The translations under genes and the position numbers were made by a program. The notes below the pieces were generated by a model. That model was not told the DNA's origin, did not search any database, and saw nothing but the letters and a program-made list of their open reading frames with translations. Shown piece after piece: positions 1 through 64,000 of a DNA stretch of 64,000 nt (its first letter is position 1; each line of letters opens with the position of its first letter). The DNA comes from Microbacterium sp. 67-17 (GTDB taxonomy: Bacteria; Actinomycetota; Actinomycetes; Actinomycetales; Microbacteriaceae), in assembly GCF_001898325.1 (NCBI RefSeq), contig NZ_MKTR01000014.1:102531-166530 (forward strand). Reading direction: 5' to 3'.

Positions 1-1201
<1,201 letters not shown>

Positions 1202-1281
1202 TCGCTCACGGGTGCCGCACCCGCGGCATCCGGTTCTTCGGGGTTACAACTTCACACCAGAAACACACACACCCTCTCGCC

Positions 1282-1287
1282 TAGACT
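1282..1287 (+). promoter_or_regulatory. Possible -10 box (TAGACT) upstream of tuf
   Basis: TAGACT lies 75 bp before the tuf start, in the fusA-tuf gap. The same hexamer is the -10 of the rpsJ promoter in this window. No convincing -35 is visible, so a separate tuf promoter is only suggested. Confidence 0.35.
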
Positions 1288-1362
1288 GAGAGACATCCCC
1301 GTAGAGTGCCGGTCGCAATCCAGCGCCCGGAGCTTCTACATGACCGTCCTGAGGAGGACCCA

Positions 1363-2556
1363 GTGGCTAAGGCCAAGTTCGAGCGGACCAAGCCGCACGT
1401 GAACATCGGAACGATCGGTCACGTTGACCACGGCAAGACGACGCTCACCGCGGCGATCTCGAAGGTGCTCGCCGACAAGTACCCGTCGGCCACCAACGTG
1501 CAGCGTGACTTCGCGTCGATCGACTCGGCTCCCGAGGAGCGTCAGCGCGGTATCACGATCAACATCTCGCACGTTGAGTACGAGACCCCCAAGCGTCACT
1601 ACGCACACGTTGACGCCCCGGGTCACGCCGACTACATCAAGAACATGATCACCGGTGCTGCCCAGATGGACGGCGCGATCCTCGTGGTCGCCGCCACCGA
1701 CGGCCCGATGGCTCAGACCCGTGAGCACGTTCTGCTCGCCAAGCAGGTTGGTGTTCCCTACCTGCTGGTCGCGCTGAACAAGGCAGACATGGTCGACGAC
1801 GAGGAGATCCTGGAGCTCGTCGAGCTCGAGGTTCGCGAGCTGCTCTCGAGCCAGGACTTCGATGGCGACAACGCCCCCGTCGTTCGCGTCTCGGGCCTGA
1901 AGGCTCTCGAGGGCGACGAGAAGTGGACCGAGTCCATCGTCGAGCTCATGAACGCCGTCGACGAGTCGATCCCCGACCCGGTGCGTGACAAGGACAAGCC
2001 GTTCCTCATGCCCATCGAGGATGTCTTCACGATCACCGGTCGTGGCACCGTCGTCACCGGCCGCGCCGAGCGTGGCACGCTCGCGATCAACTCCGAGGTC
2101 GAGATCGTCGGCATCCGCCCGACGCAGAAGACCACGGTCACCGGTATCGAGATGTTCCACAAGCAGCTCGACGAGGCGTGGGCCGGCGAGAACTGTGGTC
2201 TGCTTCTTCGCGGCACCAAGCGCGAGGACGTGGAGCGCGGCCAGGTCGTCGTGAAGCCCGGTTCGGTTACCCCTCACACCAACTTCGAGGGCACCGCGTA
2301 CATCCTGTCCAAGGACGAGGGTGGCCGTCACAACCCGTTCTTCACGAACTACCGCCCGCAGTTCTACTTCCGCACCACCGACGTGACCGGCGTGATCACC
2401 CTCCCCGAGGGCACCGAGATGGTCATGCCCGGTGACACCACTGACATGACTGTCGAGCTGATCCAGCCGATCGCCATGGAAGAGGGCCTCGGCTTCGCGA
2501 TCCGTGAGGGTGGCCGCACCGTCGGCGCCGGCACGGTCACGAAGATCCTGAAGTAA
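1363..2556 (+). CDS. tuf: Elongation factor Tu
   Basis: GTPase that delivers aminoacyl-tRNA to the ribosomal A site. The GTG at 1363 was chosen because a strong Shine-Dalgarno (GAGGAGG, 1351-1357) precedes it and the protein is then 397 residues, normal for actinobacterial EF-Tu. G1 GHVDHGKT is at residues 19-26, followed by DAPGHADY (G3) and NKADM (G4), then complete domains II and III ending in [10 protein letters not shown]. It follows fusA as the last str gene and is closed by a strong hairpin at 2574-2606. A longer reading frame upstream of 1363 is open but has no ribosome-binding site. Confidence 0.98.
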
Positions 2557-2573
2557 TCTTCGGCACCTGTCGA

Positions 2574-2606
2574 GAGGGGTCGTCCGCGTCGCGCGGGCGG
2601 CCCCTT
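2574..2606 (+). terminator. Terminator of the fusA-tuf operon
   Basis: A 13-bp GC-rich stem (arms 2576-2588 and 2592-2604, one G-U pair) with a 3-nt loop lies 18 bp after the tuf stop. It is followed by only a short T/C run, as is common in high-GC actinobacteria. Confidence 0.75.
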
Positions 2607-2700
2607 CGTCGTGTCGGAAACCCCCCGTTTCGGGGATTGTGCGTTGAGAGGGGTCTTTGTTTCGAATCGGTGAACATTGCGTCCCGATTCGCGGCCCCGA

Positions 2701-2730
2701 TTGTGGTATTCACAAAACTGTGGGTAGCCT
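2701..2730 (+). promoter_or_regulatory. Promoter for the surface protein gene at 2849
   Basis: TTGTGG (2701-2706), an 18-nt spacer and TAGCCT (2725-2730) form a plausible SigA-type promoter downstream of the tuf terminator. It predicts a 5' UTR of about 110 nt, with the ribosome-binding site GGGGAGA at 2838-2844. Confidence 0.5.
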
Positions 2731-2848
2731 GGGAGCAACTCGGGGAGGACGAGGGCTGTTCCAGGCAGCGTTGACCTCCGCGCACAACGCCCCCCACGCC
2801 GCTGGTCGGCATACACATAACAGACTTTTTCTACGTCGGGGAGACACT

Positions 2849-3400
2849 ATGAAGAGCCTACGTACCAAGATTGCTGCGGTAGCCATCGCGGTTGCTGCGG
2901 TCATCGCTGCACCCGCGGCCGCCTCCGCCGCTGGCTACACCCCTTCCGGTCCGACAGCCGGTATCACCGCCTCCGGTTCCTTCACGCCGGGCGGCGCAAT
3001 CACACTCACTGCTGGTGGATACGCTTCCGGCACTCCGGTGAGCTTCACCGTCACTGGCGAGAACGGCGCCGGCATCACGCTGGCCATGGTGAAGTTCGTT
3101 TCGTCGACCTCGCCGGTCTTCGGACCGTACTCGGCCAACGGTTCGGGTGTCGCCAACTCGGCAGGGGTCGTGCTGCCATCCAACGCGAGCGGCACCTACA
3201 CCGTGACCGCAACCGCACCGGGCTACACCAACCAGACGACGCAGTTCGTTGTCGGGTCGTCTGCCGGTGGCGGCGGCCTCTCCGACACCGGGTTCGATGC
3301 GACATCGATGCTCGGGGTCTGGATCGGCGGCGGCGTGCTGCTGCTCGGCGGTGTGCTCGTTACGGTCTTCGCGGCGCGCCGCGAACGCCAGGACGCCTGA
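2849..3400 (+). CDS. Small sortase-type wall-anchored protein
   Basis: A 183-residue exported protein. The start at 2849 has a good ribosome-binding site, and the product begins MKSLRTKIAAVAIAV with a signal peptide cleaved near ASAA (about residue 27). The mature part is one Ig-like/beta-sandwich-looking domain rich in Gly, Thr and Ser. The C-terminus has a classic sorting signal: LSDTG at 144-148, a Gly/Leu/Val membrane segment and the basic tail RRERQDA. LSDTG is a variant of LPXTG/LAXTG. The gene stands alone with its own promoter and terminator between tuf and the S10 operon, an unusual site for a surface protein. Its ligand or structural role is unknown. Confidence 0.8.
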   Translation: MKSLRTKIAAVAIAVAAVIAAPAAASAAGYTPSGPTAGITASGSFTPGGAITLTAGGYASGTPVSFTVTGENGAGITLAMVKFVSSTSPVFGPYSANGSGVANSAGVVLPSNASGTYTVTATAPGYTNQTTQFVVGSSAGGGGLSDTGFDATSMLGVWIGGGVLLLGGVLVTVFAARRERQDA

Positions 3401-3420
3401 GCGCGACCGCACAACCTCAA

Positions 3421-3450
3421 TGAAGGCCCCCGCTTCGGCGGGGGCCTTCA
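3421..3450 (+). terminator. Terminator after the surface protein gene
   Basis: A perfect 13-bp inverted repeat (3421-3433 and 3438-3450) with a TTCG tetraloop starts 20 bp after the stop codon. Confidence 0.85.
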
Positions 3451-3487
3451 TCATGTAGCGGCGCAGCGGATCAATCCCGGTGCGAGT

Positions 3488-3516
3488 TTGCGACACGCCC
3501 GGGATGCACGTAGACT
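3488..3516 (+). promoter_or_regulatory. Promoter of the S10 operon
   Basis: TTGCGA (3488-3493), a 17-nt spacer and TAGACT (3511-3516) form a good vegetative promoter about 330 bp before rpsJ. It is the best-spaced promoter in the 389-bp gap. Confidence 0.65.
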
Positions 3517-3522
3517 GTTCAG

Positions 3523-3842
3523 GTTCCACATTCCAAGGCGCACCGTTGTGCGCCTGGATCACTGCCAGGGCAGTGCATAGAACGCGCGAAAGCGCAGAAT
3601 CTAGGCCGCGGGCAGCAGAACACGTTTCCCACACAGCATCCCTGCTTGTCAGGGTGACACGCGTGCGTGTCGTGCGGGACCGGATGCGCGAGTGTCCGGG
3701 TTGACATCAGAACAGCGGTGCAGCATCCGCACTATGCGGAGTGAAGTGCCACGGCGCGCAAGCGCCACGGTGCGTCCAATGCCCGTGCCCCGAACCGATC
3801 GGGGTCCAGAGGTAAGACGCGAGAAAAGAGAGTGAGCAGACA
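3523..3842 (+). promoter_or_regulatory. Long structured leader of the S10 operon mRNA
   Basis: About 320 nt between the predicted transcription start and rpsJ contain no credible gene but several perfect hairpins: 3536-3543/3548-3555 (8 bp, CGTT loop), a GGCGC-GCAA-GCGCC hairpin near 3755, and 3788-3793/3799-3804. In E. coli the S10 leader binds protein L4 and controls the operon. Whether this leader does the same is inference, and no similarity to a named RNA family is claimed. Confidence 0.5.
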
Positions 3843-4151
3843 ATGGCGGGACAGAAGATCCGCATTCGCCTGAAGTCGTACGACCACGCGGGGCTTGACA
3901 GCTCGGCGCGCAAGATCGTCGACACCGTGACCCGAGCGGGCGCGACGGTCGTTGGACCCGTGCCGCTTCCGACCGAGAAGAACGTCGTGTGCGTCATCCG
4001 GTCGCCCCACAAGTACAAGGACAGTCGCGAGCACTTCGAGATGCGCACCCACAAGCGTCTGATCGACATCATCGACCCGACGCCCAAGGCCGTCGACTCG
4101 CTGATGCGCCTTGACCTGCCGGCCGACGTCAACATCGAGATCAAGCTCTGA
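3843..4151 (+). CDS. rpsJ: 30S ribosomal protein S10
   Basis: A 102-residue small-subunit protein (uS10) of the 30S head and first gene of the S10 operon; the family is also known as the antitermination factor NusE. The start [19 protein letters not shown] and the core [16 protein letters not shown] are typical, and the length is normal. It is preceded by a long structured leader and followed by rplC after 8 bp, so it heads one long polycistronic message. Confidence 0.98.
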
Positions 4152-4159
4152 GGTTCGAC

Positions 4160-4819
4160 ATGGCTGACATCAACTCCAAGATTTCGAAGGGACTGCTGGG
4201 CACCAAGCTCGGCATGACCCAGGTTTGGGACGAGAACGGCAAGCTCGTTCCCGTCACCGTGATCGAAGTGGCCCCCAACGTGGTCACCCAGGTCCGCACC
4301 CCCGAGAAGGACGGCTACAACGCCGTTCAGATCGCCTACGGCCAGATCGACCCCCGCAAGGTGAACAAGCCGCTCTCGGCCCACTTCGAGGCCGCCGGCG
4401 TCACCCCGCGCCGCCACCTCACCGAGGTGCGCACGGCCGATGCTGCTGACTACTCACTCGGTCAGGAGCTCACCGTCGACGGCGTGTTCGAGGCCGGTCA
4501 ACTGGTCGACGTCGTCGGCACCAGCAAGGGCAAGGGCACCGCGGGTGTCATGAAGCGCCACAACTTCAAGGGTGTGTCGGCTTCGCACGGTGCGCACCGT
4601 AACCACCGCAAGCCCGGTTCGATCGGTGCCTCCTCGACCCCCAGCCGCGTGTTCAAGGGCATGCGGATGGCAGGTCGCATGGGTGGCGAGCGCGTCACCG
4701 TGCTGAACCTCACCGTCCACGCGGTCGACGCCGAGAAGGGGCTGCTGCTCGTCAAGGGCGCCGTTCCCGGCGCGCGTGGTCGCATCGTCTACGTCCGCAA
4801 CGCAGTGAAGGGTGCCTGA
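4160..4819 (+). CDS. rplC: 50S ribosomal protein L3
   Basis: A 219-residue large-subunit protein (uL3) that reaches toward the peptidyl-transferase centre and starts 50S assembly. It has the N-terminal [16 protein letters not shown] and the diagnostic loop [14 protein letters not shown]...HRKPGSIG. Length is normal. It lies 8 bp after rpsJ and 2 bp before rplD. Confidence 0.98.
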
Positions 4820-4821
4820 TC

Positions 4822-5484
4822 ATGGCTGACTCGACTCTCGCGCTCGACGTCCACAAGGCTGACGGCAAGAAGGCCGGCTCGGTTGAGCTGCCCGCCGCCC
4901 TGTTCGACGTCAAGACGAACATCCCGCTCATTCACCAGGTCGTCGTGGCGCAGCGCGCCGCGGCTCGCCAGGGTACTCACTCGACCAAGCGCCGTGGTGA
5001 GGTCTCGGGTGCTGGCCGCAAGCCGTTCAAGCAGAAGGGCACCGGTAACGCCCGTCAGGGTTCGATCCGCGCGCCTCACATGACCGGTGGTGGCATCGTC
5101 CACGGGCCCAAGCCCCGCGACTACGGACAGCGCACGCCCAAGAAGATGATCGCCGCCGCGCTTCTCGGTGCGCTGAGCGACCGTGCTCGTGGCGACCGCC
5201 TGCACATCGTCGACTCGTTCGGCATCGAGGGAGCTCCGTCCACGAAGGCTGCTGTTGCCGTCCTCGGCAACCTCGCCCCGGCGAAGAACGTGCTCGTGGT
5301 CGTCACGCGCGACGACGAGACGAGCATCCTCAGCGTTCGTAACCTCGCTTACGTGCACGTGCTCTACGTTGACCAGCTCAACGCCTACGACGTCCTCGTC
5401 TCGGACGACATCGTCTTCACCAAGGCTGCCTACGACGCGTTCGTCGCGTCGAAGACCGTCTCCACCCAGGAGGTCTCCGCATGA
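4822..5484 (+). CDS. rplD: 50S ribosomal protein L4
   Basis: A 220-residue protein (uL4) lining the nascent-peptide exit tunnel. The extended loop [20 protein letters not shown], which reaches the tunnel, is complete, and the C-terminus has the usual alpha/beta fold. In E. coli L4 also represses its own operon through the S10 leader, which makes the 320-nt leader upstream of rpsJ worth attention. The last 4 nt overlap rplW (ATGA), so translation is probably coupled. Confidence 0.98.
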
Positions 5485-5780
5485 CCGCTGTCAACAAGGA
5501 CCCGCGCGACATCATCCTGAAGCCGGTCGTCTCCGAGAAGAGCTACTCGCTCATCGACGAGGGCAAGTACACCTTCCTCGTGGACCCGCGTGCGACCAAG
5601 ACCGAGATCAAGCTCGCGATCGAGAAGATCTTCGGCGTCAAGGTGGCCTCGGTCAACACGATCAACCGCGTCGGCAAGGCCCGTCGCACCCGCTTCGGCA
5701 TGGGCAAGCGCAAGGACACCAAGCGCGCCATCGTCACGCTGAAGTCGGGCTCCATCGACATCTTCACGGCCGTCGGCTGA
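5481..5780 (+). CDS. rplW: 50S ribosomal protein L23
   Basis: A 99-residue protein (uL23) at the tunnel exit, where trigger factor and SRP dock. The motifs [13 protein letters not shown] and [14 protein letters not shown] are typical, and the length is normal. Its ATG overlaps the rplD stop by 4 nt. Confidence 0.98.
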
Positions 5781-5804
5781 CAGTCGGGATAGAGGACTAG
5801 AGAC

Positions 5805-6644
5805 ATGGCAATTCGCAAGTACAAGCCCACGACCCCCGGTCGCCGCGGCTCGTCGGTGGCGGACTTCGCTGAGATCACCCGATCGACGCCCGAGAAGTCG
5901 CTCCTTCGCCCCATCGCCAAGACCGGTGGCCGCAACAACCAGGGCCGCATCACGACGCGTCACATCGGTGGCGGACACAAGCGTCAGTACCGTGTGATCG
6001 ACTTCCGTCGTAACGACAAGGACGGCATCAACGCCAAGGTCGCGCACATCGAGTACGACCCCAACCGCACCGCGCGCATCGCGCTGCTGCACTATGTCGA
6101 CGGTGAGAAGCGTTACATCCTCGCGCCGAACAAGCTGCAGCAGGGCGACATCGTGGAGTCGGGCCCCTCGGCCGACATCAAGCCCGGCAATAACCTGCCG
6201 CTGCGTAACATCCCCACCGGTACCGTTGTGCACGCCATCGAGCTGCGTCCCGGTGGCGGTGCCAAGATGGCCCGCTCGGCAGGTGCAGCGGTTCGCCTCG
6301 TCGCCAAGGATGGCCCCTACGCGCAGCTTCGTCTGCCGTCGGGTGAGATCCGCAACGTCGATGCGCGCTGCCGTGCCACGATCGGCGAGGTCGGCAACGC
6401 CGAGCAGTCGAACATCAACTGGGGCAAGGCTGGCCGCAAGCGCTGGAAGGGCGTCCGCCCGACCGTCCGCGGTGTCGCGATGAACCCGGTCGACCACCCC
6501 CACGGTGGTGGTGAGGGCAAGACCTCCGGTGGTCGTCACCCCGTGAGCCCGTGGGGTCAGGCGGAGGGCCGTACGCGCCACGCCAACAAGGAAAGCGACA
6601 AGCTCATCGTCCGCCGCCGCACGGCCGGCAAGAAGCGCAAGTAG
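5805..6644 (+). CDS. rplB: 50S ribosomal protein L2
   Basis: A 279-residue protein (uL2) needed for subunit joining and the peptidyl-transferase centre. It carries [19 protein letters not shown] near the N-terminus and the universally conserved HPHGGGEG, with the functional histidine, near residue 230. Length is as expected. Confidence 0.99.
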
Positions 6645-6657
6645 GTAGGAACAGAAG

Positions 6658-6939
6658 ATGCCACGCAGTCTCAAGAAGGGCCCCTTCGTCGACGAGCACC
6701 TGCTTCGCAAGGTCGTCTCCCAGAACGAAGCCGGGACCAAGAACGTCATCAAGACCTGGTCGCGCCGCTCGATGATCATCCCGGCCATGCTCGGCCACAC
6801 GATCGCCGTGCACGACGGTCGCAAGCACATCCCTGTGTTCGTGAGCGAGACCATGGTCGGCCACAAGCTGGGCGAGTTCGCGCCCACCCGCACCTTCCGC
6901 GGCCACGAGAAGGACGACAAGAAGGGCCGCCGCCGCTGA
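6658..6939 (+). CDS. rpsS: 30S ribosomal protein S19
   Basis: A 93-residue protein (uS19) of the 30S head that contacts the A-site finger and S13. [15 protein letters not shown] and the [10 protein letters not shown] motif identify it, and the length is normal. It lies 13 bp after rplB. Confidence 0.99.
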
Positions 6940-6964
6940 CGCGGTGGCGCAAGAGGAGAGAGAA

Positions 6965-7363
6965 ATGGTGGAGTCCATCGCACGCGTGCGACACATCCGC
7001 GTGACCCCTCAGAAGGCTCGTCGTGTCGTCGCGCTCATCAAGGGCAAGCAGGCCGAAGAGGCCCTCGCGATCCTGAAGTTCGCGCCGCAGGGTGCGAGCG
7101 AGCCGATCTACAAGCTGGTCGCATCGGCTATCGCCAACGCTCGCGTGAAGGCCGACAACGAGGGAACCTACTTCGACGAGGGTGCGCTGTTCGTCAAGAA
7201 CGCGTACGTCGATGAGGGAACGACGCTCAAGCGGTTCCAGCCGCGCGCGCAGGGTCGTGCATTCCAGATCAAGAAGCGCACCAGCCACATCACGGTCGTT
7301 CTCGCAACGCCCGAGGTCGCTGAGACGGCGCCCGCTGCCAAGACCAAGAAGGCGAGCAAGTAA
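6965..7363 (+). CDS. rplV: 50S ribosomal protein L22
   Basis: A 132-residue protein (uL22) whose beta-hairpin lines the exit tunnel at the macrolide site. The ATG at 6965 is preferred over an in-frame GTG at 6944 because AGGAGAG (6954-6960) lies just upstream of it and the product then starts [20 protein letters not shown], as in the family. The hairpin end [17 protein letters not shown] is intact. A short Ala/Lys-rich tail follows the core. The last base is shared with the rpsC start (TAATG). Confidence 0.97.
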
Positions 7364-8133
7364 TGGGACAGAAAGTCAACCCGTACGGCTTCCGCCTGGG
7401 CATCACCACCGACCACGTGTCGCGGTGGTTCTCGGACTCGACCAAGCCGGGTCAGCGCTATGCGGACTATGTGGCCGAGGACATCAAGATCCGTCGTCTG
7501 CTCAAGACGCAGCTCGACCGCGCCGGTGTCAGCAACATCGAGATCGAGCGCACGCGTGACCGCGTTCGCGTCGACATCCACACCGCCCGCCCGGGCATCG
7601 TGATCGGTCGCCGCGGCGCCGAGGCTGAGCGCATCCGCGCCGACCTCGAGAAGCTCACCGGCAAGCAGATCCAGCTGAACATCCTCGAGGTCAAGAACCC
7701 CGAGGCAGACGCGCAGCTGGTTGCGCAGGGCATCGCCGAGCAGCTGTCTGCCCGTGTCGCCTTCCGTCGCGCAATGCGTAAGGGCCTGCAGGGCGCGCAG
7801 CGTGCTGGCGCCAAGGGCGTTCGGATTCAGGTTTCGGGCCGCCTCGGCGGCGCCGAGATGAGCCGGTCGGAGTTCTACCGCGAAGGCCGTGTGCCGCTGC
7901 ACACCCTGCGCGCGAACATCGACTACGGCTTCTATGAGGCCAAGACCACCTTCGGCCGCATCGGCGTGAAGGTCTGGATCTACAAGGGCGACCTCACCAA
8001 CAAGGAACTGGCCCGCGAGCAGGCGAACATGAAGCCGGCCCGTGAGCGTGGCGACCGTCGCGACGACCGTCGTGGTCCCCGCCGTGACAACCGCGCCGCT
8101 GAGGCCCCGGTCGCAGAAGGAGCGTCGGCATAA
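7363..8133 (+). CDS. rpsC: 30S ribosomal protein S3
   Basis: A 256-residue protein (uS3) at the mRNA entry channel, with helicase-like function. [18 protein letters not shown] and the KH-domain motif [15 protein letters not shown] (about residues 77-91) are clear. Residues after about 215 form a charged Arg/Asp-rich tail ([18 protein letters not shown]) longer than in E. coli. Start and stop each overlap a neighbour by one base. Confidence 0.98.
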
Positions 8134-8552
8134 TGCTCATTCCCCGCAAGGTCAAGTACCGCAAGCAGCACCACCCGGGTCGTGATGGCCAGGCTACCGG
8201 TGGCACCAAGGTGTCGTTCGGTGAGTTCGGCATCCAGGCGATCACCCCCGCCTACGTGACCAACCGTCAGATCGAGTCAGCTCGTATCGCGATGACCCGT
8301 CACATCAAGCGTGGTGGAAAGGTGTGGATCAACATCTATCCCGACCGTCCGCTGACCAAGAAGCCCGCCGAAACCCGCATGGGTTCCGGTAAGGGTTCGC
8401 CGGAGTGGTGGGTCGCAAACGTCAAGCCGGGTCGCGTCCTGTTCGAGGTCGCCGGCGTCAACGAGCAGCTCGCTCGTGAAGCCCTGACCCGTGCCATCCA
8501 CAAGCTGCCTCTGAAGGCACGCATCATCAAGCGCGAGGAGGGCGACGCGTAA
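8133..8552 (+). CDS. rplP: 50S ribosomal protein L16
   Basis: A 139-residue protein (uL16) that helps position tRNA at the A and P sites. [16 protein letters not shown], the [20 protein letters not shown] block and the conserved [13 protein letters not shown] are all present. Length is normal. One-base overlaps with rpsC and rpmC suggest tight translational coupling. Confidence 0.99.
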
Positions 8553-8863
8553 TGGCGATCGGCACCAAGACGCTCGCCCCGAGCGAGCTGGACACGTTCG
8601 AAGACCAGCGCCTGGTCGAGGAGCTGCGCAAGGCCAAGGAAGAGCTGTTCAACCTGCGCTTCCAGTCGGCCACCGGCCAGCTTGACAGCCACGGCCGCAT
8701 CCGTGCGGTCAAGCGCGACATCGCGCGGCTGTACACCGTCATCCGCGAGCGCGAGCTCGGCATTCGTGCCACGCCCGCTCCCGTCGAGAAGGCGACCAAG
8801 GCGCGCAAGACGAAGGCAGCGAAGTCGGATGACGACGCCGCCGCCAAGGAAGAGGCTGAGTGA
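8552..8863 (+). CDS. rpmC: 50S ribosomal protein L29 with C-terminal extension
   Basis: A 103-residue protein (uL29) beside L23 at the tunnel exit. The two-helix hairpin core, about residues 5-70, contains [20 protein letters not shown] and [14 protein letters not shown]. It is about 35 residues longer than the usual 65, with a Lys/Ala tail ending [11 protein letters not shown]. The overlapping TGATG leads into rpsQ. Confidence 0.97.
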
Positions 8864-9267
8864 TGGCCACCACTGACAAGACCACTGAGAAGGCGCCCGC
8901 CAAGAAGGCTCCGGCCAAGAAGGCTCCCGCCAAGGCTGCAGCCGAAGAGGCTGTCGTCGAGACCCCGATCGAGGCCGGACACGAGCACTCCGAGCACGAC
9001 GTTCGCGACCCGAACGCCCGTGGCTACCGCAAGACCCGCCGTGGCTACGTCGTCTCGGACAAGATGGACAAGACGATCGTGGTCGAGGTCGAGGACCGCG
9101 TGAAGCACCCGCTCTACGGCAAGGTCATCCGTCGCACCTCGAAGGTCAAGGCGCACGACGAGGCGAACACCGCCGGCATCGGCGACCTCGTCGTCATCAA
9201 CGAGACCCGTCCGCTGAGCGCTACCAAGCGCTGGCGTCTGGTCGAGATCCTCGAGAAGGCGAAGTGA
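8863..9267 (+). CDS. rpsQ: 30S ribosomal protein S17 with N-terminal extension
   Basis: A 134-residue uS17, a primary 16S rRNA binder. The core is near the C-terminus: [33 protein letters not shown] and the closing [13 protein letters not shown]. The family is usually 80-90 residues. Here a low-complexity N-terminal extension of about 48 residues carries [11 protein letters not shown] repeats, then an acidic/His stretch. The start is the ATG in TGATG, one base into the rpmC stop. Similar repeats occur in L15 below. Confidence 0.97.
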
Positions 9268-9271
9268 TCTC

Positions 9272-9640
9272 ATGATTCAGAACGAATCCCGCCTCAAGGT
9301 GGCGGACAACACGGGCGCGAAGGAGCTGCTGACCATTCGTGTGCTGGGCGGCTCCAACCGTCGGTACGCCGGTCTGGGCGACATCATCGTGGCAACCGTC
9401 AAGGACGCGATCCCCGGCGGCAACGTCAAGAAGGGCGATGTCGTCAAGGCTGTCGTGGTGCGTACGGTCAAGCAGACCCGCCGTCCCGACGGTTCCTACA
9501 TCAAGTTCGACGAGAACGCCGCCGTCATCCTGAAGAACGACGGGGAGCCCCGCGGCACCCGCATCTTCGGCCCGGTGGGCCGTGAGCTTCGCGACAAGAA
9601 GTTCATGAAGATCGTCTCGCTGGCCCCGGAGGTCATTTGA
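9272..9640 (+). CDS. rplN: 50S ribosomal protein L14
   Basis: A 122-residue protein (uL14) that forms an intersubunit bridge and is the target of the silencing factor Rsf[19 protein letters not shown] and [13 protein letters not shown] identify it, with normal length. It opens the spc-type gene order, but only 4 bp separate it from rpsQ, so S10 and spc genes probably share one transcript here. Confidence 0.99.
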
Positions 9641-9642
9641 TC

Positions 9643-10002
9643 ATGGCGAACATCAAGAAGGGTGACCTGGTTCAGGTCATCTCGGGCCCCACGCCCGAGC
9701 GCGGCGGCGACCGCGGTAAGCAGGGCAAGGTCCTCGAGGTCCTCGTCGAGCAGGACCGCGTGATCGTCGAGGGCGTGAACTACGTCACCAAGCACGTCCG
9801 CGTCGGTCAGACCCAGCGCGGAACGAAGACCGGCGGTCTCGAGACCATCGAGGCGCCCATCCACATCTCCAACGTCCAGGTCGTGGACCCCGAGACGAAG
9901 AAGCCGACCCGTGTCGGTCACCGTGTCGAGGAGCAGGTCAAGGACGGCGTGAAGCGCACGGTTCGCGTGCGGTACGCAAAGAAGTCAGGCAAGGACCTCT
10001 GA
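9643..10002 (+). CDS. rplX: 50S ribosomal protein L24
   Basis: A 119-residue protein (uL24) and assembly initiator. The ATG at 9643 is taken instead of a TTG two codons earlier that overlaps the rplN stop. The KOW motif is at the N-terminus ([20 protein letters not shown]), followed by [15 protein letters not shown]. Length is normal for actinobacteria. Confidence 0.98.
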
Positions 10003-10004
10003 AC

Positions 10005-10595
10005 ATGAGCACTGCAACTGCCGTCGAGACTGGCAAAATCCAGCCTCGCCTCAAGCAGAAGTACAACGGCGAGATCAAGAAGGCGCTGCAGGACGAGTTC
10101 GGTTACGCGAACGTCATGCAGATCCCCGGCCTCGTGAAGGTCGTCGTGAACACCGGTGTCGGTGAGGCAGCTCGCGACAGCAAGGTGATCGATGGTGCGG
10201 TCGACGACCTCACCAAGATCACCGGTCAGAAGCCGGTCGTCACGAAGGCTCGCAAGTCGATCGCGCAGTTCAAGCTGCGTGAGGGACAGGCCATCGGCGC
10301 GCACGTCACCCTTCGTGGTGACCGCGCCTGGGAGTTCATCGATCGCCTGGTGAGCCTCGCGCTGCCCCGTATCCGCGACTTCCGCGGACTGTCGGACAAG
10401 CAGTTCGACGGCAACGGCAACTACACCTTCGGTGTGCAGGAGCAGTCGATCTTCCACGAGATCAACCAGGACAAGATCGACCGCGTCCGCGGGTTCGACA
10501 TCACGATCGTGACGTCGGCGAAGACGGATGCCGAAGGTCGCGCCCTCCTGCGTCACCTCGGCTTCCCGTTCCGGGGCACCGAGCAGCAGGCCTGA
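10005..10595 (+). CDS. rplE: 50S ribosomal protein L5
   Basis: A 196-residue uL5 that binds 5S rRNA in the central protuberance. It has [20 protein letters not shown], the [16 protein letters not shown]-type loop and [21 protein letters not shown] ten-residue N-terminal extension precedes the core. The next gene is rpsH rather than rpsN, which normally stands here in many bacteria. Confidence 0.98.
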
Positions 10596-10604
10596 TCCAC
10601 CTCT

Positions 10605-10629
10605 GATGTCCCGGGACCTCCGGGGCATC
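10605..10629 (+). promoter_or_regulatory. Hairpin between rplE and rpsH
   Basis: A 10-bp stem (10605-10614 and 10620-10629, one G-U pair, 5-nt loop) starts 9 bp after the rplE stop in a 96-bp gap with no gene. No T-run follows it. It could be an attenuator, a processing site or an autoregulatory element. It occupies the place of rpsN. Confidence 0.5.
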
Positions 10630-10691
10630 ACCACCACAGGTCGGCGTCCGCGTAACGGGCGTCGAAACCTGGTGAACGAAAGAAGAACCCC

Positions 10692-11090
10692 ATGACCATG
10701 ACAGACCCGGTCGCAGACATGCTGACCCGGCTGCGCAACGCGAACTCGGCGCACCACGACTCCGTGTCGCTGCCGAGCTCCAAGCTCAAGACGCATATCG
10801 CCGACATCCTCAAGCAAGAGGGTTACATCTCGGACTGGTCGGTCGAGGATGCCCGCGTGGGCCAGACCCTGACCATGACCCTCAAGTACGGCCCGAACCG
10901 GGAGCGTTCGATCGCGGGCATCAAGCGCGTGTCGAAGCCCGGTCTTCGCGTCTACGCAAAGTCGACCGAGATCCCCACGGTTCTCGGCGGACTCGGTGTC
11001 GCGATCCTGTCCACCTCCTCCGGTCTTCTCACCGACCGTCAGGCCGAGCAGAAGGGCGTGGGTGGGGAAGTCCTCGCCTACGTGTGGTGA
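10692..11090 (+). CDS. rpsH: 30S ribosomal protein S8
   Basis: A 132-residue uS8, a primary 16S binder that in E. coli represses the spc operon. [18 protein letters not shown] and the C-terminal [20 protein letters not shown] are diagnostic. The first ATG (10692) is used, and a second in-frame ATG lies two codons later. AAAGAAGAA precedes the start. Confidence 0.98.
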
Positions 11091-11096
11091 TCTGAC

Positions 11097-11633
11097 ATGT
11101 CGCGTATTGGACGTCTTCCTATCGACATCCCCGCTGGCGTGACCATCACGGTCGAGGGCCAGGATGTCGCCGTCAAGGGCCCGAAGGGTGAGCTCTCGCT
11201 GACCGTCGCGCGCCCCATCGAGGTCACCATCGAAGAGGGGCAGGTGCTTGTCACCCGTCCCGACGACGAGCGCGAATCGCGTTCGCTGCATGGCCTGACC
11301 CGCACCCTGATCAACAACAACATCATCGGCGTGACCCAGGGCTACACCAAGGGCCTCGAGGTTGTCGGCACCGGGTACCGCGTTGCGCAGAAGGGCAGCT
11401 CGATCGAGTTCGCTCTCGGCTTCTCGCACCCCGTGCTCGTCGACCCGCCCAACGGCATCAGCTTCACGGTCGAGGGCAACAACAAGGTCACCGTGAGTGG
11501 TATCGACAAGCAGGCCGTCGGTGAGGTTGCTGCCAACATCCGAAAGATTCGCAAGCCGGAGCCGTACAAGGGCAAGGGCATCCGCTACGCCGGCGAGGTC
11601 GTGCGTCGCAAGGCCGGAAAGGCTGGTAAGTAA
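11097..11633 (+). CDS. rplF: 50S ribosomal protein L6
   Basis: A 178-residue uL6 near the factor-binding site. [19 protein letters not shown] opens the first of two related domains, and the C-terminal domain ends with [19 protein letters not shown]. Length is normal. It starts 6 bp after rpsH. Confidence 0.99.
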
Positions 11634-11635
11634 CC

Positions 11636-11995
11636 ATGAGCGTCAAGACGAAGTCCGACGCCCGCGCGCGTCGCCACACCCGTCTTCGCAAGAAGGTCGT
11701 CGGCACCACCGAGCGTCCGCGCCTGGTCGTCACCCGCTCTGCCCGTCACGTATTCGTGCAGGTCGTCGACGACAGCAAGGGCCACACGCTGGCCTCGGCA
11801 TCCACCCTCGAAACCGACCTGCGGTCGTTCGACGGTGACAAGACCGCCAAGGCCCGCAAGGTCGGCGAGCTCGTCGCCGAGCGTGCGAAGGCAGCCGGCG
11901 TCGCCGACGTCGTGTTCGACCGTGGCGGCAACCGCTACGCGGGACGTGTCGCGGCGATCGCCGACGGCGCCCGCGAAGGAGGTCTGAACCTGTGA
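11636..11995 (+). CDS. rplR: 50S ribosomal protein L18
   Basis: A 119-residue uL18 that binds 5S rRNA with L5. It contains [20 protein letters not shown] near the N-terminus and [20 protein letters not shown] at the C-terminus. It overlaps rpsE by 4 nt (GTGA). Confidence 0.99.
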
Positions 11996-12699
11996 GCGAG
12001 AACAACAACCCCGTGGAGAACGACGTGACCACTGCCGAGGGCACCGAGCCGGTTGCCGAGGCCACCGCGGCCGAGGGCGCCGCGACGACCGAGCGCGAGC
12101 GTGAGCCGCGCCGCGGCAGCCGCGAGCGCAACCCCAACCGGGACCGCAACTCGCGTGACCGTGGCGACAACCAGTTCCTGGAGCGTGTCGTCACCATCAA
12201 CCGTGTCTCGAAGGTCGTGAAGGGTGGACGTCGGTTCAGCTTCACCGCCCTCGTGGTCGTCGGTGACGGCAACGGTGTGGTCGGCGTTGGCTACGGCAAG
12301 GCCCGTGAGGTCCCGCTGGCGATCTCGAAGGGTGTCGAAGAGGCCAAGCGCAACTTCTTCCGCGTCCCGCGCTCCGGCTCCACCATCCCCCACCCCGTGC
12401 AGGGTGAGGCGGCAGCCGGTGTGGTGCTCCTGCGTCCCGCAGCTGCCGGTACCGGTGTTATCGCCGGCGGTCCGGTGCGTGCGGTGCTCGAGTGCGCCGG
12501 CATCCATGACGTTCTGTCGAAGTCGCTCGGCTCGTCGAACACGATCAACATCGTGCACGCGACCGTGGAGGCGCTCCAGCAGCTCGAGGAGCCGCGTTCG
12601 GTTGCCGCTCGTCGTGGTCTTGACTTCGACCAGGTCGCTCCGGCTCGTCTCGTCCGTGCCGAAGCTGAGGCTACGGCCGCACAGAAGGTAGGTGCCTGA
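11992..12699 (+). CDS. rpsE: 30S ribosomal protein S5
   Basis: A 235-residue uS5, important for decoding accuracy and mRNA unwinding. The GTG at 11992 has GAAGGAGG (11975-11982) upstream. About 55 low-complexity Glu/Ala/Arg-rich residues precede the double-stranded RNA-binding core, which begins near [18 protein letters not shown]. The C-terminal half contains [17 protein letters not shown] and [14 protein letters not shown]. The N-terminal extension makes it longer than the E. coli protein (167). Confidence 0.98.
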
Positions 12700-12884
12700 T
12701 GGCTGCTCGGCTGAAGGTGACCCAGGTCAAGTCCAAGGTGAGCGAGAAGCAGAACCAGCGTGACACGCTGCGCTCGCTCGGTCTCAAGCGGATCGGCGAC
12801 TCGGTCGTCCGTCCCGACGACGCGCAGACGCGCGGTTACGTCAAGACCGTCGCTCACCTCGTGAAGGTTGAGGAGATCGACTAA
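12699..12884 (+). CDS. rpmD: 50S ribosomal protein L30
   Basis: A 61-residue uL30. It has the core [20 protein letters not shown] and the family ending VAHLVKVEE. One-base overlaps join it to rpsE and rplO. Confidence 0.98.
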
Positions 12885-13579
12885 TGGCAGACAACGAGAA
12901 CGTCGAGGCTGCAGAAGCAGTAGCCGCGGCGCCCAAGAAGGCCCCGGCCCGCAAGGCTCCGGCCAAGGCTGCTGCCGACGCGCCCGCTGAGAAGAAGGCA
13001 CCCGCGCGCAAGGCTCCGGCCAAGGCGGCTGCTGACAGCGACGCCCCGGCAGAGAAGGCAGCGCCCGCCAAGAAGGCTCCGGCCAAGGCGGCGGCAAAGA
13101 AGGATGTCGCACCCGCGACCCGTCCCGGTGTGCTGAAGGTGCACCACCTTCGTCCGGTTCCCGGCGCCAACACGGCGAAGACCCGAGTCGGCCGCGGTGA
13201 AGGCTCGAAGGGTAAGACCGCGGGCCGCGGTACCAAGGGCACGAAGGCCCGCTACCAGGTCAAGGTCGGTTTCGAGGGTGGGCAGATGCCGCTGCACATG
13301 CGCACCCCGAAGCTCCGTGGTTTCAAGAACCCGTTCCGCGTGGAGTACCAGGTCGTGAACCTTTCGACGCTGGCCGAGCTCTACCCGAAGGGTGGAGAGG
13401 TCACCGTCGGTGACCTCGTGGCCAAGGGCGCAGTTCGCAAGAACGAGAAGGTCAAGGTCCTCGGTGACGGCGACATCTCGGTCAAGCTCACCGTGACCGT
13501 CGACAAGGTTTCGGGTTCGGCCGAGCAGAAGATCATCGCTGCCGGCGGGTCCGTAGCGACCGCCGCCTCGGCGAAGTAG
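12884..13579 (+). CDS. rplO: 50S ribosomal protein L15 with long N-terminal extension
   Basis: A 231-residue uL15. The usual 145-150-residue protein begins near residue 83 ([13 protein letters not shown]) and shows [17 protein letters not shown] and [18 protein letters not shown]. The first 80 residues are low complexity, with several copies of [15 protein letters not shown]-like repeats, the same kind of sequence as in S17 of this window. In E. coli L15 lies on the solvent side near the exit tunnel. A strong terminator follows the stop at once. Confidence 0.97.
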
Positions 13580-13585
13580 TACCTG

Positions 13586-13621
13586 GAAAGAGGGGCCGGA
13601 GAGATCTCCGGCCCCTCTTTC
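13586..13621 (+). terminator. Strong hairpin between rplO and secY
   Basis: A perfect 17-bp inverted repeat (13586-13602 and 13605-13621) ends in a CTCTTTC run. It lies 6 bp after rplO and 58 bp before secY, so it should end or sharply reduce S10-spc transcription. secY-adk-map then need readthrough or their own promoter; a TAGCCT at 13625-13630 could be a -10 box. Confidence 0.8.
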
Positions 13622-13679
13622 GGTTAGCCTGGACGTTGGCGCGCCCGAGCGTGTCGGCATCCCCCTTGGAGGAATCCTC

Positions 13680-15002
13680 TTGTTCAGCGCCATCGCGCGG
13701 GTGTTCCGCACTCCCGACCTTCGTCGCAAGATCGGGTTCACCCTGGCCATCATCGCCTTGTATCGCTTCGGCGCGCACGTGCCCACACCGTTCGTGGACT
13801 TCCCGAACGTGCAGCAGTGTCTTCGGGAGTCGACTGGCACTGAGGGTCTGCTTGCTCTCGTCAACTTGTTCTCCGGTGGGGCTCTGCTCCAGCTGTCGAT
13901 CTTCGCCCTGGGCGTCATGCCCTACATCACTGCGACGATCATCGTGCAGCTGTTGCGCGTGGTCATCCCTCACTTCGAGGCGCTCTACAAGGAGGGCCAG
14001 GCGGGGCAGGCGAAGCTCACGCAGTACACCCGCTACCTGACGATCGCGCTCGCGCTCCTGCAGTCCACGACGCTGGTCACCGTTGCCCGCAGCGGTCAGC
14101 TGTTCGGCACGTCAAGCGTGCCCGAGTGCCAGCAGCTGCTCACCAACGACGCGTGGTGGGCGCAGTTGCTCATGATCATCACGATGACAGCCGGTACTGG
14201 CCTCATCATGTGGTTCGCCGAGCTCGTTACCGAGCGCGGTATCGGCAACGGGATGTCGATCCTGATCTTCACCTCGATCGCCGCCGCCTTCCCCGCCTCG
14301 CTCTGGGCGATCTGGCAGTCGCGTGGTTTCGAGACCTTCTTGCTCGTCGTCGCTGTCGGGATCGTGGTGGTCGGGCTCGTGGTGTTCGTCGAGCAATCCC
14401 AGCGCCGCATCCCGGTGCAGTACGCGAAGCGGATGGTGGGTCGTCGCACCTACGGCGGAACCAACACCTACATTCCGATCAAGGTCAACATGGCCGGCGT
14501 CGTGCCCGTCATCTTCGCCTCGTCGTTGCTGTACATCCCGGCGCTCATCGCGCAGTTCAACCAGCCTGCGGCGGGGGAGACGGCAGCTCCGTGGGTCGTG
14601 TGGATCAGCAACAACCTCACCAACGGTGACAGCCCGATCTACATGATCGTGTATTTCCTGCTCATCGTCGGCTTCACCTACTTCTACGTCGCGATCACCT
14701 TCAACCCGGTCGAGGTCGCCGACAACATGAAGAAGTACGGCGGGTTCATTCCCGGCATCCGTGCTGGCCGCCCGACTGCCGAATACCTCGACTACGTGCT
14801 CACCCGCATCACTCTTCCCGGCTCGATGTACCTGGGTCTGATCGCTCTGCTTCCGCTGTTCGCGCTGGCGCTGGTCGGGGCGAACCAGAACTTCCCGTTC
14901 GGCGGGGCCTCCATCCTGATCATCGTCGGCGTGGGCCTTGAGACCGTGAAGCAGATCGACGCACAGCTGCAGCAGCGACACTACGAAGGGCTTCTCCGAT
15001 GA
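13680..15002 (+). CDS. secY: Protein translocase subunit SecY
   Basis: The channel-forming subunit of the Sec translocon, 440 residues with ten hydrophobic segments. The TTG start at 13680 has GGAGGA (13668-13673) 6 nt upstream, and the product starts MFSAIARVFRTPDLRRKIGF. Typical signatures include RFGAHVPTP, FALGVMPYITATIIVQLL (TM2) and the C-terminal LLGGASILIIVGVGLETVKQID region. The last 4 nt overlap adk. Confidence 0.98.
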   Translation: MFSAIARVFRTPDLRRKIGFTLAIIALYRFGAHVPTPFVDFPNVQQCLRESTGTEGLLALVNLFSGGALLQLSIFALGVMPYITATIIVQLLRVVIPHFEALYKEGQAGQAKLTQYTRYLTIALALLQSTTLVTVARSGQLFGTSSVPECQQLLTNDAWWAQLLMIITMTAGTGLIMWFAELVTERGIGNGMSILIFTSIAAAFPASLWAIWQSRGFETFLLVVAVGIVVVGLVVFVEQSQRRIPVQYAKRMVGRRTYGGTNTYIPIKVNMAGVVPVIFASSLLYIPALIAQFNQPAAGETAAPWVVWISNNLTNGDSPIYMIVYFLLIVGFTYFYVAITFNPVEVADNMKKYGGFIPGIRAGRPTAEYLDYVLTRITLPGSMYLGLIALLPLFALALVGANQNFPFGGASILIIVGVGLETVKQIDAQLQQRHYEGLLR

Positions 15003-15604
15003 CGCGCTCCGCCGACCTTCCCTCCGCTCGCCTGCTGATCGTCGGGCCGCAGGGCTCGGGTAAAGGCACGCAAGGGGTTCGCCTGGGCGAAGCGCTCTCG
15101 ATCCCCGTGATCTCGACCGGAGACGTGTTCCGCGCCAACGTGAGCGCCGGAACGCCGCTCGGTCAGCAGGTCAAGGCGATCATCGAAGCTGGCGATCTCG
15201 TGCCCGATTCCCTCACGAGCGAGATCGTGCGGGATCGCCTCACGCAGGATGACGCGAGCAATGGCTTCTTGCTGGACGGCTATCCCCGCAACCTCGGTCA
15301 GGTCGGTGACCTCGATGCGTTCCTCGAGGGCCGCGGCCAGGCACTGGACGCCGTCATCGAGCTCTCTGTTCCGCGCGATGAGTCGATCGCGCGCCTGAGC
15401 CAGCGTGCCATCGAGCAGGGGCGGACCGATGACACCGAAGAGGTCATCGCCAACCGGCTTGCCATCTACGAGCGTGAGACCGCGCCCATCCTGGACGTGT
15501 ACCGCGAGCGGGGGATCGTCGACGCGATCGACGGCGTCGGCTCGCTCGACGAGATCGCTGACCGTATCGCCGCCGCCCTTGCTGCGCGCGGCATCACCGG
15601 CTGA
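14999..15604 (+). CDS. adk: Adenylate kinase
   Basis: Converts AMP and ATP to two ADP in the cytoplasm, 201 residues. The P-loop GPQGSGKGT is at residues 16-24. STGDVFRANV and GFLLDGYPRN form the AMP-binding part. The LID is the short form (no Cys4 zinc motif), as usual in actinobacteria. The sequence GPQGSG replaces the commoner GPPGAG. The ATG overlaps the secY stop by 4 nt. Confidence 0.97.
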   Translation: MTRSADLPSARLLIVGPQGSGKGTQGVRLGEALSIPVISTGDVFRANVSAGTPLGQQVKAIIEAGDLVPDSLTSEIVRDRLTQDDASNGFLLDGYPRNLGQVGDLDAFLEGRGQALDAVIELSVPRDESIARLSQRAIEQGRTDDTEEVIANRLAIYERETAPILDVYRERGIVDAIDGVGSLDEIADRIAAALAARGITG

Positions 15605-15613
15605 CCGGGCGTC

Positions 15614-16456
15614 GTGCTGCGTCGATCGATGTACAAGACCCCCGCTCAGTTGCGAGCGATGGTCGAGCCGGGGCTGATCACTGCCGCTGCCCTGGATGCG
15701 GTTCGCGAGCTCGCCGCGCCGGGGGTCACGACGCTCGAGCTGGATGCCGCGGCATCCGCGGTGATCACCGGTCGAGGCGCGCGTTCGAACTTCCAGCTCG
15801 TGCGCGGCTATCGGCATACGGTATGCGCGTCGGTGAACGAGCAGGTTGTGCACGGCATTCCAGGCGGGTATGTCCTGCAGCCGGGTGACATCCTCTCGGT
15901 TGATGCCGGAGCCGAGTATCACGGCTGGAACGGGGACTCCGCGTTCACCGTCGTCTTGGCAGACCCCGATCGGCCAGAGCTCGTGGCGGCACGCCAGCAG
16001 CTCTCGGATGTCACGCGCGGATCGCTCTGGGCCGGCGTCGCTGCCCTCGCGAAGGCGTCGCACGTCGGTGAGGTGGGAGCGGCGATCGAGAGCTATGTCG
16101 AAGATCACGCGCCCGAAGGCGGGTACGGCATTCTTCGGGACTATATCGGGCACGGGATCGGTCGGAAGATGCACGAGGCGCCGCCGGTGTTCAACTACCG
16201 CACGAGCGACCCGGGGGCCGAGGTGCGACCGGGTCTTGTGCTGGCCATCGAGCCCATGGTCGTCGCCGGCGATCAAGCGACGTTCGTCGAGGATGACGAC
16301 TGGACAGTTTCGACCGACGACGGCACAGACGGCTCACATTGGGAACATAGCGTTGCCGTGCACGATGGTGGTATCTGGGTGCTGACGGCGCCCGATGGCG
16401 GCGCCGCGGAGCTCGCTCCGTTCGGTGTCACCCCGCAACCGATCGCCGGGGCCTGA
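15614..16456 (+). CDS. map: Type I methionine aminopeptidase
   Basis: Removes the initiator methionine from nascent proteins, 280 residues, pita-bread fold. With the GTG start at 15614, substrate His80 (VVHGIPGG) and metal ligands Asp97, Asp108, His180 (GHGIGRKMHE), Glu214 (AIEPM) and Glu244 are all visible. An alternative ATG lies at 15629. Neither has a good ribosome-binding site, and 9 bp separate the gene from adk, so translational coupling is likely. Unlike in many relatives, infA does not follow directly. Confidence 0.95.
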   Translation: MLRRSMYKTPAQLRAMVEPGLITAAALDAVRELAAPGVTTLELDAAASAVITGRGARSNFQLVRGYRHTVCASVNEQVVHGIPGGYVLQPGDILSVDAGAEYHGWNGDSAFTVVLADPDRPELVAARQQLSDVTRGSLWAGVAALAKASHVGEVGAAIESYVEDHAPEGGYGILRDYIGHGIGRKMHEAPPVFNYRTSDPGAEVRPGLVLAIEPMVVAGDQATFVEDDDWTVSTDDGTDGSHWEHSVAVHDGGIWVLTAPDGGAAELAPFGVTPQPIAGA

Positions 16457-16506
16457 GCGGCGCACGCTGGCAGGCCCGACGGACACCCCATCCGAAGGAA
16501 GCAAAC

Positions 16507-17187
16507 ATGGCAGCAACCACGAAGTCGAGCAATTCGTTCGCCATCTGGGTCAGCGTCGCGGTTGTGGCGGCGCTCGTCCTGGTCGGAGCTCTCGTGGTGT
16601 GGATGAACAACACGGCATCGGCACCAGGGCCTGTTCCGGCTGCCGCGAACATCAACACCGAGACCGGTGGGATCGCAGTCGGCGACGGGGCGAACAGCGT
16701 AGACACCTACGTCGACTTCATGTGCCCCTATTGCAACCAGTTCGAACAGACCGAGGGTGAGACCATCCAGCAACTCATCGATGACGGGTCGATCACGCTG
16801 AACGTCCACCCCGTCTCGATCCTCGACCGGGCATCGCAGGGCACCAAATTCTCCACCAGGTCGGCAAGCGCGGCCTACTGCGTTGCCGAGTCGGACCCCG
16901 ATGCACTGCTGGACTTCATAACCGCCATGTACGCCCAGCAGCCGGCCGAGTCCTCGCCAGGACTGACCGACGACGAAATCGTCGCGATCGCCGAAGGCGC
17001 GGGGGCCACCAACTCCAGCGCGTGCATCAGCGATGGCACCTACATGGACTTCGCGACGACGATGACCCAGAACCTCCCGACGAACCCTGCCACGGGCGGG
17101 GCGAGCACGCCTGCGCTCGTCGTCAACGGAGAGTACGTAACCGTGACCTACGATCCGCAGACCGACATTGTCGCTCGCCTGAACTGA
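16507..17187 (+). CDS. DsbA-family thioredoxin-fold protein, membrane-tethered (copy 1)
   Basis: A 226-residue protein with an N-terminal membrane anchor (about residues 11-33), a short linker, then a thioredoxin-like DsbA domain. The redox motif CPYC is at residues 73-76 and a cis-proline loop (STPALVVNG) near the C-terminus. It probably acts outside the membrane as a thiol oxidoreductase for exported proteins. A good ribosome-binding site (GAAGGAAG) precedes the ATG. It is a tandem paralogue of the next gene, with a nearly identical anchor (VAVVAALVLVGALVVWMNN). Further cysteines occur near residues 121 and 178. Confidence 0.88.
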   Translation: MAATTKSSNSFAIWVSVAVVAALVLVGALVVWMNNTASAPGPVPAAANINTETGGIAVGDGANSVDTYVDFMCPYCNQFEQTEGETIQQLIDDGSITLNVHPVSILDRASQGTKFSTRSASAAYCVAESDPDALLDFITAMYAQQPAESSPGLTDDEIVAIAEGAGATNSSACISDGTYMDFATTMTQNLPTNPATGGASTPALVVNGEYVTVTYDPQTDIVARLN

Positions 17188-17254
17188 GCGCGACCGGCCC
17201 ACCCAGCCGAACGGCCGCAGCAACGGCCACACATAGCACCCGGAGGAAGACACC

Positions 17255-17929
17255 ATGGCAGCTCCCGCAAAGAAGAACAGCTATTTCGCCATCTGGATCA
17301 GCGTCGCCGTGGTTGCGGCACTGGTTCTGGTGGGTGCCCTGGTGGTGTGGATGAACAACACCGCGGCCGCTCCGGGTGCTGCACCGGAGGGGCCGGGCAT
17401 CAACTCCTCGACCGGCGCGATCGTGGTCGGCGAGGGCGCTGACGAGGTCGACGTCTGGTTCGACTTCTACTGCCCTCACTGCCAGGACTTCGAAGACATC
17501 TACGGCCCGACTCTCGACGAGCTCGTCACTTCGGGAGACATCACCCTGAACCTGCATCCTGTCGCCCTGTCGGGCCTGAATGCGGCATCCGGTACCGACT
17601 TCTCGAAGCGGTCGGCCAGCGCGCTCTACTGCGTCGCGACGCAGGACACCGATGCTGCCTTCGCGTTCACCCAGACGCTCCTGACAGCTGATGTCACCGG
17701 TTCAGGATGGACGGATGAGCAACTCATAGCCCTCGCGGCCGATTCCGGGGTGACGGGGATCGACGAGTGCGTCACCCAGCGCACGTACGTCGATTTCGTC
17801 GACGCACAGACGCGGGAGATTCCGGTGAGCCCGCAGGGCGGGCAGGGAACACCGACGCTGGTGATCAACGGCGAGTACATCGCCCTCACCGGCGACGTGA
17901 ACGTCGACATCGTCGACCGGCTGAGCTAA
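17255..17929 (+). CDS. DsbA-family thioredoxin-fold protein, membrane-tethered (copy 2)
   Basis: A 224-residue paralogue of the preceding gene with the same layout: a membrane anchor at about 11-33 and the active site CPHC at 73-76, as in classical DsbA, instead of CPYC. The cis-Pro loop is GTPTLVING. GGAGGAAG precedes the ATG. The two genes are 67 bp apart and likely co-transcribed. The different dipeptides between the cysteines suggest different redox potentials. A terminator follows at 17947-17980. Confidence 0.88.
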   Translation: MAAPAKKNSYFAIWISVAVVAALVLVGALVVWMNNTAAAPGAAPEGPGINSSTGAIVVGEGADEVDVWFDFYCPHCQDFEDIYGPTLDELVTSGDITLNLHPVALSGLNAASGTDFSKRSASALYCVATQDTDAAFAFTQTLLTADVTGSGWTDEQLIALAADSGVTGIDECVTQRTYVDFVDAQTREIPVSPQGGQGTPTLVINGEYIALTGDVNVDIVDRLS

Positions 17930-17946
17930 CACTCGTCGGCGCGAAC

Positions 17947-17980
17947 GATGCCCCCCCGGACGTGGATCCGCGGGGGCATC
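17947..17980 (+). terminator. Terminator after the DsbA-like pair
   Basis: An inverted repeat (GATGCCCCC at 17947-17955, GGGGGCATC at 17972-17980) with a further inner 4-bp stem lies 17 bp after the second dsbA-like gene. It is followed by CTTCGCTTCT. The remaining gap to 18162 shows nothing else beyond a ribosome-binding site. Confidence 0.7.
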
Positions 17981-18162
17981 CTTCGCTTCTGGCAGGCGAT
18001 GCGCCGGTTCGGCGGGGCGACTCTCGGCGACTACTCGGGGTTCTGGATCCGTTCACCTCTGCGTTGCCTTCGGCGGTGAGGCTGGCGGGGCGCCACCCCT
18101 CCGAGACACCGGCAGCGAGTTCGGCGCACCATCCCTTGCACCGATCCGCAGGAGTACTCGCC

Positions 18163-21100
18163 ATGCGCCGACGCCTTGCCGCCGCCCTGTCCGTGATCCT
18201 CGGGCTCTCGTTCGCCGTCGCCGTCCCTGCGGTTGCCTCTGCCGAGCCGGTGCAGGCTCCGCCGGTGGTGATCAACGAGCTGCAGTCCAACGATCCCTCG
18301 AAGGCCAAGGACTGGGTCGAGCTCTACAACCCCGGCACCGAGGCCGCTGACCTCTCGGGGTGGAAGGTGCGCGACAACTCCTCGGCGGGCGAAGCGCTGC
18401 CGCAGAACACGGTCGTGCCCGCAGGCGGGTACCTCGTGCTGTCGCAGGACACACACTTCACCTTCGGGCTGGGTAACGGCGACGAGTTCCACCTGGCAAC
18501 CCCCGATGGCACCGAGGTCGACTCCATGACCTACGCCGCTCACCCCACGACCTCGTGGGGTCGGTGCCCCGACGGGCAGGGCGCGTTCGGCAAGACCGCA
18601 GCGCAGACGCCGGGCGAGCAGAACCTGTGCACCGTGAACCCCGCCGATGTCGTGCGGATCAATGAGGTCGAATCCAGCGGAGGCGACCCGGCTGACTGGG
18701 TCGAGCTCACCAACACCTCCGACACCACCGTCGATGTCGGCGGACTGGTCATCAAGGACAACGACGACACTCATGCCTTCGTCATCCCCACCGGCACGAC
18801 GATCCCCGGTAAGGGCTTCGCTGCCCTCGTCGTGGATGCCGCGGAGCTGGGGAGTGCGAAGTTCGGGCTGGGCGACAAGGACTCGGCACGCCTGTTTGCC
18901 GCCGACGGCACGACCCTCATCGACAGCTACACCTGGACTGCTCATGCCTCGACCACCTACGGTCGCTGCCCGGACGGCTCGGGAGCATTCGTCACGACGG
19001 CGGCATCCACCAAGGGCGCAGCCAATAGCTGCCCGCTCCCCGCCGGTGCCGACAAGGTCACCATCACCGAGGTCTCCTCGGACCCGTCGGACTGGGTCGA
19101 GCTCTACAACGCGGGCGCGAGCGACGTGGATGTCTCGGGGTGGCGGGTCGACGATGACCAGACCCGCACCGATGTGCTTCCGGCAGGCTCTATCGTGCCG
19201 GCGGGCGGGTACCTGGTGCTGTCGCAGAACACCCACTTCACTTTCGGCCTCGGCAAGGGCGATCAGTTCCACCTCTACCTTGCCGACGGCAAGACGCTCA
19301 TCAGCGAGACCACCTGGCCCGCGGGAGCCCACGCGACGCCGTCCTGGGCGCGGTGCCCCGACGCCACCGGCACCTTCTCGCTCTCGGCCGTCGCGACCCC
19401 GGGAGCTGCCAACGACTGCCCCACGGGGAACCCGGTCGACAAGCTCGTGCTCAACGAGGTCGAATCCAACGGCGACGGCTCGGACTGGGTCGAGCTGTTC
19501 AACCCCACCCGCCAGGCGATTGACGCTGGCGGTCTGGTGCTCGCCGACAACGGCACCGCCAACAACGTCACGATCCCCGCCGGCACGACCATCGCCGCCG
19601 GAGGATATTTCGCGATCGATGTGACCGGCCTCGGCTCGGCCGACAGTGCGCGTCTGTTCGCCGCCGACGGGACGACCCTCATCGACAGCACCACCTGGAG
19701 TGCGCACGCGACCCAGACCTGGGGTCGGTGCCCGGATGGCGCGGGAGCGTTCGGACAGACCGCGACGGCCACGCGGGGATCAGCGAACGACTGCCCGCCT
19801 CCGGCCGGGTACCAGGATGTCGTCATCAACGAGGTCGAGTCCAGTGGCGGTGACCCGGGTGACTGGGTCGAACTGTTCAACACCGGCGCTTCCGCCATCG
19901 ATGTGAGCGGCTGGATCGTGCGCGACAACGACGACACCCACACGCACGTCATCGAGGCAGGAACCACGATCCCCGCGCAGGGCTACCTCGTGGTGCTCAC
20001 CGAGGCAGGCGCCGGCGGATTCGGGCTCGGCGGAGCCGACTCTGCGCGCCTGTACCTGCCGAACGGTACGACCCTGGTCTCCAGCTACAGTTGGGCCACG
20101 CACGCGGGGGTCACCTACGGGCGCTGCCCGGACGGTACTGGCGAATTCGGTCTGACCTACTCGGTGACAAAGGGTGCGCGCAATGACTGCTCGCCCGTGC
20201 GCATCAACGAGATCGACTCCAAAGATGCGGCCCCGGTCGACTGGATCGAGCTGACCAACATTGGCGCATCGCCCGTGGATGTCTCGGGCTACGTGCTCCG
20301 CGACGACAAGGACACCAGCGCTGTCGTGATCCCCGCGGGCACGACGCTGGCGCCCGGTTCCTATCTGGCCATCGATGTTGACGTGCAGGGCGGGTTCGGG
20401 CTGGGTGCTCCGGATGCTGCGCGCCTGTTCGCCGCGGACGGCGCGACGCTGCTCGACAGCTACAGCTGGACCGCGCATGCTGCGACGTCGTACGCGCGGT
20501 GCCCCGACGGCAGAGGGAACTTCGACACAGCCCAGCGCGTGACGAAGGGTGCGGCCAACGACTGCGTCGGGTACGCGGCCCTCGGGCGCTGGCCGGGCAA
20601 CGTCGGCGTGGATGCCGTGTCGGCCCCGGCCGCCTACGGTCAGGACATGAGCGGGTTGGCCTACGAGGCCACCGGCTCGGGACGCGGGACGCTGTGGGCC
20701 GTGAACAACGGCACGGGAACTCTCGACAAGCTCGAATGGAACAGCACCGCCAAGCAGTGGGTCCGTCCCGCAACCGGCGACTGGAAGGCAGGCAAGACGC
20801 TGCGCTACCCGGGCGGCGCGGGCGCCGTGGATGCCGAGGGCGTGACTCTCGTCGGCGGCAGCGCAGCGAGCGGCGTGTATGTCGCCTCCGAGCGCGACAA
20901 CACTGCCAGTAGCGTGAGCCGACCCTCCGTGCTGCGCTTCGATGCGGCGGCGTTCGGGACCGAACTGGTGGCCATGAGCGAGTGGAATCTCGCGTCCCTC
21001 CTCCCGACCCTTCCGGCCAACGGCGGGCTCGAGGGCATCACCTGGATTCCTGACGCGACACTCGTGGCGCAGGGCTTCCGTGATGAGAAGGTCGGCGGCG

Positions 21101-23925
21101 CTTACGACCCCGCCGCCTATGCGGGGCACGGCGACGGTCTGTTCTTCGTCGGGGTGGAAGGCACCGCGCGCATCTACGCCGTGGCGTTGCTCCCCGGTGG
21201 TCAGGCGAGTCTGATCGCCACGATCGACCCGAAGCTCGCCGTCGTTGCCGATGTCACATACGACGCGGCATCCGGCATGCTCTACGCGGTCTGCGACGAC
21301 GCGTGCTCGGGCGAGATCCACGCGATGCGCATCGCCTCTGCAGGCTCGGCCGCGGGAACCTTCCAGACCGTGGCCGCCTACGCGCAGCCCTCGGGCATGC
21401 CCACGGGTGTGGGGAACGAGGGCTTTGCCATCGGAACCTGCAGCGCGGGAATCGCTCCGGTGTTCTACGCCGATGACAACGCCGCAGGCGGTATTGCCTT
21501 CCGCGAGGGTGCGATGTACTGCAACACCTACCGCGACAGCGGGGATGCCGTGCTGCTGAACCTGCTGAACATCAACGACTTCCACGGCCGGATCGATGAG
21601 AACACCGTCGCCGTGGCCGGCACGATCGAGCAGCTGAGGTCGATCGCGGGAGCCGAGAACACCCTGTTGCTCTCGGCGGGAGACAACATCGGTGCTTCCC
21701 TGTTCGCCTCGGCCACGGCGGAGGACCGACCCACGATCGATGTGCTGAACGCGCTCGGTCTTGCCGCCTCCGCGGTCGGCAACCACGAGTTCGACCGAGG
21801 ATTCGCGGATCTGCGCGACCGGGTGGATCCTGCTGCCCAGTTCCCCTACCTTGGCGCGAACGTCTACACGGCGGGCACGAAGACCCCCGTATTGCAGGAG
21901 TACGCCCTCGTCGAGACGGCGGGCCTGACCGTGGGAGTCATCGGCACGGTCACGCAGGAGACCCCGTCACTGGTCTCTCCCGGGGGCATCGCGGGCCTCG
22001 ACTTCGGTGACCCCGTCGAGGCGGTGAACCGCGTGGCTGCGCAGCTGAGCGACGGAGACCCGAGCAACGGCGAGGCCGATGTCATCATCGCCGAGTACCA
22101 CGAGGGCTCGGCTGACGGTGTCGCTGAGGGTGCCACCCTCGAGCAGGAGATCGCGGCGGGAGGCGCGTTCGGGCGGATCGTTACCGAGACCGCCCCGTCG
22201 GTGGACGTCATCTTCACCGGGCACACGCACAAGGAGTACGCGTGGGACGCGCCGCTGCCTGGCGGCGGGACCCGCCCGGTGCTGCAGACGGGGTCGTACG
22301 GCGCGAACCTCGGCCAGGTGCGACTGTGGGTCGACCCGGCTACGGGGGCGGTGCGCTCCTACGACGCTCGCAACGTCCCGCGGACCACGTCCTCCGGCAC
22401 GAGCCTGGTGGCTGCCTTCCCCCGTGTCGCGGTGGTCAAGCAGATCGTGGATGACGCACTTGCCAATGCCGCGGTCGTCGGTGGCCGCACCGTGGGCTCG
22501 GTGACGTCGGACATCACGACGGCATTCACCGGGGGTTCCTACGTGGGCGGCGTGTGGAGCGGAGGTACTCGCGACAACCGTGCGGCGCAGTCCACGCTCG
22601 GCAACCTCGTCGCCGATTCGCTCGTGGCGAGTTTGTCCGACTCCTCCCGCGGCGGCGCGGAGATCGGTCTGGTCAACCCGGGCGGGCTCCGCAACGAGTT
22701 GCTCTACAACGGTGACGGAGTCATCACCTACGCCGAAGCCAACGCCGTCCTGCCGTTCGTCAACAACCTCTGGACCACGACGCTCACGGGCGCGCAGGTC
22801 AAGAAGGTGCTGGAGGAGCAGTGGCAGCGAGACAAGGCCGGCAAGGTCCCCTCCCGCTCCTACCTGCAGTTGGGTGTGTCGCGGAACGTGTTCTACACCT
22901 ACGACGCGGCGCGCGCCGAAGGGGATCGCATCACCGGCATCTGGATCAACGGCGAGCCCATCGACCCGAGTCGCGACTATCGCGTGGGATCGTTCAGCTT
23001 CCTGATTCAGGGTGGCGACAACTTCCACACACTGGCGCAGGGCAGCGCAACGCGCGACTCGGGCCTCATCGACCGCGACGCGTGGATCGACTACATCGCG
23101 GCGAACTCCCCGCTGTCGCCGGACTACGCCTCTCGCAGTGCGCAGGTCAGCGGCGTGCCGGCGACGGCTGAGCGCGGTCAGAGCATCACTGCCGCGATCT
23201 CGGGGGTCAACCTCACCTCACTCGGTGCTCCTTCGAACACCACCGCCCTGGTTTCGATCGCGGGAAGCGCCGCGATCTTGGACCCCGTCACGATGGCCGA
23301 TGGCGCGATGACAGCCAGCGTCACCGTCCCGCAGGATGCCCCGGCCAGCACAGCTCTGGTGATCAACCTGGAGCCGTCCGGCACGACCATCCGGGTCCCG
23401 CTCACGGTTCCCCGCGTGGTCGAGCCGACCCCGACCTCGGAGCCTTCGCTCGAGCCCACCCCGACTCCGACGCAGACCGGGAGCTCGCCGGGCGAGACTG
23501 CCGCGCCGGTTCCGCCGGCCGAGACGGCGCTCACCCCCACGACGCAGGGCGCGATCCAGTCGCAGGGCGGGACGACCTTCGAGCAGGGGAAGACGGTGAC
23601 GATCACGGTCGGCGCCCAATACGCGGGGCAGACCGTGGCGGGCTGGATCTTCTCGACCCCGACCTACCTGGGTACGGCGGTGGTGAGCGCGGCGGGAACC
23701 GCGACCTTCACGATCCCCGCGGATCTGCCGGTCGGCGCACACCGCCTGGCGGTCACGGACGCGGCAGGCACGGTGATCGGCTGGGTGTACGTCCAGGTCG
23801 AGGCGCTCGCCGCGACCGGCGGAACGGCCGAGTCCGTCGGCATGCCCGTGCTGCCCTGGGCTGCCGCAGTGATCCTTCTCGGTGTGGCGCTTGTCGTCAT
23901 CCGTTCCCGCCAGCGGAAGGCCTGA
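18163..23925 (+). CDS. Giant wall-anchored protein: six lamin-tail domains, phytase-like domain, 5'-nucleotidase
   Basis: A 1,920-residue exported modular protein. The ATG at 18163 has a ribosome-binding site (CAGGAG) and starts a signal peptide (MRRRLAAALSVILG, cleaved near residue 30). Six lamin-tail (LTD) beta domains begin near residues 36, 166, 302, 430, 553 and 680, each with an INEV/DWVELYN motif and a GRCPDG-type ending. A phytase-like beta-propeller segment spans about 805-1126. A UshA/NucH-type metallophosphatase follows (NINDFHGR near 1135, GNHEFDRG near 1206, TGHTHKEY near 1352), then the 5'-nucleotidase C-terminal domain (NPGGLRNE near 1505). After a Pro/Thr linker (about 1754-1793) and one more beta domain come the sorting motif LAATG (1882-1886), a membrane helix and RSRQRKA. 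It probably hydrolyses extracellular nucleotides or nucleic acids for phosphate supply; related LTD-metallophosphatase proteins include ExeM-type nucleases. Confidence 0.9.
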   Translation: MRRRLAAALSVILGLSFAVAVPAVASAEPVQAPPVVINELQSNDPSKAKDWVELYNPGTEAADLSGWKVRDNSSAGEALPQNTVVPAGGYLVLSQDTHFTFGLGNGDEFHLATPDGTEVDSMTYAAHPTTSWGRCPDGQGAFGKTAAQTPGEQNLCTVNPADVVRINEVESSGGDPADWVELTNTSDTTVDVGGLVIKDNDDTHAFVIPTGTTIPGKGFAALVVDAAELGSAKFGLGDKDSARLFAADGTTLIDSYTWTAHASTTYGRCPDGSGAFVTTAASTKGAANSCPLPAGADKVTITEVSSDPSDWVELYNAGASDVDVSGWRVDDDQTRTDVLPAGSIVPAGGYLVLSQNTHFTFGLGKGDQFHLYLADGKTLISETTWPAGAHATPSWARCPDATGTFSLSAVATPGAANDCPTGNPVDKLVLNEVESNGDGSDWVELFNPTRQAIDAGGLVLADNGTANNVTIPAGTTIAAGGYFAIDVTGLGSADSARLFAADGTTLIDSTTWSAHATQTWGRCPDGAGAFGQTATATRGSANDCPPPAGYQDVVINEVESSGGDPGDWVELFNTGASAIDVSGWIVRDNDDTHTHVIEAGTTIPAQGYLVVLTEAGAGGFGLGGADSARLYLPNGTTLVSSYSWATHAGVTYGRCPDGTGEFGLTYSVTKGARNDCSPVRINEIDSKDAAPVDWIELTNIGASPVDVSGYVLRDDKDTSAVVIPAGTTLAPGSYLAIDVDVQGGFGLGAPDAARLFAADGATLLDSYSWTAHAATSYARCPDGRGNFDTAQRVTKGAANDCVGYAALGRWPGNVGVDAVSAPAAYGQDMSGLAYEATGSGRGTLWAVNNGTGTLDKLEWNSTAKQWVRPATGDWKAGKTLRYPGGAGAVDAEGVTLVGGSAASGVYVASERDNTASSVSRPSVLRFDAAAFGTELVAMSEWNLASLLPTLPANGGLEGITWIPDATLVAQGFRDEKVGGAYDPAAYAGHGDGLFFVGVEGTARIYAVALLPGGQASLIATIDPKLAVVADVTYDAASGMLYAVCDDACSGEIHAMRIASAGSAAGTFQTVAAYAQPSGMPTGVGNEGFAIGTCSAGIAPVFYADDNAAGGIAFREGAMYCNTYRDSGDAVLLNLLNINDFHGRIDENTVAVAGTIEQLRSIAGAENTLLLSAGDNIGASLFASATAEDRPTIDVLNALGLAASAVGNHEFDRGFADLRDRVDPAAQFPYLGANVYTAGTKTPVLQEYALVETAGLTVGVIGTVTQETPSLVSPGGIAGLDFGDPVEAVNRVAAQLSDGDPSNGEADVIIAEYHEGSADGVAEGATLEQEIAAGGAFGRIVTETAPSVDVIFTGHTHKEYAWDAPLPGGGTRPVLQTGSYGANLGQVRLWVDPATGAVRSYDARNVPRTTSSGTSLVAAFPRVAVVKQIVDDALANAAVVGGRTVGSVTSDITTAFTGGSYVGGVWSGGTRDNRAAQSTLGNLVADSLVASLSDSSRGGAEIGLVNPGGLRNELLYNGDGVITYAEANAVLPFVNNLWTTTLTGAQVKKVLEEQWQRDKAGKVPSRSYLQLGVSRNVFYTYDAARAEGDRITGIWINGEPIDPSRDYRVGSFSFLIQGGDNFHTLAQGSATRDSGLIDRDAWIDYIAANSPLSPDYASRSAQVSGVPATAERGQSITAAISGVNLTSLGAPSNTTALVSIAGSAAILDPVTMADGAMTASVTVPQDAPASTALVINLEPSGTTIRVPLTVPRVVEPTPTSEPSLEPTPTPTQTGSSPGETAAPVPPAETALTPTTQGAIQSQGGTTFEQGKTVTITVGAQYAGQTVAGWIFSTPTYLGTAVVSAAGTATFTIPADLPVGAHRLAVTDAAGTVIGWVYVQVEALAATGGTAESVGMPVLPWAAAVILLGVALVVIRSRQRKA

Positions 23926-23990
23926 GACACCGTATTCGCCGTGACGCACCGCGCGGAGGAACTGTGTCTCGCGCGGTGCGTCGTGTTTCA
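23923..23990. repeat. TGAGACACC-type repeat cluster A, including a terminator hairpin
   Basis: Three copies of a 9-mer lie here: TGAGACACC at 23923-23931 (its TGA is the stop codon of the giant gene), and inverted copies at 23963-23971 (TGTGTCTCG) and 23982-23990 (CGTGTTTCA). Between them is a 13-bp perfect inverted repeat (23943-23955 and 23970-23982) that should terminate both converging transcripts. Confidence 0.65.
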
Positions 23991-24009
23991 CGCGGGATGC
24001 TGTGGCTCG

Positions 24010-24987
24010 TCAGTGCGAACGCGGGTTGTGGGCGACTGAGCGCAGCAGCGGCGTGCGCGGCGGTGCCACGAGGGGAACCCCTGCAGACAGGAGTGCGTGC
24101 TGCAAGGGTGCGACCTGAAGCGCGTCAGCCATGCTCCATCGGGCGAACCCGGCGAGGTGGCGGCGCAGCCGGTCCTCGCGCTGTTTCTCACGGATGAGCG
24201 CGGCTGTGGTCGTCGCGGCATCGCCGGAGTACTTTCCGTAACCGTCCGACTCACCGGCGACGCGTGCGGTGCGCCAGAAGAAGTCCAAACGGTAGGCATG
24301 TCCCTCGACGGTCGTTTCAGCTTGGATCTCGGGCATGGCGAAGCCGCACCACTCGATCACTGCTCGGCTGACCGATTCGCCCACGGACTCGGAGTAGCGG
24401 GTGAGGCGGGGAAGCAGCCACCGAAGCGTTGATCTGCCGCGCCGCGCGGAACTCGCATCCGCGAGTGTTTGGAGGTCTTCGCTGTCCACTCCGCGCGCAC
24501 GTGCTGCATCCCCCACCGCGAGTCCGAATGCGGGCGGGAGCACCCGCATGAGCGCGATCGATGTGTCGGCCAGTCCGGTCGCGCTGATCCCGGCATCCGT
24601 CACCGTGTCGCAATCGTCTGTCGAAGCGTGGACCCGCACGTCTCCGTATGCCCGCGACGTTCCGCCGACATCAACCGTGTGGATGTGCCGGGGATGTCCG
24701 AACAGCGGGAGCCCGAGCAGCGCTGCGGCGGATTCGAGGGAGAAGACGGCGTGGGGATTCACACGTGCGTATGCATGGACTCTCGCCAGATAGCGTTCCC
24801 AGGGCGCGAGTCCTGCCCACTCTCCTGCTGGGGCGTAGATGCCGGGCCTCACGCGAACATGGTCGCGCACGCGGATGCCGGTGAGTGCGGCATCCGCCGC
24901 CCGGATCAGCACCGCTGGACTGGGTCGGAAGATGTCGCCGGCGACACGCGTGACGTTCATGGTGTCATCGTCGGTTCCGGTGAACAT
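24010..24987 (-). CDS. AbiEi/DUF559-like protein of unknown function
   Basis: A 325-residue soluble protein. The N-terminal half resembles AbiEi-type antitoxin/regulator proteins (a winged-helix-like start, then [11 protein letters not shown] and [17 protein letters not shown]). The C-terminal part (about residues 235-270) has YRLDFFW...[11 protein letters not shown], matching the D...ExDG...K pattern of DUF559/Vsr-like PD-(D/E)XK nuclease folds. Such two-part proteins are often annotated as AbiEi family antitoxin domain proteins, but no AbiEii-type toxin gene lies beside it, so a toxin-antitoxin role is doubtful. It is the only minus-strand gene in the first 29 kb and is flanked on both sides by TGAGACACC-type repeats. 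Function unknown; family call moderate. Confidence 0.65.
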
Positions 24988-25064
24988 GATTGCCGGCGCG
25001 GATGCGCTCCCTGTCGCAGCGGGTGCACTCCGTGCGTGTTGGGGAGGAGCCGGACGGGGTTCGA

Positions 25065-25150
25065 TGAGACGCCGTGTGGCGTGTGAGACACCGCGCGTTG
25101 CGGCGCGTCTCGCCGCGAAAACGGTGCCTCAGCCGGAATGCGGTGTTTCA
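25065..25150. repeat. TGAGACACC-type repeat cluster B
   Basis: Five variants of one 9-mer occur in 86 bp upstream of the AbiEi-like gene: TGAGACGCC (25065-25073), TGAGACACC (25084-25092), and on the other strand CGAGACGCG (25104-25112), TGAGGCACC (25123-25131) and TGAAACACC (25142-25150). Two point one way and three the other, with spacing of 19-20 bp (start to start). Confidence 0.65.
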
Positions 25151-25210
25151 GCGCGCGCTGGCAGGGCAGGCTGCGCTCGGAGCGGGGGAGCGGCGGCGAC
25201 ACGCCCGAGG

Positions 25211-25239
25211 TTGCCGGGGTGTTCACTATCACGTACTAT
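25211..25239 (+). promoter_or_regulatory. Promoter of the infA operon
   Basis: TTGCCG (25211-25216), a 17-nt spacer and TACTAT (25234-25239) give a good vegetative promoter about 107 bp before infA. The rest of the 25151-25345 gap shows nothing else clear. Confidence 0.65.
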
Positions 25240-25345
25240 TGATCTTTGGTGCTTTGCGCCTGCCTTGGCGTGTCCGGGCGGAGCGGACCGGCACCGACTC
25301 CCATCCACCGCAGACCGACCGGTCTGCATAAGCGTGAGCGAGGCT

Positions 25346-25567
25346 ATGGCCAAGAAAGACGGTGTCATCGAGATCGAAGGCACAGTGTCCGAGGCGCTGC
25401 CCAACGCGATGTTTCGCGTTGAGCTGACCAACGGACACAAGGTGCTCGCAACGATCTCGGGAAAGATGCGGCAGAACTACATCCGCATCATCCCCGAGGA
25501 CCGCGTCGTCGTGGAGCTTTCGCCCTACGACCTCACCCGCGGCCGCATCGTCTACCGCTACCGCTAG
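25346..25567 (+). CDS. infA: Translation initiation factor IF-1
   Basis: A 73-residue S1-like OB-fold factor that binds the 30S A site during initiation. [20 protein letters not shown] and [17 protein letters not shown] are diagnostic, and length is exactly typical. The ATG has GAGCGAGG just upstream. It heads the alpha-operon genes (rpmJ, rpsM, rpsK, rpoA, rplQ), here separated from map by about 8.9 kb. Confidence 0.98.
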
Positions 25568-25633
25568 GCCGGTCGAGAAGTAACGCCCCGGGCATCCGTG
25601 CCCGCCCGGCGAAGACAGCGAACAGGAAACATC

Positions 25634-25750
25634 ATGAAGGTCAACCCCAGCGTCAAGCCCATCTGCGACCACTGCAAGGTCATCCGCCGGCACGGCAACG
25701 TGATGGTGATCTGCAAGTCCAACCCGCGCCACAAGCAGCGCCAGGGCTGA
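25634..25750 (+). CDS. rpmJ: 50S ribosomal protein L36
   Basis: A 38-residue bL36 zinc-ribbon protein ([17 protein letters not shown]...). Cys11, Cys14, Cys27 and His32 form the zinc site, so this is the zinc-containing (C+) type. A ribosome-binding site AACAGGAAAC precedes it. It follows infA after 66 bp. Confidence 0.97.
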
Positions 25751-25780
25751 GACGGATGCCGCTCCGGCGGCCCCAGAACC

Positions 25781-25836
25781 TATAACTCAATACACACAGG
25801 CAGGGTCAGAACCCGCATCCGGATGCCGGATGCGGG
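25781..25836 (+). promoter_or_regulatory. Possible promoter and leader hairpin before rpsM
   Basis: The 176-bp rpmJ-rpsM gap holds a TATAAC -10-like box (25781-25786, no clear -35) and a perfect 10-bp hairpin (CCCGCATCCG 25812-25821, CGGATGCGGG 25827-25836). This could be a second start point or a control element for the S13-S11-RpoA-L17 genes. Confidence 0.4.
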
Positions 25837-25926
25837 GGACACCTCGGGACGAAGGCCCGGGCACCGATTCTGCTCCACACCTTCGACATACTCCGCGGGG
25901 AAACCCGGGGGAAAGAGAGAACCGAC

Positions 25927-26307
25927 ATGGCACGTCTTGCCGGTGTCGACATCCCGCGCGATAAGCGCGTGGTGATCGCCCTCACCTACATCTACGGCAT
26001 CGGCCGTACTCGCTCGCACGAGATCCTCGCGGCGACCGAGATCAACGAGGACATCCGCGTGAAGGACCTCACCGACGACCAGCTCGTCGCCCTCCGCGAC
26101 TACATCGAAGGCACCTACAAGGTCGAGGGTGACCTCCGCCGTGAGGTTGCCGCCGACATCCGCCGCAAGGTCGAGATCGGCTCCTACGAAGGCCTGCGCC
26201 ACCGCCGCGGCCTGCCGGTGCGCGGACAGCGCACCAAGACGAACGCGCGTACCCGCAAGGGCCCGAAGCGCACCGTCGCCGGCAAGAAGAAGGCCGGAAA
26301 GAAGTAA
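25927..26307 (+). CDS. rpsM: 30S ribosomal protein S13
   Basis: A 126-residue uS13 of the 30S head that touches P-site t[29 protein letters not shown] and the basic C-terminus [20 protein letters not shown] are diagnostic. Confidence 0.99.
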
Positions 26308-26335
26308 GGCGCGGAAGGTTTAGGAGAAAACGCAT

Positions 26336-26734
26336 ATGGCTACCCCCAAGTCCGCAGCGCGCAAGCCGCGCCGCAAGGAGAAGAAGAACATCGCCGTGGG
26401 CCAGGCCCACATCAAGTCGACGTTCAACAACACGATCGTGTCGATCACCGACCCCTCCGGTGCAGTGATCAGCTGGGCATCCTCGGGTGGCGTCGGCTTC
26501 AAGGGCTCGCGCAAGTCGACGCCCTACGCCGCCGGCATGGCAGCCGAGTCTGCTGCCCGCCAGGCGCAGGAGCACGGCGTCAAGAAGGTCGACGTCTTCG
26601 TCAAGGGCCCGGGTTCGGGTCGTGAGACCGCGATCCGTTCGCTGACCGCGGCCGGCCTCGAGGTCGGCTCGATCCAGGACGTCACGCCCCAGGCGCACAA
26701 CGGCTGCCGCCCGCCCAAGCGCCGTCGCGTCTGA
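26336..26734 (+). CDS. rpsK: 30S ribosomal protein S11
   Basis: A 132-residue uS11 of the 30S platform. It has [18 protein letters not shown] and the C-terminal [32 protein letters not shown] upstream is a good ribosome-binding site. E. coli has rpsD next; here rpoA follows, so rpsD is elsewhere, as in several actinobacteria. Confidence 0.99.
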
Positions 26735-26782
26735 CGCAGCCCCGTTCCGGGCCGGCTCTTTGCCACCCGGGTGAAGCATTTC

Positions 26783-26823
26783 GGATGCCGGGGCGTGCGC
26801 CTGCGCGCTGCGCCTCGGCATCC
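26783..26823 (+). terminator. Hairpin between rpsK and rpoA
   Basis: A 13-bp stem (26783-26795 and 26811-26823, one G-U pair) with a structured 15-nt loop is followed by an A-rich stretch, not a T-run. It may partly terminate or set a processing site, lowering rpoA/rplQ relative to ribosomal genes. Confidence 0.45.
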
Positions 26824-26893
26824 CCGAGAAAAACTCAACACCTCACCCATTGCACGTGTCATATAGCGGGCACGTGATCGAAAGGAACACATC

Positions 26894-27883
26894 GTGCTCA
26901 TCGCACAGCGTCCCACTCTGACCGAGGAGAAGATCGGGGAGTTCCGCAGCCGTTTCGTCATCGAGCCGCTTGAGCCCGGCTTCGGTTACACGATCGGTAA
27001 CGCGCTGCGTCGCAGCCTCCTGTCGTCGATCCCCGGCGCCGCCGTCACCAGCATCCGCATCGACGGCGTGCTGCACGAGTTCAGCACCATTCCGGGTGTG
27101 AAGGAGGATGTCACCGAAATCATCCTCAACATCAAGCAGCTGGTCGTCTCCTCCGAGCGCGACGAGCCCATCACGGCCTACCTGCGCAAGACCGGAGCCG
27201 GCGAGGTCACCGCCGCCGACATCTCCGCTCCTGCCGGTGTGGAGGTTCACAACCCCGAGCTGGTCATCGCGACTCTCAACGAGACGGCGAAGTTCGAGCT
27301 GGAGCTGACCATCGAGCGTGGCCGCGGTTACGTCTCGGCGACCCAGAACCGCAACGAGTACGCCGAGAGCGGTCAGATCCCGATCGACTCGATCTACTCG
27401 CCGGTGCTCAAGGTCAGCTACCGCGTCGACGCCACCCGTGCCGGTGAGCGCACCGACTTCGACAAGCTCATCCTGGATGTCGAGTCCAAGCCCTCGATCG
27501 CCCCGCGCGACGCGGTGGCATCCGCCGGTCGCACCCTGACCGAACTGTTCGGCCTCGCCCGCGAACTGAACGTCGAGGCCGAAGGCATCGAGATCGGCCC
27601 CGCGCCGGTCGAGACCGTCATGTCGAACGAGCTGTCGATGCCGATCGAGGACCTCGACCTGTCGGTCCGGTCTTACAACTGCCTCAAGCGCGAGGGCATC
27701 AACACCGTCTCGGAGCTCGTTGCCCTCTCGGAGACGCAGCTCATGAACATCCGCAACTTCGGCCAGAAGTCGGTCGATGAGGTTCGCGACAAGCTCATCT
27801 CGCTCGGGTTGAGCCTGAAGGACTCGGTTCCCGGGTTCGACGGCGCGCACTTCTATGGCGGCTACGACGACGAGACCGTCTGA
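26894..27883 (+). CDS. rpoA: RNA polymerase alpha subunit
   Basis: A 329-residue alpha subunit that seeds RNA polymerase assembly. The GTG start at 26894 follows GAAAGGA. The N-terminal domain has [20 protein letters not shown] and the dimerisation core. The C-terminal domain has the (HhH)2 region with [14 protein letters not shown] and [15 protein letters not shown], which binds UP elements and activators. Length is normal. Confidence 0.99.
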
Positions 27884-27897
27884 CCGGTACCCGAAAC

Positions 27898-27913
27898 GGA
27901 TGCCGCGGCATCC
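27898..27913. repeat. 16-bp perfect palindrome in the rpoA-rplQ gap
   Basis: GGATGCCGCGGCATCC is two inverted copies of the GGATGCC heptamer that recurs throughout the window. It is too compact to be a strong terminator. Its role is unknown. Confidence 0.5.
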
Positions 27914-27940
27914 TGACCGACTTTCCCTGGAGTAATTGAC

Positions 27941-28534
27941 ATGCCCAAGCCCACCAAGGGTCCCCGCCTCGGAGGCGGCCCCGCCCACGAACGCCTGCTG
28001 CTCGCGAACCTCGCCGCGGCCCTGTTCACGCACAAGTCCATCAAGACGACCGAGACCAAGGCCAAGCGCCTGCGTCCCCTCGCCGAGCGCCTGATCACCT
28101 TCGCCAAGCGCGGTGACCTCCACGCCCGTCGCCGGGTGCTCTCGGTCATCGGTGACAAGGAAGTCGTGCACATCCTGTTCGCCGAGATCGCACCGCTGGT
28201 CGCCGAGCGTGAGGGTGGCTACACCCGCATCACGAAGGTCGGCAACCGCAAGGGCGACAATGCCCCGATGGCGGTCATCGAGCTCGTTCTGGAGCCCGTG
28301 AACCCGAAGCCGAAGTCGGCGAAGAAGGCTGCTCCGGCTGCCGCTGCGCCGGCTGCGGAGGAGGCTCCCGCTGAGGAGACGCCCGCCGCCGAGGCCCCTG
28401 CTGCCGAGGCCCCGGAAGAGTCCACCGACGCCGCTGCTGAGGCCGGGGCCGAGTCGCCCGAGGAAGGCGCTGCTGCTGAGGCCGCCGCCGAGGACGCTGT
28501 TGTCGAGGCTCCCGCCGAGGACGACGCGAAGTAA
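27941..28534 (+). CDS. rplQ: 50S ribosomal protein L17 with acidic C-terminal tail
   Basis: A 197-residue bL17. The 120-residue core has [20 protein letters not shown] and [14 protein letters not shown]. The last 75 residues are a low-complexity Glu/Ala/Pro tail ([16 protein letters not shown] and similar). Actinobacterial L17 is often extended, but this strongly acidic tail contrasts with the basic tails on S17 and L15. It is the last alpha-operon gene. Confidence 0.97.
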
Positions 28535-28572
28535 GCACCTGCCACCTGCGCCGTATCCGTGGCGTGGATGGA

Positions 28573-28639
28573 TCACACACCGCATCCTCGGTGAGACACC
28601 CCGTGTCGGGGAGAGTCTCGCCGAGGATGCGGTGTTTCG
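28573..28639. repeat. TGAGACACC-type repeat C forming the rplQ terminator
   Basis: A 19-bp stem with one G-U pair (28579-28597 and 28615-28633) encloses a further CCCCG/CGGGG stem-loop, 38 bp after rplQ. The stem carries TGAGACACC (28592-28600) and the opposite-strand CGAAACACC (28631-28639), so it belongs to the same repeat type as clusters A and B. It very likely ends the alpha-operon message. Confidence 0.7.
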
Positions 28640-28658
28640 CGTGTGTGGAGGGCGTGCG

Positions 28659-28664
28659 TAGGGT
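28659..28664 (+). promoter_or_regulatory. -10 box (TAGGGT) for a leaderless GNAT mRNA
   Basis: TAGGGT ends exactly 6 nt before the GTG start at 28671, placing the transcription start at the start codon. No clear -35 is visible. Confidence 0.5.
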
Positions 28665-28670
28665 GGGACG

Positions 28671-29750
28671 GTGACCGAGAGCACCTTGCCTGCGCCGATT
28701 CCTGAGAACGCCGCGCCGACGGATGTGCGGCCGCTGTCGGAGCGCGTCGGAGCGCCCGAGACGGTCGCCGAGATCCAGCATCCGGATGTCGCCACCTGGC
28801 GCCCCGCAACGCGAGCGGATCTCGACGAGATGGTGGTCCTGGTCGACGCGTGCGACAGGGTCGACCATCCGACGTGGTTGACGCCGCGCGAGGACGTCGA
28901 GGAGATCTTCGAGCTCTCGCACATCGACCCGGAGCGTCACACGCGACTGGGCTTCACGGCCGACGGTGACCTCGTCGCCATGGCCGGCATCCTGGTGCAT
29001 CCGTCCCAGGACAAGCATGTGTATGTCTATTGCACCGGAATGGTGCATCCGGGGTGGCGCCGCCGCGGTATCGGCACGGAGGTGCTGCGCTGGGAGTACG
29101 AGACCGCCCAGACCGAACTGGCGCGGACGGAAGCCGAACTCCCGGGTGCGATCTTCCTTCACGCGTACGAGCACGACGCTGATGCTCGTGCGCTGGGTGC
29201 GCGGCGCGGCATGCCCGAGGAGCGGTGGTTCACAACGATGCTCCGTGACCTGTCTCAGCCCATTCCCGATGTGCCGCTGGATGCCGGATCCCCGGGCCTG
29301 CGGATCGAGACCTTCGGCCCGCAGTGGCGGGATCCCACGCGCGTGGCGCGCAACGACGCGTTCCGTGACCACTGGGGAAGCCTGGAGACTCCGCCGGAGC
29401 GGTGGGAGCGATTCGTCGGCGGCGCGCAGTTCCGCGACGACCTCTCTCGTATCGTCGTGGATGGCGACCGCGTGGTGGCGATGGCACTGGCTACCGTCAA
29501 CGAGGATGACTGGGAGGTGCAGGGCTACACGTCGGCGTATGTCGCGCTGATCGGTGTCGTTCGCGACTATCGCGGCAGGCGCCTAGCCCCGGCGGTGATC
29601 ACTGCGCTGCTGAACGCGGCGCGGGATGCGGGGCTTGAGAAGGTGAATCTCGATGTCGACACCGAGAGCCCGACGGGCGCGAACAGCCTGTACGGCAGGC
29701 TCGGGTTCGATGCCACCGACCGCGAGGTCGCCATGGTCTCCCGGTTCTGA
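28671..29750 (+). CDS. Tandem GNAT-fold N-acetyltransferase-like protein
   Basis: A 359-residue cytoplasmic protein with two GNAT domains, the layout of mycothiol synthase-like proteins. Domain 1 (about 40-190) has the acetyl-CoA loop HPGWRRRGIGTEVL. Domain 2 (about 205-359) has VVRDYRGRRLAPAVITALL and ends SLYGRLGF. It lacks clear features to call it MshD, and no other mycothiol gene is nearby, so the substrate is unknown. The GTG start at 28671 has no Shine-Dalgarno but a -10 box 6 nt upstream, which suggests a leaderless message. Confidence 0.8.
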   Translation: MTESTLPAPIPENAAPTDVRPLSERVGAPETVAEIQHPDVATWRPATRADLDEMVVLVDACDRVDHPTWLTPREDVEEIFELSHIDPERHTRLGFTADGDLVAMAGILVHPSQDKHVYVYCTGMVHPGWRRRGIGTEVLRWEYETAQTELARTEAELPGAIFLHAYEHDADARALGARRGMPEERWFTTMLRDLSQPIPDVPLDAGSPGLRIETFGPQWRDPTRVARNDAFRDHWGSLETPPERWERFVGGAQFRDDLSRIVVDGDRVVAMALATVNEDDWEVQGYTSAYVALIGVVRDYRGRRLAPAVITALLNAARDAGLEKVNLDVDTESPTGANSLYGRLGFDATDREVAMVSRF

Positions 29751-29843
29751 ACGTCGCCGGCTCCGCAGCGCTGAGCCCACACCTTCGCGCGCGAGGCCAC
29801 AGGATTCTTCGAACGGAAGGTGCGGGTTCGGAGCAAGCCGTGT

Positions 29844-29879
29844 GGGTTCGGTGGGAGGACGGGGTTCGGCGGGAGGACG
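29844..29879. repeat. Tandem 18-bp repeat, two copies
   Basis: GGGTTCGGTGGGAGGACG (29844-29861) is followed directly by a copy with one change (29862-29879). It lies between two convergent genes, just before a terminator hairpin. Confidence 0.7.
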
Positions 29880-29881
29880 GG

Positions 29882-29901
29882 GCCCCCGCAAGAACGGGGG
29901 C
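29882..29901. terminator. Bidirectional terminator between GNAT and acyltransferase genes
   Basis: GCCCCCG (29882-29888) and CGGGGGC (29895-29901) form a 7-bp stem with a 6-nt loop, reaching the stop codon of the minus-strand acyltransferase gene. It can serve both converging genes. Confidence 0.6.
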
Positions 29902-31898
29902 TACTGCGCGATGCGAGCGTCGGCGCGGGTGGCCTCGCGGTAGGCGCGGGTCTCGGTGAGGTACTCGTCGATCGCGCGCTGGTTCTCGGACTGACGGATC
30001 GCGGCGAGGACCGTATCGGCATAGATCTGGCCGCCCGAGGTTCCGGGATGGATGCGGTCACCGGCCAGGTAGTCCACGTGCGGGTCGATGGCGCTCGCCC
30101 AATCGGCGATCATCGTGCCCGGATGCGCGGCCGCAAACGCCGTGATGTCGCTGTTGACGCCCGGGATCCAATCGCGCGGCGCGTAGGCGTTCACGAGCAC
30201 GAGGGTTCTGTCAGGGCCGGCAGTGGCGGCCATCCGTTCATAGGCATCGTGACTGATCGGGCCGTTCGTGCCGAGGGCGATGACGACGTAACGGCCCAAC
30301 TGCCCGGCAGCAGCGAGCTGATCGATGATGCCCGGTCCCGCCCACGAGGAGCGCGACACCGCAGCATCCACCCGGATGCCGGGAAGCGTGTCATACAACG
30401 AGGGAGCGGCCGCGAGCATGACCGAGTCGCCGACAGCGGTGATCTCGCCGCCCGAGATCGGGGTCGGTGACGGGGCGGGCGGCCTCACGGCTCCGTCGGC
30501 GAGAGAGCCGTGAGGCGCAGGCTCATCGGGCTGCGGTCGGGCATCCGTCGACGGTGTCGGGCTGGCGGACGCGGCATCGACAGCTGCCTGGCCCTCGGCG
30601 ACAACTGCCTCACCGGATGACACGCTCGCTCCGGTGAGGGCGGCGGCGACAGTCCCGAACACGAGGGCCGTTGTGGCCAGGCTCCCGATGACGGTGCCCC
30701 ACAGCGCCCCGGCATCGACCCCGACGCGTGCCCGTGCCGCACGCCAGGTCCCGCGGAAGCCGAGACGTCGCACGGGTGTTTCCAGGAATCGGTAGGAGGC
30801 CTCCGCAATGACGACGGTAAGCGCCAGGGTCAGTAGGCCGGCCCAGAGCGGAACTCCCGCCTCCGGTGCTGTGCCCTGCACGGCGGCGACCAGCAGCACG
30901 AGCAGGGGCCAGTGCCAGAGGTAGAGGCCGTAGGAGCGCTCGCCGATCCAGCGCAGGGGGCGCGCGTCGAGAGCGTCGCCGAGCCGCGCGTGGGGCCAGA
31001 CTGCCGCAACGATCGCGATTCCAGCCAGCGCGCTTGCGGCGGCGATCGTCAGGGGGAAGGTGAGGACGGAGTCGGTGGGCGCGAGAAGGGACAGCCAGAT
31101 GAGGCCGGCGACGGCGGCTGCGCCGAGGACCGTGGCGCCGCGGCGGACCGCCCTGCGCTGCATCCACAGCGCGGGCGCAGCCAGGGCGTGGTGCAGCACG
31201 AACGCGAGTGCGACCCCGAGAAGGATGCCGAAAGCGTGAGAATCGGTACCGTAATACGCGCGGCTGACGTCGCCCGTCGACGACACGATCTCGCCCATCC
31301 ACACGGCGGATGCTGCTGCCATCGCGACCGCCGCTACAACCCGCGCCCAGGTGCGCGGCAGCAGCAGGATCAGCGGCAGCATGAGCGGCCAGAGCACGTA
31401 GAACTGCTCTTCGATGCCGAGTGACCAGAGGTTCCGGTAGAGCTCCGGCGTGGTTCCGCCGAAGTATCCCTCGCCGATGAAGATCGCGACCCAGTTGTAA
31501 CTGAAGGTGAGGGCGCCGGCGATCTGGGCGCCCAACCGGACCAGAACATCGCCGCCGATGATCCACGCGGCACTCGAGCACACGAGCAGGAGCAGAACCA
31601 GCGCGGGCAGCAGGCGCCTGGCCCGTCGTCGCCAGAATCCGACGAGGCTGATCCGGCCGGTCGCGGAGCGCTCGCGAAGCAGCAGGGTGGTGATCAGGAA
31701 ACCACTGATCACGAAGAAGACATCGACGCCGATGAACCCGCCGACGAACCACCACTGCGGGAACAGGTGGTAGACGACGACGAGGATGACGGCGAGCGCG
31801 CGCAGGCCATCCAGGCCAGGCAGTCGGGCGCCCTGGCTGGCGCCCTGGCTGGCGCCGGGCGTGACACCGTGAGGGTCGGTGGGGAGGGGGCTGGACAT
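29901..31898 (-). CDS. Acyltransferase-3/SGNH membrane protein (OatA-like)
   Basis: A 665-residue membrane O-acyltransferase that probably acetylates a cell-envelope glycan. The N-terminal part has about ten membrane helices with GLDGLRALAVILVVVYH, the catalytic-His and RxxR signatures of the acyltransferase-3 family, and IGVDVFFVISGFLI. After a Pro/Ala linker comes an extracellular SGNH-like hydrolase domain (block I ITAVGDSVMLA, block III ALGTNGP, block V DRIHP). The ATG at 31898 is preferred to an in-frame GTG at 31931 because a TAGACT -10 box (31935-31940, minus strand) would place the transcript start between them. A GASQ duplication lies near the N-terminus. Nearby polysaccharide genes suggest a wall or capsule substrate. 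Confidence 0.88.
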   Translation of the reverse strand: MSSPLPTDPHGVTPGASQGASQGARLPGLDGLRALAVILVVVYHLFPQWWFVGGFIGVDVFFVISGFLITTLLLRERSATGRISLVGFWRRRARRLLPALVLLLLVCSSAAWIIGGDVLVRLGAQIAGALTFSYNWVAIFIGEGYFGGTTPELYRNLWSLGIEEQFYVLWPLMLPLILLLPRTWARVVAAVAMAAASAVWMGEIVSSTGDVSRAYYGTDSHAFGILLGVALAFVLHHALAAPALWMQRRAVRRGATVLGAAAVAGLIWLSLLAPTDSVLTFPLTIAAASALAGIAIVAAVWPHARLGDALDARPLRWIGERSYGLYLWHWPLLVLLVAAVQGTAPEAGVPLWAGLLTLALTVVIAEASYRFLETPVRRLGFRGTWRAARARVGVDAGALWGTVIGSLATTALVFGTVAAALTGASVSSGEAVVAEGQAAVDAASASPTPSTDARPQPDEPAPHGSLADGAVRPPAPSPTPISGGEITAVGDSVMLAAAPSLYDTLPGIRVDAAVSRSSWAGPGIIDQLAAAGQLGRYVVIALGTNGPISHDAYERMAATAGPDRTLVLVNAYAPRDWIPGVNSDITAFAAAHPGTMIADWASAIDPHVDYLAGDRIHPGTSGGQIYADTVLAAIRQSENQRAIDEYLTETRAYREATRADARIAQ

Positions 31899-31984
31899 CG
31901 GTAGCTCGATGGGGGGTGCGGGTTCGGGCACCCAAGTCTACGTCCGGGCGGGGGGTGTTCCCTGGGGCTGCGCCGGGTGCTGAT

Positions 31985-31990
31985 TAGGCT
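31985..31990 (+). promoter_or_regulatory. -10 box (TAGGCT) for a leaderless truA mRNA
   Basis: TAGGCT ends 6 nt before the truA GTG. It is divergent from the TAGACT box of the acyltransferase gene, 45 bp away. Confidence 0.55.
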
Positions 31991-31996
31991 GAAGAG

Positions 31997-32848
31997 GTGC
32001 GCATCCGGCTCGACATTTCCTATGACGGCTCGCACTTTCGCGGGTGGGCCAGGCAGCCGCATCAACGGACCGTGCAGGGAACCATCGAGGGCGCGATTTC
32101 TCGCGTGCTCGGGGGAGATCCCCGGCTGGTCGTCGCGGGCCGAACGGATGCCGGGGTGCACGCGAGCGGCCAGGTTGCTCACCTGGATCTCGACGACGGG
32201 CAGGCCGCGCGGCTCGCATCCACGCGTCGGCGCGGTGAGGATGACGACGGCGTAGCGGCGCTGGCCCGTCGCATCCGCGGCGTGCTCGGCGCGTACGCCG
32301 ACGCCGCGGTGACCCGCACGTCGATCGCGCCCGACGGCTTCGATGCGCGGTTCTCGGCCGTGTGGCGCCGCTACGAGTATCGGGTTGCCGACGATTCCGT
32401 TCCCTACGTTCCCCTGGAACGGCACCGCACCACCCTGGTGCGCGGTGAGCTCGATGTCGCGGCCATGGATGCCGCAGCCGGCGCACTGCGGGGGTTGCAT
32501 GACTTCGCCGCGTACTGCAAGCCGCGGGAGGAAGCGACGACGATTCGCACGCTGCTCGATTTCGGATGGGTGCGCGAGGCCTCCGGCGTGCTGGTCGCCA
32601 CGGTTCGAGCTGACGCGTTCTGCCACAGCATGGTGCGCGCGCTGGTGGGTGGGTGCGTTGCGGTCGGTCAGGGACGACTCACCGTCGACGATGTCGTGCG
32701 CATCCGTGACGAACTCGTCCGTGTTCCCGAGGTCAAGGTGCTGGCTGCCCGCGGGCTCACCCTCACCGAGGTCGGGTACCCGGCCGATGAGCTGCTCGCG
32801 CAGCGCGCGTCGCAGACCCGCGCACGGCGGGACCTCGACACCGACTAA
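31997..32848 (+). CDS. truA: tRNA pseudouridine(38-40) synthase
   Basis: Makes pseudouridine at positions 38-40 of the tRNA anticodon arm; 283 residues. MRIRLDISYDGSHFRGWARQ and AGRTDAGVHASGQVAH (catalytic Asp in RTDAGVH) are diagnostic, with FDARFSAVWRRYEYR and the C-terminal FCHSMVRALVGG. The GTG start at 31997 has no leader, with a -10 box 6 nt before it. In other actinobacteria truA often follows rplQ directly; here a GNAT gene and an acyltransferase gene intervene. Confidence 0.96.
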   Translation: MRIRLDISYDGSHFRGWARQPHQRTVQGTIEGAISRVLGGDPRLVVAGRTDAGVHASGQVAHLDLDDGQAARLASTRRRGEDDDGVAALARRIRGVLGAYADAAVTRTSIAPDGFDARFSAVWRRYEYRVADDSVPYVPLERHRTTLVRGELDVAAMDAAAGALRGLHDFAAYCKPREEATTIRTLLDFGWVREASGVLVATVRADAFCHSMVRALVGGCVAVGQGRLTVDDVVRIRDELVRVPEVKVLAARGLTLTEVGYPADELLAQRASQTRARRDLDTD

Positions 32849-32922
32849 CGAGGGCGGGCGCCCGCGGATGCGTAGACTGATCCCACCCCTGCGCGGGGTG
32901 AGGTTGGTGATCCCGAGGGGGG

Positions 32923-33588
32923 ATGGAGATGAAGGCCGTTGGTCGCAGCGACGCGAGCGTCGGCATCCGTGAGGGTCAACCGGTGCGCGCTCTCGCGCGG
33001 GCGGGTGTGATCGCCGGATTTCTCGTGCTGCCGCTCGCGCTCGCCGGGTGTGGACCCGCTCCGTGGAACAACTGGGGCTACGAGACTTCGAGTCCGACGC
33101 CCACGTTCACCCGCCAGACCGTTGCCCCACCGGTCAAGAACGACCTCTCCAGCGGCTCGACGCAGCGAGACCTCCAGGCCGGTGCTGTGAAGGCCACCGT
33201 CGACTACTGGTCGACACTGTCGATGGACAAGTGGACTGCTGATGCGCTCAAGCCCATCAGCCTGTCGCTGATCACGGTGGTGGAGCCCAACGACGGTCAG
33301 AAGGTCTACTTGCAGCGGGCGACGATGGTCGCGGTGCCGCAGAGCGACACCGGAGATCTCGCTCCGCTGAATCCGCAGGTGGATGCCGCGAGCGTCAACC
33401 CCGGCTATCTCGTGCTCTCGCCCTACAGCTACTCCCAGAACTTCACTGTCGGTCCGGTGCCATCCAACGCGATCTCGGTGACGGTGCAGTTCACGTACGA
33501 CTTCCTCGTACAGACGACGCCGACCTCGAGCGAGTACGCGAAGCAGACGGCATCCGACACGCTAACGATAGCCATCGCGCAGCAGTAG
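32923..33588 (+). CDS. Lipoprotein, unknown function (related to 36571-37344)
   Basis: A 221-residue predicted lipoprotein. An unusually long N-terminus precedes the hydrophobic segment VIAGFLVLPLALAGC, whose lipobox LAGC gives Cys near residue 43. The mature domain has a Pro/Thr-rich start, then a beta-rich fold with KVYLQRATMVAVPQ and AISVTVQFTYDFLVQ. The pattern of short motifs resembles the lipoprotein at 36571, suggesting distant paralogues. It stands at the edge of the glycosyltransferase/GH6 cluster. A TAGACT box (32873-32878) lies 45 bp upstream. No family was recognised. Confidence 0.75.
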   Translation: MEMKAVGRSDASVGIREGQPVRALARAGVIAGFLVLPLALAGCGPAPWNNWGYETSSPTPTFTRQTVAPPVKNDLSSGSTQRDLQAGAVKATVDYWSTLSMDKWTADALKPISLSLITVVEPNDGQKVYLQRATMVAVPQSDTGDLAPLNPQVDAASVNPGYLVLSPYSYSQNFTVGPVPSNAISVTVQFTYDFLVQTTPTSSEYAKQTASDTLTIAIAQQ

Positions 33589-33625
33589 CACGAGCGCGCA
33601 GCAGTAGCGCTTCCCGACAGGAGAG

Positions 33626-34786
33626 TCAGGTGGTGACGCGCTCCCAGCGGTCGCCACCCTGCGCCCGGGCCGCTGCTGCAGCCTCGGCCGTCGTCGTAAG
33701 CAGGGCGTCAAGGTCATATCCCGATGTCGCGACGCTCGCCCAGCCGACGCTGGCTGAGGTGGTCACGGTGATCGGAGCCTCCGGGTCGCGCACGGCGATG
33801 TGTCGGAGGACGTCGCGCACGAGCTCTCGGATGACTGCCTCGGGGCGCGAAACCAGCACGATGACAGCGCTGTCGGGAGCGATCGCGACGTCGGCATCCG
33901 TGGGGAAGACCGCGACGACGCGAGACTGGACCTCGCGGATGAGTCGACCGAAGATGGCGGGGCCTCCCGCCGCTTGCAGATCTTCAGCGTCGTCGAGTTC
34001 GATGCGCAGCAGCGACCAGGTACCGGCATCCCGCGCGGCTGCGCGTTCGAGACGTTCGCGGGCTGTCCCGACGAACCGATCCCAGTCCCGCTGCGGCGCC
34101 CCGGACTCGATCGCTTGCGTCCCGGGGGTCACGAGCGGCACCAGTGACACAAGGGCGCAGACCATGTACACGAGCATTCCGATCGCGTTGAAGATGCGCG
34201 TCGACGCGAAGGCCTCGGCCGTGGAGAGCGGGGTGAACAGGGCGCCGATGAGCACCGCGACGCCGGTGAGCGCGTAGACCGCCGAGGAGATGACGATGGG
34301 CCACAGCACGCGCTCGGACCGCTCCGGGATGCGCCGCCACTCGAGGAGGAACAGCGCGCCGAAGATCGAGGACACGAAGAACACGACGCGGTAGGCAAGG
34401 CCGAACAGGTCGGAGTCCCCGACCGCCAGGAGAGCGCCGATCGAGGCCGCGGCGACCACGGCGCTGATCCATGCATACGTGCGCACCTTGCGGTGGGCGC
34501 GCAGTCCCGACCACAGCAGCGCCGGGGCGCCCATCAGCAGACCCATCGATCCTCGCCGCAGTTCCTCGGACTCGGCGGCAGTCGCAGCGAGATAGCCGAA
34601 GCAGGCCACCATGATGCCCATGAACGTCAGCGACCACAGCAGCGTCGAGCGGCGGGGCCGCGCGAGAAACGCCAACCCGACGAAGAGGATGGTGCCGAGG
34701 GTTGCGATGGTCGCGTGGGCGATACCGATGCTCGCGCCGCCGAGGTCCGGCCAGGGCAGCTCACCGGGTGCAGGAAAGAACATCAC
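33626..34786 (-). CDS. Seven-helix membrane protein with degenerate GGDEF-like domain (1)
   Basis: A 386-residue protein. About seven membrane helices (residues 18-230) are followed by a cytoplasmic domain of some 150 residues with the pattern of a GGDEF fold (SLLRIELDDAEDL, LIREVQSRVVAVFP, ITVTTSASVGWA, closing helix TTTAEAAAAARAQGGDRW). The GG(D/E)EF signature and metal-binding acids are not visible, so it is probably not an active diguanylate cyclase. Its ATG overlaps the sensor kinase stop by 4 nt, so the two are translated together and probably work in one pathway. A similar protein lies at 37372-38469. The GGDEF assignment is by pattern only. Confidence 0.65.
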   Translation of the reverse strand: MMFFPAPGELPWPDLGGASIGIAHATIATLGTILFVGLAFLARPRRSTLLWSLTFMGIMVACFGYLAATAAESEELRRGSMGLLMGAPALLWSGLRAHRKVRTYAWISAVVAAASIGALLAVGDSDLFGLAYRVVFFVSSIFGALFLLEWRRIPERSERVLWPIVISSAVYALTGVAVLIGALFTPLSTAEAFASTRIFNAIGMLVYMVCALVSLVPLVTPGTQAIESGAPQRDWDRFVGTARERLERAAARDAGTWSLLRIELDDAEDLQAAGGPAIFGRLIREVQSRVVAVFPTDADVAIAPDSAVIVLVSRPEAVIRELVRDVLRHIAVRDPEAPITVTTSASVGWASVATSGYDLDALLTTTAEAAAAARAQGGDRWERVTT

Positions 34787-36417
34787 GACTCCGGGGCGAC
34801 GGAACGGGGGAGGTGAAGAGTGACCGTCGTGCCGTGACCGAGTTCACTCGTCATCGTGAGGGTGCCACCGTGTGCTGTCACGATCTCGCGCGCGATGCCC
34901 AGACCAAGCCCGGTGCCAGGCGCATGCTCCTGGGCGCGCGTACTGCGAAACAGAGGGTCGAACACGTGCTCGAGATCCTCGGACGCGATGCCGATGCCGG
35001 TGTCGGCGACCACGATCACGGCGGTGTCCCCGTCCAGCGACGCCGAGACCTTCACCGATCCGCCAGCTGGCGTGTACTTCACGGCGTTGCTGACGACGTT
35101 GTCGAGAACCTGGCGAAGGCGGAACACGTCGCCATCCATCCACAGGTGAGGGGGGAGGTCGGCGTCCAGCGTCACGCTCTGTTCTCGAGCAGTCGCAGCG
35201 AAAGCTTCTCCGACGGCGGCCAGCATCGGGACGAGGTCGAACGAGCGGCGGTCCTGGGTGGGGGTGAATCCGCGGCGCGAGCGTTGCAGCATCGTCGAGG
35301 CGATACCGAGCATCCGTTCGCTGGCGGAGAGGATCGTCTCGAGGTGGTCCCGGATCTTCGGGGTCAGCTCGTCCTCTTCTTCGAGTGCTAGGTCGGCGTG
35401 GCCGATGATGACGGTCAGCGGATGCCGCAGCTCGTGGGAGGCCACCGCCGCGATCCGCTCGCGCTCGCGCTCGGCCTCGGTAACCGCGGTGATGTCGTGG
35501 GCGACGAGCATCGTCGATGCAGAGTCGTCGGCTGACGAGGTCAGCGGCATGGTTGTCACCGACAGGGCGTGCCAGGTGCCTTCGGCGTCGAAGATCCAGA
35601 CGCGGGCATCCTCGAAGATCTCGCCGCGCTGCGCACGCGCGAAGGTCCGCTCGGATGCCGGAATCGCCGTCCCTTGCAAAGATGCGTACTCGACGGAGGT
35701 GGGCGGTGAGCTGGGGTCGTTGAGGCTCGTGCCGTAGAGGCGGTCGTAGGTGGTGTTGGCGGCCAGCAGTGATCCGTCACGAGCGAAGCGCAGGATGCCG
35801 ACATCCACGCCATTGATCAACTCGATCGTGCTTCGCTCAGCAGCCGATACCCGTTCGAGCGTGGTCTCCAGACGCCGCGTCTGGCCGAGAAGCAACCGCT
35901 TGAACGCCCGCGTCTGGCGCATCGTGATGTTCGCCGTGACACCCAGGAAGGTGACGCCCAGGAGCACCGTGAACAGTTCGACGGCGCCGGGCGGTTCGGT
36001 GGAGGTAGCGGCTTCGATCAAGAGGGAACCGGCGATTGTGACGATGGCGGCCGCGAGGGCCCAGCGCGTGAAGTGCAGGCCGATCCACATGATCGGGAAG
36101 ACCCAGAAGAAACCGAGCGGCAGGATCGAGGATGCCGCCATGAACCCGACGGCGACGATGTCGGCGAACGGGATGATCAGCGGCGACCACCGGGGTGCGC
36201 GGGCCCAGGGTACGACAAGTGTCACCGCGGTTGCAGCGATGATGATGGCCACCCCGGTGAGCATGAGCCACGACTCGAACAGTTCCGGCTCGTAGCCGAG
36301 CGATACGACCGAGATGATGATGATCGAGACGCCGAGGGAGAGCTGCGTGAGCCAGATCGACCTCACTCGCATCGTCGCGCCGTCGACGTCGCGGAATTGC
36401 GCGTCTCTTGCGCTCAC
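34783..36417 (-). CDS. Membrane sensor histidine kinase with PAS domain
   Basis: A 544-residue kinase. The GTG at 36417 has GGGGGAG upstream and excludes a longer open frame. Residues about 18-150 hold five or six membrane helices, followed by a helix and PAS domain (about 185-310, TIELINGVDVGILRFARDGS). HisKA has phospho-acceptor His328 in SHELRHPL, and HATPase has N box DNVVSNAVKYTP, G1 DTGIGI and G2 GTGLGLGIA. It is co-translated with the degenerate GGDEF membrane protein. The only response regulator in the cluster (40249-41415) is about 4 kb away and is a likely partner. The signal is unknown; with so many helices it may sense the membrane. Confidence 0.92.
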   Translation of the reverse strand: MSARDAQFRDVDGATMRVRSIWLTQLSLGVSIIIISVVSLGYEPELFESWLMLTGVAIIIAATAVTLVVPWARAPRWSPLIIPFADIVAVGFMAASSILPLGFFWVFPIMWIGLHFTRWALAAAIVTIAGSLLIEAATSTEPPGAVELFTVLLGVTFLGVTANITMRQTRAFKRLLLGQTRRLETTLERVSAAERSTIELINGVDVGILRFARDGSLLAANTTYDRLYGTSLNDPSSPPTSVEYASLQGTAIPASERTFARAQRGEIFEDARVWIFDAEGTWHALSVTTMPLTSSADDSASTMLVAHDITAVTEAERERERIAAVASHELRHPLTVIIGHADLALEEEDELTPKIRDHLETILSASERMLGIASTMLQRSRRGFTPTQDRRSFDLVPMLAAVGEAFAATAREQSVTLDADLPPHLWMDGDVFRLRQVLDNVVSNAVKYTPAGGSVKVSASLDGDTAVIVVADTGIGIASEDLEHVFDPLFRSTRAQEHAPGTGLGLGIAREIVTAHGGTLTMTSELGHGTTVTLHLPRSVAPES

Positions 36418-36570
36418 CTTGTGCTCCCCCTTAGGCAGCGTTGAGTTCAGGCCTTTGTTCGTATCGTATACTTCCAGCGCATCCGGCTTGTGGAACCCGC
36501 CACGAGCCCGAGATAACCGCGGAATATCAGCCTTCGATGCCCTGCACGTCGGCCCGCTCAAGGAGAAACC
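36418..36570. promoter_or_regulatory. Divergent promoter region between kinase and lipoprotein
   Basis: This 153-bp AT-richer gap separates the divergent kinase and lipoprotein genes. TATACT (36467-36472) is a good -10 for the lipoprotein, with TTGAGT 20 nt upstream as a weak -35. On the minus strand TATACG overlaps the same site. One regulator could control both sides. Confidence 0.45.
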
Positions 36571-37344
36571 ATGGCCACCGCCCCGCAACCGTCGCGCACC
36601 GTACGCCGCGTCGTGCTCGGCGCCGCCGCACTGGCTTTGGGCGCCTCGTCCTTGACCGGATGCCAGCAGATCGCCGAAGCATTCAATTCGATCCAGGGTG
36701 AAGCACCCAGCACCGCATCGACGGCGACACCGGTGCCGCAGCCGGTCTCGACGACTGCCGCGATGGACTTCGACTCACTGTTCTCGTACGACGGGTCGGT
36801 TTCGTTGACGACAGATGTCGCATCCGACCTCGAGGTCGTGCTCGATGTGTGGGCGGCTGACCCGAAGCGCACCCGCGAGTGGACGCCGAACAACGAGAAG
36901 GTGTTCGGGTTCGCGATCAACGCGTACGACCGTCGGGTCGATGACAAGGCAGTGTTGGCGCAGAAGCGCCGGGTCTATGTGTCCTCGATCTCGATCACGT
37001 CACAGACCGCACAGACCTCGGGGATGGTGCAGCAGCCGTTTCAGTTCGCCGCCGACCCCCGGACGCTGGTGCCACCGGACACGCTGCGCTCGGACCGTGG
37101 GCTGCTGCTCAACAGCTATCAGGGCGGGCTGCTCGTTCCCGAGACGACGATCTTCATGCTGCCGGCCGACACCTACGGCATCACACTGCAGTTCTCGTTC
37201 GGCATCTACGTCGAGGGCACGGCAAACGACGATGCCTCGTTCGCGCAGCAGACGATCTATCAGTACCTGCCGATCGCGATCTACAACGATCAGGGCACGC
37301 TGAACATCGTGGCCAACCAGCCGACAACGGCGCCGCAGGGCTGA
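36571..37344 (+). CDS. Lipoprotein, unknown function (related to 32923-33588)
   Basis: A 257-residue predicted lipoprotein. Signal MATAPQPSRTVRRVVLGAAA leads to lipobox LTGC (Cys near residue 31). The mature part has a short Ser/Thr/Pro linker, then a domain with KRRVYVSSISI, FQFAADPRTLVPPD and ITLQFSFGIYVEG, and a C-terminal FAQQTIYQYLPIAI that aligns loosely with the end of the first lipoprotein. AAGGAGAAA precedes the ATG. It is divergent from the sensor kinase, and a periplasm-side accessory or sensory role in the polysaccharide cluster is inference. Confidence 0.75.
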   Translation: MATAPQPSRTVRRVVLGAAALALGASSLTGCQQIAEAFNSIQGEAPSTASTATPVPQPVSTTAAMDFDSLFSYDGSVSLTTDVASDLEVVLDVWAADPKRTREWTPNNEKVFGFAINAYDRRVDDKAVLAQKRRVYVSSISITSQTAQTSGMVQQPFQFAADPRTLVPPDTLRSDRGLLLNSYQGGLLVPETTIFMLPADTYGITLQFSFGIYVEGTANDDASFAQQTIYQYLPIAIYNDQGTLNIVANQPTTAPQG

Positions 37345-37371
37345 TCGGGCCACCGCGCCGCGCCGCCCCGG

Positions 37372-38469
37372 TCAGGCGATCGCGCCGCCCGCCGGACTGG
37401 TCTTGAGGTCTCTGGTGCCGGGTGGAGCTGCGTCGGGCCAAACAGCGGCGAGCTCCTCCTCGGAGCGCAGTGCATAGCGCGTCACGCGGACCTCGATCGC
37501 TTCGCGATAGTCGAGGTTCGGCACGGCTCTCGCCGTCGCGGCCTTCACCACGTCATCGAGGTTCTCGATGCGCTGGTCGCCTGACACCGCGACGACGTGG
37601 CGACCGACCCGACCACGGTGGGCGGCATCGGGCAGCAGCTCATGAAGCGCCATCGACGCTGCGCGGTCGACCGCTACTGCTGCCGGGCCACCGAAGGCTG
37701 CGCGGATGAGGGCGAGGTCGGGAACCTCGACGACATAGACCGTCACTGCACCGTGGGAGGCGATATCTGAGCGCAGCGCATTGATGATGTATTCGATCTG
37801 GCGGGCTCGAGTCTCGAGCGCGCGATCGCTCCACCACACTGCAACGCACAGTGCCGTCACGAGCGCGATGCTCAGGACGGATGCCGTGAGGGGAGAAAAA
37901 AGGGTCCGGAAGGTGGGAGCGCTCTCACCGACAGCGAAAAACAGCACGATACGGATCGCCGAGTATGCGGCGTAGATCGCAAAGATGACTCCGATCAGCC
38001 GGAAAGGTGCGATGGTTCGTGCCGGCAGACGGAAAGCTTCGACCGCGACGCCCCCGCACCCCACGGCGACCAGGATCAGCCGCAGCACGAAGCCGTCGGT
38101 CGGACCTCCGATGACGGCGCTGACCGTTGCGCTGGTGACGAAGGTGACGGCGACGGCTCCCGCAACGACCCAGCCTGGGGCCATCGAGTTCTCGCGCAGC
38201 TGTCGCATTCCCGCCCAGGAGTATGCGGGCCCACCGACCAGTGCCGCGTTCGCCGCGGCGATGATGATCGGCGTCGGGTGTTCGGGCACGAGAGCTGATG
38301 CGATACCGGCAACGACTCCGCTCAGGGCTGCGGCCGCGGCAAAGCGCAGGAAGTTCCGCCGTGCGGCGCGGCCACCATTGGGGACCGAGGCTGCGGGAAA
38401 CTGGACGAGGGCCGGAGCAGCGATCACAACGGCGATCGCCAGGACGGCAGACAACTCCAGTACACTCAT
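37372..38469 (-). CDS. Membrane protein with degenerate GGDEF-like domain (2)
   Basis: A 365-residue protein with about seven membrane helices (residues 3-225) and a C-terminal domain of about 130 residues (AVTVYVVEVPDLALIRAAFGG..., GRVGRHVVAVSGDQ) whose length and strand pattern resemble the C-terminal domain of the protein at 33626-34786. No GGDEF signature is present. The ATG at 38469 was chosen because the first helix begins right after it (MSVLELSAVLAIAVV) and AGAAG precedes it; a GTG 12 codons earlier is possible. It is divergent from the glycosyltransferase gene, which it may control allosterically. Confidence 0.6.
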   Translation of the reverse strand: MSVLELSAVLAIAVVIAAPALVQFPAASVPNGGRAARRNFLRFAAAAALSGVVAGIASALVPEHPTPIIIAAANAALVGGPAYSWAGMRQLRENSMAPGWVVAGAVAVTFVTSATVSAVIGGPTDGFVLRLILVAVGCGGVAVEAFRLPARTIAPFRLIGVIFAIYAAYSAIRIVLFFAVGESAPTFRTLFSPLTASVLSIALVTALCVAVWWSDRALETRARQIEYIINALRSDIASHGAVTVYVVEVPDLALIRAAFGGPAAVAVDRAASMALHELLPDAAHRGRVGRHVVAVSGDQRIENLDDVVKAATARAVPNLDYREAIEVRVTRYALRSEEELAAVWPDAAPPGTRDLKTSPAGGAIA

Positions 38470-38630
38470 TTTGCACTTCTGTTTCTCGGGGCCTCGGGTT
38501 TTCACCGGAGGCTTTCTTGAGGAAAACCTGAGGTGATGCTCTTCGACAACAGACCGGATGCTTGAGCCGAGTGTAGCAGTGTGGTAACAGCACTTCGGAT
38601 GGCACGCGGATTGATGGAAGGAGCGTGCTG

Positions 38631-40223
38631 ATGTCCCACTGGGAAGCCCCGTACGTTCCTCCGTACCCGCAGCAAGGTCAGCCCGCGATCGGGCAGTACC
38701 CGGGCACGGCTTACGCGGGTCCGCAGTACGCGGATCCGGCCTCCGGCCAGCAGTACGCGCAGCCGCAGTACGCGCAGCCGCAGTACGACCCCCGGTTCCC
38801 GAACGCGCAGGTCGAGACCTCTCACGCCGAGTTCACCGACGAGTTCGAGTCGGTGCTCGAGCGCATCTCTGTGCACCGGTCGACGATCGGATGCGTCATC
38901 CCCTGCTACAACGAGGAAGAGTCGATCGCCGGCGTCCTCGAGGGTCTGCTGCACCAGACGCGCGTGCCGGACGTCATCCATGTCGTGGTCAACAACACGA
39001 CTGACGCGACTGTCGCCATCGCTTCGCAGTATGCCGGCCCGCACCAGGTCGTCACCGATCTCGGGGAGCAGTTCACCGAAGTCTTCATCCACGACATCGG
39101 CAAGAACCCCGACAAGAAGGTCGGTGCGCTGAACTACGGCTACGCCCTTGTCGAGGGGTATGACTACCTGCTCGGCGTCGACGGTGACACCATCGCTGAT
39201 GAGCGCGCGGTGGAGTACCTCGAGACCGAAGCCGTGGGAGACTCCCGGATCGGTGGCATCTCGGCGATCTACACGATCGACGACCGGCCTATCAAGGGCC
39301 TGATCGGCAAGTTCCTGATCGCCGGTCAGCGCACGCAGTTCGCGGCCTTCAATCTGCAGAACCTGCTGCGCGGACGCAACATGGCGGTGCTCGGCGGCCA
39401 GTTCTCGATCTTCTCGACGGCGGCGCTGCGCGATGTCATGCGCGCCAACCACCAGAGCACGCCCTGGGTGAAAGACAGCGAGGTGGAGGACTCGCTCCTC
39501 TCACTGCAGATCAAGAGCGCGGGCTACCTCACCAAGATCAGCCCGTACGCGCGAGCCAGTGTGGGCGGCATGACCACCCTCAAGGGGTATGACGCGCAGC
39601 AGGTGAAGTGGACCTACGGCGCCATCGAGCTCATGTGGCCCGGTCAGCGCGGCGACACGAAGGGGCAGCCCTTCCACCCGAACCTGCGCCTTCGGTGGTT
39701 CGAGAACTTCGGCATGCTTACGAACCTGTTCGTGCGTGTCGCGTTCCTGACGCTGCTTGCCGCATCGCTGTCGATCAATGCCTTCGTCTTCTCGCCCTGG
39801 TGGCTCATTCCACCTCTGGTGGCGACGCTGCTGAACCTTCGTGTCGCCCTGACGATGAAGTACGTGAACCAGCGAGACATCCTGTTCTCGGCACTGGTGT
39901 TTCCCGCGGAGATCTTCATGTGGATCCGTATCGGCCACTTCCTGCGGTCGTGGTCGTCGTTCCTGTCGCGCAAGAAGGTCGACAACTGGGCAGCCCAGGC
40001 GAAGGCCGAGAAGGGTGGCGGGGTATCCCTCGGACACTGGGTTCCCATGATCCTGCTGGTGCTCACCGCGCTCGCGATGGCTTTCATCTGGAACCTGCTG
40101 GACCCGGTGGTGCAGTCGTCCATCCTGTGGATCGGGTGGCCGATCGTGGGTGTCGTCACCGTCATCCAGACGCTGCTCATGGCCTTCAAGCTGTTCCGTC
40201 GGCAGTACGGCTACAAGGTCTGA
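38631..40223 (+). CDS. Processive family-2 glycosyltransferase (cellulose/hyaluronan synthase-like)
   Basis: A 530-residue membrane glycosyltransferase. The ATG at 38631 fits AAGGAG (38618-38623) better than a GTG at 38625. The first 55 residues are cytoplasmic low complexity (PQQGQPAIGQY, QYAQPQYAQPQYD). The GT2 domain (about 85-340) has VIPCYNEEES, the UDP-sugar/metal motif DGDT (184-187), acceptor loop GGQFSIF, VED (285-287) and QQVKW (323-327), which corresponds to QxxRW of processive synthases with Lys for Arg. Four or more C-terminal membrane helices follow. A GH6 enzyme, a kinase and a response regulator nearby resemble beta-glucan synthesis loci, so a cellulose-like product is likely but not proven. 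Confidence 0.88.
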   Translation: MSHWEAPYVPPYPQQGQPAIGQYPGTAYAGPQYADPASGQQYAQPQYAQPQYDPRFPNAQVETSHAEFTDEFESVLERISVHRSTIGCVIPCYNEEESIAGVLEGLLHQTRVPDVIHVVVNNTTDATVAIASQYAGPHQVVTDLGEQFTEVFIHDIGKNPDKKVGALNYGYALVEGYDYLLGVDGDTIADERAVEYLETEAVGDSRIGGISAIYTIDDRPIKGLIGKFLIAGQRTQFAAFNLQNLLRGRNMAVLGGQFSIFSTAALRDVMRANHQSTPWVKDSEVEDSLLSLQIKSAGYLTKISPYARASVGGMTTLKGYDAQQVKWTYGAIELMWPGQRGDTKGQPFHPNLRLRWFENFGMLTNLFVRVAFLTLLAASLSINAFVFSPWWLIPPLVATLLNLRVALTMKYVNQRDILFSALVFPAEIFMWIRIGHFLRSWSSFLSRKKVDNWAAQAKAEKGGGVSLGHWVPMILLVLTALAMAFIWNLLDPVVQSSILWIGWPIVGVVTVIQTLLMAFKLFRRQYGYKV

Positions 40224-40232
40224 CGGTCTCGC

Positions 40233-40256
40233 GCCCGTCCCGGAACGGCTACGGGC
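40233..40256. terminator. Bidirectional terminator between glycosyltransferase and response regulator
   Basis: GCCCGT (40233-40238) and ACGGGC (40251-40256) with inner CCG/CGG pairs form a hairpin that overlaps the response-regulator stop. The convergent genes are 25 bp apart. Confidence 0.5.
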
Positions 40257-41415
40257 CCGGCGGCGGGGCGACGTTTTCGGCGGTCATGCGGTAGCCGACG
40301 CCCCGCACGGTCTCGACATAGCGCGGGTTGTTCGGGTCGTCGCCGAGCTTGCGGCGCAGGTTCGTCATGTGCGCTTCGATCGCACGTTTGTCGGCATCCC
40401 CGACGAAATACGACGTGACGTAGGACTCGCCGCGCAGCACAAGCGTCAGGTCGGCTTTGCTGCGTACGCGCCGCTTGGACTCCATCAGGGTCGCCAGCAG
40501 CTCGAACTCCGTGCGGGTGAGTTCTACCTCACGGTTGCCGACCAGTACGATCCGCGAGTCCGGGTCGAGGATGAGGTCACGGTGGACCATGGTGTGGGGG
40601 CCGAGGTGGTGACCTCCGGGACCGGCTATCGGGGCGCTCGGGGGTGTGCGTGCCACCAGCTGCGATCCGGGAGGCTGCTGGCTCCCGCCGGCGCCCGGGG
40701 GGTCGACCGGTGCCTGCGGTGTCGGGGGATAGTACGGGTGTGCGCCCCCCGGCTGCGGATAAACCGGATACTGACCCGGGTAGCCGGGCTGGGGTGGGGC
40801 CTGGGTCGGCTGTTGGCCTGCCGGGTACGGAGCCTGCGCGGGAGGCGAGCCCGGAGCCTGCGCGGGGTCACCGGGGGTGACCGCTCCGCTCGCATCGATG
40901 GTGGCGAACGGCTGCTGCGCTGCCGGGGGAACGGCGCTGGGCTGCGCGGGCTGGGTGACGATGGCGGGTCGTGCGCCAGGGAATGAGGGGCCCGAGGGTG
41001 CCTGCACGGGCGGCAGGGTGGCAGTCGGAGTCTGACGGGGGCGGCGCAGGAGCGCTTCGATCCGTGCCCGCAGCTCCCGTGGACGGAACGGCTTGACGAT
41101 GTATTCATCGGCGCCGGCGCCGAGACCCAGCACGACGTCGGCCTCGTCCTCGAGTCCCGTCAGCATGATGATGTAGGTGTCGCTCTGGGCACGGATGCGG
41201 CGAGCAGCTTCGAATCCGTCGATGCCGGGCATGTTCACATCGAGTGTCGTGATCAGCGGCTGGTAGGACAGCACAGCGCGCACGCCGTCGATGCCGTTGC
41301 CCACCGAGACCGTGGAGAATCCGGCAGCCTCGAGTGTCTCGGCGAGGATATGCCGAATCTGCGGATCATCCTCGACAATGACGGCGGTCTTGCTCACCCC
41401 CGCGTCAGTGCTCAT
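40249..41415 (-). CDS. Response regulator (REC plus winged helix) with very long Pro/Gln linker
   Basis: A 388-residue OmpR/PhoB-type transcription factor. The receiver (1-122) has acidic pocket ED (15-17), phospho-acceptor Asp59 (TLDVNMPG), Thr86 and Lys108 (VKPF). The C-terminal winged helix (about 290-385) has VELTRTEFELLATLMES, LRRKLGDDPNNPRYVETVRGVGYR. The linker is about 160 residues of Pro/Gln/Tyr/Ala-rich sequence, whereas normal linkers are under 20. The start is at ATG 41415 (MSTDAGVSKT); an open frame further upstream has no coding character. Probable partner of the kinase at 34783-36417 and regulator of the neighbouring glycosyltransferase and GH6 genes. Confidence 0.92.
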   Translation of the reverse strand: MSTDAGVSKTAVIVEDDPQIRHILAETLEAAGFSTVSVGNGIDGVRAVLSYQPLITTLDVNMPGIDGFEAARRIRAQSDTYIIMLTGLEDEADVVLGLGAGADEYIVKPFRPRELRARIEALLRRPRQTPTATLPPVQAPSGPSFPGARPAIVTQPAQPSAVPPAAQQPFATIDASGAVTPGDPAQAPGSPPAQAPYPAGQQPTQAPPQPGYPGQYPVYPQPGGAHPYYPPTPQAPVDPPGAGGSQQPPGSQLVARTPPSAPIAGPGGHHLGPHTMVHRDLILDPDSRIVLVGNREVELTRTEFELLATLMESKRRVRSKADLTLVLRGESYVTSYFVGDADKRAIEAHMTNLRRKLGDDPNNPRYVETVRGVGYRMTAENVAPPPGP

Positions 41416-41585
41416 GCTCGGTGGTCTCTTTCGCGTCGGGCTGGGTGGTCGCGTCGGGCTGGGTAGTGGGGCATGGACCGCGCAATCCCAGGTGTTCGCG
41501 GCCGTCTCCCCCGATCGTACACAGCCGCGCCGGGACCGGGGGTGGTCATTCGTCGGCGTGTGCCCGCGTCCTCGGGGCCCGGTGC

Positions 41586-42656
41586 TCAGGGAAGAGTGAC
41601 GTTGCGGGTGAGTTCGACAGCCGACGGGGGCCACCACGCGCCGGCTACCGGTCCGCCGTTGCAGGTGCCGTCGCTTTCGCCCGGCGGCTTGATCCAGAAG
41701 TTCGTGTCGACCACGTCGTCGCCGTAGGTGCCGCCCGGGGCGCCGATGAGTCGGCCCGGCGGGTTGCACCACTCGCCGTTCGACCCGGCGCCGTTGCGTG
41801 AGGTATCGATGATCGCGTGGAGTCCGCCCGTGAGGCCGGAGAGCTGGTGCGCGTAGTCGAACTCGAGCGCGGTGTCGTTGTAGTTCGACACGTTCGTTGC
41901 GAAGCCGCGGATGACATCGTTCATGCCGATGCCGTTGATGAGCTCGGCCATCTGTGACGCGGGCAGCCAGGTCGAGTGACCGCCGTCCACGTAGATCCAG
42001 GTGTTCGTCGAGGCGAGTCGGGCGATGGCATCCCGCAGCTGAGTCGTGCGGTCGGCGAGGTTGCCGCACTCCGGTGCGAGGGCAAGGCTGTCGGGCTCAA
42101 GGACGACGGTCTTCTGGATGTCGGGTGCGGCGTGCAGGGCATCACCGATGATCTGTGTCCACTCCGCGTAGGCTGCATCGTCGAGTCCGCCCGCCGAGAG
42201 GCCGGCGCTGCAGTCCCGCTCGGGAAGTCCGTAGACCACGATCGCCAGTGCATGGCCCTGCGTGCGCGCTTCGTCCAGGAGGTTCGTCATTCGTGCGCCG
42301 ATTTCGCTCACCGGATCGATCTCCGGGGTCAACCAGTACGCGGTGGGTTGTGCGGCAAGGTAGGCAGTCGCCGCGAACTCGTCGGTGCCCTCGGGGAGGT
42401 CAGGAAGCGCGAGGGCAGCCTTCGATTCCTCGGGTGCGATGATCGTCGTCCCGACGGCCGGTGCTGTCGCGGTCAGGTCACGAACCCAGTGACTCAGGAA
42501 CATCCAGACCGTCGCCGCGATGGATGCCACCAGAAGCACGCCGACGCCGACGATCGTCGCGATCGCCCAACCGGGCAGGATCTTCGGCTGTGATTCCGGG
42601 CGCACCGCAGCAGTCTGGGGCTGTTCGTGCACCGCGGAGGTGCGTCGGGAAGGCAC
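41586..42656 (-). CDS. Membrane-anchored GH6 endoglucanase
   Basis: A 356-residue glycoside hydrolase family 6 (cellulase) enzyme facing outward. One membrane helix (about 29-53) precedes the catalytic domain. GH6 signatures are VVYGLPERDC (Asp148), VLEPDSLA (Asp189, catalytic acid by family comparison), YVDGGHSTWL, GFATNVSNY, DTSRNGAG and WIKPPGESDG. The GTG at 42656 is chosen because a TAGAGT -10 box ends 6 nt before it (leaderless). In Streptomyces a GH6 enzyme (CslZ) is encoded with the cellulose-synthase-like CslA; the same pairing here supports a role in trimming or releasing a beta-1,4-glucan. Confidence 0.93.
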   Translation of the reverse strand: MPSRRTSAVHEQPQTAAVRPESQPKILPGWAIATIVGVGVLLVASIAATVWMFLSHWVRDLTATAPAVGTTIIAPEESKAALALPDLPEGTDEFAATAYLAAQPTAYWLTPEIDPVSEIGARMTNLLDEARTQGHALAIVVYGLPERDCSAGLSAGGLDDAAYAEWTQIIGDALHAAPDIQKTVVLEPDSLALAPECGNLADRTTQLRDAIARLASTNTWIYVDGGHSTWLPASQMAELINGIGMNDVIRGFATNVSNYNDTALEFDYAHQLSGLTGGLHAIIDTSRNGAGSNGEWCNPPGRLIGAPGGTYGDDVVDTNFWIKPPGESDGTCNGGPVAGAWWPPSAVELTRNVTLP

Positions 42657-42662
42657 GACCAA

Positions 42663-42668
42663 ACTCTA
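42663..42668 (-). promoter_or_regulatory. -10 box (TAGAGT) for a leaderless GH6 mRNA
   Basis: On the minus strand TAGAGT ends 6 nt before the GTG at 42656. No clear -35 is visible. Confidence 0.5.
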
Positions 42669-42800
42669 GCGGAGCGCCCTTTGATAGCTGCTGGGATGCT
42701 CACGAACTCCCTCGTGCGGTGAAGAGATCGCAAACGCTGGGGATATGTCCAGCGCAGCGCGCGCGGTCGGCAGCCGTGCCCCTCTATCGTGGGGAGTGGC

Positions 42801-43514
42801 ATGAAGGTCATCTCGTACAACCTGCGCAAGCACCGAGCTGCAACCGAGCTGCGAGAGCTCGTCGAGCGTCACGGCGCTGATCTGCTTTGTCTGCAGGAAG
42901 CCGACACCACCGACATCCCTGACGCGATCGGTGGCCTCGTGCTCGCCGACTCGACGCAGCGCAACCGCCTGGGGCTGGCCGTCTACTACCGCGAGAACAC
43001 GTATCGCGCCGTTGACGTGCGAGCCATCGCCCTGAAGAAGTCGCTGCACGATCGCGTGCTCAAGCCCGCGGAGGAGCGGATGCTGGGCGTGCGCCTGCGC
43101 GACATCGACGCCGGCAGCGACATCGTCATCGCTTCGTTCCACGCGGCGCCGCTGACGGCGCTGAACTCGCTGCGTCGGCACCAGATCCGCACGGCGCTGG
43201 CCGAACTCGATCTGTTGGGCGAGGGGCTTCCGAAGCTCATGGTCGGCGACTACAACTACCCCGTGTTCAAAGAGCGCCTGGGGCAGCACGTGCGCGATCA
43301 GGGGTACGAACTGAACCTCAGCGACTCCCGGACCTATACGCGGTATCGGTTCTTTCGCGGGCACTACGACTTCGCGACATCCGTCGGCTTCACGATCGAT
43401 ACCGTGCGGACACTGCCGCAGGGTCTCAGCGACCACTTGCCGATCCTCGTGACGGCTGAACCGACGCCGGCTTCCGGCGCGGCGTCAACGGATGCCGCGA
43501 GCGGCGTCGCCTGA
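42801..43514 (+). CDS. Endonuclease/exonuclease/phosphatase (EEP) family protein
   Basis: A 237-residue EEP-fold phosphodiesterase or phosphatase. The ATG at 42801 follows GGGGAG. The conserved active-site series is present: N in SYNLRKH (metal), QE in LCLQEADT (Glu metal ligand), VGDYNYP (Asp/Asn) and the terminal SDHLP (Asp-His pair). There is no signal peptide, so it is cytoplasmic. It is shorter than many DNase I-like enzymes. The substrate (nucleic acid, phospholipid or inositol phosphate) cannot be told. It is divergent from the GH6 gene. Confidence 0.85.
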   Translation: MKVISYNLRKHRAATELRELVERHGADLLCLQEADTTDIPDAIGGLVLADSTQRNRLGLAVYYRENTYRAVDVRAIALKKSLHDRVLKPAEERMLGVRLRDIDAGSDIVIASFHAAPLTALNSLRRHQIRTALAELDLLGEGLPKLMVGDYNYPVFKERLGQHVRDQGYELNLSDSRTYTRYRFFRGHYDFATSVGFTIDTVRTLPQGLSDHLPILVTAEPTPASGAASTDAASGVA

Positions 43515-43556
43515 CACAGTCGCCTGACGCGGCGCGCGGTTCACGCCGGGCGCTGG

Positions 43557-43694
43557 TCAGCGGATCGCTGCCGCGTAATGCATGAAGGCGGCGTAGACGA
43601 GCACGCCGACCCCGGATGCCAGGAGTGCGACACCGATATAGAGCAGCCAGTTGCGGGACTTGCGGGGGCCTCGCGGTTCGTGGGGGCTGCTCAT
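43557..43694 (-). CDS. Small single-span membrane protein, 45 residues
   Basis: A 45-residue product: a basic start (MSSPHEPRGPRKSRNW), then one membrane helix (LLYIGVALLASGVGVLVYAAF), ending HYAAAIR. The reading frame has a sensible Arg/Lys-then-hydrophobic layout and lies alone between two gene ends, with AGGA upstream. Many actinobacteria encode such orphan small membrane proteins; the function is unknown. Confidence 0.65.
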   Translation of the reverse strand: MSSPHEPRGPRKSRNWLLYIGVALLASGVGVLVYAAFMHYAAAIR

Positions 43695-43752
43695 GATGCC
43701 CGATCCTAGCCAGATCGAGCCGAGCGCGAGTGACGTGCGTGTTACAGGAGGG

Positions 43753-45642
43753 TTATCCCTTGTCTGCGGGTGTTGTGAGGGGGCATCCGCCGCTCGCGAC
43801 GACGCCGCTGCCCCCGATTGTCGGCGTCATGATCGCTTCGAGCGTCGGGGTCTGCGGAGTGCGGACCTGGATCGTGGCGGTAGCCGTTTCGCCGGGGTTG
43901 AGGTTGGTCTCCCAGACGAGGACTGGTCTGCCGTCATGAGTTCCCTGGCCGAAGCCGGGAGTGGATCCGACTCCCCCCGAGGTGCTCGAGACGAGTTCTG
44001 ACCCCTCAGGGAGGTAGAGGTACGCCACGGTGCGCGCTACCCCGGGATCGACGCCGAAGCTCCCGCCACCGGTGATGTATCGCGGCAGGCTCGTCGCGGC
44101 ATCTGCGGGAGCTGTGCTCGTCAGGGACACGGTGAGAGTCGCAAGCTGCTCCCCGCTGCTCGCGGTGCACCAGCCGACCGCTGATGCAGCCTGCATGTAG
44201 TAGTCCATCTTTGAGCCCGTGCCGTCATTGAGGTATGCCCCGAACGCGGTGGTCTCGGCATCCGTCACCGGCAGTGTCCCCTGCAGCGAGGTGCCGTCGA
44301 GCATGGCCTGTTCGTCGGGGTTGGCGCTCCAGAAGAAGAGGCGGCGCTCGTTGCCCGCTCGGACGAGGGCGTTCACCAGTTGGGCCGGCTCTGCTGAGCC
44401 GTCGGCGATCGTCTGGAAGACCGCGGCTGCTGTTGCGGCGAAGAAGGCATCCTGATCGCGCGGATCCGGGTAGCGCAGGTACACATCGTTCAGGAGCAGT
44501 TGCACTGCGTTCTCGCTCGTGAGCTGCTCCCCGGTGGGGAGGGTCACAGGGCCGGTCGCCTTCAACAGGTACGACAGGGTGACGGGATCGAGGGCGAAGA
44601 CGCCGTCGACGTTCACCCCCGTCTCTCGGAGCCACATCTCGCGGGCGAGGGGGCCATCGATCGTGTAGTCGGGGATCTGGGTGACGTTCTGGATGTAGAG
44701 ACCGGGCTTGTCGACGAAGATGCCCAGGAGCTCGTCCGACAGGGGGAGTACGGGCTCGGTGTACCGGGTGAAGTCGGATGAGGAGCCCTGGTCGGTGAGG
44801 TCCATGCGGCCGGCGTCCGTGTGGATCATCGCCATTGCTCCGACGATTCCGCCGAGCGAGCGCCACTCGGCGTTGTTCTGGAACATCACGAGGTAGTTGC
44901 GAGGGCCCTCGGCGCCGAGCGCGAGAGGAAGGAGCTGGGAGGTGCGGCGCAGCGCGTCGGCCGCGGTGAGTCCATCGGTCAGGAGCTCACTGACGTCGCT
45001 GACGGGGGTTGCCAGTGCCGGGAGTAGCTGCGTCGTGTCGATCGCATCGACGGATGCTGACGCTGCGGCGAGACTGTCGGTTGCGGTGGTGGCGACATCC
45101 GCGAGGTTTGCGATGGCGGCGACATCGAACGCGCCGCCATTCGGTCGAAGGGTGTCGAGCGAGAAACTCGAGGCCGCCTGCGCGAGGGGCTCGAGGGCGG
45201 TGGTGGCGACGTCGTCGACCGATGCGATGACGGTGGCGGTCGCAGCCAGCTGCGGACCGAACCACGGCAGATGCTCGGCGGCGCCCCATACCGGGTCGGA
45301 GGTGAGGGAGCGGGCTGCTGCAGTGTCTGCGGTCAAGGTCGGGACGGCCGCGGCTACCGCAGCGGGGTCGGTGAGGGAGTCGGCAAGCTTCTCGGCCGCG
45401 CGCTGCGCGTCGGCGACATGGCCGTACGCGAGGGCGCCGCGGATGCCGATCCACGCTGCACCCGCCACGCCGAGGATCAGGATGGCGCCGAGCACCGATG
45501 CGAACACGATGCCAGCTGTGCGTTCGCGGCGGTGACGCTTGCGCGACCGCACCCGGCGAGACTTCTCGGTATCCACCGCACGGCGCGCGGCAGCGATCTC
45601 GTCATCGCTCGCGCCCTCGGGCGTCGCCGCGTCGTCAGTCAT
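43753..45642 (-). CDS. DUF4012 family exported protein
   Basis: A 629-residue protein with a basic cytoplasmic N-terminus (RRVRSRKRHRRER), one membrane helix (about 44-66) and a large extracellular part. The middle has the DUF4012 core (YLVMFQNNAEWRSLGGIVGAM, VDGVFALDPVTLSYLL). Members occur in Gram-positive bacteria, often near exopolysaccharide and wall-polymer genes, and are of unknown function. The gene lies between polysaccharide genes, which fits. A TAGGCT -10 box (45670-45675, minus strand) gives a short leader with GGAAGG. Confidence 0.85.
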   Translation of the reverse strand: MTDDAATPEGASDDEIAAARRAVDTEKSRRVRSRKRHRRERTAGIVFASVLGAILILGVAGAAWIGIRGALAYGHVADAQRAAEKLADSLTDPAAVAAAVPTLTADTAAARSLTSDPVWGAAEHLPWFGPQLAATATVIASVDDVATTALEPLAQAASSFSLDTLRPNGGAFDVAAIANLADVATTATDSLAAASASVDAIDTTQLLPALATPVSDVSELLTDGLTAADALRRTSQLLPLALGAEGPRNYLVMFQNNAEWRSLGGIVGAMAMIHTDAGRMDLTDQGSSSDFTRYTEPVLPLSDELLGIFVDKPGLYIQNVTQIPDYTIDGPLAREMWLRETGVNVDGVFALDPVTLSYLLKATGPVTLPTGEQLTSENAVQLLLNDVYLRYPDPRDQDAFFAATAAAVFQTIADGSAEPAQLVNALVRAGNERRLFFWSANPDEQAMLDGTSLQGTLPVTDAETTAFGAYLNDGTGSKMDYYMQAASAVGWCTASSGEQLATLTVSLTSTAPADAATSLPRYITGGGSFGVDPGVARTVAYLYLPEGSELVSSTSGGVGSTPGFGQGTHDGRPVLVWETNLNPGETATATIQVRTPQTPTLEAIMTPTIGGSGVVASGGCPLTTPADKG

Positions 45643-45786
45643 GCTCGGATGCCTTCCTGTCTTCAGGGAAGCCTATTCGTCCGTACCCGAGTACACGATG
45701 AGAGGCAACCGCTAGACCTGCCGTAACACGCGCCCTCTAGGGTGGGGTGCTGGGCGACGAGCTGAGGGACGGAGGGATCGGGCCCC

Positions 45787-47088
45787 ATGGTGACGGCGAA
45801 CGCGACGACCCAGCGTGTCTGGGTGGACGCGGCGGCGACCCCAGACGCTGCGGCCGGTCCCGTCGGCTGGATGGATGTCGTCACGCTGGCCGAAAAGGCC
45901 GTCGGGGTGACGTTCACCTACGATCCGACCTACCTCGCGCGACCGGATGCCTACGTGGTGTCGCCGGAGTTGCCGCTGGCGCCAGGACCTCGGGTCCTCA
46001 GGTCGATGCCCGGGGCGTTCGTCGATTCCAGCGCCGACTCGTGGGGGCAGAAGCTGATTCGCCGACAGCTGCGCGCCGAGGGTGTGACCCTTCTCTCGGA
46101 GGTCGATGCTCTCGTGGGTGTGTCGGATGAGGCGCGCACCGGCGCCTTCCGATTCCGTGAGGAGCCGAGTGCGGACGACGAGGAGGCGTACGTCGCGGGC
46201 CGCGCTGCGCGGGTTCCCGTCGTGCTCGACCTGCGCGAGCTTCGGGCAGCAGCGGATCGGACCCGCGCGGGGGCCTCCTCGAGCGAGCAGGCGATCGCGG
46301 AGCTCCTGGATGCCGGCACGGCCGTGCTCGGCGGCGCCAGGCCCAAGGCTCTCGTGCGGCGGAAGGGTCGCGCGCTGCTCGCGAAGTTTCCGGCACCGGA
46401 TGACGAACACGACGCGATCCGGTGGGAGGCGGTTTCGCTGAACCTCGCGCACGCTGCCGGTCTTGCCACCTCTCGGGTGCGCACGATCGAGATCGGAGAG
46501 CACGCGGTGTTGCTGGTCGATCGATTCGATCGCGTCGGGAAGGCGGACTCGGTGGTCCCAACGAAATCCGGGGACGCCGGGGAGTTGCGGATTCCATATT
46601 GGTCGGCGCGTACCGCGACCGGGGATGGGCGCGACTATCTGGATGTCGCGCGCGTCATCCGTGGCATGGATGCGACGCGCGATGTCGTCCGTGCCCAGTT
46701 GCGTGATCTGTGGCGACGCGTGGCCTTTGCCGTCGCCGTCCACTGCACCGATGACCACCTTCGCAACCTGGGATTCTTGCGGCGGGAGTCAGCGTGGCGG
46801 CTGTGTCCGGTGTTCGATATCGAGCCCGATCCGGTGCAGGAGCGGTTGCGGTCGACCGCGATCGTGGGGGTGGTCGACCCGGATGCCGCGCCGGCGGCTC
46901 TTGTCGCGCTGGCCGGGGAGCTCGGGATCAAGACGTCGTCGTGGCGGCGCTCGCTTGCCCAGGTGCTCGTCGCGGTGGAGTCGTGGCCGGATGTCGCGAA
47001 GCGGGTGGGGCTTGCCGAGGACGAGTTCGCGGCGATGGATGCCGCCATCGGCCATCGCCGCGATGCGCTCGCGAAGCTCCTGACCTGA
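45787..47088 (+). CDS. HipA-like serine/threonine kinase without HipB partner
   Basis: A 433-residue HipA-fold protein kinase. Family landmarks are SSADSWGQKL (about 81-90), P-loop-like GGARPKALV (about 181-189), LLAKFP, LLVDRFDR and the catalytic HCTDDHLRNLGF, where HipA normally has NxDDHxRN, so the catalytic Asp is kept. PVFDIEP stands for the Mg-binding PxYDxxP. HipA toxins phosphorylate aminoacyl-tRNA synthetases such as GltX and cause growth arrest; HipB normally neutralises and represses from an adjacent gene. No helix-turn-helix gene is present on either side. GGAGGGA precedes the ATG. Confidence 0.88.
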   Translation: MVTANATTQRVWVDAAATPDAAAGPVGWMDVVTLAEKAVGVTFTYDPTYLARPDAYVVSPELPLAPGPRVLRSMPGAFVDSSADSWGQKLIRRQLRAEGVTLLSEVDALVGVSDEARTGAFRFREEPSADDEEAYVAGRAARVPVVLDLRELRAAADRTRAGASSSEQAIAELLDAGTAVLGGARPKALVRRKGRALLAKFPAPDDEHDAIRWEAVSLNLAHAAGLATSRVRTIEIGEHAVLLVDRFDRVGKADSVVPTKSGDAGELRIPYWSARTATGDGRDYLDVARVIRGMDATRDVVRAQLRDLWRRVAFAVAVHCTDDHLRNLGFLRRESAWRLCPVFDIEPDPVQERLRSTAIVGVVDPDAAPAALVALAGELGIKTSSWRRSLAQVLVAVESWPDVAKRVGLAEDEFAAMDAAIGHRRDALAKLLT

Positions 47089-47118
47089 CCCGACCTGACC
47101 TGGCCGGAGCCGGGAGGC

Positions 47119-47712
47119 TCAGGAAACGGCGAGCGGGGCGATAACGGCGGCGACGAGTTCGCTTGGATCGCGAACGAGGGTGAAATCCCCGGCATCCGGA
47201 ACGACGCCCGGGGCCGCGTACCCCAGCGTGACGATGCCCGGCTGGCTCGCGCGGGCGCGCGCGAGGAACGCTTCGATCGCGGCGAGGTCGCTGTCGGCCA
47301 CGATGCCGAACACCAGCGCGGTGTAGGTGCCAGCTGACAGGTAGGCCAGGGCGGCATCCGCATGCCTCGTCTTGAGGACCGCGGTGCCGAGCTTTTGCAG
47401 GGCGATCGTCTCAGACATGCTCGTGTCGGGGTCGTCGTCGACCCACAGCACGCGTCCCGGGTGCACGCGCTCTGGGAGTTTCGGCGTGACCCCGGCGCCT
47501 TGTCCGCGGGCAGCATGTGCTTCGCGCAGCTGCGTCGCGACAGCCTCGCGGTCGTCGGGCGCGAGGGCGATCTCGATGGTCGACAGTCGCTGCGCGGGGA
47601 CGCGGACGGTGGAGGTGCGGCGGATCCAGAGGATGACGCCAACGAGGGCCATGACGACGATCACGCCCACGAAGCCGAGGACGAGCGTCACGAAGCCGGT
47701 GTCGATCTGCAT
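47119..47712 (-). CDS. Membrane-tethered receiver-like protein lacking the phospho-acceptor
   Basis: A 197-residue protein. One N-terminal membrane helix (about 6-28) and a linker precede a receiver-like domain starting near residue 86 (GRVLWVDDDPD). It aligns without gaps to the C-terminal domain of the protein at 48904-49917 (shared VLWVDDDPD, AALAYL and GYA/AYA). At the position of that protein's Asp272 it has Gly136, so it cannot be phosphorylated in the usual way. CATACT (47719-47724) ends 6 nt before the ATG, giving a leaderless start. It is divergent from the universal stress protein gene. Role unknown. Confidence 0.75.
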   Translation of the reverse strand: MQIDTGFVTLVLGFVGVIVVMALVGVILWIRRTSTVRVPAQRLSTIEIALAPDDREAVATQLREAHAARGQGAGVTPKLPERVHPGRVLWVDDDPDTSMSETIALQKLGTAVLKTRHADAALAYLSAGTYTALVFGIVADSDLAAIEAFLARARASQPGIVTLGYAAPGVVPDAGDFTLVRDPSELVAAVIAPLAVS

Positions 47713-47718
47713 GAGGTC

Positions 47719-47724
47719 AGTATG
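47719..47724 (-). promoter_or_regulatory. -10 box (CATACT), leaderless start of the receiver-like gene
   Basis: The hexamer ends 6 nt before ATG 47712 on the minus strand. The TAGGGT box of the divergent stress-protein gene lies 60 bp away. Confidence 0.5.
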
Positions 47725-47783
47725 CCCGGTCGGCGCCGGAGAAACTCGGTGAATCATGCCTCGCAAGCGGTCGGCGCCGGCAA

Positions 47784-47789
47784 TAGGGT
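47784..47789 (+). promoter_or_regulatory. -10 box (TAGGGT), leaderless start of the stress-protein gene
   Basis: TAGGGT ends exactly 6 nt before ATG 47796. GAGGG inside the spacer would be too close to act as a normal ribosome-binding site. Confidence 0.5.
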
Positions 47790-47795
47790 GAGGGC

Positions 47796-48674
47796 ATGAC
47801 CGACATCCCTGCCAGCGCCGAGCCATCTGCCCCCGAGACGTCCACGACGATCGTTGTGGGTGCGACAAGTAAGCCGGGCTCGCGACGCGCCATCGAGTGG
47901 GCAGTCGCGCGTGCCGCGAGCACGGGCGCCCGCCTGGAGTTGCTTTCCGTGGTCGGGGGCGCCGTGGGTGCCGTCGGTGAGCAGGAGGTCGTGCAGCGCG
48001 CCGTCGACTACGAGGAGGCGTTTCTTCGGAACGAGGCAGCGGCGCTGTCTTCTCGTGGCATCGACGTCACGGTTCGGGTGACACACGGGAACCCGACGAA
48101 GGAGCTCGTCGAGACGTCAGCGGATGCCGCGCTTTTGGTGATCGGCAGTGATCACACCGGGGGCGTCGACAAGCATCGCGGGCCGCACGGCACACGGATC
48201 GTCGCCGGGGCTCACTGCCCCGTCGTGGTTGTGCCCGACATCGACACGACCGGGCGCACGGGAGTGGTCGTCGGAGTGGACGGTTCGGAGGTTTCGAACG
48301 CGGCGCTCGCTTTCGCTGCCGCCGAGGCATCGCGGTTCGCCGAGCCGCTCACTGTGGTGTCGACGTGGATGCCGGTCGTCTATACCGGCGACATCGCGCC
48401 CTACCCCGACATGTACCTGACGGATCTGCAGGGTACGACGGAGGCTTTCGCGCAGTCGATGGCCGATGAGGTGCGAAAGGACCACCCGCACCTCGAGATC
48501 GTCGTACACGTGGACGAGGGGGATCCCGCCACCGTGATCGCTGAGGTGGCGGCATCCGCTCGCCTTGCGGTTGTCGGAACCCACGGGCGCACCGGGTTCG
48601 CCCGGTTCCTGTTGGGGTCGGTCAGCACCCAGGTGCTCGACCATCTGACGACGGTCACCGCAGCGGTGCGCTGA
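47796..48674 (+). CDS. Universal stress protein, tandem Usp domains
   Basis: A 292-residue protein with two Usp (UspA-like, Rossmann-type) domains, about 15-145 and 150-292. The second keeps the ATP-binding pattern GTHGRTGFARFLLGSVS (G-2X-G-9X-G-S); the first is more diverged (GSDHTGGVDKHRGPHGT). In actinobacteria tandem Usp proteins help survival in hypoxia or stationary phase and some bind ATP. The gene lies between two minus-strand genes for membrane-tethered receiver-like proteins and has its own terminator. Confidence 0.92.
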   Translation: MTDIPASAEPSAPETSTTIVVGATSKPGSRRAIEWAVARAASTGARLELLSVVGGAVGAVGEQEVVQRAVDYEEAFLRNEAAALSSRGIDVTVRVTHGNPTKELVETSADAALLVIGSDHTGGVDKHRGPHGTRIVAGAHCPVVVVPDIDTTGRTGVVVGVDGSEVSNAALAFAAAEASRFAEPLTVVSTWMPVVYTGDIAPYPDMYLTDLQGTTEAFAQSMADEVRKDHPHLEIVVHVDEGDPATVIAEVAASARLAVVGTHGRTGFARFLLGSVSTQVLDHLTTVTAAVR

Positions 48675-48705
48675 CCTCGCGGCTCGACTGCCGGGAGACG
48701 ACAAG

Positions 48706-48743
48706 GCCCCCGGCTCGATCTGGGGGGCTGTCGAGCCGGGGGC
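48706..48743 (+). terminator. Terminator of the universal stress protein gene
   Basis: A perfect 13-bp inverted repeat (48706-48718 and 48731-48743) lies 31 bp after the stop. A second small perfect hairpin (GTACGCG/CGCGTAC) follows at 48745-48761. Confidence 0.75.
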
Positions 48744-48848
48744 TGTACGCGAGACGCGTACCTTCGCTGCGGATGAGTGACCCGAAACACTCAGCGCGCG
48801 GTCTTGCCACGATGAGAATGGCATGGTTCGGGACCTCGCGCCCGGGGG

Positions 48849-48878
48849 TTGTCAACGGCACGTCCCGGATGCCATAAT
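48849..48878 (+). promoter_or_regulatory. Candidate antisense promoter (TTGTCA-18-CATAAT)
   Basis: TTGTCA (48849-48854), 18 nt and CATAAT (48873-48878) make one of the better promoter matches in the window. It points into the 3' end of the minus-strand gene at 48904-49917, with no plus-strand gene downstream. It may drive an antisense or non-coding RNA, or be chance. Confidence 0.35.
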
Positions 48879-48903
48879 CCGCCGCCCGGGCGCGGGGGCC
48901 GGC

Positions 48904-49917
48904 TCAGCGGCCGAGCAACCTGCCGACCACGCTCGGAAGCTCACCGGGGGTGGTGACCACCTGGTCGTGCGGCAGTTCTGGCGCACCGGGGCCGGTCACG
49001 ATGGCGCCCGGGGCGTAGGCGATCGTCGGGACGCCGGGATAGTTGCGGCGCACCGTCCGGATGAAGTCGGCGGCAGTCATCGCGTCGCCCTCGCGGCCGC
49101 AGTCGGTCACAACCAGGAGGTACTTCTCGGCCGCGAGGTATGCCAGGGCTGCTTCGCAGTGCCGAGCAACGGTGACAGTGAGACCCATCCGGTGCAGGGC
49201 CACGACATCGGGAACGTGGCTGTCAGGGTCGTCGTCGACCCAGAGCACCCGCCCGAGGCGGAAAACGGATGTTTGAGAGGTGCGGGGAGGCGTGGCGTAG
49301 GTCTGCTTGTATCCCGCCCCCGGTGCTGCCGTGGCAACTGGTGCTGTGGCGGGGGGCGCCAGCGCCGGTGCGGGCGGGGGCGCCGGGGCGGCCGGGGGGA
49401 CGGGGACGTACGCGGGCGCTGCCTGCGCTGGGGCCGGTGCTGCCGCGACCGGCTCATCGCCTGCCGGGTAGGCAGGTGCCTGGTATTCCGCGGGCAGCGG
49501 CGGCACGGGTGGTTGTGCGGGCTGCTCGGGGGCGTAGGCGGCTGGGGCAGGACCGAACGCGGCGCTTGCCACGTTCACGGGTTGCGCTGACGGGTTTGGT
49601 GCGTAGACGTATTCGGTGGTTCCCTCGGCGAACTGGGGTGCCTGGGGTTGCTGCTGGTACGCCGCTTGCGGGATGGCATACGGGTGAGTCATCGGCGTTC
49701 CGGTCACGGGTCGCGGTCCGGCTACCGTTCGGACCGTCGCTGTCGTGACGGCGGGACTGCTCATGTCGGGGTAGCGCGGCATGCGCTGGACGGGTTCTCG
49801 ACGATCTGAGGTGGCCTCGGCCTTGTTGCTCTCCCACATCGCCCAGCCCACGACGAGTCCCAGCACGGCGACGACGCCGAAGCCGATCATGAGGGTGATG
49901 AGTGAATTACTGTCCAT
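48904..49917 (-). CDS. Membrane-tethered receiver-like protein with Pro/Ala/Gln linker
   Basis: A 337-residue protein. One N-terminal helix (about 6-28, LITLMIGFGVVAVLGLVVGWAMW), then about 180 residues of Pro/Ala/Gln/Tyr-rich linker, then a receiver-like domain from residue 222: acidic pocket DDD (228-230), candidate phospho-acceptor Asp272 (VVTDCGREGD) and an IAYAPG strand in place of the usual Thr/Ser. The conserved receiver Lys-Pro is not seen. A TTGCCG-16-GACAAT promoter lies about 60 bp upstream on the minus strand. It pairs with 47119-47712. A receiver held at the membrane by a disordered tether is unusual; the partner is unknown. Confidence 0.78.
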   Translation of the reverse strand: MDSNSLITLMIGFGVVAVLGLVVGWAMWESNKAEATSDRREPVQRMPRYPDMSSPAVTTATVRTVAGPRPVTGTPMTHPYAIPQAAYQQQPQAPQFAEGTTEYVYAPNPSAQPVNVASAAFGPAPAAYAPEQPAQPPVPPLPAEYQAPAYPAGDEPVAAAPAPAQAAPAYVPVPPAAPAPPPAPALAPPATAPVATAAPGAGYKQTYATPPRTSQTSVFRLGRVLWVDDDPDSHVPDVVALHRMGLTVTVARHCEAALAYLAAEKYLLVVTDCGREGDAMTAADFIRTVRRNYPGVPTIAYAPGAIVTGPGAPELPHDQVVTTPGELPSVVGRLLGR

Positions 49918-50112
49918 GTGCGAACCTGGTGCTGAGTCAGGGTGAGCCGTGTTGCGTGCTCTCGGGTTGAGCACTATTGTCTGCGATCCACGTGGCGCGG
50001 CAAGACAAACTGTGCGAACTCTCATCTGAGTCAGGAGAGATCCCCGGCTTTTGCGTCGTTTCCGGACGATTTCGAGCGCGAAAGCTACGTCGGACGGCGT
50101 AGGTTCAGCCGC

Positions 50113-51009
50113 CTACCGGGTGCGATTGTTACGACCGCGAGCCCAGTACGCGGCTGCGGCAGCGGTCATGATCGCAAGCATCACCACCGTCGTGAGGCTC
50201 GCTTCCAGTCCGAACAGGCCGCCCGAGACGAGGGGATTGGCATCCGTCGTCTCACCGACCGTCAGGAGCGAGTGCTCTGCGGGTATGCCCGAGACCGGGA
50301 TGCCGAAGAGGCTGTTCTGTGCCCAGTTCCAGGTGGCGTGGAACGCGATGACGCCCCACAGGCCGCCTTCGCTGAGCGCCCAGAACCCGAGGAGCAGGGA
50401 AACGAGGACGAGGGAGAGGACCGAGAAGATGTTCATCCCCGTGTTGAGGGAGTGCGCGAGCGTGAAGAAGGCTGTCTGAGCGATCATCGCGCCGAGGATG
50501 CCGAAGCGCGGCATCCAGGACTGGAGGAGGTATCCGCGGGAGATGAGTTCTTCGGCGCCCCCCTGGATCGTGAAGGCGACGAGAGCGAAGATCACCCATC
50601 CGAGCGCCGTCCAGGCGGCGTAGCTCCCGTCGGGAGTCTGGAAGAACTGCATGTTGCCGGTGAGGACCGCGACCCCGACCGCGAGGGACATGGCGCCGAC
50701 GGCGATCGCCGCCCCGCGGGCGATCTGACGCGGGGCGGCGGACCGGGAGCGGAAGCCGATACTCGCGAATGCGCGCCGTTCCTTGAATCGCAGCCACACC
50801 CACAGCAGGATCCACACCGGGAGGAAGGCGAGAGAACTCGCGATCGTGAGGCTGAGAGCCGTGATGCCCGGAATGAAGGCGAGCAGGATGCTGGTGGCCA
50901 TCACCGATGCGAAGAGGACGATCGCGACGATCGAGCCCACGAGCGGGCCGGTGGGGCGCTGTGCTTCGCGCATCGCGCCGGCGAAACTGTCACGGTGGGT
51001 GTCGGTCAC
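50113..51009 (-). CDS. CPBP family intramembrane metalloprotease
   Basis: A 298-residue protein with eight or so membrane helices, of the Abi/CAAX-protease (CPBP) family. Motif 1 is GGAEELISRGYLL (EExxxR), motif 2 FFTLAHSLN and motif 3 FHATWNWAQN, so both zinc-type histidines are present. The GTG at 51009 has GGGAGG upstream, and a TAGGGT -10 (51041-51046, minus strand) sets a short leader. Members process membrane proteins or take part in bacteriocin self-immunity; no bacteriocin gene is seen here. Confidence 0.88.
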   Translation of the reverse strand: MTDTHRDSFAGAMREAQRPTGPLVGSIVAIVLFASVMATSILLAFIPGITALSLTIASSLAFLPVWILLWVWLRFKERRAFASIGFRSRSAAPRQIARGAAIAVGAMSLAVGVAVLTGNMQFFQTPDGSYAAWTALGWVIFALVAFTIQGGAEELISRGYLLQSWMPRFGILGAMIAQTAFFTLAHSLNTGMNIFSVLSLVLVSLLLGFWALSEGGLWGVIAFHATWNWAQNSLFGIPVSGIPAEHSLLTVGETTDANPLVSGGLFGLEASLTTVVMLAIMTAAAAAYWARGRNNRTR

Positions 51010-51117
51010 GGAAGGCCTCCCGGGTCGGTGGTCCCGACCGACCCTAGCGAATGGGCACCGGATGCCCCAGGTCTTGTGGCGCGGGCCGGTGTGGGCTAGG
51101 GCGACCAAAGTGCCGCA

Positions 51118-52512
51118 TCAGCGGGCGGCGCGGCCGAGGAGGGCCGCCTTGGCGGACTTCATGACGATCGCGATGTCGCCGATGAGGCTCCAATTCTCGA
51201 CGTAGGAGAGGTCGAGGCGCACCGCGTCTTTCCACGCGAGGTTGTCGCGGCCGCTGACCTGGGAAAGGCCCGTGATGCCGGGCTTCACGAGGAAGCGGCG
51301 CAGGGAGGCGTCGGTGTAGGTCTCGACCTCGCTCGGCAGCGGGGGGCGCGGGCCGACGAGGGACATGGTCCCGCCGATGACGTTGAACAGTTGCGGGAGG
51401 TCGTCGAGGGTGTGGCGATGCATCCATCTGCCGAGCGCCGTCGTGGACACGGTGTCGTCGACGCCGCCGCGAGTGGTGCGGAAGGCGAGCATCCGGAACG
51501 GACGGCCGTGGTAGCCGATGCGGGTCTCGCGGACGCACACCGTGCCGGGTGATGAGAGCTTCACGGCGAGGGCGAGGATGCCGAGCACGGGGCTGATCAC
51601 GATCACGGCGCCGAGCGACCCGATGAGGTCGGCCATGCGCTTGCCGAAGCGTTGACCAGGTGAGAACCGCGGTGTCTCGACGTGGACGAGCGGCAGGCCC
51701 GAAACCGGACGAGTGTGGATGCGGGGGCCGGCGACGTCGGCGATGCCGGGTGCAAGCAGGAGATGTTGGCGGCCGGTTTCGAGGCTCCAGGAGATCTGCT
51801 TGACCTTCTCGGGCGGGAGGGCGTCGCTGCTGGTGACCAGCACAGTGTCGGCGCCGGTGTCGGCGAGGACGCGGGTGAGGTCGTCGAAGCTGCCGAGGAT
51901 GGGGATGCCGGCATCCGTTGTCGCGATGGCCGTTGCGGGGTCGTCGGGTGGGAGGCAGGCCCCGACGACGAGGTAGCCGGTGTCGCGGCGACGCTGCAGC
52001 TCAGCGCCCACCTGGGCGACTGAGGCCGGTGAGCCGATGAGGATGACGCCGGAGGCGCACTTGCCGACGCGGCGTTTGGCGACGAGCCACTGTCGCCAGA
52101 GCCATCGGATGAGAAGGAGCAGCAGGATGCCGGCGGGGAGGCTGATGAGCAGGTAGCCGCGGGCGATGTCGATGCGGAACAGGAAAGCAACGATCGCGAT
52201 GACCCCGAACAGGACCAGGGATGAGTCGACGACGCGGACGTATTCAGTCATGCCGGTACCGACGACGCCGGGTGTGCGGGTGTCGGCGAGGCTCAGAGCG
52301 AGCAGCCAGAGCGCGATGAGGATCGCCGAGGCCAGCCAATACGACACGGCGGTGAAGCGCAGGTCGCGCAAGAGGGAGAGCTGCGCGTTGCCGGTGCCGA
52401 ACCACACGATCTGGGTACCGTAAACGACCCACACCAGAACGACGGCGTCACTGATCAACAGTCGTGTGCGGTAACTCTCATGCCACGGTCGTGGCTCACC
52501 CGTGGAGCGCAC
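51118..52512 (-). CDS. Polyprenyl-phosphate sugar-1-phosphate transferase (WbaP/WcaJ type)
   Basis: A 464-residue initiating enzyme that loads a sugar phosphate on a lipid carrier for exopolysaccharide synthesis. Four N-terminal membrane helices precede a nucleotide-binding-like middle domain (about 150-270) and the catalytic C-terminal bacterial sugar transferase domain, with a membrane helix near 290-312 and the motifs RRHTLDDLPQLFNVIGG-like (MHRHTLDDLPQL), MSLVGPRPP, KPGITGLSQVSGR and LDLSYVENWSL. The typical CVRETRIG...FRMLAFRT block is present although slightly divergent. A second, partial homologue lies at the right end of the window. GTG start. Confidence 0.92.
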   Translation of the reverse strand: MRSTGEPRPWHESYRTRLLISDAVVLVWVVYGTQIVWFGTGNAQLSLLRDLRFTAVSYWLASAILIALWLLALSLADTRTPGVVGTGMTEYVRVVDSSLVLFGVIAIVAFLFRIDIARGYLLISLPAGILLLLLIRWLWRQWLVAKRRVGKCASGVILIGSPASVAQVGAELQRRRDTGYLVVGACLPPDDPATAIATTDAGIPILGSFDDLTRVLADTGADTVLVTSSDALPPEKVKQISWSLETGRQHLLLAPGIADVAGPRIHTRPVSGLPLVHVETPRFSPGQRFGKRMADLIGSLGAVIVISPVLGILALAVKLSSPGTVCVRETRIGYHGRPFRMLAFRTTRGGVDDTVSTTALGRWMHRHTLDDLPQLFNVIGGTMSLVGPRPPLPSEVETYTDASLRRFLVKPGITGLSQVSGRDNLAWKDAVRLDLSYVENWSLIGDIAIVMKSAKAALLGRAAR

Positions 52513-52579
52513 CTCTCCAGCCTTGCATACGCCGGTTGTTCACCGGCGCGACACCGGGCGTCTGCTGCCGTGAGGTGAC

Positions 52580-53275
52580 TCAGCCCGAGTAACCGCCGTA
52601 GCGGGCGATCGTGGTGAGGAACTGGAGGGTTGCGAGGGTGATCTGGGCAGAGATCACGACTCCGACGATGATGCCGACCACCTGCGCTGCGATGAGGCCC
52701 CAGAGGGGAGCCCAGCCGGTGCCGGTGCGGCGGATCGCGACGACGATGCGCCCGATGGGGTAGACGATCGACAGGAAGATCCACGGCCACGGGAAGGGGC
52801 GGTCGATGCCGCGCTGTTGCAGTTCACGCTGGTCCAGGTAAGCGAACCAGGCGCTGAAGCCGTAGATCGCGAAGCCGAAGAGCGTGATCGCCCACCACCA
52901 CGGCGAGAAGAAGATGTCGAACGGCTGCATGAACATCCGCATGTCGGGCATGTTGTCGGGCTGCGCGTAGGAATTGAACGCCATCCAGCCCTGCATTGCG
53001 AACATGGAGCGCCAGGGCACCAGGAGCGCCAGCAGGGATGAGGCCAGCGGCAGCAGCACGATGAGCCAGATCCAGACCGTGTTCGTGTCGACGCCGGGGC
53101 TCTTGCGTGGCTCCGGTGCGACCATCGGGACAGCCGCCGGCTGCGCCACGGGGTTGGGTGCTGGGTTTGGCGCGGACGTGTGGGCGGTCCAGGTGGCGCC
53201 GTCCCAGAAGCGCAGGATGCCGGGCGTCTGGGGGTCGGGGTACCAACCGGCTTGCGGCTGTTGCGGCGTCGACAT
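52580..53275 (-). CDS. DUF2510 membrane protein
   Basis: A 231-residue protein. The N-terminal DUF2510 domain (AGWYPDPQTPGILRFWDGATWTAHT, about 8-33) is a short Trp-rich actinobacterial module. A Pro-rich linker follows, then four or five membrane helices. The ATG at 53275 (MSTPQQPQAG) has GGGAGC upstream, and a TAGAGT -10 lies at 53307-53312 on the minus strand. Function unknown; such modules often occur in envelope-associated proteins. Confidence 0.85.
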   Translation of the reverse strand: MSTPQQPQAGWYPDPQTPGILRFWDGATWTAHTSAPNPAPNPVAQPAAVPMVAPEPRKSPGVDTNTVWIWLIVLLPLASSLLALLVPWRSMFAMQGWMAFNSYAQPDNMPDMRMFMQPFDIFFSPWWWAITLFGFAIYGFSAWFAYLDQRELQQRGIDRPFPWPWIFLSIVYPIGRIVVAIRRTGTGWAPLWGLIAAQVVGIIVGVVISAQITLATLQFLTTIARYGGYSG

Positions 53276-53371
53276 GAGTGTGCTCCCGTTCGCGAGTTCC
53301 GTCCCCACTCTAGGTCGGTGACGGGACTCGCGTGAGGGGGCTAACCCCCGGGTTCGCGGCTTACTCCATCG

Positions 53372-54085
53372 CTAGTGCAGGTCGAGGGTGCCCCATTCGC
53401 CGGGTGCGGGGAGTTCGGCGTAACTGACCGCGACGCCGTCTGGTCCTACGGATGCCGCGCAGACCAGGAGCGAGAGCGTCGGGTAGCCCAGGGGCCGGTT
53501 GTCGCGGATGATGGCACGCTCGTCGACGGGGCCGAGGGCGGTGCTGCGCTCGAGGATCTCTAGCCAGGGTCGGTACCACTCGTCACCCGACTCCGGTTCG
53601 GCGAGGCGGAAGTGCTCGAGCCAATGGGAGATGCGGGCGGTGGCCGGGTCGTCGACGTCGTCGTGGGCGATCATATGGATGCCGGGTTCGATCTCGGTCT
53701 CGCGGCGGTGGGCGCCGTCCCACGAGATGACGCGGGCGGAGGTGGCGTCGACCTCGAGCAGGTTGAAACCGCGCATCGCGGGGTGCTTGCCGGGGGAGGT
53801 GCCGAGGACCGCGTCGAGGGGGAGGGTGCCGCGCGAGACGACCGCGGAATCGGGGAGGTCATCGCCGCCGGCGCGGTTGAGCAGGACGGCGAGGCGGTGG
53901 GTGTCGGCATCCGCTGCCAGCCAAGCGCCACCGGCGCGGATGTCTTGCACACCGAGGATCGAGGGGTGCTGTGGCCACCAGTGTCCGAGCGGGTTCCAGG
54001 GGCGGGTGGGGTCTTCGTCACGGATCGCGAGGAGGCGTACGGGCGTGCCCGGGTCGGTGGGGACGTCGATGATGACAGTGCACAT
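53372..54085 (-). CDS. NRDE (TANGO2-like) family protein
   Basis: A 237-residue protein of the NRDE/TANGO2 family. It starts MCTVIIDVP, with a family-typical Cys2 that would be N-terminal after Met removal, followed by LAIRDEDPTRPW at the place of the NRDE motif, GGAWLAA and LNRAG. The ATG at 54085 excludes a longer open frame upstream. The family has a possible N-terminal-nucleophile fold and has been linked to haem or lipid handling; the role here is unknown. It is divergent from coaBC with a 36-bp gap. Confidence 0.82.
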   Translation of the reverse strand: MCTVIIDVPTDPGTPVRLLAIRDEDPTRPWNPLGHWWPQHPSILGVQDIRAGGAWLAADADTHRLAVLLNRAGGDDLPDSAVVSRGTLPLDAVLGTSPGKHPAMRGFNLLEVDATSARVISWDGAHRRETEIEPGIHMIAHDDVDDPATARISHWLEHFRLAEPESGDEWYRPWLEILERSTALGPVDERAIIRDNRPLGYPTLSLLVCAASVGPDGVAVSYAELPAPGEWGTLDLH

Positions 54086-54121
54086 GGGGGTTCCCTGCGA
54101 CAGTCGTGGAAGACTGGGCGC

Positions 54122-55339
54122 GTGTTCGTAGTCGTCGGTGTCACGGGCGGAATCGCCGCATACAAGACGGTACATCTGGTCAGGCGCCTGATCGGCGAGG
54201 GCCATGAGGTGCACGTCGTGCCCACCGAGGATGCCTTGCGGTTCGTCGGGAAGCCCACGTGGGAGGCGATCAGTCGGAATCCCGTGACGACGTCGGTGCA
54301 TGAGGATGTCGCGACGGTGCGGCACGTGTCGCTCGGGCAACGGGCGGATCTCGTGATCGTCGCGCCTGCCACCGCGAACACGCTCGCGAAGATGGCTTCT
54401 GGACTCGCCGACGACTTGCTCGGAACAACGCTGCTGGCGACCACCGCACCGGTGGTGGTGGCGCCGGCGATGCACACGGAGATGTGGCGGCATCCGGCGA
54501 CGCAGCAGAACATGCGGGTGTTGCGCTCGCGCGGCGTGCACGTCGTCGGGCCCGCCGATGGTCCGTTGACCGGCGGCGATTCCGGGCCGGGGCGGATGAG
54601 TGAGCCGGATGAGATCGCGGATGCCGCGCTCGCGGTGGTCGCCGCGGCGGTGTCCGGGCGGGCTCAGGATCTTGCCGGGTTGCGGGTTGTCGTGTCGGCG
54701 GGTGGGACGCGCGAGCCGCTGGATCCGGTGCGGTTCCTGGGGAACCGGTCGAGTGGACGGCAGGGGGTTGCGCTCGCGGTCGCGGCCGCCGACCGGGGCG
54801 CCGAGGTGACGCTCGTCGCGGCGCACATCGACGGCGAGGTGCTCGGTGGGCTGAGCGATCGCGTGAGGGTCGTGTCGGTGGGGACGGCGCTGGAGATGCG
54901 GGATGCCGTGACTGACGCGGCATCCGTGGCCGATGTCGTCGTGATGGCGGCGGCGGTTGCCGACTATCGGCCGGCCGAGGTCGCCGAGTTGAAGCTCACG
55001 AAGGAGACCCAGGGGGATCGCGTGACCCTGGAGCTCGTCGAGAATCCCGACATCGTGGCGGGCCTTGCGGCGGGGCGGAGTCCGGGGCAGACGATCGTGG
55101 CGTTCGCGGCCGAGACCTCGACCGGTGAGGAGTTGTTGCAGCGGGCGCGACGAAAGCGTGAACGCAAGGATGTCGATCTTCTCGTCGTGAACGAGGTCGG
55201 ATGGACTCGTGGATTCGAATGCGCGGACAACGAGGTTGTCGTGATCGATCGCTCGGGTGATGTTGCGGCGCAGGCTTCGGGGTCGAAGCGTGAGGTTGCG
55301 GATGCCGTCTGGGATGCGGTGGTGGCTGCTCGGCTGTAG
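54122..55339 (+). CDS. coaBC: Bifunctional phosphopantothenoylcysteine decarboxylase/synthase
   Basis: Joins cysteine to 4'-phosphopantothenate and decarboxylates the product, two steps of coenzyme A synthesis; 405 residues. CoaC (about 1-180) has GVTGGIAAYKTVHLVRRL, the catalytic-His region HVSLGQRADLVIVAPAT and APAMHTEMW. CoaB (about 190-405) has SAGGTREPLDPVRFLGNRSSG, AAVADYRP and LVVNEVG. The GTG at 54122 starts just after TCACG-poor sequence, with AAGACT ending 6 nt upstream, a weaker case of the leaderless pattern. The stop lies in a CTGTAG repeat. Confidence 0.95.
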   Translation: MFVVVGVTGGIAAYKTVHLVRRLIGEGHEVHVVPTEDALRFVGKPTWEAISRNPVTTSVHEDVATVRHVSLGQRADLVIVAPATANTLAKMASGLADDLLGTTLLATTAPVVVAPAMHTEMWRHPATQQNMRVLRSRGVHVVGPADGPLTGGDSGPGRMSEPDEIADAALAVVAAAVSGRAQDLAGLRVVVSAGGTREPLDPVRFLGNRSSGRQGVALAVAAADRGAEVTLVAAHIDGEVLGGLSDRVRVVSVGTALEMRDAVTDAASVADVVVMAAAVADYRPAEVAELKLTKETQGDRVTLELVENPDIVAGLAAGRSPGQTIVAFAAETSTGEELLQRARRKRERKDVDLLVVNEVGWTRGFECADNEVVVIDRSGDVAAQASGSKREVADAVWDAVVAARL

Positions 55340-55360
55340 CTGTAGCTGTAGCTGTAGCTG
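55334..55360. repeat. Hexanucleotide microsatellite (CTGTAG)4.5
   Basis: Four and a half direct copies of CTGTAG start inside the last codons of coaBC; the first TAG is the stop codon. Unit length 6 keeps the frame, so changes in copy number would not alter the protein. Confidence 0.85.
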
Positions 55361-55383
55361 ACGCGTGCGCGGATGGCTGGGTG

Positions 55384-55707
55384 CTATTCGCCCGAGGGCT
55401 CGCCCCAGACGCGGCGGCTGAGTGCGGCGATGTCTTTGTCGAGATGGTCGATGCGGGTGCCCATCGCGTCGAACCGCGCGTTCATTTCTGCGCGGAGTCC
55501 GCTGATCGATGCATCCATTTCGCCGCGGAGTCCGTCGAAGCGGCCGTTCATCTCGCCGCGCAGCCCGCTCATCTCGCCGCGCAGACCGCCGATCGACGCG
55601 GTCATCGTGCGGGTGAGGAGGGTCGTCATGACTGTCATACCACCGAGCATCAGGGTGGCGAAGAGGCCGATGAGAACCCAGCTCTGCGGTTCGGTCACGG
55701 CGGTCAC
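55384..55707 (-). CDS. Small membrane-anchored coiled-coil protein
   Basis: A 107-residue protein with one membrane helix (about 10-33, WVLIGLFATLMLGGMTVMTTLL) and then a regular amphipathic repeat (GLRGEMSGLRGEMNGRFDGLRGEMD...) that should form a coiled coil, ending LDKDIAALSRRVWGEPSGE. The function is unknown; similar short apolipoprotein-like helices are common in actinobacteria. A truncated copy of the same gene lies at 58466-58677 (about 250 bp homologous). Confidence 0.72.
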   Translation of the reverse strand: MTAVTEPQSWVLIGLFATLMLGGMTVMTTLLTRTMTASIGGLRGEMSGLRGEMNGRFDGLRGEMDASISGLRAEMNARFDAMGTRIDHLDKDIAALSRRVWGEPSGE

Positions 55708-55747
55708 CTTTCCAGTGTGCGGTAGGTCACATCAGGATGCCAAGGTT
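55388..55747. repeat. Left direct repeat flanking the glycosyltransferase cassette
   Basis: This copy contains the intact coiled-coil gene and 40 bp upstream of it. Both ends match 58470-58717 closely and in the same orientation; the right copy lacks about 110 bp from the middle. Confidence 0.8.
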
Positions 55748-55754
55748 TCCCTTA

Positions 55755-55783
55755 AATTGACTTATACGCTGCTATAGTCAATT
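55755..55783. promoter_or_regulatory. Candidate TetR operator over the promoter of the glycosyltransferase cassette
   Basis: AATTGACT (55755-55762) and AGTCAATT (55776-55783) are perfect 8-bp inverted arms around a 13-nt spacer. A TATAGT -10-like box (55773-55778) overlaps the right arm. The site is AT-rich unlike its surroundings and lies 54 bp before the first gene of an operon encoding a TetR regulator, which is the typical arrangement for autoregulation. Confidence 0.6.
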
Positions 55784-55836
55784 CCGATGAGTCGTGCAGA
55801 CGGCTCCCTCCCTCCGCTATTCCCTCAAGGAGTCTC

Positions 55837-56463
55837 ATGACTACTCGCCTGTCTTCGTCGCGCCTTCGCCCGCCGTGGGTGCGAACTGCCGGCATCCTGA
55901 TCGCCACCGGTGGGGTGCTGCTGACTGCGGCTACCGCGCTGGAAGTGTGGACCGATGTCGCCACCGCTGCCACAGCCGCGACGGCGTTCTGGATCCTGTT
56001 CCTCGCGAGCACGCTCGCTCATGTCGTTGCGATGGTTGCGCTGGCGCTCGGCCGAGGTGATGGGGCTGGCGCTGTCGGTGCGTCACTCGTTGGCAAGGTC
56101 GCGCTGCTCGGATTCGGGGCGACGTTCCTGGCGAACCAGAGTATGTATCTGCTCGTCGCCTATTTGCTGCCGGATGCTGAGGTCGGGGCCGGGGGAGCCG
56201 AGGTGTTCCTCTTCGCGATGAGCGCGGTTCAAGGCATCCTGTTGCTGGTCGGCGGTGCGATGATCGCGGCGGTCGGTGTGCTGCAGGGCGCGGCGCGGTG
56301 GGCGATCCTCGTGTTGGCGCTCGTCGGCATTGCGCTCGGCATAACGATCAACGCGAGCGACAGTCAGGCTGTGCTCGCGACGGCGTACTTCGTGTCGACG
56401 ATCGCGCAGATCATCGCCGGTCTCGTGATCGCCCGTGCGCGCGTGCGGGTGGCGACGAAGTAG
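55837..56463 (+). CDS. Six-helix membrane protein of unknown function
   Basis: A 208-residue integral membrane protein with about six hydrophobic helices (for example AGILIATGGVLLTAATALEV, AFWILFLASTLAHVVAMVAL, WAILVLALVGIALGITI). AAGGAG precedes the ATG. It is the first gene after a palindromic operator and is followed after 9 bp by a TetR gene and then a glycosyltransferase. It could be a transporter-like or integral sensor partner for a small toxic compound; no family was recognised. Confidence 0.7.
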   Translation: MTTRLSSSRLRPPWVRTAGILIATGGVLLTAATALEVWTDVATAATAATAFWILFLASTLAHVVAMVALALGRGDGAGAVGASLVGKVALLGFGATFLANQSMYLLVAYLLPDAEVGAGGAEVFLFAMSAVQGILLLVGGAMIAAVGVLQGAARWAILVLALVGIALGITINASDSQAVLATAYFVSTIAQIIAGLVIARARVRVATK

Positions 56464-56466
56464 CGT
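56461..56466 (+). promoter_or_regulatory. -10 box (TAGCGT) for a leaderless tetR mRNA
   Basis: TAGCGT ends 6 nt before the GTG start at 56473; its first three bases are the stop codon of the upstream gene. The regulator may therefore be transcribed both within the operon and alone. Confidence 0.4.
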
Positions 56467-56472
56467 TCTGTC

Positions 56473-57111
56473 GTGGCTCGTAGCTATCACTCACCCCAAC
56501 GGCAAGCCGTAGCAGCGGCGACCCGCGCGAGCATCGTCGACGCTGCAGGTCGGCTGTTCATCCGTGATGGCTATGTGGCGACCTCGATCAAGGCGATCGC
56601 TGCTGAGGCGGGCGTGTCGGTGCCGACGGTGCATCTGAACGGGCCGAAGCATGCCCTGCTGATCGCCGCGTTCGAGCGCACGTTCGCCGGTGATGAGGGG
56701 CGTCATTCGCTGACCGAGCGGCCGGCGCTGATCGAGATCATGAGTGAGCCCGACACCGACACGGCGATCGCGCGGTATGTCGACTTTCTCATCGATGCGA
56801 ACGAGCGGTCGGCGGGGATCGTGCGGGCGATGCTTGCCGCAGCTGACAGTGATGACGAGGTGCGTACCGCGTATCTCGATCTCGAGCAACGGCGGCATCG
56901 CGACATGACGATCGCCGCGGGGTGGTTCCTAGATCGCGGTCGCATCCGTGCCGATCAGATCGCGCTCGCCGCTGACGTGTTGGGGCTTCTCACCGGTGCG
57001 GATCCGTGGACGCACTTCACCGTCGTGCGCGGGTGGGATGTCGCAACGTACCGAGTCTGGCTCATCGCCCAGCTCGTGCATCTTGCCGAGAATCTCGGCG
57101 CCACTTCTTAG
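56473..57111 (+). CDS. TetR family transcriptional regulator
   Basis: A 212-residue repressor-type protein. The N-terminal helix-turn-helix (about 15-60) reads ASIVDAAGRLFIRDGYVATSIKAIAAEAGVSVPTVH, where the recognition helix is GVSVPTVHLN. The C-terminal part is a mostly helical ligand domain with no close call. It starts with GTG. Most likely it controls its own operon through the palindrome at 55755-55783, released by a compound that the adjoining glycosyltransferase modifies; this is inference. Confidence 0.9.
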   Translation: MARSYHSPQRQAVAAATRASIVDAAGRLFIRDGYVATSIKAIAAEAGVSVPTVHLNGPKHALLIAAFERTFAGDEGRHSLTERPALIEIMSEPDTDTAIARYVDFLIDANERSAGIVRAMLAAADSDDEVRTAYLDLEQRRHRDMTIAAGWFLDRGRIRADQIALAADVLGLLTGADPWTHFTVVRGWDVATYRVWLIAQLVHLAENLGATS

Positions 57112-57159
57112 GCCGGCTGCGGCGTTGTCGCGGGCGGGTTGATTTCTCTGGAGAGAACA

Positions 57160-58455
57160 ATGACTTCTTCCGCGCTGCTGTGCAGCATGCCCGCCGTCGG
57201 GCACGTGGGTCCGCTTCTGGTCGTCGCGCAGGAGCTCAAGCGCCGTGGCTGGGATGTGCGGATGCTGACGGGCAAGAACTATGCCCGGATGGTGACGCAG
57301 GCCGGCATCCGTTTTCTGGAGCTGCCGCCCGAAGCCGACACGCTCGATGGGATCGGTGCGGGCGATGACGAGCGCGATCGAGGGCTTGCGACGATCAACC
57401 GTGGTGTGGAGCGTGCGTTCGTTGAGCCGGCGGGGCCTGCGGCGGTGCGGCTCGAGGAGATCCTGCGGGAGGAGCCCGCGGATGTCGTGCTGCACGATAT
57501 GACGTTCTTGGGAGTGCAGACCCTGTTCAATCGCCCGCGGACTCGGCGCCCGGTGACGGTGATGTGCGGGATCGGTCCCGCAGGGTTCTCGAGTCGTGAC
57601 ACGGCCCCGTATGGGCTCGGGATCACGCCGCTGCGGGTTCCGGTGGTCAATCGCCTTCGCAACGCGGTGCTCGGGGTGACGGCGCGGATGGTGTTGCGAC
57701 CTGTTCATCAGGCGATGGATCGGTTTCTTGCGAGCGTGGGTGCGCCGCAGCTGAAGGGCGCGTTCTTCATGGATGCGCTCTCGCGCAGCGATCTGCTGGC
57801 GCAGTTCACCGTTGCGGAGTTCGAGTATCCCCGCAGTGATGCGCCGTGGAACCTGCGCTTCTATGGGCCGATGGCGACGGCCGTGACCCAGCCGACGCCG
57901 GCGCCTGCGTGGTTCGACGATCTGGATCCGGCGCTGCCGCTGGTGCATGTGACGCAGGGGACTGTCGCCAATACTGACTACAGCGAGGTCATCATCCCGA
58001 CTCTGGAGGCGCTCGCCGATCGGCCAGTGCAGGTTGCGGTGACCACGGGTGGTCGAGATGTGTCGACGCTTCCGCCGTTGCCGGCCAACGCGTTCGCGGC
58101 GAGCTATTTGCCGTATGACGAGCTGCTTGCGCGCACGAGTGTGCTGGTGACCAACGGGGGCTATGGCGGGCTGCATCACGCGATGCGCCACGGAGTGCCG
58201 ATCGTGATTGCGGGGGATTCGGAAGACAAGGTCGAGACGTCGGCGCGTGTGCAGTACGCGCGTGTGGGAGTCAATCTGCGGACGGGTCGGCCGGGGCCAG
58301 ATGCCGTGAGGGCTGCGGTCGAGCGGATTCTGGACGACCCGCGCTATGCCGCGAATGTGCAGCGGATCGGGGATGCGATTGCGGTGGCGCCGGGTGCGCC
58401 CGGGCTCGTGGATGACATCGAGCGGCTGCTTGCCGTGCGCGCTGCTCAGGGGTAG
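57160..58455 (+). CDS. MGT/UGT-type glycosyltransferase (family 1)
   Basis: A 431-residue GT-B enzyme related to macrolide glycosyltransferases and other UDP-sugar-dependent GT1 enzymes. The ATG at 57160 follows GGAGAG. The N-terminal domain has SMPAVGHVGPLLVVAQEL with the catalytic-type His15; the C-terminal donor domain has HVTQGTVANTD, ASYLPYDELLARTSVLVTNGGYGG and HAMRHGVPIV. Such enzymes inactivate antibiotics or plant phenolics by adding a sugar. Its operon with a TetR regulator supports detoxification; substrate unknown. Confidence 0.88.
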   Translation: MTSSALLCSMPAVGHVGPLLVVAQELKRRGWDVRMLTGKNYARMVTQAGIRFLELPPEADTLDGIGAGDDERDRGLATINRGVERAFVEPAGPAAVRLEEILREEPADVVLHDMTFLGVQTLFNRPRTRRPVTVMCGIGPAGFSSRDTAPYGLGITPLRVPVVNRLRNAVLGVTARMVLRPVHQAMDRFLASVGAPQLKGAFFMDALSRSDLLAQFTVAEFEYPRSDAPWNLRFYGPMATAVTQPTPAPAWFDDLDPALPLVHVTQGTVANTDYSEVIIPTLEALADRPVQVAVTTGGRDVSTLPPLPANAFAASYLPYDELLARTSVLVTNGGYGGLHHAMRHGVPIVIAGDSEDKVETSARVQYARVGVNLRTGRPGPDAVRAAVERILDDPRYAANVQRIGDAIAVAPGAPGLVDDIERLLAVRAAQG

Positions 58456-58465
58456 GGGAGGTGGG

Positions 58466-58677
58466 TCACTCGCCCGAGGGCTCGCCCCAGGCGCGGCGGC
58501 TGAGTGCGGCGATGTCTTTGTCGAGGTGATCGATGCGGGTTCCCATCGCGTCGAACCGGGCGTTCATTTCTCCACGGAGGCCGTTCATCTCGACCCTGAG
58601 CCCGTCGAAGCTGCCATTCATCTCGCCGCGCAGCCCGCTCAGAGTACCCAGCTCTGCGGTTCGGTCACGGCGTTCAC
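58466..58677 (-). pseudogene. Broken copy of the coiled-coil gene at 55384-55707
   Basis: The copy starts with GTG and encodes MNAVTEPQSWVL as in the intact gene (one change), then meets a stop: about 110 bp covering the membrane helix are deleted and the frame is shifted. Downstream, another frame still encodes SGLRGEMNGSFDGLRVEMN... through LDKDIAALSRRAWGEPSGE and a stop. The upstream 40 bp are conserved as well. This is a decayed duplicate. Confidence 0.8.
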
Positions 58678-58717
58678 CGTCCCAGTGTGCGGTAGGTCAG
58701 ATCCGGATGCCAAGGTT
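58470..58717. repeat. Right direct repeat flanking the glycosyltransferase cassette
   Basis: It matches the left copy (55388-55747) at both ends, including the sequence AGTGTGCGGTAGGTCA, with an internal deletion of about 110 bp. The two copies are 2.7 kb apart in the same orientation. Confidence 0.8.
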
Positions 58718-58814
58718 GCCGTGCTGCCGGGAGTGGGCAAGGCGGCCTGGGGCTGTACGGCGGATCGGATGGCGCTGGGGAGGAACCCACACCCGGTGTC
58801 TGCCCGGGGAGTTT

Positions 58815-58961
58815 GGGGCCGCGAGAGTCGACTGCCACGACCTTGATGCCGTCGGCTCGGCGATAGGAGAGGCCGGATGCGGTGATGACCGTGAGGACCG
58901 GTGAGGTGCTGATGTCGATGAAACAGGCTGGGTGGCCTGTCTCGAGCGGCCCAGTCCTCAG
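58815..58961 (-). pseudogene. Possible C-terminal remnant of a DUF4143 AAA ATPase
   Basis: One minus-strand frame reads TGHPACFIDISTSPVLTVI and then TASGLSYRRADGIKVVAVDSRGP. This resembles the end of AAA/DUF4143 ATPases, which typically finish with an ITxTGxAYRRxDGVxVVP-like segment. No start or ATPase motifs remain, and the frame runs on into unrelated sequence. The assignment is from memory of the family pattern. The rest of 58718-58991 shows nothing clear. Confidence 0.3.
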
Positions 58962-58991
58962 TTGTATGTCGCACGGTCGTCAAGTTGGGCT

Positions 58992-59093
58992 TGGGCAGCG
59001 CGGCGTCGCCGGATGGTGCGGGGTTCAGAACGGTGCGTCGGATGGGCAGCGCGGAGTGCCCGCGCGGCCGGTACGTCAGAACGGTGCGTCGGA
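58992..59093. repeat. 51-bp tandem repeat at the 3' end of the HNH gene
   Basis: Two adjoining 51-bp units (58992-59042, 59043-59093) share their ends exactly (TGGGCAGCGCGG at the start, TCAGAACGGTGCGTCGGA at the end) and differ in the middle. The second unit contains the last codons and stop of the DUF222/HNH gene, so the first is a duplicated tail placed after the stop. Confidence 0.75.
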
Positions 59094-60488
59094 GGCGTCG
59101 GCGGGTGCGGCATCCGGGGGTGGGGGTGCGCTCGGGTCGTATGGGTCGGGCGCGAAATGAACCCCGGGTGTGGGCGGGTAGTCGGTGTAGGTGGTTCCGA
59201 TCGGTGAGGTCCATTCGAGGATGCCGCCCTCGAGCTGTCTGACTTTCCAACCGGCGAATTGCTTCATCGAGTGATGTCGTTGACAGAGGTGGGCGAGGTT
59301 GCAGACATCCGTCTTGCCGCCAAGCGCGTGATCGATCGTGTGGTCGACTTCGCAGCGGATGGCGGGGAGGCGGCATCCGGGGAATCGGCAGTGCCGGTCG
59401 CGGGCTCGCAGGTGCCGGTCGATGGCGGCGGTGCGCTGGTAGCCGTTGGTGTGGAGGACGACACCGGTGACGGGGTGGGTGACGAGGCGTTCCCACCAGG
59501 TGTCGCAGGCTTCGGCGATGGCGCGGGCGGTTTCGGCATCGATCGGGGAGTAGCCGACGATGTCGGCCGGCTCTGCGTGGCCGTTCTCGTCGCCCTCGGG
59601 CTTAAGTAGGCTGAGGGCTGGAACGACGACCTGGATCTTCGCGCGGATCGCGCCGAGTGTGCCGGGTCCGTCGCCGGTGATGGTGGGGTCGGCGAAGGGG
59701 GATCCGGTGAGAAGGATGTCGGCGGCGATGTCGGCGCGGATCTGAGCCCGGGTGCGGGTGTCGGTGGCGAGGATGTCGGCCGGGATTCGGGCGTCATCGT
59801 CTCCCGGAGCGCCCGCTGCAGCCTTCGCTGCGTTGCGCACGTCGATGACGACCGTGGTCATCTGGTTCATGCGGTCGTCAATGCCCGCGATGACCGGGGT
59901 GGGGCCGATCAGGAGTAGTGACGACATCCCGTCGGGCAGGCGACTGGTGGTGACGCGACGGTCTTCCCGCGCGGAGGCATGCCGCTCGGCGAAGCTGCGG
60001 GGATGCATCCGCTGGGCGAGGATTTCGAGCTCGGCCTTGACGCGGCCGACGGTGTCGCGCCGGCATCGCTCGAGCGCTTCGGCTTCGAAGGCGGCGACGG
60101 CTTCGTCGGGGAGGTCGGCTGCGGCATCCTGAATCGCATAGACGTGCTGGCGGGTGATCTCACCCAGGCCGCGCGCCTCAAGGGTGCCGGGGTAGCGGTC
60201 GGCGAGCCGTTCGGCTTCGCCGATCTGGCGTTGCATCGACCGGTCGGACACGCGCGCCGGCACCCCGATCGTGGCGGCGATGCTGCGAAGCGCCATATCG
60301 TGCTCGCGCACCCGCGATGGCTTGCCCGCTGCAATCTCGCGAGCCAGTTCGCCGGCTCGAGCCAGAGCGCGGACGCGGGCTGCTTCGGCGGCGGCAAGCG
60401 CGGCATCGGCCCGCTGAAAGGCGGCAAGGATCGAGGCCAGCTCGGCGGTCTGCGCCTCGCTGAACTCAACGACCCCGTTCGAATGCAT
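59076..60488 (-). CDS. DUF222/HNH endonuclease domain protein (13E12-repeat type)
   Basis: A 470-residue protein. The helical DUF222 domain occupies about 10-300, and the HNH domain is at 367-410 with Cys pairs (CRFPGCRLP, CNLAHLCQRHH) and the core EVDHTIDHALGG. These proteins form large paralogous families in actinobacteria (REP13E12-associated in mycobacteria) and are thought to be selfish or homing-like elements; activity is unproven. The C-terminus is Pro/Ala/Asp-rich and ends in a tandemly duplicated segment. CATGAT ends 6 nt before the ATG, so a leaderless start is possible. The intergenic DNA at 60489-60717 is AT-richer, with a GTACATAAGTAC palindrome near 60617, and shows no gene. Confidence 0.88.
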   Translation of the reverse strand: MHSNGVVEFSEAQTAELASILAAFQRADAALAAAEAARVRALARAGELAREIAAGKPSRVREHDMALRSIAATIGVPARVSDRSMQRQIGEAERLADRYPGTLEARGLGEITRQHVYAIQDAAADLPDEAVAAFEAEALERCRRDTVGRVKAELEILAQRMHPRSFAERHASAREDRRVTTSRLPDGMSSLLLIGPTPVIAGIDDRMNQMTTVVIDVRNAAKAAAGAPGDDDARIPADILATDTRTRAQIRADIAADILLTGSPFADPTITGDGPGTLGAIRAKIQVVVPALSLLKPEGDENGHAEPADIVGYSPIDAETARAIAEACDTWWERLVTHPVTGVVLHTNGYQRTAAIDRHLRARDRHCRFPGCRLPAIRCEVDHTIDHALGGKTDVCNLAHLCQRHHSMKQFAGWKVRQLEGGILEWTSPIGTTYTDYPPTPGVHFAPDPYDPSAPPPPDAAPADASDAPF

Positions 60489-60705
60489 GTACTAATCATG
60501 ACACTGACCTCCGACATTGGAGACCCGCTGACATGAACTGGGGATAAGTCGCGAATAAGCGAGCCTCATAGGCTGCAGGTTCATCGCCGGATCACGCCGA
60601 AAATAGTACATAAGTACGATACATGGCTGTAGGCAACGCACAGCATCACCCCGGCTGACAAAGCGACTGTCAGGAGTGCACTAGCTCCGCATCCGTCGGG
60701 GCTCG

Positions 60706-60711
60706 TACTGT
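60706..60711 (+). promoter_or_regulatory. -10 box (TACTGT) for a leaderless DUF4287 mRNA
   Basis: TACTGT ends exactly 6 nt before the second ATG (60718), which favours that start over the ATG at 60712. Confidence 0.45.
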
Positions 60712-60717
60712 ATGCCC

Positions 60718-61296
60718 ATGAGTCAGGATGGTGCGCGCGCGACTCGGAGCACGCCCGAGAGTCAGTTCCAGACGATGGTCGACAATCTGCCCGCGAAGAC
60801 CGGAAAGTCGCTCGAGGAGTGGTTTCAGGTGTTGGATACCGCGGGAACCCTGTCGCACGGGGAGGCGATGACCTACCTGAAGTCGGAGCACGGTATGACG
60901 CACGGCTTTGCCAATCTGGTGGTCAGTCGCTTCCGCGCTCGCGGCCAGGAAGCTCCGAATGACGAGCAGCTCGTGGCGGCGCAGTATTCCGGCGCGAGGG
61001 CGGCGTTGCGGCCGATCCTTGATCGGATCGTGGCGGTGGTCGAAGGTTTTGGTGAGGATGTCGAGATCGCGCCGAAGAAGACGGGGGTGTCGCTGCGGCG
61101 CAGCAAGCAGTTCGCGCTCGTGGAGGTGCCGAGTGCCGCGCGGGTTGCGCTCGGTCTCAACCTGCGGGGAATGCCGGGAACTGACAGGTTGCGCGAGGTC
61201 ACCGGCATGTGCACCCACCGGGTCAATCTGGTGTCGGCAGACGGTGTTGACCCAGAGGTGGTGGGGTGGCTGCGCGAGGCTTATGGTCGCGCCTGA
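60718..61296 (+). CDS. DUF4287/DUF5655 domain protein
   Basis: A 192-residue cytoplasmic protein (ATG 60718 chosen from the -10 spacing). The N-terminal DUF4287 domain (about 12-65) reads SQFQTMVDNLPAKTGKSLEE, then SEHGMTHGFANLVV. The C-terminal part (about 85-190) has the DUF5655-like pattern EIAPKKTGVSLRRSKQFALV and ends in a hydrophobic/charged repeat. The two domains are often found together or separately in actinobacteria and resemble DUF1801/YdhG-type folds. Function unknown. The neighbours do not suggest a pathway. Confidence 0.8.
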   Translation: MSQDGARATRSTPESQFQTMVDNLPAKTGKSLEEWFQVLDTAGTLSHGEAMTYLKSEHGMTHGFANLVVSRFRARGQEAPNDEQLVAAQYSGARAALRPILDRIVAVVEGFGEDVEIAPKKTGVSLRRSKQFALVEVPSAARVALGLNLRGMPGTDRLREVTGMCTHRVNLVSADGVDPEVVGWLREAYGRA

Positions 61297-61388
61297 GCGG
61301 CGTGTGTGATCGGTTCGGGGCGGCGCTCGACCCCCGAAGTGCTCGCGGTGAGGGGCCGCATGGGCCCGTTTTCTGCTTCCATATACCT

Positions 61389-61817
61389 ATGTCGGAAGGT
61401 CTCGGGGGGCTACCGTCTGTCTTGACGGCCTATTTCAGCGCGATCAACGCGGGCGACATCTCTGGCGCGGTCGAGTTCGTGAGCCCGGATGCGACGGTCA
61501 GCATCCGTGACGCACTCCATGGCACCCTCGAAGGTTCCGGGCCTGAGGCGTTCGCGGCGTGGTTGGACCAGGCGATGTCTTCTGGTGCGGTGACGGTCGT
61601 TCCGTTGAGCGCCGAGCGCCGTGACGAGAGCGTGAGCGTCGAGCTGGCGGTGAGCGTCTTCCGGCCAGCGTCTGGTGCGGTGACGCTGCTTCAGCAGATC
61701 GACTACACCATTGACCGTGACCGGATCACTACCGCGCGCGCGTTCGGGGTTCGCCATGTTCGCCTGCCCGGGGTGACGACTCCCGTTCTGGGCGAAGACA
61801 CGCGTCGCGGCGCCTGA
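61389..61817 (+). CDS. SnoaL/NTF2-like protein
   Basis: A 142-residue protein of the NTF2-like cone fold (LTAYFSAINAGDISGAVEFVSPDATVSI, then an AFAAWLDQAM helix and beta sheet QIDYTIDRDRITTARAFG). Such proteins can be isomerases, hydratases or ligand-binding stress proteins. No catalytic residues can be assigned. Several in-frame codons upstream are open, but the ATG at 61389 gives the expected domain start. The 92 bp before it show a TATACC box just upstream. No operon partner. Confidence 0.7.
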   Translation: MSEGLGGLPSVLTAYFSAINAGDISGAVEFVSPDATVSIRDALHGTLEGSGPEAFAAWLDQAMSSGAVTVVPLSAERRDESVSVELAVSVFRPASGAVTLLQQIDYTIDRDRITTARAFGVRHVRLPGVTTPVLGEDTRRGA

Positions 61818-61872
61818 CAGTGCGTGGCTGTGGCTGGCCGCCGGATCATCGGCGCGGCCCCGGCACAGAACC

Positions 61873-63183
61873 CTAGGGGCGTCCCATGCCGTAGTAGGTC
61901 CAGCCGGCGGCGCGCCAGGCGTCTGCATCCAGGCAGTTGCGTCCGTCGACGATGACTCGTCCGTCGGTGAGCGTCGAGACGTGCTCGGGCGACATCTGCC
62001 GGCGGTATTCGTCCCATTCGGTCACGACGACGACCGCGTCTGACGACCGCAGGGCTTCGTCGCGGTCGGCGACGTAGTTGAGCTGCGGGTGCTTCGCCTG
62101 AGCGTTCGCGATCGCCTCGGGGTCGGTGACGGTGACCCACGCGCCGAGGCCGTGCAGGCGTACGGCGACGTCGAGTGCGGGGGAGTCGCGGATGTCGTCG
62201 CTGTGCGGCTTGAACGCGGCACCGAGCACGGTGACGTTCTTCTTGAACACGGATCCGCCGAGACCGTCGACCACCAGCTGTACGGCACGGTCACGGCGGC
62301 GCATGTTGATCTCGTCGATCTGACGTAGGAACGCGATCGACTCGCCGCGGCCGAGTTCTTCGGCGCGAGCCGAGAAGGCACGGATGTCTTTGGGGAGGCA
62401 TCCGCCACCGAAACCGATACCGGCGCCGAGGAACTTGCGCCCGATGCGGTCGTCGTGACCGATCGCGTCGGCGAGCTGGGTGACGTCGGCGCCGACGACC
62501 TCGGCGATCTCAGCCATCGCGTTGATGAACGAGATCTTCGTCGCCAGGAACGCGTTGGCCGACACCTTCACGAGTTCAGCGGTGGCAAGGTCTGTGACGA
62601 TGAACGGCGTGCCCTTCGCCACCGGCGGCGCGTACACCTCTTTCAGGATGTCGACAGCGGCGGCTCCAGCATCTGTTGACGGCACACCGACGACGAGCCG
62701 GTCGGGATCGATCGTGTCTTGCACGGCCCACCCCTCGCGGAGGAACTCCGGGTTCCACACGAGCGTCGCGCCCGTCGCCTCGACCCTCGGAGTCAGCTCG
62801 GCTGCGGTGCCGACAGGAACCGTCGACTTGCCTGCGACGATGTCGCCCTCCGAGAGGTAAGGCACGAGTGCGTCGACGGCGGCGTTCACGTACGTGAGGT
62901 CGGCGCCGTATCCGTCTCGCTGCTGCGGGGTGCCGACGCCGATGAAGTGAACCTTCGAGCCCTTCGCTTCGGCCATGTCGGTCGTGAAGCGCAGGCTACC
63001 GGATGCGACACCTTCGGCAAGGATCTCGGGTAGTCCGGGCTCGAAGAACGGCGCCTCACCCTTCGAGAGGGCGTCGATCTTGCGCTGGTCGACGTCGATG
63101 CCAACGACCTCATGCCCGATCGAGGCCATGGCTGCCGCGTGGACGGCTCCGAGGTATCCGCATCCGATGACAGAAAGCTTCAC
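61873..63183 (-). CDS. UDP-glucose 6-dehydrogenase
   Basis: Oxidises UDP-glucose to UDP-glucuronate using two NAD+, giving a precursor for acidic exopolysaccharides; 436 residues. NAD-binding GCGYLG (about 8-12) is followed by TPQQRDGYGADLTYV, NPEFLREGWAV, the catalytic Cys262 in GFGGGCLPKD and the C-terminal GAAFKPHSDDIRDSPALDV. A TAGGCT box (63190-63195, minus strand) ends 6 nt before the GTG start. Nucleotide-sugar dehydrogenases of closely related type (UDP-ManNAc, GDP-mannose) cannot be fully excluded, but the motif set fits the UDP-glucose enzyme. Confidence 0.93.
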   Translation of the reverse strand: MKLSVIGCGYLGAVHAAAMASIGHEVVGIDVDQRKIDALSKGEAPFFEPGLPEILAEGVASGSLRFTTDMAEAKGSKVHFIGVGTPQQRDGYGADLTYVNAAVDALVPYLSEGDIVAGKSTVPVGTAAELTPRVEATGATLVWNPEFLREGWAVQDTIDPDRLVVGVPSTDAGAAAVDILKEVYAPPVAKGTPFIVTDLATAELVKVSANAFLATKISFINAMAEIAEVVGADVTQLADAIGHDDRIGRKFLGAGIGFGGGCLPKDIRAFSARAEELGRGESIAFLRQIDEINMRRRDRAVQLVVDGLGGSVFKKNVTVLGAAFKPHSDDIRDSPALDVAVRLHGLGAWVTVTDPEAIANAQAKHPQLNYVADRDEALRSSDAVVVVTEWDEYRRQMSPEHVSTLTDGRVIVDGRNCLDADAWRAAGWTYYGMGRP

Positions 63184-63189
63184 GCGCCA

Positions 63190-63195
63190 AGCCTA
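63190..63195 (-). promoter_or_regulatory. -10 box (TAGGCT) for a leaderless UDP-glucose dehydrogenase mRNA
   Basis: On the minus strand TAGGCT ends exactly 6 nt before the GTG at 63183. Confidence 0.55.
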
Positions 63196-63271
63196 GGGGG
63201 CGCATGTGACGCGAAAGTGACGCACAGGCGTCGTGAGGGCTCGAGAGCGGTCGCGCGCAACAATCCCACTC

Positions 63272-63277
63272 CACAAT
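63272..63277 (+). promoter_or_regulatory. -10 box (CACAAT) for a leaderless Nudix mRNA
   Basis: CACAAT ends 6 nt before ATG 63284. It is divergent from the dehydrogenase promoter, about 80 bp away. Confidence 0.45.
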
Positions 63278-63283
63278 GGACCC

Positions 63284-63778
63284 ATGACCTACCTATCTGA
63301 CGACCTGTATCGCCAGATCGAGCAGTCGATGCCGATCGCATGCGTCGACTTCGTCGCGATTCGCACCGCCCTCAATGGGACGCGCGAGTACGGTCTGATT
63401 CGGCGCCACTCACCGTACGGCGAGGTCTGGTGCCACCTGGGCGGCCGCATCCAGCGCGGCGAGACGATCGCTCAAGCTCTCCAGCGTCACGCCAACGACG
63501 CCCTCGACGCCGGACTCGACCTTCCGATCGATCCGCAGCCCCTCTATACCTACCAGTGGTTTCCTGCGACGGACTCCCCGACCGACGGCACCCCGTTCGG
63601 CCGTGACGAACGAAAGCACTCCATTGGAATGGCGTTCCTGATCGAACTCACGGGAGATCCGTCGCCCCGCAATGAAGCTCTCGACTTTGCGTGGTTCACG
63701 AGCGCAACCATTCCCGAAGATGTCTGGCCCGGATGCGAGCACCTCTTCGCGAAACTCGGACTCCTCGCGCGTCAGTGA
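63284..63778 (+). CDS. Nudix-fold protein, GDP-mannose mannosyl hydrolase-like
   Basis: A 164-residue Nudix-fold protein. The box region reads LGGRIQRGETIAQALQRHA, then NDALDAG: the leading GG and Glu are kept, but the REUXEE core is replaced (RH, ND). Loss of these residues is known for GDP-mannose mannosyl hydrolases (Gmm), which belong to exopolysaccharide loci, and the overall layout (MPIACVDFVAIRT, HSIGMAFLIELTGDPS, FAWFTSATIPEDVWPGCE) fits that group. The ATG at 63284 has a -10 box 6 nt before it. It ends 7 bp inside the convergent sugar-transferase gene. Confidence 0.75.
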   Translation: MTYLSDDLYRQIEQSMPIACVDFVAIRTALNGTREYGLIRRHSPYGEVWCHLGGRIQRGETIAQALQRHANDALDAGLDLPIDPQPLYTYQWFPATDSPTDGTPFGRDERKHSIGMAFLIELTGDPSPRNEALDFAWFTSATIPEDVWPGCEHLFAKLGLLARQ

Positions 63779-64000
63779 GCTGTCTCTCCCGGCGCGAGTG
63801 CCGCCCGGGCAGTCTTGAGCAAGATGGTGAGATCTCCCACGAGCGTCCAGTTCTCGACATAAGAGAGATCGAGACGCACGCTCTCGTCCCACGACAGAGA
63901 TGACCGACCGCTGACTTGCCACAACCCAGTGATGCCGGGCTTCATCAGGAAGCGGCGGTGTACGTGCTCGGCGTACTGCTCGACTTCGCGAGGGAGCGGC
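63772..64000 (-). CDS. Sugar-phosphate transferase, C-terminal part (runs off the window)
   Basis: The last 75 codons and stop of a second polyprenyl-phosphate sugar transferase are seen on the minus strand; the rest lies beyond 64,000. PLPREVEQYAEHVHRRFL, MKPGITGLWQVSGRS and LDLSYVENWTLVGDL match the end of the enzyme at 51118-52512 almost motif for motif. The 3' end overlaps the convergent Nudix gene by 7 bp. This suggests that a polysaccharide locus continues to the right. Confidence 0.9.
   Translation of the reverse strand, partial: PLPREVEQYAEHVHRRFLMKPGITGLWQVSGRSSLSWDESVRLDLSYVENWTLVGDLTILLKTARAALAPGETAH

Follow-up and report, generated by a model that had tools for sequence, protein, structure and literature searches.

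A conserved gene set in Microbacteriaceae, probably for a surface glycan, pairs a GT2 glycosyltransferase with a two-component system and a signature-less GGDEF protein

RESULTS AND DISCUSSION

Gene content of the window

Positions 32923 to 42662 of the window (the whole 64,000-nucleotide stretch analyzed here) hold a conserved gene set that probably produces and trims a sugar polymer of the cell surface, with a two-component system as its switch. The eight genes there encode a GT2 glycosyltransferase, a GH6 enzyme, a histidine kinase (HK), an OmpR-type response regulator (RR), two membrane proteins (GG1 and GG2) whose GGDEF-like domains lack the signature, and two lipoproteins (Lip1 and Lip2). 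Open reading frames and profiles confirmed all eight, which a preliminary description had placed within 10 kb, and because the same set recurs in other genera, the grouping is more than chance. We favor, with a probability of about 0.53, a synthase-dependent surface-glycan cassette with a three-part phosphorelay of HK, GG1, and RR. As judged by comparing sequences among genomes, GT2 and a lipoprotein travel together; HK, GG1, and RR accompany them and, elsewhere, one another in the absence of a GT2 orthologue.

32923..33588, + strand: Lip1, a lipoprotein with a lipobox, whose family co-occurs with GT2
33626..34786, - strand: GG1, a membrane protein of several helices whose GGDEF domain has neither signature nor I-site (profile matches and residue table)
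34783..36372, - strand: HK, a membrane histidine kinase; open frame extends to 36588, start predicted
36396..36424, + strand: three CTTGNG-like repeats spaced 11 bp apart, flanked by the HK and Lip2 starts
36571..37344, + strand: Lip2, a second lipoprotein with a lipobox, a distant relative of Lip1 by profile
37372..38469, - strand: GG2, of the GG family but more diverged; open frame extends to 38505, start predicted
38505..38533, + strand: candidate regulator-binding box of direct repeats with an 11-bp period, between GG2 and GT2
38631..40223, + strand: GT2, a membrane glycosyltransferase (DGD, VED, QQVKW); open frame extends to 38625, start predicted
about 40249..41415, - strand: RR, an OmpR-type response regulator, start predicted
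41586..42662, - strand: GH6, an endoglucanase-like enzyme with intact motifs and, by eye, a membrane anchor

The HK and GT2 starts were corrected to the probable positions 36372 and 38631 and the extent of RR to about 40249 to 41415, and GG1 overlaps the HK end by 4 bases. Membrane helices in all window proteins were assessed by eye. No RNA families were found in 29500 to 46000, and a sigma-70 promoter scan returned nothing.

Conservation of the cassette

Outside Microbacterium, the six gene kinds were all grouped at 14 of the 18 cassette loci, counting as complete one locus with HK split over two frames (L162), and the order HK> GG> <Lip GT2> <RR <GH6 was kept in 13 of the 18. The preliminary description had made its case depend on synteny in related genomes, and gene order was indeed conserved in other genera. 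Incomplete cassettes lacked GH6 (L167), an adjacent lipoprotein (L168), or, in a single cassette, HK and GG (L156, genome G039), and at L163 the contig ends right after GT2, with RR and GH6 beyond the edge. The lipoprotein of L222 lies 3' of GT2 on the same strand. One locus (L048) has GT2 and the box, and neither RR nor GH6 was found in it. This locus and two more (L033 and L034) have no GG1-type gene near GT2, and their genomes hold weaker paralogues only elsewhere, in a search that covered 14 of 17 named loci. Across 120 family genomes, the Lip profile was positive in 18, all among the 20 with GT2 orthologues, and a GG1-profile match adjoined GT2 in 17 of these 18.

Within Microbacterium, where counts were made by hand and two draws of 149 genomes were treated as identical, 47 of 62 GT2 genomes had a GG1-profile match (E ≤ 1e-57) within 8 kb, including one partial match (G448). 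The match lay on a different contig in four others (G457, G428, G455, and G440) and far from GT2 in two (G458 and G447). Nine of the 62 (G470, G490, G557, G547, G446, G534, G465, G483, and G469) had no match better than 1e-39 among the matches listed, in which seven of them had a weaker one.

GG1 is not specific to the GT2 cassette: 20 of the 37 family genomes with a GG1-profile match have no cassette, though at least five of these 20 match by the GGDEF part alone. Strong matches to the profile, which includes the L001 paralogue, also occur in Microbacterium genomes without GT2. HK, GG, and RR form a unit without a GT2 orthologue at five loci, and the window's own genome carries a second HK-GG pair elsewhere.

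GT2, GH6, and the likely product

The GT2 protein matches PF13641 and PF00535 and carries the motifs DGDT, SEVED, and QQVKW. Set against the DxD/TED/QxxRW motifs of cellulose synthases, its DGD, VED, and QQVKW are related, with non-canonical residues; all three, together with C-terminal hydrophobic stretches, are conserved in cassette members. Among curated models, PgaC/IcaA (TIGR03937) was matched by 20 of 20 GT2 members with an E value (1.9e-17) below that of every other family listed, though the window's protein scored 55 bits against a cut-off of 422.3. The CelA model (TIGR03030) was matched by 1 of 20 (E = 0.026), too little to class GT2 as a cellulose synthase. The nine PDB matches were weak and confined to the beginning of unrelated GT2 domains, with no BcsA chain among them, and an AlphaFold model built from 17 close sequences had a pLDDT of 46.5. 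GT2 has no PilZ domain and, by eye, no membrane helices ahead of the catalytic domain; BcsA has membrane helices N-terminal to its catalytic domain. What the preliminary description called an actinobacterial exopolysaccharide machine stands as one conserved, probably regulated glycan-synthase set; a beta-glucan product and processivity do not follow from a GT2 whose nearest, yet distant, relatives are PgaC/IcaA.

The GH6 assignment was clear (PF01341, E = 1e-53), with RDC, EPD, and PGESDG stretches that align with solved GH6 enzymes and contain the Asp residues that we take to be catalytic. Only GH6 suggests that the polymer may be a beta-1,4 glycan. HK has HisKA and HATPase_c domains, with a PAS match below the cut-off, and RR joins a receiver to an OmpR-type winged helix through a long Pro/Gln-rich linker, which places it in the OmpR/PhoB family.

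The Streptomyces CslA-GlxA-CslZ system likewise combines the GT2 of an actinobacterium with a nearby membrane-bound GH6; this GH6, CslZ, is a putative lipoprotein (PMC9040799, PMC11022532). CslA is described as BcsA-like, with TED, QxxRW, and a partial PilZ, working with GlxA and needing c-di-GMP for full activity (PMC9040799, PMC11022532). The window's GT2 instead has VED and QQVKW and no PilZ, no GlxA-like gene was found among the nine window proteins scanned, and a kinase, a dead GGDEF protein, a regulator, and lipoproteins are present instead. A CslA-type system was rejected by profile, since GT2 is not a cellulose synthase.

A product other than a beta-glucan is a serious contender, if somewhat short of an even chance: GT2 would make a polymer of amino sugars or another beta-linked chain, with GH6 mainly opening the cell wall for it, a role proposed for Streptomyces CslZ, which acts on peptidoglycan, cellulose, and chitin (PMC11022532). 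The PgaC/IcaA matches, set beside the single CelA match, favor this product, whereas the solved relatives of the window's GH6 are mostly named cellulases and no deacetylase was found among the nine proteins scanned. It is considerably less probable that GT2 is non-processive and transfers one sugar to a lipid or wall polymer. The missing N-terminal helices, the weak and partial PDB matches, and the departure of QQVKW from QxxRW are consistent with such an enzyme, and HpnB and other GT2 models, which are not polymer synthases, match too. The best curated model, however, is that of PgaC/IcaA, a processive family, and the conserved motifs and C-terminal hydrophobic stretches, along with the constant company of a chain-cutting GH6, argue for polymer synthesis.

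GGDEF-like proteins and c-di-GMP

The window's GG1 gave no Pfam GGDEF match at an E value of 1; 9 of the 13 members of the GG1 alignment did match. Compared with solved GGDEF domains, the GG1 profile (alignment including the L001 paralogue) reached an E value of 3e-9 and a profile of 13 other-genus homologues reached 1e-19, which places GG1 in the GGDEF fold by sequence profile. The GG(D/E)EF signature is absent from all 29 GG1-type proteins, just one of which has an acid at either acidic position. None of the 29 has an RxxD I-site, which is present in 13 of 16 reference GGDEF domains of the same genomes, chosen for having the signature. The positions of N335 and D344 are retained in 14 of 16 other-genus members and in 0 of 13 in the Microbacterium set, and identity to the window's protein within the genus is 30 to 41%. 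The GGDEF domain of GG1 is more worn in Microbacterium.

By sequence, GG2 had no GGDEF match. Profile-profile comparison related it to the GG family (probability, 99.3; E = 2e-20) in an alignment of 295 columns that takes in the tail. Its structure model was of low confidence (pLDDT, 66.6) and had no Foldseek match at E ≤ 0.001 (best E, 0.03); about 40 of the 50 matches listed were GGDEF proteins. Of the two signature-less GGDEF-like tails described earlier, that of GG1 is upheld by profile and that of GG2 only by kinship and a weak model. In the 120 genomes, most of what the GG2 profile found was also matched by that of GG1. A place for GG2 in the old cassette was not supported, as it lies near GT2 in 9 of 17 named loci.

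GGDEF domains are usually taken as a sign of c-di-GMP signaling. We searched for c-di-GMP enzymes as EAL and signature-bearing GGDEF domains, checking the signature at 30 GGDEF loci (17 with it and 13 without, the latter being 12 of GG type plus L213, which is not); GGDEF rows without a locus were left out, none of them in the nine genomes that follow. Neither domain was found in 9 of the 18 cassette genomes, including the window's own. These nine span seven genera, and in them a GGDEF-fold GG1 adjoins its kinase, so they offer a clean setting in which to ask what a dead GGDEF domain does. No PilZ match exceeded the cut-off in any of the 18 cassette genomes, and one fell below it. In four cassette genomes, GH6 has as its neighbor a protein that combines an EAL domain with an intact GGDEF signature, and c-di-GMP enzymes and dead GGDEF therefore coexist in these relatives; in two genomes without a GT2 orthologue, a signature GGDEF-EAL protein lies beside HK-GG. 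The proposal that dead GGDEF proteins replace c-di-GMP signaling goes too far, given this coexistence, the association of GG with the kinase even without a GT2 orthologue, and the nine Microbacterium GT2 genomes lacking a good GG1 match among those listed.

GG1 might instead be, or have recently been, a PelD-like c-di-GMP receptor, with the cassette under c-di-GMP control and GG1 a relic in c-di-GMP-free genomes. The GGDEF-EAL neighbors just described fit this idea, and the Pel polysaccharide locus likewise encodes a degenerate GGDEF protein, PelD, through which a dead GGDEF domain controls the polysaccharide (PMC7112168). PelD uses an intact RxxD to bind c-di-GMP (PMC7112168). GG1, by contrast, has no RxxD in any of the 29 homologues, comes with a histidine kinase, and keeps an open frame beside it in several genera where no c-di-GMP enzymes were found, whereas streptococcal PelD is without the domain in the absence of c-di-GMP (PMC7112168). 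We consider such a receptor unlikely. Still less likely is GG1 as a functionless leftover carried by its translational overlap with HK; its low conservation within Microbacterium and its absence from some GT2-bearing genomes would fit, but its frame and its place beside HK are kept in many genera, also without a GT2 orthologue, the window's genome has a second HK-GG pair, and N335/D344 persist outside the genus, though not within it. More speculatively, and in our estimate doubtful, GG1 could found a c-di-GMP-independent class of GGDEF-fold proteins that read GTP or ppGpp through the Asn/Asp pocket and signal to HK by contact, tying the synthase to nucleotide state without a second-messenger enzyme.

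Some two-component systems have an accessory membrane protein, and HK, a membrane accessory, and an OmpR-type RR as a recurring unit resemble them; the difference is that the putative accessory here carries a dead GGDEF domain. No kinase accessory with a dead GGDEF was found among the titles and opening abstract lines of the literature consulted.

A candidate regulator-binding box

A new 11-bp direct repeat, CTTGAGG-N4-CTTGMGG, lies 5' of GT2; in the window it reads CTTGAGG-N4-CCTGAGG (38505 to 38533), with a weaker unit before it. With a matrix built from Microbacterium sites, the best site fell ahead of GT2 in 14 of the 18 cassettes from other genera and in 0 of 3 GT2 loci without the cassette, with GT2 starts partly set by hand and either strand counted. 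At seven other spacings the same count was 0 to 3, and for 40 column-permuted matrices it was 0 to 5, compared with 14 at spacing 11. Two loci (L153 and L154) had no good site, the site upstream of GT2 ranked second in two others (L161 and L163), and in the window it was also second (16.0 bits, versus 16.7 at 43659). In a genome without a GT2 match (L184), the box lies directly 5' of the RR gene; three (L181, L182, and L183) of the seven HK-GG loci without a GT2 orthologue had no site above 10 bits. The repeats at 36396 to 36424 match the box weakly (3 mismatches of 14), a level common by chance (29 to 35 matches per shuffled window). OmpR/PhoB-type regulators bind direct repeats at about an 11-bp period, and the co-occurrence suggests that RR may recognize the predicted box. 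The cassette is a candidate surface-glycan system for Microbacteriaceae in which the 11-bp repeat offers a concrete candidate target for the regulator.

Under the favored phosphorelay, HK would sense envelope or surface state jointly with GG1, which would adjoin it in the membrane as an accessory to the kinase and might read a guanine nucleotide where the Asn and Asp of the pocket are kept, but act by protein contact alone in Microbacterium. HK would phosphorylate RR, which would bind the CTTGAG repeats and turn on the GT2 and lipoprotein genes. GT2 would then polymerize a sugar nucleotide and pass the chain outward, the lipoprotein would assist on the outer face, and the membrane-anchored GH6 could cut beta-1,4 links, either trimming the chain or opening a path through the wall.

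Lipoproteins

Both Lip1 and Lip2 have a lipobox cysteine, and neither has a Pfam family. The kinship that the preliminary description saw between them was significant only over the last 47 or so residues (probability, 91; E = 1e-6). An NCBIfam match of Lip2 to gpx7 (0.0016) was weak and was discarded as spurious, and the single PDB match of the lipoprotein (E = 0.22) was limited to the first 43 profile positions. Outside Microbacterium, Lip2 lies within a housekeeping stretch.

Organization and conservation of the cassette

The GT2 gene of the window encodes a membrane glycosyltransferase whose closest named relatives are in Microbacterium. The genome containing it is 3.14 Mb, and the cassette lies between two flanking genes:

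31997-32848, presumably a truA-like gene, one flank
42789-43514, endonuclease/exonuclease/phosphatase gene, other flank

Between them stand, in order, Lip1 (lipoprotein), GG1 (membrane protein with a GGDEF-like tail), HK (histidine kinase), Lip2, GG2, GT2, RR (OmpR-type response regulator), and GH6 (membrane-anchored, endoglucanase-like enzyme). The 3' end of HK shares four bases with GG1; elsewhere in the genome, a second kinase-GG pair (L001; L173) overlaps in the same way. A long Pro/Gln-rich linker joins the two domains of RR (40249-41415), and the N-terminal tail of GT2 (38631-38820) is rich in Pro, Gln, and Tyr, as it is in locus L046. Window 43753-45642 (-) encodes a DUF4012 protein (PF13196, E 3e-45). 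Seventeen named loci from Microbacterium and its relatives were compared, and nine of them have a homologue of this protein within the fetched flank.

The cassette genes form a unit. GT2 was found at ≥50% identity in 20 of 120 family genomes; the lipoprotein profile matched 18 of the 120, all among those 20, and a GG1-profile match adjoined GT2 in 17 of the 18. In the genus sample, 62 of 149 genomes had GT2, 47 of them with a GG1-profile match within 8 kb. HK and GG1 lay inside the fetched GT2 flank in 13 of the 17 named loci; L038 is interrupted by a contig end, and in L033, L034, and L048 that flank lacked both, the GG paralogues found in the rest of the genome all being weaker. The 18 other-genus cassette loci comprised 17 from 20 other-genus stretches plus L222, from a different family of the same class. 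All six gene kinds (HK, GG, Lip, GT2, RR, and GH6) occurred together in 14 of these 18, with the order HK> GG> <Lip GT2> <RR <GH6 in 13; in the 14th, L222, the lipoprotein follows GT2. Compared with these cassettes, the window has HK and GG1 in the opposite orientation with respect to GT2 and carries Lip2 and GG2 in addition. Across a phylum sample of 296 genomes, GT2 matched at 1e-30 only in the window's genome and that of L222.

In genome G009 (L162:5592-7081), the cassette kinase is broken into two overlapping frames, possibly by a frameshift or assembly error; the entire L162 stretch occurs twice on a single contig, close to each end, which may reflect an assembly overlap. Beyond Microbacterium, Lip2 homologues (L174 to L176) are embedded in a housekeeping region, next to genes we take to resemble pyruvate kinase, with what is presumably an ANTAR-type regulator nearby in L174 and L175.

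This is a real and conserved glycan cassette and, as far as we searched, an undescribed one. Streptomyces CslA-GlxA-CslZ has the GT2-plus-GH6 pairing in common with it but differs in synthase family, partner, and control (PMC11022532, PMC9040799). The main text of a survey of synthase-dependent operons (PMC7112194) contains "microbacterium" and "gh6" 0 times. Titles and listings of the open-licence literature yielded no paper on this gene set, which does not imply absence from print.

Putative synthase and endoglucanase-like enzyme

The DGD, VED, and QQVKW motifs and C-terminal hydrophobic stretches of GT2 suggest a processive membrane synthase. All 20 aligned members matched the PgaC/IcaA model, the window's GT2 far below its cut-off; one of the 20 matched the CelA model, at 0.026. 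Against the PDB, the GT2 profile gave weak matches, which were confined to the initial portion of unrelated GT2 domains. The GH6 assignment is convincing. Beta-glucan, proposed as the exported product in the preliminary description, is unproven. In genome G040, no HK, GG, RR, or GH6 was seen near a GT2 of ~55% identity, but the gene immediately after it weakly resembles Lip (32 bits), so GT2 plus lipoprotein may be the minimal enzyme.

Degenerate GGDEF domains and c-di-GMP enzymes

The GG1 profile, which contains the L001 paralogue, matched solved diguanylate cyclases at E 3e-9, and a GG profile from other genera alone did so at 1e-19, covering the whole domain. When 29 GG1-type proteins were aligned with 16 reference domains from the same genomes, selected for the signature, none of the 29 carried the GGDEF signature and one had an acid at either acidic signature position; RxxD was present in 13 of 16 references versus 0 of 29. 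Of the 16 members from other genera, 14 retain the positions equivalent to Asn335 and Asp344 of PleD, a presumed guanine pocket; none of the 13 proteins in the Microbacterium set, L001 included, does. Judging by these losses, the GG1-type proteins look to have given up cyclase activity long ago, and the Microbacterium branch has additionally lost the presumed pocket. The dead GGDEF originally proposed is correct for GG1 and extends wider than was first seen. GG2 is a more diverged family member (probability 99.3), with which its structure model agrees weakly. The window's genome also has a lone GG-family member with a weak tail match (contig C6, L172:7998-9290) and the second HK-GG pair (contig C23, L173:5361-8350), both without the signature.

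The cassette genomes examined numbered 18, the window's plus 17 from the family; EAL domains were present in nine and absent from nine (G000, G050, G043, G115, G101, G033, G108, G060, and G029). In the EAL-free genomes, GG-type proteins were the sole GGDEF matches and none bore the signature; the screen covered EAL and GGDEF domains, and G101 is only 85% complete. PilZ was above cut-off in 0 of 18, with one match below it. A GGDEF-plus-EAL protein with an intact GGDEF signature adjoins GH6 in four cassette loci (L153, L158, L160, and L166; EAL motif ESL in three), and its relatives (40 to 49% identity to these four) adjoin HK-GG in L182 and L187, from genomes without a GT2 orthologue. Some relatives thus carry the dead GGDEF alongside c-di-GMP enzymes; others retain it without them. 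That it replaces c-di-GMP control, as initially proposed, is one possible reading but does not hold as a firm claim. Streptococcal PelD behaves differently, having no degenerate GGDEF where c-di-GMP is absent (PMC7112168).

A probable HK-GG-RR module and its candidate target

HK-GG with a nearby RR of the cassette kind recurs in five loci without a GT2 orthologue (L181, L183, L184, L186, which has a short GT2-like frame, and L187), so HK, GG, and RR look like one module; no RR was seen in two other such HK-GG loci, L182 and L185. Alignment of 15 GT2-upstream sequences revealed a conserved block of direct repeats with an 11-bp period, which we infer to be a candidate target bound by RR. A matrix built from nine Microbacterium sites was scanned across whole loci. 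Of the 18 loci from the window and Microbacterium, training sites included, 14 had their top-scoring site ≤500 bases upstream of GT2; the 18 other-genus cassettes, which serve as an independent test, likewise gave 14. By our arithmetic, chance would give ~3% of loci (560 of some 19,000 bases); other spacings scored 0, 0, 3, 0, 0, 2, and 0 loci, and 40 column-permuted matrices scored 0 to 5. The scan found no good site in L153 or L154 and none above 10 bits in L181 to L183, and the upstream site ranked second in L161, L163, and the window. In the three loci with GT2 relatives without the cassette (L169 to L171), the top site was never within 500 bases upstream of GT2; the second-ranked site of L169 lies 98 bases upstream. 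Additional sites stand between Lip1 and Lip2 in L032, L033, and L045, the window carries a weak triplet between HK and Lip2, and in L184 a site stands immediately ahead of RR.
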